Shown here in pieces: positions 1 to 33,780 of a DNA stretch of 33,780 bases (positions are counted from its first letter, which is position 1; each line of letters starts with the position of its first letter). Origin of the DNA: Gammaproteobacteria bacterium (GTDB lineage: Bacteria > Pseudomonadota > Gammaproteobacteria > Arenicellales > JAANXG01); assembly GCA_024639325.1 (NCBI GenBank), contig JAHEIO010000040.1, forward strand, positions 1 through 33,780, read 5' to 3'. The notes under the pieces are model-generated. The model worked only from the letters and a program-made list of their open reading frames with translations, was not told the DNA's origin and did not search any database. The position numbers and the translations under genes are program-made.

Positions 1-208
1 TTAAGCATGGCAAACATTGAGGTCTATGGATTTGTCCAAAAAACAGTGTGTCTTGGAAACGCCTATCCCGGCGCTGGCTGGTCCAGGCCCCGATGTACTT
101 GGGCTTCATTTGATCCATAGCACCGGCTATGCATCTCACTCCAGCCCGGCGTTCATCGGCACCTGTCCTGCGCAATCGCTCGGGATCCTGGTGAGAAATG
201 CGGGCTAG
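1..208 (+). repeat. MITE-like element, left copy (cut by window edge)
   Basis: This stretch is an inverted copy of 31335-31647. Read in opposite orientations, the two share almost continuous identity, for example around the hairpin CATAGC-ACCG-GCTATG at 116-131. The copy ends at 205-208 in CTAG, preceded by the terminal repeat CCTGGTGAGAAATGCGGG. Compared with the right copy it lacks about 70 internal bases, which in the right copy hold a terminator-like hairpin. Its other end should lie about 38 bases beyond the window start. A 63-codon reading frame crosses it but has no protein-like character, so I treat it as a non-coding, non-autonomous element. The family is not recognised. Confidence 0.75.
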
Positions 209-337
209 CCCCGGGCAGATTCAGATATATTAGTGCTTCTCCCATTGAGGAAGAAGATATAGATCAGCGGTAAGTACCCTCAAATCGGTTCCCTCCCGGA
301 GGGAGAGGGAGATAGGGAAAATTATCTATTGATTGCC
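209..337. other. Short spacer with inverted repeat
   Basis: This gap lies between the left element and the end of the MoaD-like gene. It contains a GC-rich inverted repeat, TCCCTCC/GGAGGGA, near 289-303. That repeat could form a weak hairpin after the minus-strand operon, but it has no clear T-run, so I do not call it a terminator. Confidence 0.3.
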
Positions 338-586
338 TTACCCGCCCTTCAACGGCGGCATGATGGAAATGCTGTCGTTCTCGCCCAGCGTTCGTGATGC
401 GTGCTCGCTTTGCGGCACGACGTCCCCATTCACGGCGATCAGGTAGCGATCCGCCGTCGGAATGCGCAGATGCCGTACGACATCCATGGGCGTCGCATCC
501 GTTTTTACGTCCAGCTCCCGGGGATTGCTGCTATTGGGCGGAAGATGATCCTCCAGCACGCCGGTCACCTTGACCATTATCTTCAT
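338..586 (-). CDS. MoaD/ThiS-family sulfur carrier-like protein
   Basis: This is an 82-residue protein of ubiquitin-like (beta-grasp) type, and it ends in Gly-Gly. In MoaD and ThiS that terminus is adenylated and thiocarboxylated to carry sulfur; MoaD supplies the dithiolene sulfur of molybdopterin. The motif LIAVNGDVV near residues 48-56 and the closing PPLKGG fit the family. It begins 13 bases after the stop of the aldehyde oxidoreductase gene and is surely co-transcribed with it. MoaD-like genes beside AOR genes are a recurrent arrangement, so a role in the tungsto/molybdopterin cofactor is likely, probably as a dedicated paralogue of the housekeeping MoaD. The ATG at 586 has no strong ribosome site; an in-frame ATG three codons later is possible. 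Confidence 0.85.
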   Translation of the reverse strand: MKIMVKVTGVLEDHLPPNSSNPRELDVKTDATPMDVVRHLRIPTADRYLIAVNGDVVPQSEHASRTLGENDSISIMPPLKGG

Positions 587-599
587 CTATCACGTACGA

Positions 600-2423
600 T
601 CACGTGATACCCAGGCGGGCGAGCGTTTCGGGCGTGGGTACGCCGTCGGAAGACCAGCCGCGCTCCGCGTAGTATTCGGGGATCATCCTGCCAAGCTCGC
701 AGACCTTGCCCTTGGCGGTGCCGCTCGGGGCCGGATCGTTGAGCAGGCGCGGCGGCAGGGTGTCGTCCGCGGCGGTCAGGCCGGCGGCCATGTTGAACTG
801 ACGCTCCAGAGTCCAGGTCCGTTCCCCGCACTCCAGGATCCTGTCCTCCGACCAGTCGCCTTCACAAGCGGCGTCCAGCATCTGCTGGTACTGGGGCGCA
901 CCCCAGGCCGATGCCGGGAATAGGCACAGGCCGGTTGAATCGAGCATGGCCACGAAGTCCTGCGACTCCTTGCAAGGCTTGGCCTTGCCGTTGCCACTCT
1001 GGTCGTCCATGTCGACCTCGAAAGTGTCGTGCTTTAGATGGCAGGCACCGCGGTTGGAGGTGGCGTACCCAAGGCCCATGCCCTGTAACGCCCGGGCATC
1101 ATAGCCGGCAAACTCCTGCCCCTTGACGCCCATGAACAGTTCCGGGTGCCCGTATTTTTCGCACATCCGCTTCGAACCCAGACCCAGCACCTGACCGAAA
1201 CCCTCGTATTTGCCGGTCTTCTCCGACATCACGGCAAGCGCCTCCGCGTTGCCGAAGTTCAGCGAAACCCCGTCCGTATCCTCGCCGGTAATCACGCCCA
1301 TCTCGTAAAGTTCCATCGCTGCCGCCAGGGTAACCCCGAAGCTGATCGGGTCCATGCCGTGCTCATTCATCATGTAATTGGCAAAGGTGAGGGCATCGAC
1401 ATCGTCAACCCCAACCACCGGCCCGAAGGCATAGGCGGTTTCGTATTCCAGTCCGCCCGACGCGTGCCAGTACTCCTTACGATTGATAATGGTGAAGTGT
1501 TCCTTGTCGATGTGCGCGATCCGCCCGCAGGCGATGGTGCAGCCGAAGCACGCCTTGTTGGTGATGTAGTTGACGTGCCCGTTGCGTTTCTTCGCTCGTA
1601 CACCGCGGTGATTGATCTTGTAGTAGCCCTCGAACTGCACCTCCTGGAAATTGCGCGTCGGCAGTCCGCCGAATTCCTGCATCGACGACATCATGGCGTT
1701 GGTCCCATGCGTAGTGAGCCCTTTTCTACCGGCATCGTTGACGAGCAGTTCGTTGACCTCCTTGACGACCTGCATGAAACGATCGGGGTCGTCAACGGTC
1801 ACGCCCCGGGTGCCGCGCACGGCGATCGCTTTCAGGTTCTTGGAGCCCATTACTGCGCCCACGCCGGAGCGGCCGGCGGCCCGGTGCAGGTCGTTCACGA
1901 TGCACGCGTAGCGCACACCTCGTTCACCGGCAACGCCGATAGAGGCCACCTTGAGGTGCGGGTTTTGGTGGGTGGATTTGAGCCAGGCCTCTGTATCCCA
2001 GACGGTTTTCCCCCAGAGTTCACCGGCAGGCAGGACCTCCGCGCTGTCGTCCAGGATGTGCAGATAGACCGGCTCGGGCGCTTTACCCTCGAGGATCAGC
2101 AGGTCGTAGCCTGCGTATTTGAGCTCCGCGCCGAACTTGCCGCCCGAGTTGGAGCAGGCAATGGCGTTCGTTAGCGGGCCCTTGGTGATGACCGCGTAGC
2201 GGCCGCTGGTCGATGCCATAGTCCCGGTCAGGGGACCGGTGGCGAAAATCAGGACGTTCTCAGGGCTCATCGCATCCGTCTTCGGATCCATGTTTTCCAT
2301 CAGGTACTTCGACGCGAGTCCTCGTTCACCGATGTACTGAAAAGCCCATTCCATGTTTAGCGGCTCTTCCTTGACCTCCCCGTTCGTCAAATTGATGCGC
2401 AATACTTTTCTTTGCCATCCCAT
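600..2423 (-). CDS. Aldehyde ferredoxin oxidoreductase (AOR family, W/Mo)
   Basis: This 607-residue protein is full length for the family. AORs oxidise aldehydes to carboxylic acids, or run in reverse, at a tungsten (sometimes molybdenum) bis-pterin centre and pass electrons to a ferredoxin. The [4Fe-4S] ligand set is visible as C292-x2-C295-x3-C299, with the distant fourth ligand C500 in the motif DSTGLC. The N-terminal pterin domain (residues about 1-210) has the usual GPLTGT and SGRYAVITKGPLT segments, and EYETAYAFG near 326-334 is also typical. A four-cluster ferredoxin lies upstream and a MoaD-like gene downstream. This resembles the bacterial multi-subunit AORs, but no FAD/NADH subunit is present here. 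The physiological aldehyde cannot be read from sequence. No tungstate transporter lies in the window. Confidence 0.95.
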   Translation of the reverse strand: MGWQRKVLRINLTNGEVKEEPLNMEWAFQYIGERGLASKYLMENMDPKTDAMSPENVLIFATGPLTGTMASTSGRYAVITKGPLTNAIACSNSGGKFGAELKYAGYDLLILEGKAPEPVYLHILDDSAEVLPAGELWGKTVWDTEAWLKSTHQNPHLKVASIGVAGERGVRYACIVNDLHRAAGRSGVGAVMGSKNLKAIAVRGTRGVTVDDPDRFMQVVKEVNELLVNDAGRKGLTTHGTNAMMSSMQEFGGLPTRNFQEVQFEGYYKINHRGVRAKKRNGHVNYITNKACFGCTIACGRIAHIDKEHFTIINRKEYWHASGGLEYETAYAFGPVVGVDDVDALTFANYMMNEHGMDPISFGVTLAAAMELYEMGVITGEDTDGVSLNFGNAEALAVMSEKTGKYEGFGQVLGLGSKRMCEKYGHPELFMGVKGQEFAGYDARALQGMGLGYATSNRGACHLKHDTFEVDMDDQSGNGKAKPCKESQDFVAMLDSTGLCLFPASAWGAPQYQQMLDAACEGDWSEDRILECGERTWTLERQFNMAAGLTAADDTLPPRLLNDPAPSGTAKGKVCELGRMIPEYYAERGWSSDGVPTPETLARLGIT

Positions 2424-2477
2424 GTCAGTTCACCATATTTTTTTAGGGTCTATTGAGTATCTAGTCTGTTCTAGACG

Positions 2478-2525
2478 AAGTCACTACGAGTAGCGAAGCG
2501 ACGCGGCAATCCAGCGGCTGCCGGG
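2478..2525. repeat. Degenerate half-site of REP-like repeat
   Basis: The spacer between the aldehyde oxidoreductase and ferredoxin genes contains GTAGCGAAGCGACGCGGCAA followed by TCCAGCGGCTGCC. This closely matches one arm of the large palindrome at 10470-10558. The partner arm is absent or decayed. It separates two genes that would otherwise look like a tight operon and may affect their relative expression. Confidence 0.55.
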
Positions 2526-2538
2526 CAATCCCCCAACG

Positions 2539-3015
2539 CTAGCCCGAGAACGACGGCAGATGCGTCCGCTCGGCGTAATACTGCATGCGGTCGTAACCGG
2601 TCCAATCTTCGTCGACGTATGTAATGGCGTCGGTCGGACAGGCCTCCGCGCATTTGGGGTCCCCGCCGCAAAGATCGCATTTGACGACGGTTTTTGTTTG
2701 CTTGTCGTAATTGACCGCACCGAATGGACAGGCGATGGTGCATACCTTGCAGCCAACGCAAAGGTCCGCGTGCACATCCTTGGCGCCGGTCTCCGCATTG
2801 ATGGTGATGGCCTCCACCGGGCAGGCATGAAGACACCACGCTTCCGCACACTGGGTGCAGGTAAACGGAATTGCGTAGCGCCCGTGCTCGAATTCGTAGA
2901 TCTTGATGCGTGAGCGCGCCGGATTAAAAGCCCCCGTATGCTCGTAAGAGCAGGCCATTTCGCATTGCAGGCAACTGGTACACTTTGCGGGGTCTATGAG
3001 CAGGGATTTGTGCAT
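2539..3015 (-). CDS. Ferredoxin-type electron-transfer subunit with four [4Fe-4S] clusters
   Basis: This 158-residue protein belongs to the DMSO-reductase iron-sulfur subunit / HycB / CooF type. Sixteen cysteines fall into four motifs: C12-C15-C18-C22, C53-C56-C61-C65, C86-C89-C92-C96 and C113-C116-C122-C126. Each set ends close to proline in the three C-terminal motifs, as in 8Fe-type folds. It has no signal peptide or membrane segment, so it is probably cytoplasmic. The gene lies directly upstream of the aldehyde oxidoreductase on the same strand, so it most likely accepts electrons from that enzyme. The start at 3015 follows a good purine-rich ribosome site (AGGAGAGGA). Confidence 0.9.
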   Translation of the reverse strand: MHKSLLIDPAKCTSCLQCEMACSYEHTGAFNPARSRIKIYEFEHGRYAIPFTCTQCAEAWCLHACPVEAITINAETGAKDVHADLCVGCKVCTIACPFGAVNYDKQTKTVVKCDLCGGDPKCAEACPTDAITYVDEDWTGYDRMQYYAERTHLPSFSG

Positions 3016-3098
3016 TTCCGTCCTCTCCTGATGATTCAGCGTTTTCCTGGAATTGTATCCACGATTGAAGCATGAAGGTAGCCATATTTCCTCTATCG

Positions 3099-4748
3099 CT
3101 ACCTTTGACGGTTCCGCCAGTCCGGCGCCTCGTAAACCGGGGCTTTCGAAGGCGGCAGGGGCTCACGGCCCCGGATCGCATCCGCCAGCTTCTCAGCCAG
3201 CATGATCACCGTGGCATTGAGATTACCGTTGACGATGTTGGGCATGATGGAGGCGTCAGCGACGCGCAGCCCTTCTATACCGTGCAGCCTCGCCCCCGCG
3301 TCCACCACCGACATTTCGTCCGTCCCCATCTTGCAGGTGCAGCTCGGGTGGTATGCGCTCTCGCCTTTCTGCCTGACGAATTCGTCGAGCGCCTCGTCGC
3401 TCTCGGCATCCGGTCCTGGAGCAAGTTCCGGACCGCGCAGGTCGTCGAATGCGCTCTGCGCAAAGATCTCTCGCGTATGGCGGATCCCGTCACGCATGAC
3501 CTGGCGGTCGTGTTCGGTGGAAGTGTAGTTGAACAGGATTCTTGGGGGATCTTTTGGATCCGCGGATCGCAACTCCACCGAGCCTCGGCTGCTCGGTCGC
3601 ATGGGTCCGGTATGCGCCTGGAAACCGTGACCCCCCGCCGGGCTACGGCCATCGTAATTAATGGCGACGGGCAGGAAATGATACTGCAGGTCCGGGTACT
3701 CCACCCCGGCCCGGCTGCGTATGAACCCGCCACTTTCGAACTGGTTCGACGCGCCCCACCCCTTTTTGGTCGTGAGCCACTGCAGCCCGACCTTGAGTTT
3801 GGTTAAAGGTTTAGTCGCGGGGTAGATGGATATGGGCTGCGTGCAACCGTGCTGGATATAGATCTCCAGATGGTCTTGCAGATTGCGGCCCACACCCGGC
3901 AGCTCCGCTTTGACGTCGATGCCCAAGTCATGCAGCCTGCTGCCATCGCCAACGCCGGAAAGGTTCAGCAGTTGAGGCGAATTTATCGCTCCGCCGCACA
4001 GGATGACCTCGCCGGCATCGACATTCTCCACGCTGCCGTTGCGCACGCACTCGATACCCACCGCCTTATTGCCGTCAATTCGGATGCGAGTCACCAGCGT
4101 CCCGAGCCGCAATTCCAGGTTGGGCCGGGACAGCGCCGGTCGCAGATAAGCTTTGGCCACGCTACACCGTTTTCCCTCGTAGGTGGTCATGTCCATAGGC
4201 CCTAGACCTTCCTGCTGAAAGCCGTTCATGTCATCGGTGTACGGATATCCTGCCTGCTCGCCCGCTTCGATGAAGGCCTTGAAAAGCGGATTTTCACAGG
4301 CGCCGGTGGTCACCTTCAAGGGGCCCGAGTCGCCACGATACTCATCGCCACCCTTGAGCCGCGTCTCGGCTTTTCTAAAATAGGGCAGGACATCGCGGTA
4401 AGCCCAGCCCTCGGCGCCCGACGACTGCCAGCCGTCGTAGTCCCTGGCGTTGCCCCGAATGTAGACCATACCGTTGATTGACGAAGACCCGCCGATTACG
4501 CGCCCTCTCGGGCAATACATCCGGCGGTTGTTCATGTGCGGATCGGGTTCGCAGTCGTACGCCCAGTTGTAGCGATCATTTCCCAACGGGTATGAAAATG
4601 CCGCGGGCATGTGAATCATGATGCTCCGGTCTTGCCCCCCGGCCTCGAGCACCAGCACCCGAATCTCCGCATCCTCGCTCAGTCGCGCCGCCAGTACACC
4701 CCCGGCGGACCCGGAGCCGATTACGACGAAGTCATAATGCTTGTTGAT
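3099..4748 (-). CDS. GMC-family FAD oxidoreductase (choline dehydrogenase-like), probable ATC start
   Basis: This is a GMC oxidoreductase of about 549 residues. Such enzymes oxidise alcohols using FAD; choline dehydrogenase is the closest familiar type. The C-terminal active-site segment has YHPSCTCKMG, with the catalytic histidine, and the late NGNLNAT motif. The Rossmann segment YDFVVIGSGSAGG lies in the same frame upstream of the first GTG at 4658, so a start there would cut out the FAD-binding loop. In that frame the only codons between the upstream stop (4764-4766) and the Rossmann segment are TTT GAG GAG TGC CTT ATC AAC AAG CAT TAT. A GAGGAG ribosome site sits six bases before ATC at 4746-4748. 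I therefore place the start at this ATC; a sequence error that removed an ATG is the alternative. The alcohol substrate is unknown. Confidence 0.85.
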   Translation of the reverse strand: MNKHYDFVVIGSGSAGGVLAARLSEDAEIRVLVLEAGGQDRSIMIHMPAAFSYPLGNDRYNWAYDCEPDPHMNNRRMYCPRGRVIGGSSSINGMVYIRGNARDYDGWQSSGAEGWAYRDVLPYFRKAETRLKGGDEYRGDSGPLKVTTGACENPLFKAFIEAGEQAGYPYTDDMNGFQQEGLGPMDMTTYEGKRCSVAKAYLRPALSRPNLELRLGTLVTRIRIDGNKAVGIECVRNGSVENVDAGEVILCGGAINSPQLLNLSGVGDGSRLHDLGIDVKAELPGVGRNLQDHLEIYIQHGCTQPISIYPATKPLTKLKVGLQWLTTKKGWGASNQFESGGFIRSRAGVEYPDLQYHFLPVAINYDGRSPAGGHGFQAHTGPMRPSSRGSVELRSADPKDPPRILFNYTSTEHDRQVMRDGIRHTREIFAQSAFDDLRGPELAPGPDAESDEALDEFVRQKGESAYHPSCTCKMGTDEMSVVDAGARLHGIEGLRVADASIMPNIVNGNLNATVIMLAEKLADAIRGREPLPPSKAPVYEAPDWRNRQR

Positions 4749-4847
4749 AAGGCACTCCTCAAATTAGTTTAATGGAGGTCTGAGTAAAAACTCCTTGGCT
4801 GATGCGATGAAACACCGCACCGCGTTGGAATTTTACTCTGCCGCCCT

Positions 4848-6029
4848 TTACTCTGGAACAGTCAGCGGCAATTCACTCGTGTCGGCCCGGGCCTTTGCAC
4901 TTGGTAACGTCTTCTTTAGCAGGTCCATCACCCGCAGCGCGGTGGCCCGATAGCCGGTCAACTTTCCCCCGAATATGGACACCACTCGGGGCTTCGATTC
5001 ACTGTCGAGGGGTAGCTGGGTTTCCCGGGAGCGCCTGAAAGCCGACTTGCGCGTCGCCGGCAACACCCTCAATCCGGCCCACCGATCCAGCACATCCGTC
5101 GGGCGATCGGGGAAGTAACGACTGTAAACCTCCAGCAGGTAGGAGACTTCTTCCGGCAGGGTTTCGACCGAGCCCGGATCACCCCCATACGGGTGCTCGG
5201 TGGTACCCAGAAGCGTCCTGCGGCCTTTCCAGGGCATGACGAACACGGCTCGCCGGTCGCGAGGCGCCTCGACGTAGTAGCAGCCTTGTTCGATGTCACC
5301 GGGCAGCTCCAGATGCGCACCCTGCACGTTCTCGACGACCAGATTCGGAACCGCGGGGTTGAACTGGTGCGTTATTCGGCTGGCCCAGGGACCGGCTGCA
5401 TTGACCACGGTGGCTGTCTTGCACCGGCTGATTGCCCCATTCGTGCTGTAGCTGACGTCGCAGCCGTGTCGGTTGATCTCGCCGAATTCGAAACGGGCCG
5501 GACACAACAGCGTCGCGCCCAGTCCCTGGGCGGAATCCATCACGGCACGGGTCAGCAGGGCGTCATCGGTCTGCGCGTCCCAATACTGGAACACTTGCCG
5601 CAGACCGTTTGTTCGAAGGCCGTCGAGATCCTGCCACTTACTCCGCGCTACCGAGCTGAACCGGTTGTACTCACCCATGCCGGCCAGTAATGCATACAGC
5701 GACAGGCCCGCCCTGATTTGCCAGGGCCCGCGCGTCGTGTCTTGATAGATGGGAATAAAAAATTTTTGTCGTTTTACCAGGTTCGGCGCGAGCCGCAGCA
5801 GAAGCTCACGTTCGCGGAGCGATTCTCGTACGAGGGAGAATTCGGCGGTCTCAAGATAGCGCAGTCCGCCATGGATAAGTTTGCTAGAACGGCTGGATGT
5901 GCCGGATGCCAGGTCGTTCTGTTCGAGCAGGGCAACCTGGTAACCCGCCGCCGCCGCCGCCTGGGCAACACCCACGCCGTGGATGCCGCCTCCGATGACC
6001 AGTACGTCGCAATCCAGGGTCGAAGGCAT
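4848..6029 (-). CDS. GlpD-like FAD-dependent glycerol-3-phosphate dehydrogenase/oxidoreductase, short form
   Basis: This 393-residue FAD oxidoreductase matches the N-terminal two-thirds of aerobic glycerol-3-phosphate dehydrogenase (GlpD). It has GGGIHGVGVAQ (residues about 13-23), then SGTSSRSSKLIHGGLRYLE, and the late segments AGLRVLPATR and FGGKLTGYRATA. GlpD oxidises sn-glycerol-3-phosphate to dihydroxyacetone phosphate at the membrane and passes electrons to quinone. Typical GlpD proteins run to about 500 residues; this one stops soon after the GGKLTGYR motif and lacks the helical C-terminal domain. No continuation is apparent in the short gap to the GMC gene, so it may be a naturally short subtype. 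Upstream on the same strand is the CBS/PII/DUF1538 cluster, about 115 bases away. Confidence 0.8.
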   Translation of the reverse strand: MPSTLDCDVLVIGGGIHGVGVAQAAAAAGYQVALLEQNDLASGTSSRSSKLIHGGLRYLETAEFSLVRESLRERELLLRLAPNLVKRQKFFIPIYQDTTRGPWQIRAGLSLYALLAGMGEYNRFSSVARSKWQDLDGLRTNGLRQVFQYWDAQTDDALLTRAVMDSAQGLGATLLCPARFEFGEINRHGCDVSYSTNGAISRCKTATVVNAAGPWASRITHQFNPAVPNLVVENVQGAHLELPGDIEQGCYYVEAPRDRRAVFVMPWKGRRTLLGTTEHPYGGDPGSVETLPEEVSYLLEVYSRYFPDRPTDVLDRWAGLRVLPATRKSAFRRSRETQLPLDSESKPRVVSIFGGKLTGYRATALRVMDLLKKTLPSAKARADTSELPLTVPE

Positions 6030-6144
6030 ATTGAATTAGCTTGTATCCGGTTGCCAGGCATTCATACTCTCAAATTAGATCACTAAATCCGAGCTGATGG
6101 TTAGATGTGCGAGTCCGACCCGACGGAATAACCGCCTGGCGGAG

Positions 6145-6555
6145 CTATTCAAGCGCCACCAGCCCGTTCAATACGATCTCATGGTAGCTGACCATGCCGA
6201 TTATCTGCCCGTTTTCGATTACCGGCGCGACGGACAAACCGAAAGTGTCGAACAGTCTGGCACAGTATCTGATATTCATTTCGGGCTCTACCCCGAGCAC
6301 CGGCTTCGACATTACTTCGTACAAGCTCACCCTGCTCCGAGACCGGTTTCGTGCGAGCACTTTTTTTGCCAGATCGGATAACAACACTATTCCGTAGGCG
6401 TCATCGTCGTTGCGCTTATCCACTATGATCGCCCGGACCTCCGACGAATTCATCGCGTTCAAGCCGTCCTTGACCGTAGCCAGTCCATCCATGACCTTGA
6501 ACTTGTTGGACATCACATCTCTTACTCTGATCAGCTTTGCTTTCTTCTTACTCAC
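6145..6555 (-). CDS. CBS-domain pair protein
   Basis: This 136-residue protein is essentially one pair of CBS motifs, with repeats at roughly residues 10-68 and 78-134. Typical pieces are VRDVMSNKFKVM, IVLLSDLAKKVL, YEVMSKPVLGVEP and IIGMVSYHEIV. CBS pairs bind adenine nucleotides and tune partner proteins, often transporters. Its start codon overlaps the stop of the PII-like gene by four bases (ATGA, 6552-6555), so translation is probably coupled. It is the last gene of the DUF1538-DUF1538-PII-CBS cluster. I infer that it is a cytosolic energy or nucleotide sensor for the membrane pair. Confidence 0.88.
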   Translation of the reverse strand: MSKKKAKLIRVRDVMSNKFKVMDGLATVKDGLNAMNSSEVRAIIVDKRNDDDAYGIVLLSDLAKKVLARNRSRSRVSLYEVMSKPVLGVEPEMNIRYCARLFDTFGLSVAPVIENGQIIGMVSYHEIVLNGLVALE

Positions 6556-6908
6556 AGCTTGTCCTCTATGGTATGACTTAGTTGTTCGACCTGGTGAGCC
6601 ACGCCAACGGCGTCCTGCACATCGATTAGTACGGCGATCCCACTGCCCGGCTTATCGTCGAACTCGCCCACCTCGGCAATATGCTCCAGGATGGACCGAC
6701 ACATGTGTTCTTCCACCAGGAACAGCAGCACGTCCCGCTGCGTTTCCAGCGTCAGCCCCATGAATGTTGTCGATTTTTTCAATCCCTCGCCGCGCGCACT
6801 GGTGATAACCGTGGCCCCGGTGGCACCAGCCTCTCTCGCGGCATTCATCACCAGATCGGTGTGGGCATCGTCGGTGAAGGCAATTATAAGTTTGAAACGC
6901 ATGGTCAT
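6552..6908 (-). CDS. PII-like signalling protein
   Basis: This 118-residue protein has the ferredoxin-like layout of PII proteins: a first strand FKLIIAFTD, helix VMNAAREAGATGATVITSARGEG (about 20-42), and the closing segment GSGIAVLIDVQDAVGV (about 88-103). PII proteins bind ATP/ADP and effectors and block or open membrane transporters. The long T-loop with its modifiable tyrosine, seen in GlnB/GlnK, is not evident between about residues 42 and 58, so it belongs to the broader PII-like group. It overlaps the second DUF1538 gene (stop at 6905) and the CBS gene (6552) by four bases each. Gating of the DUF1538 transporter is the natural inference. Confidence 0.82.
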   Translation of the reverse strand: MTMRFKLIIAFTDDAHTDLVMNAAREAGATGATVITSARGEGLKKSTTFMGLTLETQRDVLLFLVEEHMCRSILEHIAEVGEFDDKPGSGIAVLIDVQDAVGVAHQVEQLSHTIEDKL

Positions 6909-7705
6909 TCTCCTGTGTTTTCATTGTCGTCCGAGGGCTCGGTTTCGCGCCTAGAACGCAGGGCCAGCCAGGCGGAACCCTGGGCATAGCCCATCACGGT
7001 AATCATCGGAAACAGGCAGGCGAAAGCGATCAGTCCGAATCCGTCCAGCAGAGGATCTCGGCCCGGCACGGTTTCCGCCAGGCCCAGGCCGAGGGCGGCC
7101 ACGATGGGGACGGTGACCGTCGACGTGGAAACGCCGCCGGAATCGTACGCCAGCGGCACGATCATCCTGGGCGCGAAGTAGGTTTGTATCACGACGAAGA
7201 CGTATCCCGGGATGATAAAGTACTGGATCGGGATCCCCGCCACGATACGCCATGTGCCCAGGGCAATGCCCATGGCAACACCCAGTGCGACGGCTATGCG
7301 GAGACCCCACACGCCGATAGCGCCGCCCGATACCTGATTGGCCTTGATGGCAACCGCTATCAAAGCCGGCTCCGCGATCGTGGTGCTGGCACCGATGCAA
7401 AACGCGAAAAGATAGACCCAGTAGTAGTCGAGCAATCCCGGCACGGCATCGATGGCGTCCCCGACGATGAAGCTCATGTCCGTCAACTGCGTCGCCATCA
7501 GCCTGCCGATCGGGAACAGCGCTTTCTCAAGACCCACCAGAAAAAGTGACAAGCCGACCAGGACGTAGATGAAGCCGATGACCAGCTGGGAGATGTTCTT
7601 CATCTTGCGCCTAATCACCGCGACCTGAAAGATCACGATGATCAGCGCGATGGGCAGCACGTCGATCACGGTCCCGGCAACCGTCTTCATCAGTTCGATC
7701 AACAT
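6905..7705 (-). CDS. DUF1538-family membrane protein, second copy (UmpB-like)
   Basis: This is a polytopic membrane protein of 266 residues. The open frame continues upstream to 8197, but that part is out of register with the first DUF1538 gene and reads as Arg/His-rich shadow sequence. The true start is the ATG at 7703-7705, eight bases after the stop of the first copy. It shares clear segments with that copy: TTIAEPALIAVA, the YDSGG(V)(S/T)TSTVTVP motif, DGFGLIAFA and LFPM. Tandem DUF1538 genes from Halomonas have been reported, as far as I recall, to act together as a two-component cation/proton antiporter (UmpAB). The short C-terminal tail RSRRETEPSDDNENTGE is hydrophilic. A PII-like gene follows with a four-base overlap. 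Confidence 0.88.
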   Translation of the reverse strand: MLIELMKTVAGTVIDVLPIALIIVIFQVAVIRRKMKNISQLVIGFIYVLVGLSLFLVGLEKALFPIGRLMATQLTDMSFIVGDAIDAVPGLLDYYWVYLFAFCIGASTTIAEPALIAVAIKANQVSGGAIGVWGLRIAVALGVAMGIALGTWRIVAGIPIQYFIIPGYVFVVIQTYFAPRMIVPLAYDSGGVSTSTVTVPIVAALGLGLAETVPGRDPLLDGFGLIAFACLFPMITVMGYAQGSAWLALRSRRETEPSDDNENTGE

Positions 7706-7713
7706 ATCCAACG

Positions 7714-8466
7714 CTAGTAGAGCATGCCGTATGCCATGACAAAGATCATAGGGAATAAAGACGCAAACGCAATGAGGCCGAATCCATCCACCATCGGACT
7801 CCGGCCCCGTATCGAGGAGGCCAGGCCGACACCCAGTGCGGTGACCAGTGGAACGGTGATCGTGGAGGTCGTCACGCCTCCGGAATCGTAGGCGATACCG
7901 ATGATTTCTTCCGGGGCGATAGAGGTCATCACCACGACGACCGCATAGCCGATCATGATGACGAAATGGATCGGCCAGCCGCGGACGATACGAAAAACGC
8001 CCACCATGATGGCAATTCCCACGGACAAGGCCACGGTGATGCGAAGCCCGGTGGCATAGGAATCCCTGGCCTCCTCCGTGTTGGGAATGATGCTCCCGTT
8101 GGCCATGGCCTTTGCCGCCTCGTCCGCAACCGCGATCAGCGCGGGCTCGGCGATCGTCGTGCCGAATCCGAGCGCAAATCCAAACAACAGCAGCCAAAAC
8201 AAGCTGCCCTTTTCCGCGAAAGCGTAGGCCATGGCCTCACCCAGCGGAAACAAACTGGTTTTAAGGCCGTACAGGAAAAACGTCAGGCCAAGCAGGACGA
8301 ATAACGTACCGACGATCAGTTCGACGAAGTTGGGAACGGGCTGCTGCAGCACGACGAGCTGGAAAAAAGCCACCACGACGAGGATCGGCGCCAGGTCCCT
8401 CAGACTGCTGGTCATCGAGCCCAGGAGTGAAAACAGTGCTATTGCGTATTGATTTTTTTCGTTCAT
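7714..8466 (-). CDS. DUF1538-family membrane protein, first copy (UmpA-like)
   Basis: This 250-residue integral membrane protein has about seven hydrophobic segments. Shared DUF1538 signatures are GTTIAEPALIAVADEA (near 109-124), AYDSGGVTTSTITVP and DGFGLIAFASLFPM. The repeated AEPAL and YDSGG motifs are probably at the transport core. It opens a four-gene minus-strand cluster with a second DUF1538 protein, a PII-like protein and a CBS protein, with gaps of eight bases or overlaps. Known work suggests the pair forms a Na+(Li+,K+)/H+ antiporter in halophiles; function in this organism is inferred. The AT-rich stretch 8530-8580 upstream probably holds the promoter, but I cannot assign boxes with confidence. 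Confidence 0.88.
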   Translation of the reverse strand: MNEKNQYAIALFSLLGSMTSSLRDLAPILVVVAFFQLVVLQQPVPNFVELIVGTLFVLLGLTFFLYGLKTSLFPLGEAMAYAFAEKGSLFWLLLFGFALGFGTTIAEPALIAVADEAAKAMANGSIIPNTEEARDSYATGLRITVALSVGIAIMVGVFRIVRGWPIHFVIMIGYAVVVVMTSIAPEEIIGIAYDSGGVTTSTITVPLVTALGVGLASSIRGRSPMVDGFGLIAFASLFPMIFVMAYGMLY

Positions 8467-8745
8467 CCGGAAAGCTTTCGCGAGACGATCCTGCGGAGCT
8501 TCATACAGAAAAATCGTCGTCTATGCGCGTCATTGTTCCACATCCATGCCGTTTATTGTTGATTTATATCATTTCTCCCACCGCGGTGAACCTACATATT
8601 GGAGTAACGCGCCCATGAATGGACTGTTTATCTCGGATCAGTCTATGACATTGCTGGCCTCCATGCGAAAATCGTCGCTGACGGCAAATCGACACGAAAT
8701 GGCGATTTAGCTGTATTCATCAACGAGGCACGCGTTACCGGCCAA

Positions 8746-10419
8746 ATGACAAACTCCCCGCCTTCAACACCTTTGGACGCACTCGAGCGGTTGCAGCGCG
8801 TTTACGGTGCCGAGGTCACTCAAGACAAGCTGGAGCTGCTGCAATCACTGGATGAATCGATGCTGCGAAGCGCAGACGATGTTTCCAGGCTGCACGACGT
8901 TTTGTGCTTCATGCGCGCCTATCCCGACAATCGCAAGATACTCAACCGCGTCGAGGACATGCTGACCGGCTTCGCCAACAGAAAGGATCTGCAGCGTTAT
9001 CGTCTGAAATTGTCGGATACGGGAATCGCCGGAACGCACATTCACTACCGATTCCACTGGAAGACTGCGAAGTGGCTTTACGACCACTGGCCGGAGGCCA
9101 TAGCCATAGACTGGGCCGAGTTCGAAGACCCGTCGGCACTCGAAGAACTGTGGCCGCTCTTACTCCCGCCGCCCGCGCAGGAGACACTCGAGCGCATGTC
9201 GATGTCACCGCGGAAATGGATAGAAACGCTGAAGAAACCCGACGAGACCGACGCGGCGTTCCTGGTCCGCATTTTTGCGCGCTGGCCCGCCGGCGAGGCC
9301 GTTCGAGAGAAATCCTATGACGATCTGGATGTGCCTTTCACGCTCCTACCCGCGGTCGGCTCGCCGTCACGCACCCACGCTCAGGTCAAGCCGAAGAAAC
9401 CGGCCTACGGCGCGCCTGGGATATCCGTCCGGTCCACTGCGGCACGGGCCATGCCCAAACCGCTCAACGTGCTCGATGTCAGCCCGCGCCACGGTCGGAC
9501 GCTGATCAATCTGGCCCGCACTCAAATGGTCACGCGCAGCCGGGACCTGTACGCATTCATGAATGCGGACTCCCGCGACGTGCGCATCCTGACTTTCGAC
9601 TCCGGCATCCAATTCGTAAGCTACGGTCTCCTGCCCCACGCCCGGACGCTGCTCGAAGCCATGTACGTGTTCCTGATCCTGAAGAACGGCCTGCCGGTCG
9701 GATACACCCAGGCCGCAACCCTGTTTCGTTCGGCGGAAATAAACTTCAATGTATTCGACACCTTCAGGGGGGCCGAAACGTCCAGGATCTTTGGTTTGAC
9801 GCTGGCTATGGTCCGCCACATGTTCCAGTGCGACACGTTCATCATCAATACGCAGCAGCTCGGCGAAGACAACGATGAGGCATTGAAAACCGGCGCGTTC
9901 TGGTTCTATCACAAACATGGATTCCGCTCCCGAAACCGGGATATCCGAGCCATAGTGCGCCGTGAACTCGAACACAAGAGGCGAAACCCGCGCCACAGGT
10001 CGGATCTGAAGACATTGCGGCAGCTCGCCGGCGACGAGCTCTACCTGAGCAGCGGGAAGGCGCGAGGCGAACTCGTGACCAGCATACCCGGTGCCGCTAT
10101 CGGGCTTTCCGCGGCACGTATGTTGGAGACCCGCGCCTCTGCGTCGGACCCCACAGGTACACGGAGTTGCATCAATGCGGCGTCGAAACTTCTGGGTTGT
10201 CGCATCGATTCCCGGTTTCCCCTGTCACAGTGGGAGGCATGGGAACGGTGGAGCCCGGTGGTGCTGTCGTTGCCTGGGATTCGCCGTTGGTCCGTGGTGA
10301 ACCGGCGGGCACTGGCGGAGGTGATCAACGCCAAGGGCGGGCACCGCGAGTCGGACTTCGTGGCGCTGTTTGACAAGCATCGCACGCTTCAGAAAGCCAT
10401 CCTCAAACCCGGCGGTTAG
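8746..10419 (+). CDS. Uncharacterised 557-residue protein, possible GNAT-like C-terminal half
   Basis: I do not recognise this protein by name. It is soluble, with no signal peptide or membrane segment. The N-terminal half (1-230) is helical and charged, with regions such as LHDVLCFMRAYPDN and YRFHWKTAKWLYDHWPE. After a basic, Pro/Ala-rich linker (about 205-240) comes a second half. There, GLPVGYTQAATLFRSAEINFN, FDTFRGAE, and the segment from QLGEDNDEALKTGAFWFY to HKHGFR resemble the acceptor/acyl-CoA parts of GNAT acetyltransferases, in particular the GAFWFYHKHGF ending. It stands alone on the plus strand, divergent from the DUF1538 cluster and about 540 bases before an MFS gene. A modifying enzyme is possible but not shown. 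The start has only a weak ribosome site. Confidence 0.7.
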   Translation: MTNSPPSTPLDALERLQRVYGAEVTQDKLELLQSLDESMLRSADDVSRLHDVLCFMRAYPDNRKILNRVEDMLTGFANRKDLQRYRLKLSDTGIAGTHIHYRFHWKTAKWLYDHWPEAIAIDWAEFEDPSALEELWPLLLPPPAQETLERMSMSPRKWIETLKKPDETDAAFLVRIFARWPAGEAVREKSYDDLDVPFTLLPAVGSPSRTHAQVKPKKPAYGAPGISVRSTAARAMPKPLNVLDVSPRHGRTLINLARTQMVTRSRDLYAFMNADSRDVRILTFDSGIQFVSYGLLPHARTLLEAMYVFLILKNGLPVGYTQAATLFRSAEINFNVFDTFRGAETSRIFGLTLAMVRHMFQCDTFIINTQQLGEDNDEALKTGAFWFYHKHGFRSRNRDIRAIVRRELEHKRRNPRHRSDLKTLRQLAGDELYLSSGKARGELVTSIPGAAIGLSAARMLETRASASDPTGTRSCINAASKLLGCRIDSRFPLSQWEAWERWSPVVLSLPGIRRWSVVNRRALAEVINAKGGHRESDFVALFDKHRTLQKAILKPGG

Positions 10420-10469
10420 TACCGGCTTGGAGCCTGTACGAAACTATCTAGTTCACGTGCAGAATGTCC

Positions 10470-10558
10470 GTCATTGCGAGCGTAGCGAAGCAATCCAGTG
10501 AAACAAATTGTTTGACCACGGCGCTGGATTGCCGCGTCGCTGCGCTCCTCGCAATGAC
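10470..10558. repeat. REP-like large palindrome
   Basis: Two inverted arms flank a short AT-rich centre: GTCATTGCGAGCGTAGCGAA leading to GCAATCCAG on the left, and CTGGATTGCCGCGTCGCTGC leading to CTCGCAATGAC on the right. The arms are nearly complementary over about 28 bases. This type of palindrome is widely scattered between genes in gammaproteobacterial genomes. It lies just downstream of the 557-residue gene and could act as a transcript-stabilising or bidirectional stop structure. Confidence 0.75.
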
Positions 10559-10643
10559 TCAAGCTTCTTCTGGACAGGAACTATCTATGCGAATCGCGTG
10601 CCAGTCGCACCCCATAACCTAGTATTCGGTACCCTGAGTATTA

Positions 10644-10696
10644 TGTAGGAACGGCGCCCCCGCCGCGATGAATCGGCGCGAGACGCCCCTCCTACA
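10644..10696. repeat. Second REP-like palindrome, different family
   Basis: A hairpin with arms TGTAGGAACGGCGCC and its near complement ending GGCGCGAGACGCCCCTCCTACA surrounds GCCGCGAT-GAATCGGCGC. The TGTAGGA...TCCTACA ends are characteristic of REP elements in several gammaproteobacteria. The sequence is unrelated to the palindrome 85 bases to its left. The remaining part of this 544-base intergenic region (10697-10963) shows no gene I can support; its AT-rich end probably carries the MFS promoter. Confidence 0.6.
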
Positions 10697-10963
10697 ACGG
10701 CTGTTTAGGACAGACCCTTGACCGTGCCGATCCGTTCAAACTGCCGGAACTCGACCGGGGTAGCGGCGACGAAATACACAAGGGAAGTGGCCCAAAAAAG
10801 TCAAAATGCTCGATATCAGGGCTTCCTTACAACTGCTGTCCAAAGCACACTCTAAATGTATTGGAAAATTTATAGATCTCTCCGAAAGATGATCGAAACG
10901 AATGAATTCGAGTTACGCGATTCATGGCTATTCCGGGGCATTCGTCGTGTTGGATAGGGCTTC

Positions 10964-12187
10964 ATGACCGACCGGCAGGAAAAAAAGCAGCAGAATTTCC
11001 TTTTGGCGACACTTGCCATGGGGCACCTGACCAACGACTGGGTCGGTGGCACCATATGGCTCATCGCCCCGGCGGTCGTCGCGAGCATGGGCCTGGGCCC
11101 GGCGGAGGTCGGCCTCCTGCTGGCTGTAAACGGGATAGGGGCAGGACTGACCTATATACCCGCGGGCATTGCGGCCGACCGGCTGTCCCACCAGGGCGGG
11201 CTGCTCCTCGTCACGTTCTGGTGGGTCGCAATCGGGTATTTTTGCGCCTCCCTCGTCCCCGGGTTCTGGCCGGTAACCCTGCTTTTTGCCTTCGGAATCA
11301 TGGGAGATGCATTTTGGCACCCGGTGGCTACCGGGGTATTGGTCAAAAAGATGCCTGCGCGCAAGGCCCAGGTACTGGGCATACATGCCATGGGCGGCAG
11401 CATTGGAGCCGAAGTCCTCGGGCCCCTAACCGCGGGCTTCCTGCTGGGGTTTTTCGACTGGCGCACCAGTATGCAGATTCTTGTCATTCCGGCCGTCGTC
11501 ATGGGAATTGTGTTCATACCGCTGTCGAAGCGGATAGGCGAGATATCACAGAGCCGAATTTCCAGAATGGACATCATGAGCCTGATCAGGCGCTGGAGTA
11601 GACCACGGGGACTTGGACTCATAGCCATGATGATTTCATACAACATGGCGTTTTTTGCCATATTAAGCATGACGCCCCTGTATCTCCAGACTCGACATGG
11701 CCTCACCCCTTCGGAATCCGGCGTGGTATTTGCCGCCATGCTGCTGGTTGGTACCTTGGTTCAGCCCTTCACCGGACACCTGTCCGACCGCGCGGGGCGC
11801 AAGGCGATCACCTTGGTCATTCTGCTGCTGGCCGGACTGCTGTCAGCAGGTGCGGCCTTGGCATCCGGTTTCATACTGTTTATCGCCCTCCTCGTGCTGT
11901 CCGCCACGCTACTGACTGCGGTTCGCCCCGTCATACTTGCGGCGGCAGTCGATTTTTCCGGACAGTCGCAGGCCACGACACTCGGTATTGTGTTCGCGGT
12001 GCTTGACGGTGTCGGTGCGCTTGGCGCCCTGCTGGCGGGATTCGCTGGTGAAATCGACCTGTCGTGGGCTTATATGCTGGCTGCCGGCCTGGCAATTCTG
12101 GCCGCGGTGCAGACCGCGCTGCTTTCATTCGTACCGGTTGATCCAAACGAGGCCGCGGCCGTGAGCCATACACCACCGGCCGCCTGA
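10964..12187 (+). CDS. MFS transporter
   Basis: This 407-residue protein has about twelve hydrophobic segments in the major facilitator pattern. The loop between helices 2 and 3 reads GIAADRLSHQGG, a variant of the family GxxxDRxGRR motif. The corresponding loop in the second half is GHLSDRAGRKAI. The central loop with RISRMDIMSLIRRW separates the two six-helix bundles. Drug or metabolite export, or uptake of a small organic solute, are all possible; the substrate cannot be told from sequence. It ends 26 bases from the convergent DapA-family gene, with no terminator between them. Confidence 0.9.
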   Translation: MTDRQEKKQQNFLLATLAMGHLTNDWVGGTIWLIAPAVVASMGLGPAEVGLLLAVNGIGAGLTYIPAGIAADRLSHQGGLLLVTFWWVAIGYFCASLVPGFWPVTLLFAFGIMGDAFWHPVATGVLVKKMPARKAQVLGIHAMGGSIGAEVLGPLTAGFLLGFFDWRTSMQILVIPAVVMGIVFIPLSKRIGEISQSRISRMDIMSLIRRWSRPRGLGLIAMMISYNMAFFAILSMTPLYLQTRHGLTPSESGVVFAAMLLVGTLVQPFTGHLSDRAGRKAITLVILLLAGLLSAGAALASGFILFIALLVLSATLLTAVRPVILAAAVDFSGQSQATTLGIVFAVLDGVGALGALLAGFAGEIDLSWAYMLAAGLAILAAVQTALLSFVPVDPNEAAAVSHTPPAA

Positions 12188-12212
12188 CTACCACCCGTTG
12201 ATAGATGGATAA

Positions 12213-13145
12213 TCAGACGGCGGCAGCTGTGGCGTCTCTGGCGTAGTCTTCTTCAACTGATGCGAAAGTGAACTTTAGCGTCTCGAGCACCTGCTCGATC
12301 TCGCTTTTTTCCTCGTCGGTCAATGGCTGCAGCGGCTTGCGAACGGGACCGGCGGGCAGCCCCTGCAGCGTGCATACATGCTTGATGACCTGGATCAGCT
12401 TTCCGCCCTGTTCCAGGATGGCCATGAACGGCATCAGGGCGGACATGATCCGCCGCCCCTTGACGATGTCGTTGTCCACCGCCACCGCCCGGTAAAGGGC
12501 GATATGCTCGGCGGGAAGGCAGTTCCCTCCGGCGCACACCCAGCCGCGCGCGCCCCAGGCAAAGAACTCCAGCGCCTGGTCGTCCATGCCGCAAAGCAGG
12601 GTAATCTGCGGATAGTCCCGGGCCAGCATATGGAGCTGATTGATGTCTCCGGTCGACTCCTTGATTGCGGCAAAGTTCGCGTTGCCGCAGACCTTGTCGA
12701 AAAACGCCTTCGACATCGTCGTGCCGGTCCGGCCGGGGTAGTTGTACAACATGATCGGCAGATCGACCGCCAGGTCGACCGCCAGGGCGTGCGCCGCCAG
12801 TTCCTCCTGAGTAGGCAGGGCATAGTAAGGCGCATTCATCAGAATCGCGTCGGCACCGCTGGCCTTTGCGATCTGTCCGTACTCGATGCATTCCTCTGTG
12901 CGTATAGCGCCGGTGCCAGCAATCAGCGGCAGCCGTCCGGCGATGATTTGTTTTGCAACCTGTATGCATTTAGCGCGTTCCTGCTTGTCCTGCGCATAGT
13001 ACTCGCCCGTGGTACCACCCACGATGATGCCATGCACCCGCGATGCAATGAGATGTTCGATCATGGCCTCGAAGCCCGCGAAATCGATCGAATAGTCGGC
13101 GTTGAACGGCGTAATGACCGGCGGGTAAATACCCTCGAATTTCAT
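12213..13145 (-). CDS. DapA/N-acetylneuraminate lyase-family protein
   Basis: This 310-residue protein is a TIM-barrel class I aldolase or lyase. The Schiff-base lysine is K162 in AIKEST, the catalytic tyrosine Y134 is in YNYPGRTGT, and the carboxylate-binding motif GGTTGE sits at 43-48. True dihydrodipicolinate synthase is about 292 residues, and this gene lies in a catabolic neighbourhood, so a degradative aldolase or dehydratase/deaminase is more likely than lysine synthesis. In hydroxyproline catabolism a family member deaminates pyrroline-4-hydroxy-2-carboxylate; that role would suit the dehydratase and importer nearby but is unproven. GGGAG lies seven bases before the start. A divergent, broken GntR gene lies 103 bases upstream and was probably its regulator. 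Confidence 0.88.
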   Translation of the reverse strand: MKFEGIYPPVITPFNADYSIDFAGFEAMIEHLIASRVHGIIVGGTTGEYYAQDKQERAKCIQVAKQIIAGRLPLIAGTGAIRTEECIEYGQIAKASGADAILMNAPYYALPTQEELAAHALAVDLAVDLPIMLYNYPGRTGTTMSKAFFDKVCGNANFAAIKESTGDINQLHMLARDYPQITLLCGMDDQALEFFAWGARGWVCAGGNCLPAEHIALYRAVAVDNDIVKGRRIMSALMPFMAILEQGGKLIQVIKHVCTLQGLPAGPVRKPLQPLTDEEKSEIEQVLETLKFTFASVEEDYARDATAAAV

Positions 13146-13248
13146 CTGTTGTCTCCCGTCAGTGCTGGCGTCTTGCTTTGAGACGACTGATTGTACCCAC
13201 TATATCGGCTGGAAAACATTCTGTTTGCATATTGATGCGCCGAGAATA

Positions 13249-13838
13249 ATGGCATTACCACAAGTTCAGAAACCTAAACAAAAGCGCGGTCAGGGGATGG
13301 TACGGGTTTACCGCAAACTGCGGCAAGATATCCTGCGGCTCAATATTGCGCCGGGGGAACTCCTGGACGAAACCCGATTGAGCCAGGCGTTCAAGTTGTC
13401 CAGGTCTCCCGTGCGCGAAGCCATGGTGCGCCTGGCCAGCGAGGGCCTGATCAAGACCCTGCCCAGCAAGAGCACCATTGTCGCTCCTTTGAAAATGCCG
13501 TCCATGCCCACGACGTGCTGGCCATGATCGAAGCCAACCACGATTTTCACGTTGCCATCAGCAACGCCTCCCGGAACCGGTATCTCAGCGAATTCAATTC
13601 ACACCTTCTGGACGAGGGCAGGCGTTACCTGCGCCTTGTCTTAAGTTCCTTCAACGATACGCTCCCACCCGAACTCGATGATGAGCACCACCGGATAATC
13701 ACCGCCATCGACAAGCGGCAGGAGGACCTTGCCGAGCGGTTGGCCCATGCACACAGCATGCAGGTTAGTGAGCGATTCCTTCAGTACTTGTCACGGCGAC
13801 AGACCTCTGAGCTATCGGTGTTTCCACCAAAGGCATGA
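13249..13838 (+). pseudogene. GntR-family (FadR-type) regulator disrupted by internal deletion and frame change
   Basis: The first frame (13249-13527) encodes an intact winged helix: VYRKLRQDILRLNIAPGE, then SRSPVREAMVRLASEGLI and SKSTIVAPL. It then runs out of register and stops. The second frame encodes the later part of an FCD ligand domain: FENAVHAHDVLAMIEANHDF then HVAIS, LLDEGRRYLRL, DEHHRIITAID and a closing AHAHSMQV. The two parts meet near 13491. Intact relatives have roughly 50 more residues at this point (first FCD helices), so about 150 bases have been lost along with the frame. The wing-helix fragment might still be made as a short DNA-binding peptide. The gene is divergent from the DapA-family gene, as expected for its regulator. 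Confidence 0.8.
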
Positions 13839-13909
13839 GCCGGACGCCACCGCAAGCGGTCTCAATCGAATGACTGAGGACAGTCCGGCAACTCGAGCTG
13901 CCGCTCACC

Positions 13910-13934
13910 AGCCACGAGCGTCGTGGCTTTTTTT
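13910..13934 (+). terminator. Rho-independent terminator
   Basis: There is an eight-base stem AGCCACGA/TCGTGGCT with loop GCG, followed directly by a run of T residues (13928-13934). It sits downstream of the broken GntR gene and just before the convergent end of the dehydratase gene. It clearly works for plus-strand transcripts. Confidence 0.9.
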
Positions 13935-13953
13935 CTATGCTTTTCTTTATGGA

Positions 13954-15060
13954 TTAGCTAACGTACCTTGCGACTGGCTCTCCGAGAACTTCCCTGTCGG
14001 GCTCGATCCCCAGCCCCGGGTGCTCCGAGGCTTGCATCGTCCCGTCGACCCTTTGCGGCGCTCCGCCGGCGTTACTCACCGTGACGTATGAATTGAAATC
14101 GGTGGACGAAAAACGATAGGCCTCCGGTGTCGAGTGGGCCAGGTGCGCGATGGCGGCGGTGATGATATCCCCGCCCCAACTGTCCTCTATGGTCATCGGG
14201 ATTCCCAGCGACACGCACAGGTCGCGGATCTGGCGGGCCCTGGTGATGCCCCCGACCTTTGAGATCTTCAGGTTGATCACGTCCATAGCCCGGTCGCCGT
14301 GGGCCCTGAGCAGCATGTCGAGGCCGTCGATATTTTCGTCCAGGATGAAGGGAAGATGGATGTTCTCCCGCACCGACAGGCACTTCTCGTAGGTCCGGCA
14401 GGGCTGTTCAATATAGACATCCAGATCGGACACGGCATTGGAGACGCGTATCGCGTCCGCGGCCAGCCACCCGGTATTGGCGTCCGCGACCAGGGTCTCA
14501 CCGTGCTGCAGCACCTCGGCTGCCGCTCGAATCCGGGCGATATCGTCGCCGGCGTCTCCGCCCACCTTGAGCTGAAATTTGCGGTAGCCTTCAGCCCGGT
14601 ACCGAGCCACGTTCTCCGCCATTTCCGCAGCCGGCCGCTGGCTGATTGCCCGATAAAGCGCCACCGAGTCACCGAAGCGCCCACCCAGAAGATGGCACAC
14701 CGGCCTTTTTACCACCTTGCCCGCCAGGTCCCAGCACGCCATATCGAGGGCCGACTTGACATAGGGGTGGCCCAGCAGGGCCCTGTCCATCAGATAATAG
14801 ATCTTCTGCACCTCGGTAGGATCCTGCCCGAGAATGTGAGGCGCCAACTCTCCGATACCCGCGCGGGCACCTGCGCCAAACGCGGGCAGGTAGAAAGGGC
14901 CCAGCGGGCAGACCTCGCCAAATCCCGACATCCCGTCGCTGGTCAGGATCTCGACCACCGTGCTGTCGAATACCTCGACGTACTTGCCGTCCGCCCAGGC
15001 ATATCGCCCTTCCTTGAGCGGCAGATCGACCTGGAAGACATTGATACCGGTAATCTTCAA
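13954..15060 (-). CDS. Enolase-superfamily enzyme, cis-3-hydroxy-L-proline dehydratase-like
   Basis: This is a mandelate racemase/muconate lactonising enzyme-type protein, 368 residues from a TTG at 15058-15060. That TTG follows a GAGGAGAG ribosome site, whereas the longer frame to 15111 would overlap the ABC ATPase. The N-terminal capping domain is followed by a TIM barrel. Metal ligands appear as D193 (VADANTGW), E218 (YIEQP) and D241 (LDENIDG). Likely catalytic lysines are K165 (FQLKVGG) and K265 (NLKISKVGG). The layout [13 protein letters not shown] plus [12 protein letters not shown] is typical of the group including cis-3-hydroxy-L-proline dehydratase. That enzyme gives pyrroline-2-carboxylate; hydroxyproline-betaine epimerases are close relatives. 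The gene is last in an operon with a polar amino-acid ABC importer. Family certain, substrate moderate. Confidence 0.85.
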
Positions 15061-15073
15061 GTCTGCTCTCTCC

Positions 15074-15796
15074 TCAACGCACGTTGGCCAGAAACCTTCG
15101 GGTTTGTTCACTGGTGGAATTTTCGATGACCTGTGCCGGCGGACCGAGTTCCTCGATAACGCCTTCGTGGAAGTACGCTACGCGATCGGAGACATCCCGG
15201 GCAAATCCGATCTCGTGAGTTACCACCAGCATGGTCATTCCCTCCTCGCTAAGCAACCTCAGGGTGTCGAGGACCTCGCCCACCAGCTCCGGGTCCAGGG
15301 CCGAGGTGACCTCGTCGAAAAGCATATAGCTCGGTTCCATCGCCAGGGCGCGGGCGATGGCCAGTCGTTGCTGCTGACCTCCGGACATCCGCGACGGGTA
15401 CACATCGAACTTGTCCGCGAGCCCAACGTGGTCGAGCTGCTTGCGGGCGATCTCGGTCGACTCCTGCCTGCTCTTGCCGAGCACTATCCTGGGCGCCAGC
15501 GCCACATTCTCGAGCGTTGTCAGGTGCGGGAACGAATTCCATTGCTGGAACACCATGCCGATATTCCTGCGAAGCTTGTTGACGTCGGTGTCCCCGGCAT
15601 GGACGTCCACGCCGTCGACCACTATGCGGCCCGAATCAATGGGCTCCAGGGCGTTGATACAGTAGAGCATGGTCGATTTGCCGGAGCCGCTGGCACCGAT
15701 GATGCTGATCACTTCCCCCTTGTCGACGGCAAGATCGATGCCCTTGAGAACCTCGAGCTTGCCGAATGATTTCCGTACGCCTTCGATCTCAATCAT
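15074..15796 (-). CDS. Polar amino-acid ABC transporter ATP-binding protein
   Basis: This 240-residue ATPase is of the GlnQ/HisP/ArtP type. The Walker A motif is GASGSGKST (about residues 33-41), the ABC signature is [15 protein letters not shown], the Walker B motif is [14 protein letters not shown], and the switch histidine is in VVTHEIGFA. It powers uptake through the two permeases encoded just upstream, overlapping the nearer permease gene by eight bases. Its stop is 13 bases before the dehydratase TTG. The substrate class is small amino acids or derivatives; the downstream dehydratase hints at hydroxyproline. Confidence 0.95.
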
Positions 15797-16451
15797 ATTG
15801 CCAGCGGCGCTCCAGACGGGCCGTTATACGTGAGATGGGAAACGACAGCGCGAAGTAAAACGCGCCCACTACGGTCAAGATCAGAAAGGGCTCCTGTGTC
15901 CGTGTGATGAGAATCTGCGAGGCGCGCAGCAACTCGACGTAGCCCAGCACCGAGACCAGCGCCGAATCCTTGAGTACGCCGAGGGCAACACCCGCCCACG
16001 ACGGCAATACCGCGCGCAGGCCGACCGGCCAGACGACATATCTCAGGTCCTGCCAGTAGGTCATGCCCAGGGAGCGGGACGCCCGGCGGAGGTTGATCGA
16101 CACGGCATCTATGCCCCCCCGGGCAACGGCCGCAACGAGCGCGCTGGTGTAGAAAATCAGCACGATGGTGCCCGCCACGAACGGGCTGACGTTGAAACCG
16201 ATAATGGGGAAAAAGTTGTAAAAGAGGATGAGCTGGATAATCAGCGGCACGCTGCGAAAGATGTCCAGAATTACACCGAGTGTCGCGTCCCCGGCCAGCC
16301 GGGTAGCGGACAAAACCCAGCCGAATACGCATCCCAGAACGGTCCCGATGGATATAGCCAGAACGGATATCAGTAAGGTGCGTCCGGCGGCCTCGGCCAA
16401 AAAACCGAGATCGGAGAACTGAAAGTCGGTGAAAACGGATACGGAATCCAT
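15789..16451 (-). CDS. Polar amino-acid ABC transporter permease (HisM/GlnP type)
   Basis: This 220-residue inner-membrane protein has about five transmembrane helices. The EAA loop for ATPase contact appears as SLGMTYWQDLRYVVWPVGLR (about residues 146-165), and the N-terminal half has AAGRTLLISVLAI, usual for the family. It pairs with the permease encoded 14 bases upstream to form the heterodimeric channel. Confidence 0.93.
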   Translation of the reverse strand: MDSVSVFTDFQFSDLGFLAEAAGRTLLISVLAISIGTVLGCVFGWVLSATRLAGDATLGVILDIFRSVPLIIQLILFYNFFPIIGFNVSPFVAGTIVLIFYTSALVAAVARGGIDAVSINLRRASRSLGMTYWQDLRYVVWPVGLRAVLPSWAGVALGVLKDSALVSVLGYVELLRASQILITRTQEPFLILTVVGAFYFALSFPISRITARLERRWQYD

Positions 16452-16465
16452 AGTCGATGCGCGGC

Positions 16466-17125
16466 TCAGTACCTGAACAGCCGCCAGCTCAGAAGCCGCG
16501 AGCCGGCCAGGATCAGCTTGACCATGACATAGTAGATCACCGCCGTAACGAGAAAGAACTCAAAGATCCGGTAGGTCTTGGAGGCGAGGAACTGTGTCTC
16601 CCCTGCCAGTTCCCGATATCCGACCAGCATCGCCAGCGAACTCATCAGCACGGACCAGACCATCTGATTGGTCATGGGATGATAGACCACCCTCATCACT
16701 TGGGGGATGACGATCCGCGTATAGGCCTGAGTCGGCGTCATGCCCAGTGATCGCGCAGCCTTGACCTGGGTCGGCGGCACCGCGTTGAAACCGCCCCTGA
16801 ACGTTTCCGCCAGATAGCCCGCGTTGTTGAATGACAACCCGAACAAAACGATCAGGAACGGGCTCAGATGGATACCGAAAGCGCCGAGCCCGAAGCCAAA
16901 AAAGAAGAGTTGCAACAGCGCCGGGGTATTTCGCGCCAGTTCGATCCAGCCGACGGCAAACCAGGTGATGGACTTGAGACCCGACATCCGAATGATCGCC
17001 AGGGCAAGTCCGAGAACGACGCCGACGAGCATGGCGAGGACGGCGACCTCCATGGTGACCAGCCCTGCCTCCAGCAGGTCAGGCAGCTTCCGGAACACAG
17101 GCCGCCAATGAAACGTATAGTCCAA
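16466..17125 (-). CDS. Polar amino-acid ABC transporter permease, second subunit
   Basis: This 219-residue membrane protein is of the same HisQ/HisM family. The start of the translocation domain is LLEAGLVTMEVAVLAM, and the coupling loop is SLGMTPTQAYTRIVIPQVM (about 145-163). A typical NTPALLQLFFFGFG segment lies between helices. It lies 62 bases after the binding-protein gene. With its partner it should form the pore of the importer. Confidence 0.93.
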   Translation of the reverse strand: MDYTFHWRPVFRKLPDLLEAGLVTMEVAVLAMLVGVVLGLALAIIRMSGLKSITWFAVGWIELARNTPALLQLFFFGFGLGAFGIHLSPFLIVLFGLSFNNAGYLAETFRGGFNAVPPTQVKAARSLGMTPTQAYTRIVIPQVMRVVYHPMTNQMVWSVLMSSLAMLVGYRELAGETQFLASKTYRIFEFFLVTAVIYYVMVKLILAGSRLLSWRLFRY

Positions 17126-17187
17126 CCTGTCGACCTCGCGCTACGGCAAGAATCGTCCCCGCCGCAGGGCGGAGACGATGTCACAAC

Positions 17188-18006
17188 TTAGTAGAAGACG
17201 CCGGGTATCCGGAGTTCGGGGGCTTCGCCACCCACGAACTGGTCCCAGAGTTCCTGGTATCGGCCGGAGCGTACCTGATGGGTAACGAACAAATTCAGGT
17301 AGTTGAGCCAACCAAAATCCTTACGCGGCCCGACCACGGAGGTAAAGTCGGTTGTCCATGGCATACGCGGCCCGGCTATGATGTTGTCGTATTTCTCCGC
17401 TATAGGTTTTACCGCAGTGTTGGTGGTTATGCCGGCGTCCACCTTACCCTGGGCCACGGCGAGGAACACCTCGTTCTCACTCTGGTACCCCTGGTAGAGG
17501 TCGTTTGTGTCCCATTGCTCGGCATATTTCAGAAACTCGATCTCGGGAACGGTACCGACCGCGGCCGCGACGCGTTTGCCTTTCAAATCGTCGAAGGTCT
17601 CGATGCCCGAATCCTTCCCGACCACCGCCTGGTGATAGTAGATAGCGTATGGGATAGTGAATCCGACAGTCTTCGCGCGTTCCAGGGTATCGGAAGTCCC
17701 ACCGAAGACAACATCAGCACGATTGTTTACGATCACCGGCAGCCTTTCCGCCCAGGTGACCGGGATGAGCTCGAAATCAACATCCATCGCCTTGGCCAGG
17801 TCCTTGCAGTATTCGACGTCGAACCCCGCGGGCTCGTTCTTTGCATCGCGGTAGCCGATAGGCGGGAAATCCAGGACGACGCCGCAGCGGACCTTGCCCG
17901 CTTCTATAACGTCATCCAGCTTGTCCGCTGAGGCGTTTTGCATCGCACCGTAAAACAGTAGCGCCGCTGCCAGTGATACGACCGTTGCGTTTTTCAGGAA
18001 TCTCAT
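17188..18006 (-). CDS. Periplasmic amino-acid-binding protein (SBP family 3)
   Basis: This 272-residue protein has a Sec signal peptide (about residues 1-27: basic start, hydrophobic core, ASA-D cleavage site). The mature part begins LDDVIEAGKVRCGVVLDFPP, the usual opening of family-3 solute-binding proteins, followed by FDVEYCKDLAKAM. The segment RADVVFGGTSDTLERAK and the hinge region IETFDDLKGKRVAAAVGT also fit. It captures the ligand of the ABC importer encoded downstream. A GGAGG site precedes the ATG. The ligand could be an amino acid such as hydroxyproline, by context only. Confidence 0.93.
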   Translation of the reverse strand: MRFLKNATVVSLAAALLFYGAMQNASADKLDDVIEAGKVRCGVVLDFPPIGYRDAKNEPAGFDVEYCKDLAKAMDVDFELIPVTWAERLPVIVNNRADVVFGGTSDTLERAKTVGFTIPYAIYYHQAVVGKDSGIETFDDLKGKRVAAAVGTVPEIEFLKYAEQWDTNDLYQGYQSENEVFLAVAQGKVDAGITTNTAVKPIAEKYDNIIAGPRMPWTTDFTSVVGPRKDFGWLNYLNLFVTHQVRSGRYQELWDQFVGGEAPELRIPGVFY

Positions 18007-18202
18007 CTCATCCTCCGTTCTGCGTTGGGAAAGTGTGGGTACCTCTGGTTTTTGCTTTTGGTTTGCTCCCGGGCCCGTTTACGTATATCACAGTTCAACC
18101 ATGTCGACCACATGTCGCTTGAATGAATACTCTCAACACTCGATATTTTTGAACTAAACACTCAAAATGATTCTTTTGATATTATTTTTCCGCTGTTGCT
18201 GA
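18007..18202. promoter_or_regulatory. Divergent intergenic region between importer operon and membrane protein
   Basis: This AT-rich spacer separates the binding-protein gene (minus) from the GT-C-like gene (plus). It holds the promoter of the amino-acid importer operon. An imperfect inverted repeat around CATGTCGACCACATG (near 18100-18114) is a candidate operator. No boxes are convincing enough to place. Confidence 0.35.
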
Positions 18203-19339
18203 TTGCTCGTGCGATACGATCAGAAACGTATTCATAGTGTGGTAATTTTTCTGACCGCACTGGCGTTCAATATGCTGTTGCTCGCAGTAATCGGTATCAG
18301 CGACGGAGGTGACAGCGGCCGCTACTACGACAGCGCCGGCGCACTCCTCAACGGCGAGCTGCCGCGGGGCAAGGCGCGTTCCTACCTTGGCTACAGCATA
18401 TTTGTGATGCCGTTTGTTGCGCTAGGCCTCGGAAAGGTTGCTATTGCGTTGGCGCAGATCGCACTCAGCGCCATCGCGGCCGTATGTCTTTATCTGATCG
18501 GGGAACGCTTCTTCGGTGCACGAATCGGAGTAACCGCCGCACTCCTGTACGCGCTGTATCCCGATATACAGTACTGGAACCTCATCATCTATGCCGATTC
18601 GGTATTTACCAGCATGCTGGTAATCTCCATGTGGCTCGTGTTGTGCACGCACGATGGATCTTCATTGGCACGGGCGCTGTGTGCGGTAGCATTCACCTGC
18701 ACGGTTCGGCCGCACGGGGTAGGATTCGCCCTCGCCGCTGGCGTATATGGCCTGTACCTGCTGTGGCTGCGGAAGGAGCATAAGACGATGCTCATTGTCG
18801 CGGTCGGGGCGGTCATTTGCGCCCCGGTCTGCTGGAAGCTTCTGGGGGTTATGGTTGGTCACGAGCGGGTCCTGGACATTTACTTGAGCGGTGAGGTGAT
18901 CTGGGGCTACGCGGGCAATGCTCTGGAACCGTCGGCGGACATCCGTGAAAGCCGCGCCCAATTCGACCATCCCGTAGGCGCTGTTTTAGGTTTTGTTGCC
19001 GAGCAACCGGGATATTTTCTGTCCCTGATGAGCCGCAAGCTTTTCTATCTGTATGCGCATGTACGACCTTATTTTTCGGATCTACACAACCTATTGTCGA
19101 TCGTATATCTCGCACCAGCGTACATTTTTGCAATTATCGGGTTGCCCGTGTCTGACGACGGTCAACGCCCCGTTAGAGTGTTGCTGATAAGTACTTTTCT
19201 CTTCCTCAGCGGGATTTCGGCGCTGACCTTTGTTGATTGGGATGGTCGATTTCTTATCCCGATACTCTCGGTTGTGTTTCTGTATGCCGCCATCGGATTG
19301 TGGCGAACATGGCGGTGGCTTGGTTGGGCAGGAAATTGA
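18203..19339 (+). CDS. GT-C-like polytopic membrane glycosyltransferase
   Basis: This 378-residue protein has about ten hydrophobic segments. Its layout fits the ArnT/PMT (family 39-like) GT-C group, which transfers sugars from lipid-linked donors at the membrane. The first extracytoplasmic loop, soon after helix 1, holds acidic residues in DGGDSGRYYDSA (about 31-42), where GT-C enzymes place their catalytic aspartate. Further typical stretches are LIGERFFGARIGVTAALLYALYPD and FVDWDGRFLIPI near the end. The first codon is TTG at 18203, and GTG at 18209 is an equal choice; neither has a clear ribosome site. It has no sugar-nucleotide or lipid A neighbours. The gene converges on selO. Confidence 0.7.
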   Translation: MLVRYDQKRIHSVVIFLTALAFNMLLLAVIGISDGGDSGRYYDSAGALLNGELPRGKARSYLGYSIFVMPFVALGLGKVAIALAQIALSAIAAVCLYLIGERFFGARIGVTAALLYALYPDIQYWNLIIYADSVFTSMLVISMWLVLCTHDGSSLARALCAVAFTCTVRPHGVGFALAAGVYGLYLLWLRKEHKTMLIVAVGAVICAPVCWKLLGVMVGHERVLDIYLSGEVIWGYAGNALEPSADIRESRAQFDHPVGAVLGFVAEQPGYFLSLMSRKLFYLYAHVRPYFSDLHNLLSIVYLAPAYIFAIIGLPVSDDGQRPVRVLLISTFLFLSGISALTFVDWDGRFLIPILSVVFLYAAIGLWRTWRWLGWAGN

Positions 19340-19373
19340 TTTCTTTGTGCAATTCGAGCTACCGCCGGTAAAG

Positions 19374-21011
19374 TCAGGAGCTGCAGGAGAGCATGGAACA
19401 GCCCGGCCGGTTGCGCGCCCAATCAGGGCGTTTTTTCGCGAACTCGAGCCTTTCAGGTTGTTCATCATACGGGGAACGCAAGACGTCGAGCAGATCCGCC
19501 ACCATGGCATGATCGCCCTGCTCCGATCTATCTATGGCAAGCTGCGCCAGATAGTTGCGCAGTACATATTTCGGATTGACCGCGTTCATGTTATTGCGGC
19601 GTGTTTCCGCCGATAACGCGTCCCGGCTCGACCTTCTAATGTAGTCGCGTAGCCATCCGCTCATACGGGCCTTGTATTCTCCAGTCAATTCATCCGCTGC
19701 GAAGTACGCACCCGTGATTGGTGCCAAGAGATCTTCATCGCTTTGCGCAGCCGCCGTCTCAACGTCGATATTTATATCCGCCAGCGACCTGTAGAAGAGG
19801 GTCATGTCCGTCTCCACCAACTGCAGCACGTTGTTCAGTTCCTTGATCAGCGCGTCGTCGGTTTCCGTGTCGAATCGGCGCAAGCCAAGTTTGCCGGCCA
19901 TCATGGTCCGCCAGCCGCGGGCATATTCGTCTGAGAATGCTTCAAGCGCATCGCGCAATGGCCGTTCTTCTTCGATCAAAGGATAGATGGCATTTGCGAA
20001 TCGCATCAGGTTCCACAGCGCGATCTGGGGCTGATTTCCGAAACTATAACGGCGCCCGGCGGCGTCCGTGGTGTTTGGTGTCCAGTCGGGCTCGTAGCCT
20101 TCGAGCCAGCCATAGGGGCCGTAGTCGATGGTGAGCCCAAGCACCGACATGTTGTCGGTATTCATTACCCCGTGTACGAAACCGACACGCATCCAGTTCA
20201 CGATCATGTCCGCCGTATGCCGGCAAACGTTTTCGAACCACTCGACGTAGGTCTTTTTGCAGGGCTCGCCCAGGTGTGGGAAGTCGTGGCGGATGGTGTA
20301 GTCAGCCAGCTGTCTCAACAGGGCGAATTCGCGCCTCGCGGTGAATAGTTCGAAACTGCCGAAGCGGGTAAACGAAGGGGCAACCCGGCATACCACCGCA
20401 CCTGGCTCGACCCGGGGATGGCCGTCGTAGAACATGTCCCTGACCACCTCCTCACCGGTGGCCACGATACTGAGCGCCCGGGTCGTTGGCACACCCAGGT
20501 GGTGCATGGCCTCGCTGCAGAGAAACTCCCGTATGGACGACCGCAGCACGGCCAAACCGTCGGCGGTTCGGGAATAGGGCGTCAAGCCGGCACCTTTCAG
20601 CTGCAACGTCTGATGCTGCCCGTTGATGTCGATTACCTCGCCGAGATTGATGGCGCGACCGTCACCGAGCTGGCCGGCCCAGGATCCGAACTGGTGGCCG
20701 CCGTAGCAGGTTGCGAACGGATCCATGCCGGGCAGCAGACGGTTTCCGCAGAAGATTTCGGCAAATGGCACGGACTCCGGCCCCTGGTCGTCCCGCGGCC
20801 CCCGATACATCCCCAGCGATTCGACCATCTCACGCGAATATGCTACCAACTCCGGTCTGCATACCCGGGCAGGCTCGATACGTGAATAGCAGGCGCCGTT
20901 GACCTGACGCCGCGTATTTCCGGCGACCGGGTCGCCGGGCAGCTCCCTCACGAAGCGGTTGTCGAAACGCAGGTCCTCGAATACGCCGACACGCGGATGG
21001 AAATCATTCAT
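19374..21011 (-). CDS. selO: SelO/YdiU protein adenylyltransferase (AMPylase)
   Basis: This 545-residue pseudokinase-fold enzyme belongs to the SelO (UPF0061) family, which transfers AMP from ATP to protein hydroxyls in response to oxidative stress. Family hallmarks are YCG-type CYGGHQFGSWAGQLGDGRA (about residues 121-139), LQLKGAGLTPYSR, and NTDNMSVLGLTIDYGPYGWL with the metal-binding Asn/Asp. The C-terminus reads CSMLSCSS. Eukaryotic SelO has selenocysteine at the position where most bacteria have the cysteine of the terminal CSS, and this protein keeps it. It is longer than the roughly 480-residue E. coli protein, with extra residues mainly in the last third. It stands alone, convergent with the GT-C gene. 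Confidence 0.93.
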   Translation of the reverse strand: MNDFHPRVGVFEDLRFDNRFVRELPGDPVAGNTRRQVNGACYSRIEPARVCRPELVAYSREMVESLGMYRGPRDDQGPESVPFAEIFCGNRLLPGMDPFATCYGGHQFGSWAGQLGDGRAINLGEVIDINGQHQTLQLKGAGLTPYSRTADGLAVLRSSIREFLCSEAMHHLGVPTTRALSIVATGEEVVRDMFYDGHPRVEPGAVVCRVAPSFTRFGSFELFTARREFALLRQLADYTIRHDFPHLGEPCKKTYVEWFENVCRHTADMIVNWMRVGFVHGVMNTDNMSVLGLTIDYGPYGWLEGYEPDWTPNTTDAAGRRYSFGNQPQIALWNLMRFANAIYPLIEEERPLRDALEAFSDEYARGWRTMMAGKLGLRRFDTETDDALIKELNNVLQLVETDMTLFYRSLADINIDVETAAAQSDEDLLAPITGAYFAADELTGEYKARMSGWLRDYIRRSSRDALSAETRRNNMNAVNPKYVLRNYLAQLAIDRSEQGDHAMVADLLDVLRSPYDEQPERLEFAKKRPDWARNRPGCSMLSCSS

Positions 21012-21154
21012 GGCCCGGGTATTTTACAGGGGCTTCGACCCGTAGCGCTCGTTTTCCTGTTCGCAGTGGGCGGCGCAATTTACCGCTTCCGCACAGACGG
21101 TAGATGCCGGCCTTTCGGGGCTTATGCCGGGGGTGGGTTGAAAACCGGATTTAT

Positions 21155-22459
21155 TCATCCCAGAACCGAAAAACTGCTTTCCTCGTTGATCGGCCGCTTT
21201 CGTGAGTAGAACCCGGCATCGATGGTCCGTTGGATATAGGGAAGGGTGAACTGCAACGGCGAATCGTCATGGTCATTGCCGTTCTCACAATAGTCGATCA
21301 AAGCGGCCATCATCTTGCCGGCAATCGGGGCATTTTTATACTGATTACCGCTGGTCCCGATCGCCATATAGTAGCCGGGTACCATCGATTTGTCATAGAT
21401 CGGTATCCAGTCGTCCGCCACATCGTACAGATCGACTACGCCCCTGGGGCTATTGGGAATCTCGAGGCTTGGCACCCGCTGGGCATAACGATACGCCTGG
21501 AGGGTCCACTGCTCCGTGAACTCCCGGTGATAGTGCTCATCGTCCACCCATTCCCTGGGATCACACTGCGGGTCCTCACTGCCGACCAGAATATTATTAC
21601 CATGCTCGGGGCGGCAGTAGCACGAGATGTCACTATCCGAGATAACCGGTACGGTGTTGAAAAAATCGAAGTTTCCCGGTGATGGCACGTGGACCACTTC
21701 CTGGCGCAATGCCCGCGTCGAGATGGTCATGTCTTGCAGCGCCCCGGCCATCGCATTGACCTTGGCCGATGCCGGCCCGGCGACATTGACGACGATCGGA
21801 GCATGAATCTCGCTGCCGTCATCCAGCCGCACACCCCGCACACGATCAGTGGTTTTGAGGATTTCGGCCACTCGACGGCTGAACAGGAATGCGCCCCCCT
21901 TGGCTTCCGACGCCCTCTGCAGGTTGTGCGTAGACAGCTGCGGATCCGTCACATAGCCCGCCGTGGGGAAGAACACCGCGCTTTCGACCTCGCCGCTCCC
22001 CGGCTCTCCAAAACCGACGTCATTCACTCTCTTTGGCGGCCAGTAACTGGTCAGATCGTATATCGGAATTCGATCTTTGATCGTCGCCGCATTCCAGATT
22101 TCGAACGGTACGCCAATCTCCTCACACAAAGCGATATGCTTGCTCATTAGGCCGTTCTGCCTGGTTCGCATCACCATGCATCCCACGTCGCGGAACTCCG
22201 CCATGCCGCGCTCATCCGTCGCCTCGAGGTACTCCGCCCAGTCGCGCCAGTAAAAATATCCCTCGTACGCGAATGCGGTGCCCTCGAGCGTTGAGTAATG
22301 CACGCGAATAATGGCGCAGGAACCGCTCGTGGGGCCGTAGCCGGCGGCCGGATTCTTGTCAATGGAAATCGTACGGTAGCCCGCCTTGTTCATTTCAAAA
22401 GCGGTTGCCGCACCAATCACGCCGGCTCCGATGATGATCGCGTCTGCTTTCTCCGTCAT
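21155..22459 (-). CDS. DAO-family FAD-dependent amine/amino-acid oxidoreductase
   Basis: This 434-residue flavoprotein resembles sarcosine oxidase beta, D-amino-acid dehydrogenase and dimethylglycine-type oxidases. The dinucleotide motif GAGVIGAATAFE is at residues about 11-22, followed by a DKNPAAGYGPTSGSCAIIR flavin-contact segment. A substrate-side segment GYVTDPQLSTHNL and the C-terminal WIPIYDKSMVPGYYMAIGTSG complete the fold. Such enzymes demethylate or deaminate secondary and tertiary amines. It sits 30 bases downstream of the MttB-family gene on the same strand. A joint role in stepwise demethylation of a quaternary amine is likely but unproven. Confidence 0.88.
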   Translation of the reverse strand: MTEKADAIIIGAGVIGAATAFEMNKAGYRTISIDKNPAAGYGPTSGSCAIIRVHYSTLEGTAFAYEGYFYWRDWAEYLEATDERGMAEFRDVGCMVMRTRQNGLMSKHIALCEEIGVPFEIWNAATIKDRIPIYDLTSYWPPKRVNDVGFGEPGSGEVESAVFFPTAGYVTDPQLSTHNLQRASEAKGGAFLFSRRVAEILKTTDRVRGVRLDDGSEIHAPIVVNVAGPASAKVNAMAGALQDMTISTRALRQEVVHVPSPGNFDFFNTVPVISDSDISCYCRPEHGNNILVGSEDPQCDPREWVDDEHYHREFTEQWTLQAYRYAQRVPSLEIPNSPRGVVDLYDVADDWIPIYDKSMVPGYYMAIGTSGNQYKNAPIAGKMMAALIDYCENGNDHDDSPLQFTLPYIQRTIDAGFYSRKRPINEESSFSVLG

Positions 22460-22489
22460 AGCTGTTGCTTCTTCTGCTGTGTTGCTGTG

Positions 22490-24043
22490 TTACTCATCGA
22501 GCGGCAAACTCCCACCCTCGGTGGAGCGCCGCTCGACGAACTCGAACAACGCCTCCTCGGTACCGGGGCATAAAGCAGGCGCCTCGAAAACGGCAAGCGT
22601 GCTCTTCCAGATCTCGTTTGCCCGTTTTACGGCCGTTTTTGCGCCATCATTGCTCCACTCGCCAAAATTACGCCAGTCCGACAACAGGGGACTATAGAAC
22701 GCCGACCGGTATCTTTCCATGGTGTGCTGCGCCGCGAAGAAGTGCCCCCCCGGCTCGGTGGCAGCGATTGCGTCGAATCCCAGTTCGGCATCACTGGCAT
22801 CGAGCGGATGCAGCACCTCGGCAAGGATCTGCAGCATTTCGACATCCAGAATGAATTTTTCCTTCGATGCCGTCAGACCACCCTCGAGCCAGCCCGCGGC
22901 GTGCTTCATGATGTTGATTCCGCCGAGGACACCGCCCCAGGCCGACATGAGTGTCTCATAGACAGCCTGTTCGTCGGGCGCATTCGATGCGGTGGCGGCA
23001 GAACCGCGCCAGGGTAGGCCGATGTGCCGCGCCAGTTCACCGGCACCGAAGGCGCCCTTGACGAACTCCGGCGTGCCGAACGCCGGGGAACCGGACCGCA
23101 TGTCGACATTGGACGTGAACGATCCGTACACCACCGGGGCACCGGGGCGGACGACTTGATCGAGCGTGATCCCCGCCAGCGCTTCCGCATGCTGCAAGGT
23201 GAGCGCTCCCGGAATAGTTACCGGTGCCATGGCGCCGGACAAGGTGAATGGCGTGACAATGACCATTTGTCCGGCACGGGCAAAGTCCATGATGCCCTGG
23301 CACATTGGCACATCCAGCTGCCTGGGAGAATTGGTATTGATTACGGTGTGACACCAGGCCCTGGCCCGGAACTCCTCGTGTGAAAGGTCCCGGGCGATGC
23401 GGATCATCTCGAAGCAATCGTGGACCTGGCCGCTGCCGCGGGAGTAGACAAAGGGCACCTTGTCGCTCAGCGTGAGCTGACTCAGGGTCGTCTGCAGGTG
23501 GCGCACATTGAGGTCTACGTCCTGGGGCTCGACGCTTTGCGAAAGCAGATGGATGACATCGAAACTTTGCGCCAGTTTGATCAAGATCCGCAGCTCCTCG
23601 AGCGTCCCGGTACGTTTGCCACGATCGAGATCCGATACGAACGCGGGACCGCCCACCGGCCCAAAGACTAGGTTGTTCCCGCCCACCTTGATCGAGCACC
23701 CGTCGGATCCGCCGTGGACCTCGAACATTTGCGGCGCGGTGTGAAGTGCGCGCGAGACCAGTTCACGATCGAAACGAACCATCATGGTGTCTTCCGACAC
23801 ATCGGCACCCGCGTCCGCCAACACCTTGCGCGCTTCTGTGTTGAGCACCCGGACTCCCAGCTCCTCCAGCACCCTCAGCGCGGTGTCGTGTATGGCTTCA
23901 ACACGATCCTGAAACAGGGCGGGTTGCCGGATCAGCGGATTCGTCAAATTCCGGTAGTCGACTGATCGGTGGTGTTTAGGTGCCGCCGGCGGTCGGCGCC
24001 GGCGTCGGCCGGCGGACCGTGGACCTGCTGATGGCGCTGCCAA
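22490..24043 (-). CDS. MttB-family (non-pyrrolysine) methylamine/betaine methyltransferase-like protein
   Basis: This 517-residue TIM-barrel protein belongs to the trimethylamine methyltransferase superfamily. The N-terminus is a basic RRRRRPP patch, then IRQPALFQDRVEAIHDTALRV and LEELGVRV, usual for this subgroup. Later come VFGPVGGPAFVSDL, NTNSPRQLDVPMCQGIMDFA and QHAEALAGI. The frame has no internal amber codon, so it lacks pyrrolysine and matches the glycine-betaine-type branch. Characterised members move a methyl group from a quaternary amine to a corrinoid protein. No corrinoid protein lies in this window. Translation starts at TTG (24041-24043), seven bases after GGAGG. It lies between a peptide-type ABC importer and the DAO gene. 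Confidence 0.88.
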   Translation of the reverse strand: MAAPSAGPRSAGRRRRRPPAAPKHHRSVDYRNLTNPLIRQPALFQDRVEAIHDTALRVLEELGVRVLNTEARKVLADAGADVSEDTMMVRFDRELVSRALHTAPQMFEVHGGSDGCSIKVGGNNLVFGPVGGPAFVSDLDRGKRTGTLEELRILIKLAQSFDVIHLLSQSVEPQDVDLNVRHLQTTLSQLTLSDKVPFVYSRGSGQVHDCFEMIRIARDLSHEEFRARAWCHTVINTNSPRQLDVPMCQGIMDFARAGQMVIVTPFTLSGAMAPVTIPGALTLQHAEALAGITLDQVVRPGAPVVYGSFTSNVDMRSGSPAFGTPEFVKGAFGAGELARHIGLPWRGSAATASNAPDEQAVYETLMSAWGGVLGGINIMKHAAGWLEGGLTASKEKFILDVEMLQILAEVLHPLDASDAELGFDAIAATEPGGHFFAAQHTMERYRSAFYSPLLSDWRNFGEWSNDGAKTAVKRANEIWKSTLAVFEAPALCPGTEEALFEFVERRSTEGGSLPLDE

Positions 24044-24308
24044 ACTCGTACCTCCGGAGGCCTGGTTGTCGGATACGTCAGGCGGACCAGTGTATCTTAG
24101 CTGGTCTCCGATACACCCGTAATCTTAATGCCGTGAAAAACGGTAATCGCTCCATCGTGGGACGTACCCGTATACCGGAATCGGCCTACTTTGCCGTGTG
24201 CCGCCCCTGTTCCCTTGGGTGGCGCGCACGTTCATCGGCGGGGGGAACGAGCACCTGGCAGAAGCGTTGCCGCGATTCTTGTTTCCCCGGATATTGAGCT
24301 GAGCGTGT
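24044..24308 (-). promoter_or_regulatory. Leader region of the MttB-DAO gene pair
   Basis: The 265 bases between the ATPase stop and the MttB start contain no gene. The ribosome site lies in a perfect palindrome, CCTCCGGAGG (24051-24060). Further up are two interlocking inverted repeats: GACCAG (24085-24090) with CTGGTC (24101-24106), and GTGTATC (24090-24096) with GATACAC (24110-24116). They share a base, so they cannot both form. This could be a leader with alternative folds, but no ligand-binding structure is recognised. Confidence 0.35.
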
Positions 24309-25970
24309 TTATGAACTGGACGTGGACTGCATAACGCCCTCCTGGGCGCGGCGTTCCATCAATTCATCCAGCCAATTGGGATCCATTTCCGGGACGGACG
24401 ACAGCAGCAGATCGGTATATTCGTGGTGGGGCGGCGTGAACATCTCGTCCTTCGGTCCATGTTCCACGATCTTGCCCTGCAACATGACGATCACCTCATC
24501 GGCAATGGCGCGAACGGTCGCCAGGTCGTGCGTAATAAACATGTAGGACAGACCGAGCTCGCGCTGCAGCCGGTCCAGCAGCCTCAGTATCCCTTCGGCG
24601 ACGATTTGGTCCAGCGCGGAGGTCACCTCATCGCAGATGATGAACTCGGGCTCCGCCGCCATGGCGCGCGCAATGCAGATGCGCTGTTTCTGACCGCCGG
24701 AGAGCTCCCCGGGAAACCGGTCGATGAACTGGTTCGGCTCCAGTTCTATCATTTCGAGCAGTTCCTTGATCTTTTCTTCCAGGTCCCGTCCGGACAAACC
24801 CAGGTAGAATTGCAGAGGGCGGCCGATGATCTCGCGGATTCTCTGTTTTGGATTGATCGCCGTGTCGGCCATCTGGTAGATCATCTGGGCGTGGCGGAGT
24901 TGCTCCTTGCTTCGCCTGCGGTAGTCCCCCGGCAAGGCCTCTCCCTTGACCAGGACCTGTCCCTGCTTGGGAGGGAGCAGGCCGGTGATGACCCTCGCCG
25001 CAGTGCTCTTGCCGCTGCCGGATTCACCGACCACCGCGACGGTCTGTCCCTCGTAGATGTCGAAGCTGATGTCGTGCAGCACGGTCAGCGGCCCATAGGC
25101 CGCGGTGACGTGATCCACCGCGACAAGGGGCGTGGTGCTGGTGTCGTAGATTTCGGATTGCTTCTTGAAGGTACGAACCGCCCACAAAGTCTTGGTATAG
25201 TCCTCCTGCGGCGCTGACATCATGTTCGCCGTGTCGTTTTCTTCGACAAGCTCGCCGTAGCGCAGGACCATGATCCGGTCCGCCATCTGAGCCACGACCG
25301 CCAGGTCGTGGGTAATGTAGATCGCCGCGGTATTGAACTGCTCCACGATGTTGCGGATCGTCGCCAGCACCTCGATTTGCGTGGTGACGTCGAGTGCGGT
25401 GGTCGGCTCGTCGAAAATAATCAGGTCGGGCCGGCAGGCCATGGCCATAGCGGTCATCGCCCGCTGCAGCTGTCCGCCGGATACCTGGTGCGGATAGCGA
25501 TATCCGATATTGTCCGGATCCGGCAACAACAGCCGCTTGTAAAGGTCTTTGGCGTCGGCCTCGGCTTCGGCCCGGTTCCTGACACCGTGTTCCACGGGGC
25601 CCTCCGCGAACTGGTCGATCAGTTTGTGCGCCGGATTGAAAGAAGCCGCAGCGCTCTGCGCGACGTAGGAGATGCGCACACCTCTGAGCTTCCTGCGCTC
25701 CCGCTCGGACATCGCCATGAGGTCCATGCCGTCGAATACGATGGAGCCGCCCGAGATCCTGCAGCCGGGCCGCGCAAAGGCCATGGCTGCCAGGCCAATC
25801 GTGGATTTACCCGCACCCGATTCACCGATCAGGCCGAGAACTTCGCCCCGGTTGAGTACGACGTCCACGCCCTTGACGATTTCCTGCCATTCCTCGTCGG
25901 CCTGACCCTCGATGCGCAACCCCCGCATTTCTAGCAGCAATCCGCCGTCGTTCTCCGCGCTACTGGTCAT
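24309..25970 (-). CDS. Peptide-type ABC transporter, fused double ATP-binding protein
   Basis: This protein of about 553 residues contains two complete ABC ATPases (DppD- and DppF-like) in one chain. In the first half the Walker A motif is GESGAGKST and the signature is [14 protein letters not shown]. In the second half the Walker A motif is GESGSGKST (about residue 317 onward) and the signature is [15 protein letters not shown]. Each half has its [16 protein letters not shown] motif and THDLA switch. It energises the two permeases encoded upstream and overlaps the nearer by 11 bases. I prefer the ATG at 25968-25970 over the GTG one codon earlier. Substrates of this transporter class include peptides, opines, nickel and small betaines. 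Confidence 0.93.
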
Positions 25971-26868
25971 CACGAAGTCCGCTGGTTTTGTGCAGGAACC
26001 AGTCGACTACGAAGTTCACCGCAACGGTCAACAGGGCGATGGCGGCGGCCGGAATCAAGGGGGTGATGTCGCCATAGGTAATCAGGGTTGCATTGTCCCG
26101 AACCATGCTGCCCCAGTCCGCGGTCGGGGGCTGCAGGCCGAGCCCGAGGAAGCTCAGCGCGGCAATAGTGAGAAATACGAAACAGAACCTCAAGCCGAAC
26201 TCGGCGACCAGCGGCGGCATGATGTTGGGCAGCACTTCCTTGAGCGTAATCCATCCCATTCCCTCCCCGCGCAGCCGCGCAGCCTCGACGAAATCCATGA
26301 CCACCACATTCAGGCTGACCGCCCTCGCGAGCCGATACACCCGGGTCGAATCCAGCACCGCGATGACCAGCACGAGCACCGGGATGGAGGTGCCGAATAT
26401 GGTTAACAGCAACAGCGCGAAGATAAGCGCCGGGATGGCCATGAGCACATCGACGATCCGGCTGAACAACTGATCCATCCAACCACCGAGTGTGGCCGCC
26501 AGCACGCCGCTAATCCCGCCGATGAGAAATGCCAACACCGTGGTGACGAACGCGATCCCGATGGTGTTTCTGGCGCCATAGAACAGACGCGTCAGCATGT
26601 CGCGGCCCAGGTTGTCGGTACCCAGCAAATATCCCTCTCCCCAGGGCTCGAATTCCGCCCCAACAACCTCGGACTCGCCGTACGGTGTCAGCAAGGGAGC
26701 GAACAGCGCGATGAACACGTATATCAGGATAACGATGATGCCGATTTTTGCGCTAAGCGGCGCTTTCTTAAGCGCTTTCCATGCATCACTCAACCTGCGC
26801 TCGTGCGGGGGGGGCGGCGCCACGGCGTCAGCGGTCTGTCCAACCGTGCTTTCGTATTTGTCGGTCAT
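25960..26868 (-). CDS. Peptide-type ABC transporter permease (DppC-like)
   Basis: This 302-residue permease starts at the ATG 26866-26868, which overlaps the DppB-like stop by four bases (ATGA). The open frame extends further upstream, but that part is shadow of the DppB gene. After a proline-rich cytoplasmic head (VAPPPPHERRLSDAW) comes the first helix, IGIIVILIYVFIALF. Typical DppC features follow: LLGTDNLGRDMLTRLFYGAR (about 88-107), the coupling segment AARLRGEGMGWITLKEVLPNI, and the late FLGLGLQPPTADWGSM. It pairs with the DppB-like protein. Confidence 0.93.
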   Translation of the reverse strand: MTDKYESTVGQTADAVAPPPPHERRLSDAWKALKKAPLSAKIGIIVILIYVFIALFAPLLTPYGESEVVGAEFEPWGEGYLLGTDNLGRDMLTRLFYGARNTIGIAFVTTVLAFLIGGISGVLAATLGGWMDQLFSRIVDVLMAIPALIFALLLLTIFGTSIPVLVLVIAVLDSTRVYRLARAVSLNVVVMDFVEAARLRGEGMGWITLKEVLPNIMPPLVAEFGLRFCFVFLTIAALSFLGLGLQPPTADWGSMVRDNATLITYGDITPLIPAAAIALLTVAVNFVVDWFLHKTSGLRDDQ

Positions 26869-27821
26869 CGCGGGTGTAGCAACCGGGGATTGGTAATTAT
26901 CGACAGGATGTCCGCGGTGAGATTCAGGATGATATAGGTCGCCGCAAATATGACGCAGCAGGCCTGCACCACCGGAATGTCGCGCTTGGCAACCGAGTCC
27001 ACGATCAGTTGGCCCAGTCCCGGATAGACGAACACCACTTCGACCACGACCACGCCGACGATGAGGTAGGCCAGGTTGATCACGATCACGTTGACGATGG
27101 GCGCCCATGCATTGGGCAGCGCATGCTTGGTGATGATATGTCTGCGCGTCATGCCCTTGAGGTTCGCCATTTCGATATATGGGCTTGCCAGCAGGTTGAT
27201 AATGCTGGCACGCGTCATACGCATCATGTGCGCAACGACCACCAGGGTCAGAGTGAGCGCCGGAAGAAAGGCCTTGTACATCTTTTCAGTAAGCGGTGTA
27301 TCCGGGGTGATGTTGGACAAACTGGGAAACCAGCCGAGATTCACCGAGAAAAATATGATCAGGATATAGGCCACGAAAAACTCGGGGAAGGAAATCGACG
27401 ACAGTGTGACGATATTCACCACGCGGTCATAAATACTGTTCCGGTGCAGCGCCGCCAGGATGCCCAGGGCCACGGCGAGTGGAACCGAAATAATGGCGGC
27501 GTAAATGGCGAGGAAAAATGTGTTGGCGGTGCGGTCGCCGATCAATTCGGATATCTGTCTGCCGTTGGCAAGTGATACCCCAAAGTCGCCTTTCAGCATA
27601 TTGCCCAGCCACACGAAATAGCGATGGTAAACCGGTTTGTCCAGACCGAGTTCCTTGCGGCAGGCTGCCACCGTCTCTTTGGTTGCGGACTGACCCTGCA
27701 GTTCCTGGCAAAGATCGCCGGGCAGCAGTTCCACCGCGCCGGCGATGATGACCGATATTATGAACAGAACGAGTACGCCCAGACCCAGGCGTTGAAGAAC
27801 GATTTTTAACAGCTTGAACAA
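26865..27821 (-). CDS. Peptide-type ABC transporter permease (DppB-like)
   Basis: This 318-residue membrane protein has the DppB pattern: FKLLKIVLQRLGLGVLVLF at the N-terminus, ELGLDKPVYHRYFVWLGNML (about 56-75), GDFGVSLANGRQISELI, and the coupling segment YIEMANLKGMTRRHIITKHAL. It starts with TTG at 27819-27821, with no strong ribosome site. It heads the permease-permease-ATPase block. The binding protein that should precede it lies beyond an MltB gene and a terminator. Confidence 0.92.
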   Translation of the reverse strand: MFKLLKIVLQRLGLGVLVLFIISVIIAGAVELLPGDLCQELQGQSATKETVAACRKELGLDKPVYHRYFVWLGNMLKGDFGVSLANGRQISELIGDRTANTFFLAIYAAIISVPLAVALGILAALHRNSIYDRVVNIVTLSSISFPEFFVAYILIIFFSVNLGWFPSLSNITPDTPLTEKMYKAFLPALTLTLVVVAHMMRMTRASIINLLASPYIEMANLKGMTRRHIITKHALPNAWAPIVNVIVINLAYLIVGVVVVEVVFVYPGLGQLIVDSVAKRDIPVVQACCVIFAATYIILNLTADILSIITNPRLLHPR

Positions 27822-28012
27822 TCCGACGCCCTGAGACGCTCAGCCGCGCCCGGTATCCAGGGTGATGCCAGCTGCGCCACCGCGGACCACTACCCAGGGT
27901 TGCGGCAAGCCCGGCTCGACTAACATCTCATCCTCTTGGTTTCAGACGGTTCATTATTCACTTTTTGAGCATTCTATAGGTATCCATACAAAAACCCAAA
28001 CCCCGCCGTGTT

Positions 28013-29251
28013 TTACAACTCGTTACCCCGCATGTTTCGAAGCAGCGACATCGACGCAAAGCCGTCCGGTACGAGGCCTTCTCGCTGCTGGTAGATTCGT
28101 ATGGCCGCGCGCGACTCCGAGCCGATCCGACCATCTATTTCGCCGTGGTACAACCCCAAATCAGCCAGCTTTATCTGTACCTCCTTGCGTTCGATCTCTC
28201 GCAACGGATCGTAACCCCGCGGCCACGATTGAACGAACTCCCCATACCCTTTCAGGCGATCCGCCAGGTGGCCGACCGCCAGCGCGTACTTGTCGGCGTT
28301 GTTGTAGCGTTTGAGCACATAGAAGTTCTTGAGCATCAAAAAGGCTGGCCCGCCGGCGCCTCCCGGCAGGAGTAGCACGGCCTTGTCACCGGGCCGTGGA
28401 AACGATGTTCCGGCGGCTCGCCGGACGCCCATTGCGGACCATTTTCTCAGCGTGAAGTCGTCCCGGTTGAGCAGCGAGTAATCGAAATCCTTTGGGAGTC
28501 TCACCTCGTATCCCCACGTCTTTCCACGCTGCCATCCGTTCTTTGCCAAAAGATTGGCCGCCGATGCCAGTGCGTCCGGCGGCGATGTCCAGACATTGCG
28601 CTTGCCGTCTCCATCAATATCTACCGCCCAGGTCTGGTAGCTGGTTGGAATGAATTGAGTATGCCCCATAGCACCCGCCCAGGACCCTCTCAACCCCGCG
28701 GGTGAAACGTCGCCGTTTTGCACTATTTGCATGGCAGCGATCAGCTGTTTGCGCGCAAACTTGCTGCGTTTCGGATCGGCATACGCCAGTGTGGCGAGCG
28801 AGCGAGCGATGTTTCGTAACACAGAATGCCTCTCCAGAGCGGCGCCGTAAGACGACTCGATCGACCAGATCGCCAGGAGAATGTAACGGTCGACGCCATA
28901 GCGGGATTCGATCAGATCAAGCCATCTCTTGTATTCACGGGCCAGGGTCCGGCCCTTGTAGATGCTGCCCTCCGTAACCCGGGAATCCAGATAATCCCAA
29001 ACCGGTGCAATGAACTCTGGCTGGTAGCGGGCGGCCTTGACCACCGCCGGGTCCGGGGTTTCGATCCCGGCAAAAATCGCATCGTAGGTTTTTTTCGTTA
29101 TACCGGCCTGTGCGGCAACAGGATAGAATTCATCGATCCATTTAATAAACGCATCATCGGCGTTGGCGACGGTGTGATGCAGCAGCGCCATCAAAAAAAG
29201 CGTTGACATTGGCAGGCTGAATACCGTCGATCTGGGGAGAATCTGTTTCAT
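28013..29251 (-). CDS. MltB-family lytic murein transglycosylase with PG-binding domain
   Basis: This 412-residue protein cleaves peptidoglycan glycan strands to 1,6-anhydro products. The N-terminus (to about residue 32) is a signal peptide without an obvious lipobox cysteine, so it is probably periplasmic and soluble. Catalytic glutamate E132 lies in IWSIESSYGA. Further hallmarks are AMGHTQFIPTSY and YAVDIDGDGKR-like WAVDIDGDGKRNVW, and a C-terminal PG_binding_1 domain (about 348-408) with LGLYHGEIDGRIGSESRAAI. Oddly, it lies between the binding protein and permease genes of a peptide-type importer, on the same strand. A terminator separates it from the binding-protein gene. Its own stop is about 190 bases before the DppB-like start. 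Confidence 0.92.
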   Translation of the reverse strand: MKQILPRSTVFSLPMSTLFLMALLHHTVANADDAFIKWIDEFYPVAAQAGITKKTYDAIFAGIETPDPAVVKAARYQPEFIAPVWDYLDSRVTEGSIYKGRTLAREYKRWLDLIESRYGVDRYILLAIWSIESSYGAALERHSVLRNIARSLATLAYADPKRSKFARKQLIAAMQIVQNGDVSPAGLRGSWAGAMGHTQFIPTSYQTWAVDIDGDGKRNVWTSPPDALASAANLLAKNGWQRGKTWGYEVRLPKDFDYSLLNRDDFTLRKWSAMGVRRAAGTSFPRPGDKAVLLLPGGAGGPAFLMLKNFYVLKRYNNADKYALAVGHLADRLKGYGEFVQSWPRGYDPLREIERKEVQIKLADLGLYHGEIDGRIGSESRAAIRIYQQREGLVPDGFASMSLLRNMRGNEL

Positions 29252-29265
29252 GTTGACGTTCTAAT

Positions 29266-29334
29266 TTAGATCACCACGCTGTAAAAGATCACGGCGATGA
29301 TGCCGCAAGCCACGACGAGCTGGTATCGATCCAT
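29266..29334 (-). CDS. Possible 22-residue hydrophobic peptide or gene remnant
   Basis: A tiny frame encodes MDRYQLVVACGIIAVIFYS followed by VVI, a single hydrophobic segment with a charged start, and ends 14 bases before the MltB start. The ribosome site is weak. It slightly resembles the first helix of membrane-bound pyrophosphatases, so it could be a remnant rather than a real small protein. The remaining part of 29335-29470 shows nothing I can name. Confidence 0.25.
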   Translation of the reverse strand: MDRYQLVVACGIIAVIFYSVVI

Positions 29335-29472
29335 TGTGTTTCGTTGGCGTCCATCAACACTTCCCCACTCGATTTGATCGACATTGCCAGCGCCCTTGTT
29401 TATCTCGCGGGGACATCAGACATACTGTAGACAATTCCCGGCATCGGCTATGCCGCTCGGCAGCAGGAACAA

Positions 29473-29510
29473 ATAAAAAACGCCCGGATGGCTAATCGGC
29501 CGCTCCGGGC
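29473..29510 (-). terminator. Rho-independent terminator after the binding-protein gene
   Basis: Read on the minus strand, GCCCGGA and TCCGGGC form a seven-base GC-rich stem enclosing a 15-base loop, followed by GTTTTTTATT. It lies about 30 bases after the stop of the solute-binding-protein gene. It would end most transcripts there, so that the binding protein is made in excess over the permeases, or independently of them. Confidence 0.85.
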
Positions 29511-29541
29511 ATAAACCGAGATCGATCAATAGCCGGCTAGA

Positions 29542-31146
29542 TCAGGCAAACCACCAGCGTTCGGCGTTCTTGTGACCGTCGAGCTCCCAGTTGTTGGCCA
29601 TCTGCTCAGGCAAACCGACATCCTTGGTTGCCGCGTGCGTGTAGGCCATGAACACCGGGATGATGGAGCCGCCGTCCTCGTTAACCAGCCGCTGCATCTC
29701 GACATACATATCGCGACGCTTGTTGGAATCCAGCTCGCCCCTGGCCTGCACCAGCAGTTCGTTGAAGCGCGTGTTGTCCCAATGTGACTCGTTCCAGTCG
29801 GCTCCCTTGGAATAGATCTGGGAGAAGACCCAGTCTTCGGTCGGCCTGCCACCCCAGTAGCTCGCCACCCAGGGTTTCTTTAACCAGACGTTGGACCAGT
29901 ATCCGTCATTGGGTTCGCGCACGACGTTGATCGAGATGCCGGCGGCTTTGGCACTTTCGGCGAAAAGCTGCGCCGCGTCCACGGCACCCTCGAAAGCGCT
30001 GTCCGCGACATGAAAATCGACCTTGAGATCGGACATGCCGGCCTTCTTGAGATGGGATTTGGCCTTTTCCGGATCGAACTCCCGCTGGGGCAATTCTTCC
30101 GGCGTGGCGCGGTAGATGTTCGCCGGGCCGACTGGGCTGTCGTTACCGACCTCTCCCAGCCCCTTGACGATCTTGTCCAGAATTTCCTGACGATTGACCG
30201 CGTACTTAAGGGCGAGACGGACATCATTGTTGTCGAACGGGGCAACGTCGGTGAGCATGGGCATGGTCACGTGTTTGTTGCCGTTGGTGGAGAACACGTG
30301 GATCCCCTCCTGACGTTTGAGAAGGTGCACCGTCTTCAGGTCCAGGTTGGCCATGGAATGGATATCCCCGGTCCGAAGTGCGTTTGTACGTGCCCCCGCG
30401 TCTGCAATAAACAGATTTTGAACCGAATCGAAAAATGCCCGCCCTTCCTTCCAATAGTTTGGATTGCGCTTGACCTTGGTGTTGATGCCTGGATCGAAAT
30501 CCTCCAGGACGTATCCCCCGGTGCCGACACCGGATTGCCAGTCGATAGTGCCATCGGAATTGGCCGGGCAAATGACGAGATGATAGTCGCTGACCAGGAA
30601 CGGGAAATCGGCATTGCCTCCGTCGAGGGTGAAAACCACGATGTCGCTTCCTTCGGCTTTGACGTCGGTAACCGGCCCCACGATGCCTTTGGCGGCGGAC
30701 TTCGTCTCCTCGCCACGATGATGATTGAACGAAGCCACAACGTCGTTGGCATCGAGCGTCTTGCCGTTGTGGAACTCGACCCCCTTGCGCAGCTTGAAGC
30801 GCCAGGTCGCGGCGTCAGGCGTCGCTTCCCAGCTCTCCGCCAGCTCCGGGGCCAGCTCTCCGCTGGGCGAAATCTCGGTCAGGTTGTTTCGCAGTTGTCC
30901 GAAGCTCACGTTGATCATGTACGAATCGAGGGTCTGTGCGGGGTCCAGCACGTCGCTGGTAGCGCCCCCGGTCAAACCCTGGAGGTATTGCCCTCCCTTC
31001 TTCGGCGCCGCCGCCATCGCTTCTTCCTGCAGAATCAACGCGGGCACTGCCGCCGTTACGCCCAGCGCCGCAGCCCTGGACAAGAATTCGCGACGCGTAA
31101 TCCTGCCTTCGGATAGTTGCCTCTGCAGGTCCTCGAGTTTCCTCAT
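29542..31146 (-). CDS. Peptide-type ABC transporter substrate-binding protein (SBP family 5), Tat signal
   Basis: This 534-residue family-5 binding protein has a Tat-type signal: TRREFLSRAAALGVTAAVPAL (about residues 18-38), ending AMAAAP. Family-5 landmarks are LAPELAESWEATPDAATWRFKL then RKGVEFHNG (about 98-126), DVRLALKYAVNRQEIL and the C-terminal SYWGGRPTEDW. It delivers a ligand to the DppB/C/D-like transporter downstream. Family members bind oligopeptides, opines, glutathione or small quaternary amines; the MttB and DAO genes of the same strand favour an N-methylated ligand, as inference. AGGAGG sits eight bases before the ATG. Confidence 0.93.
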   Translation of the reverse strand: MRKLEDLQRQLSEGRITRREFLSRAAALGVTAAVPALILQEEAMAAAPKKGGQYLQGLTGGATSDVLDPAQTLDSYMINVSFGQLRNNLTEISPSGELAPELAESWEATPDAATWRFKLRKGVEFHNGKTLDANDVVASFNHHRGEETKSAAKGIVGPVTDVKAEGSDIVVFTLDGGNADFPFLVSDYHLVICPANSDGTIDWQSGVGTGGYVLEDFDPGINTKVKRNPNYWKEGRAFFDSVQNLFIADAGARTNALRTGDIHSMANLDLKTVHLLKRQEGIHVFSTNGNKHVTMPMLTDVAPFDNNDVRLALKYAVNRQEILDKIVKGLGEVGNDSPVGPANIYRATPEELPQREFDPEKAKSHLKKAGMSDLKVDFHVADSAFEGAVDAAQLFAESAKAAGISINVVREPNDGYWSNVWLKKPWVASYWGGRPTEDWVFSQIYSKGADWNESHWDNTRFNELLVQARGELDSNKRRDMYVEMQRLVNEDGGSIIPVFMAYTHAATKDVGLPEQMANNWELDGHKNAERWWFA

Positions 31147-31228
31147 TATCGTTTCCTCCTAAGTGGTGTTTGGATTCAGGCCGGGTAGCCGGCCGCGACA
31201 GCGTTCCATGGTCTTGTTACCGACCTGT

Positions 31229-31257
31229 TTCATAAGGGAACGCGGCGGCCTTGTCAA
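31229..31257 (-). promoter_or_regulatory. Sigma-70-type promoter of the binding-protein gene
   Basis: On the minus strand a perfect -35 box TTGACA (31252-31257) is followed, after exactly 17 bases, by TATGAA (31229-31234), four of six matches to the -10 consensus. It lies about 83 bases before the start codon at 31146, leaving a leader of about 75 bases. Confidence 0.65.
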
Positions 31258-31334
31258 CAATTTTACCTGTATATCGCGCCGACAAACCGCGTTATTAAAC
31301 AGGCGGGAAGTTGATGTGACGCGAGATGAATCTG

Positions 31335-31647
31335 CTAGCCCGCATTTCTCGCCAGGATCCCGAGCGATTGCGCAGGACAGGTGCCGATCAACGCCGGGCT
31401 GAAAAAATCGCCGGGAGCGATTTTTCGCGGTAGCCCCGAAGGGGTGAGGCGCTTAGGATGCGTCGAACCAGTGAGATGCATAGCCGGTGCTATGGATCGA
31501 ATGAAGCCCAAGTACATCGGGGCCTGGACCAGCCAGCGCCGGGATAGGCGTTTCCAAGACACACTGTTTCTTGGACAAATCCATAGACCTCAATGTTTGC
31601 CATGCTTGACGAGATTCTATAGCCGCCTGGTGAGAAATGCGGACTAG
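31335..31647 (-). mobile_element. MITE-like element, right copy, complete
   Basis: This 313-base element has 22-base terminal inverted repeats: CTAGCCCGCATTTCTCGCCAGG at 31335-31356 and, at 31626-31647, CCTGGTGAGAAATGCGGACTAG, matching in 20 of 22 positions. Both ends carry CTAG, which may be the target duplication. Inside are three hairpins: AAAAATCGC/GCGATTTTT (31403-31425), CCCC-GAA-GGGG (31434-31444) and CATAGC-CGGT-GCTATG (31479-31494). No protein-like frame spans it. It is the inverted counterpart of the element at 1-208. It is a non-autonomous transposon whose parent family I cannot name. Confidence 0.8.
31403..31425. terminator. Terminator-like hairpin inside the MITE
   Basis: A perfect nine-base stem AAAAATCGC/GCGATTTTT with loop CGGGA ends in T-runs on both strands, so it could stop transcription in either direction. 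It lies in the segment missing from the left copy of the element. It stands between the hydrolase-GDPD gene (ending 31702) and the binding-protein promoter. Confidence 0.5.
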
Positions 31648-31701
31648 TTCGGAATCACGACGATGTTCAAAATTACCGCCCGTACCGGTGCAAAATGCTC
31701 G

Positions 31702-33360
31702 CTATCTGCTGGTTTCACGAACGTTGTTCACATCGGACATCATCTCACCGATGCGGTCCGTTTCGACATAGCTGATGCCGCGCGCGGGATATGATGCGGC
31801 CTCGGCAGCGTCGTCTACGACGTAAACCGCCCAGCGCCAGGGGCCACTCCATCCCGCGCAAACGCTGTTGGGCAGTAGTCGCTTGCTAACGAAAAGAAAA
31901 TCTGGATTGAGTTCTCTGGCCCGCTGCTCGGTGGACCGGTTCCACTTCGAAAGAACCCAGCCGACTCTGGCGCCGTGCTCCTCGCGCGCATATTCAATAC
32001 AGCCATGGTGGAATGAAATGACTATACAACGATCGATGACCATCCCGATGGCGTCGATCACTCTGTCTACGGTATTTTCGAGCCCGAAGTGGTTGACGCT
32101 TTCCGCCTTTACCTCTACGAAAGCCTGCGCCCCCGGCCAGCCCTCCAGCAGTAGCGAGAACTCGTTCAGCGTCATGACCGGATTTCCGTAGAATGATTTT
32201 CCAAACCTTGACGGGATGTGGGCGCTCAATTCTCTGATCCCGGCAAGCGGATGGTCGAACAGTGAGCCCTTGACGCCCGATATGCGCATCGTATCCGTGT
32301 CGTGATACAGCACAGGGATCTTGTCCTTGGTCAACTGAACGTCCAGTTCAACGAAACCCGCACCCGCCTCCAGCGCCTTTTTGAATCCAATCAGGGTATT
32401 TTCCGGGTACATCGACGGGTAGCCGCGATGCGCCACCAGCACGGGAACCGGACTTCGCATGTCCTGCCGCCACCAGTCCGCCACGATTCGCCCTACCACG
32501 GGATTGACCAGATAGCCATAGGAACGATGGACGTTTAGACCATCGTCATTGCGAAACCAATTGAACACCCTGCCGCAGTGATCGTGTATGGTTTCGATGA
32601 GCCCGTCATCAATCATTTGCGCAAAATCGTCGCGCACCCTTTTGTCCAACGAGATCAGATCCCCCGTGGCGGAGACGTTCTCCCATCTGCGGATGCCCGA
32701 TGGATAGCTCCTCCTCCCCCCGTCGCTCCCCAACAGGTGTTTCTGTACGTAACGCATGCCCAGCGGGCTGCCGATGGTTAGGAACAGATCGATGCTGCAG
32801 GGAGATCTGTCGACATGGCTGAGCTGCCACATTACGTCGTACGCGATAACCGACCCCATGCTATGTGCTATCAGAAGTACGCGGTCACCTGCGTCCATCG
32901 CATCGCATATCAGTTCCTTCAGCGGTTTGCGGATGTTGTTTGCAACGCCATCTTGGTTAACGAAATAGGGTTCGGTATCCCTGACCATGGCTTTGACGCG
33001 CTCGTCCGGGATCCACTTGATCAATCCGTGAAATCGATCTCCCACTTCGTACATCAATTGCGTGGCCACCCGGTGCCAGGCACGGGCCTGCACCCTATCC
33101 TCGTTGTCCGCGGCCTTCTGCGCAATTAACTTATCGATCCAGGGGATGTCTGCTTGCAGCGACGCATGCGCAGCGTAATACATATGGTTCCATGCCGCCA
33201 GCGTGAAGCCACTGGATTCTATTTCCATTTCGTCCGCAAGTCGGGCGTCGACTCGGCGAACGCCGTTCAGGATACAACGCCACAGATGCCGGCGATGGAT
33301 CGCGGGCTCGGGTTTCATGTTCCGACCCGGCACATAGATGATTCGTCGACGCGCTGCCAT
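31702..33360 (-). CDS. Fusion of alpha/beta-hydrolase and glycerophosphodiester phosphodiesterase
   Basis: This 552-residue protein has two enzymatic domains. Residues about 1-300 form an alpha/beta-hydrolase-like domain: YVPGRNMKP at the oxyanion end, the nucleophile elbow AHSMGS with S167, TIGSPLGM, and a possible histidine in VHRSYGYL. Residues about 305-540 form a GDPD (GlpQ/UgpQ-type) TIM barrel: AHRG (H311, R312), PENT, ELDVQLTKD (E338, D340), LYHD (H353) and FVEVKAE (E416, K418). GDPDs split glycerophosphodiesters into glycerol-3-phosphate and an alcohol. Together the halves could deacylate a phospholipid and then cleave its head group. No signal peptide is seen, so a cytoplasmic location is likely. 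It starts 282 bases from the divergent srkA gene. Confidence 0.88.
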   Translation of the reverse strand: MAARRRIIYVPGRNMKPEPAIHRRHLWRCILNGVRRVDARLADEMEIESSGFTLAAWNHMYYAAHASLQADIPWIDKLIAQKAADNEDRVQARAWHRVATQLMYEVGDRFHGLIKWIPDERVKAMVRDTEPYFVNQDGVANNIRKPLKELICDAMDAGDRVLLIAHSMGSVIAYDVMWQLSHVDRSPCSIDLFLTIGSPLGMRYVQKHLLGSDGGRRSYPSGIRRWENVSATGDLISLDKRVRDDFAQMIDDGLIETIHDHCGRVFNWFRNDDGLNVHRSYGYLVNPVVGRIVADWWRQDMRSPVPVLVAHRGYPSMYPENTLIGFKKALEAGAGFVELDVQLTKDKIPVLYHDTDTMRISGVKGSLFDHPLAGIRELSAHIPSRFGKSFYGNPVMTLNEFSLLLEGWPGAQAFVEVKAESVNHFGLENTVDRVIDAIGMVIDRCIVISFHHGCIEYAREEHGARVGWVLSKWNRSTEQRARELNPDFLFVSKRLLPNSVCAGWSGPWRWAVYVVDDAAEAASYPARGISYVETDRIGEMMSDVNNVRETSR

Positions 33361-33642
33361 TGAGATACTCTGGGTTCTTTAGGTGAGCATAGTTCACATT
33401 ATCCGTTTACATCGGATGAGAGAAGCCCGGCCCGAACATTGCATCCAGCGCGCGCTTCCACCATACCGCCCAGACCCTACCTCCGAACAATGGAAAACAG
33501 ACTTTCAAACGCACCGTCGTCACATGAGGTGCAGGCACACGAGAACGATGATGGGCCAGAACTAATGAGGTATCGAATCCCGTTTTTGGCAGACCCCTTA
33601 ATCGTGTATACATGTAATCTTAGGAAATGAGCAGCAACAACC
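33361..33642. promoter_or_regulatory. Divergent spacer before srkA
   Basis: This spacer separates the hydrolase-GDPD gene (minus) from srkA (plus) and should hold both promoters. Short open frames cross it, but none looks protein-like. No operator or RNA structure stands out. Confidence 0.35.
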
Positions 33643-33780
33643 ATGAATAAGGATAATAGCGAAACCCTCGCCTATCAGGCACTCGGTCCCGATCAGATTC
33701 TGGGTTCCGTTGAGAATCTGGGATACCGGTGTGACGGCCATCTGATGGCCATGAACAGCTACGAGAACCGGGTCTACCAG
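33643..33780 (+). CDS. srkA: Stress-response kinase A (SrkA/YihE-like), partial
   Basis: Only the first 46 codons lie in the window. The peptide includes LGPDQILGSVENLGYRCDG followed by a closing MNSYENRVYQ, which is the characteristic N-terminus of the SrkA (YihE, RdoA) Ser/Thr kinase. SrkA limits stress-induced cell death in gammaproteobacteria and is usually upstream of the periplasmic oxidoreductase gene dsbA. The ATG at 33643 has only a distant AGGA. The remaining sequence lies beyond the right edge. Confidence 0.88.
   Translation, partial: MNKDNSETLAYQALGPDQILGSVENLGYRCDGHLMAMNSYENRVYQ

Follow-up and report, generated by a model that had tools for sequence, protein, structure and literature searches.

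The window analysed here, the whole stretch of 33,780 nucleotides, carries near its end an open reading frame on the minus strand (31702..33360, ATG start) that encodes a single chain of 552 residues with two domains. The N-terminal alpha/beta-hydrolase (ABH) domain spans residues 1-300 (32461..33360, minus), as delimited by an alignment, an AlphaFold2 (AF2) model, and PDB matches, and the C-terminal glycerophosphodiester phosphodiesterase (GDPD) domain spans approximately residues 305-545 (31726..32448, minus). In the AlphaFold model of the fused chain, the last hydrolase helix ends at residue 298 and the first GDPD strand runs from residue 307, with a linker of approximately eight residues in between (junction residues 299-306; 32443..32466, minus). 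Both halves are well folded in this model; because the whole-chain pTM is 0.67, how the two domains sit relative to each other is uncertain, and channelling is thus not supported. A first-pass annotation had placed a hydrolase and a GDPD on one chain, with an AHSMGS elbow at S167 and a full GDPD active site at H311, E338, D340, and H353, and had pointed to GlpD-like and choline dehydrogenase-like genes in the same window. The arrangement and the residue numbering were both confirmed, and both genes are present, namely one for a short GlpD-like FAD-dependent glycerol-3-phosphate dehydrogenase of 393 residues (4848..6029, minus) and one for the choline dehydrogenase BetA (3099..4658, minus). Upstream of the fusion, on the plus strand, lies the divergent start of a kinase gene (33643..33780) that is cut by the window end.

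The fusion was found full-length in all four genomes of the genus, that is, in the window genome (G000) and in G310, G309, and G308 at 97, 61, and 57% identity, respectively, and an assembly error, frameshift, or chance is rejected as its source because the fused frame is intact in these four genomes. A further locus (L002), the only one from a scan of genome contigs, probably belongs to the same genome as G310 and was counted once. In a single pairwise comparison of the window with L002, resting on 27 and 21 base differences, the hydrolase half had a dN/dS of 0.09 and the GDPD half one of 0.33. A search for the same domain order elsewhere gave no further full-length match, among the matches listed, in the other 105 of 109 genomes of the order, nor, the window aside, in 274 genomes of the class or 398 of the phylum, and none of the 172 matching plasmid records reached 80% of the query. 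The fusion is thus lineage-specific.

The C-terminal domain matches Pfam GDPD (PF03009, residues 311-470) with an E-value of 5.6e-25 and 89.3 bits against a cutoff of 23.6, and its barrel fold matches that of 2pz0 with an E-value of 4.4e-17 and a target TM of 0.88. The closest folds are the GDPD structures 2pz0 and 3qvq, the latter bearing a title that names the bound product sn-glycerol-3-phosphate. GDPD active sites are made up of HR, ExD, and HD motifs, and the corresponding residues—the catalytic His H311 in HRG (32428..32430), E338 (32347..32349) and D340 (32341..32343) in ExD, which are presumably the metal ligands, and the second catalytic His H353 in HD (32302..32304), all on the minus strand—are invariant across the aligned GDPD domains (35/35). 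These domains were aligned separately for the count because a 43-row full-length alignment, on which the full-length structure model is based, misplaces the first strand of single GDPDs. The closest NCBIfam model is PRK09454, which we take to be UgpQ, and its equivalog cutoff was missed (77.3 bits versus 264). Family and active site provide good support for a reaction in which this domain would cut a glycerophosphodiester into sn-glycerol-3-phosphate and the head-group alcohol, as the second step of a predicted route that begins with deacylation by the hydrolase. The order could also be the reverse, with the GDPD domain acting as a lysophospholipase D that releases the head group, and the lysophosphatidate so formed being deacylated to glycerol-3-phosphate by the hydrolase. 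Indeed, the lysophosphatidylglycerol phospholipase D of staphylococci belongs among the relatives of the GDPD family (NF053857; E 2.7e-12, 46.6 bits against a cutoff of 450), its folds 8ghh and 8ghi are among the structural matches of the domain, and the gene context described below fits this order equally, because the end products are the same. However, the closest NCBIfam model is that of the glycerophosphodiester phosphodiesterase PRK09454, even if the domain lies far below its cutoff, and the reversed order is considered unlikely.

Residues 1-300 are, as judged from sequence and model, a serine hydrolase of the alpha/beta-hydrolase fold, an assignment that is based on a conserved triad, a confident fold, and PDB matches rather than on Pfam. 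Predicted alone, the domain reached a pLDDT of 91.6 and a pTM of 0.92 (AF2). The nucleophile S167 (32860..32862, minus), in the AHSMGS elbow following strand 160-166 of the model, is present in 24 of 25 aligned rows and is replaced by Gly in one distant relative; the probable triad acid D234 (32659..32661, minus), which follows strand 223-229, is kept in 24 of 25 rows, with Glu in the remaining one; and the probable triad histidine H278 (32527..32529, minus) is found in all 25. By contrast with this fold, all Pfam matches of the hydrolase half are sub-threshold, the best being Abhydrolase_6 (E 0.0045, 18.1 bits against 26.3), with LCAT (PF02450; 17.5 bits against 21), PGAP1 (PF07819; 17.7 bits against 24.3), and DUF900 also among the weak matches, and NCBIfam gave no match for this half. 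Among the 25 ABH members, Pfam LCAT is the commonest match at E <= 1 (24/25), and DDHD is absent from the best 25 of 35 Pfam families for the ABH alignment, with Nir DDHD domains high among the structural matches.

When the ABH model was compared with 1000 PDB chains by VIA-align, 797 reached Z >= 8. Lysosomal phospholipase A2 (4x97) came first, with a Z of 14.0 and an rmsd of 3.3 over 192 aligned residues, and LCAT (5txf) ranked ninth, with a Z of 13.1 and an rmsd of 3.5 over 194; the ordinary esterases SOBER1 and Pseudomonas carboxylesterase gave Z values of 13.2 and 13.0, and phospholipases and esterases are thus practically tied for most of the top rows, because the gap in Z is within about one by the VIA-align rule. 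In a profile search of PDB sequences, the top row was group XV phospholipase A2, with a weak E-value of 0.0049, and some of the rows that came next were unrelated proteins. Kinship of the domain with lipid-acting hydrolases of the LCAT, lysosomal phospholipase A2, DDHD, and PGAP1 kinds is favoured, not proved. In the proposed first step, the serine hydrolase S167-D234-H278 would remove the acyl chain or chains from a lysophospholipid or phospholipid; we infer this action, including removal of both chains in the case of a phospholipid.

DDHD domains of the Nir type serve in membrane docking, and the hydrolase domain might accordingly be a non-catalytic lipid-binding or regulatory module that docks the GDPD to membranes. 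The best Foldseek match of the domain is the DDHD domain of Nir2 (E 4e-4, TM 0.34), to which VIA-align assigned a Z of 13.8 and an rmsd of 4.8 over 230 aligned residues; the values for Nir2 DDHD 9c37 were 13.9, 5.0, and 234, and those for the Nir2 and Nir1 DDHD domains together ranged over Z 13.7-13.9, rmsd 4.8-5.0, and 230-238 aligned residues. The Gly that stands in for the catalytic Ser in one distant relative would also suit a docking module. Nevertheless, conservation of the Ser (24/25), the acid (24/25), and the His (25/25) argues for catalysis, as does the lower dN/dS of the hydrolase half in the one pairwise comparison, making the docking role very unlikely.

The genomic setting of the hydrolase links it to glycerol-3-phosphate metabolism. 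The search profile was built from ten N-terminal domains, and close relatives, defined by E <= 1e-80, were found in 14 genomes. The hydrolase is fused to GDPD in four of these and lies directly upstream of a separate GDPD gene in another four (G307, G290, G465, and G153). A consecutive run of ABH, GDPD, and short GlpD genes is seen in G307, G290, and G465, the ABH gene of G290 being cut by the contig end, and the G153 set is divided between contigs, one of which ends inside GDPD, while another starts inside ABH and continues to GlpD. In two further genomes (G291 and G292), ABH is directly upstream of GlpD without GDPD, and in two (G082 and G033) it adjoins a GpsA-like gene that stays under the curated cutoffs (best 158 bits versus 257). 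Overall, 12 of the 14 close hydrolases are fused to or adjoin GDPD, GlpD, or GpsA-like genes, which are not 12 independent events because several of the genomes are from related lineages. It was also observed that the GlpD gene behind ABH is broken in G292 (L098, approximately 6947-7710, with stops inside the match) and intact in G291 of the same genus, and that the ABH gene of G082 and G033 (L092 and L093) is divergent from the gene for the GpsA-like glycerol-3-phosphate dehydrogenase.

This setting bears on the proposal that the hydrolase is an esterase acting on some unrelated ester, the fusion merely keeping two co-transcribed genes together. The specificity of an alpha/beta-hydrolase is unreadable from its fold, ordinary esterases score about equal to phospholipases, and the close hydrolases of G167 and G473 have no GDPD, GlpD, or GpsA neighbour within the 12.9 kb searched; on the other side stands the association of 12 of 14 with such genes, related lineages being counted apart. 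An unrelated ester is thus regarded as distinctly unlikely.

The GlpD-like protein of the window scored below the cutoff of the GlpD model (304.8 bits versus 360). Its close relatives mostly have 388-409 residues with the start codons chosen here, whereas the open frames of lower-scoring rows mostly span about 490-620 residues; 'short GlpD' here denotes the close-relative kind, that is, rows at E <= 1e-83. In 274 genomes of the class, own genome excluded, a short GlpD gene was found directly downstream of a related GDPD gene on the same strand in 50 of 51 rows, with gaps of -1 to 186 bases, compared with 6 of 73 lower-scoring GlpD rows, four of these six being partial matches. Seen from the GDPD side, and among the matches listed, a GlpD row lay downstream of 51 of 64 GDPD rows at E <= 1e-30 versus 5 of 71 weaker ones; one of the 13 without it (G153:C215) ends with its contig. 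These adjacency counts comprise 51 + 73 GlpD rows and 135 GDPD rows among the matches listed, with up to six GlpD candidates scored per genome. In the sampled Gammaproteobacteria, the GlpD form of approximately 390 residues is almost always encoded directly after GDPD. Long open frames had suggested GDPD-GlpD fusions in G061, G244, G088, and G127; these were rejected, since the two genes are in different frames, as worked out by hand from the coordinates.

The gene context provides the strongest evidence for a pathway reading, and it supports a third step in which the short GlpD, as a separate protein, would oxidise glycerol-3-phosphate to dihydroxyacetone phosphate. The hydrolase is an optional member, because most GDPD-GlpD pairs lack it: at E <= 1e-10, ABH was found in 20 of 369 genomes of the class, with at most six candidates scored per genome, and in 10 of 109 of the order, own genome counted in both. 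The kinase encoded at 33643-33780 is of the PRK11768 type, which we take to be SrkA; its L002 homologue reaches the NCBIfam model PRK11768 'serine/threonine protein kinase', and genes of this kind often adjoin this GDPD on its upstream side within the order. As evidence against the pathway reading, short GlpD is absent from all 16 f2 stretches in which GDPD lies beside SrkA (L015, L020, L043, and L045-L057).

With respect to the head group, the BetA gene directly follows that of the short GlpD, reaches the betA equivalog model (759.8 bits versus a cutoff of 732.1), and is adjacent to the short GlpD gene in all four genomes of the genus. The fusion and the short GlpD gene are on the same strand, about 25 kb apart in the window and 18.7 and 39.6 kb apart in G309 and G308, respectively, and are on different contigs in G310. 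Outside the genus, BetA was found at E <= 1e-6 in none of eight stretches holding short GlpD, although one of the eight, L112, stops shortly after GlpD. The pairing of the short GlpD with a choline dehydrogenase is the main ground for preferring choline over ethanolamine or glycerol as the head group: hydrolysis of glycerophosphocholine would yield exactly the two substrates of the GlpD-BetA pair. The evidence is circumstantial but specific, and we infer that choline is the likeliest head group and glycerophosphocholine the likeliest intermediate in this genus. Downstream of BetA, a gene at 2539-3015 encodes a 4Fe-4S ferredoxin-like protein and another at 600-2423 a member of the aldehyde:ferredoxin oxidoreductase family, the latter occurring together with BetA in every genome of the genus (4/4); speculatively, this oxidoreductase could take betaine aldehyde.

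Other parts of the window include genes at 21155-31146, all on one strand, for a family 5 solute-binding protein, Opp-type permeases and an ATPase, an MttB-family methyltransferase (22490-24043, intact frame), and a DAO-family oxidase (21155-22459), a set that suggests methylated-amine uptake and demethylation; no MttB was detected in the ATPase-oxidase interval of G309. The distance between the fusion and the binding-protein gene of the SBP_bac_5 transporter is 0.2-0.6 kb in three genomes (G000, G310, and G308) and 2.3 kb in G309. Import of glycerophosphodiesters by this transporter was considered, but nothing was found that ties it to such a substrate. For a 557-residue protein (8746-10419), neither Pfam, at thresholds of 0.001 and 0.01, nor NCBIfam gave a match; it is present in G310 at 96% identity and was not found in the fetched stretches of G308 and G309. 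Searches of the window for defence systems (PADLOC), RNA elements (Rfam, gathering score), and tRNAs were all negative.

As for the origin of the fusion, the fused halves form one clade in both trees (supports of 0.97), with the split pair of G307, a member of the same family, as sister of this clade at supports of 0.72 and 0.76 in the two trees; the trees serve single-origin inference only, as support at deep nodes falls to 0.15. ABH and GDPD are separate adjoining genes in G307, G290, G465, and G153. With the start codons as read here, the overlap is ATGA in the two G153 copies, GTGA in G465, and 11 bases long in G307, and G290 has a gap of 10 bases. An ABH-GDPD-GlpD operon in which the ABH and GDPD genes overlapped, or nearly so, is the probable source of the fusion, and stop loss in an overlapping gene pair would be a route that fits. 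The fused architecture is new, the component enzyme kinds are known, and the evolutionary and pathway setting is unusually clear. A literature search covering titles and the starts of abstracts retrieved neither an ABH-GDPD fusion nor a GDPD-short GlpD operon, which leaves absence unproven, and it gave no name for a recycling module of (SrkA)-ABH-GDPD-short GlpD.

Taken together, the locus is read, with moderate confidence, as encoding a cytosolic bifunctional phospholipid-recycling enzyme that would deacylate its substrate, cut off the head group, and pass glycerol-3-phosphate to GlpD. Since the first strand starts at residue 5 in the AlphaFold model, there would be no room for a signal peptide, and the protein therefore probably recycles intracellular lipids rather than digesting outside ones. 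The first-pass suggestion of two-step phospholipid dismantling is partly supported, gaining from the split ABH-GDPD-GlpD runs and from the GlpD-BetA pair. More tentatively, one chain could convert a (lyso)phospholipid into fatty acid, choline, and glycerol-3-phosphate in the cell, as a fused counterpart of ABHD4 and GDE1 and as part of a gammaproteobacterial module, (SrkA)-ABH-GDPD-short GlpD, in which short GlpD would be the dedicated partner of GDPD. If so, the fusion, whose split form can still be recognised in relatives and which has a dedicated dehydrogenase behind it, would supply a complete path for returning membrane lipid to central metabolism, and an assayable function would be provided for the common gammaproteobacterial GDPD-short GlpD pair and for a hydrolase whose window member lies below all Pfam cutoffs.

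Among known systems, the single-domain bacterial GDPDs (PF03009), presumably of the UgpQ type, share the complete active site and the barrel, and the window domain reaches the PF03009 cutoff as they do; the window protein differs in its fusion to a hydrolase and in its score below the PRK09454 equivalog cutoff. In the GlpQ-GlpD system of Mycoplasma pneumoniae, glycerophosphocholine is hydrolysed to choline and glycerol-3-phosphate, which GlpD converts to dihydroxyacetone phosphate (PMC3178575). From glycerophosphocholine onward, this is the same route as proposed here, whereas no fused deacylase is described in the parts of that report consulted, and its GlpD is an oxidase that makes hydrogen peroxide (PMC3178575). 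In mammals, N-acyl phosphatidylethanolamine is deacylated by ABHD4, after which GDE1 releases glycerol-3-phosphate and the head group (PMC10400869). Deacylation by an alpha/beta-hydrolase followed by GDPD-family release of glycerol-3-phosphate would thus be common to both, but by that account two mammalian proteins are involved there, compared with the one bacterial chain proposed here (PMC10400869). In addition, structures of LCAT, PLA2G15, and DDHD proteins head the matches of the hydrolase of the fusion. The LCAT, lysosomal phospholipase A2, and DDHD phospholipases resemble the window hydrolase in fold and in the region around the AHSMG elbow; the sequence similarity is weak and the Pfam LCAT cutoff is missed, and the window hydrolase, unlike these enzymes, is bacterial, probably cytosolic, and about 300 residues long.
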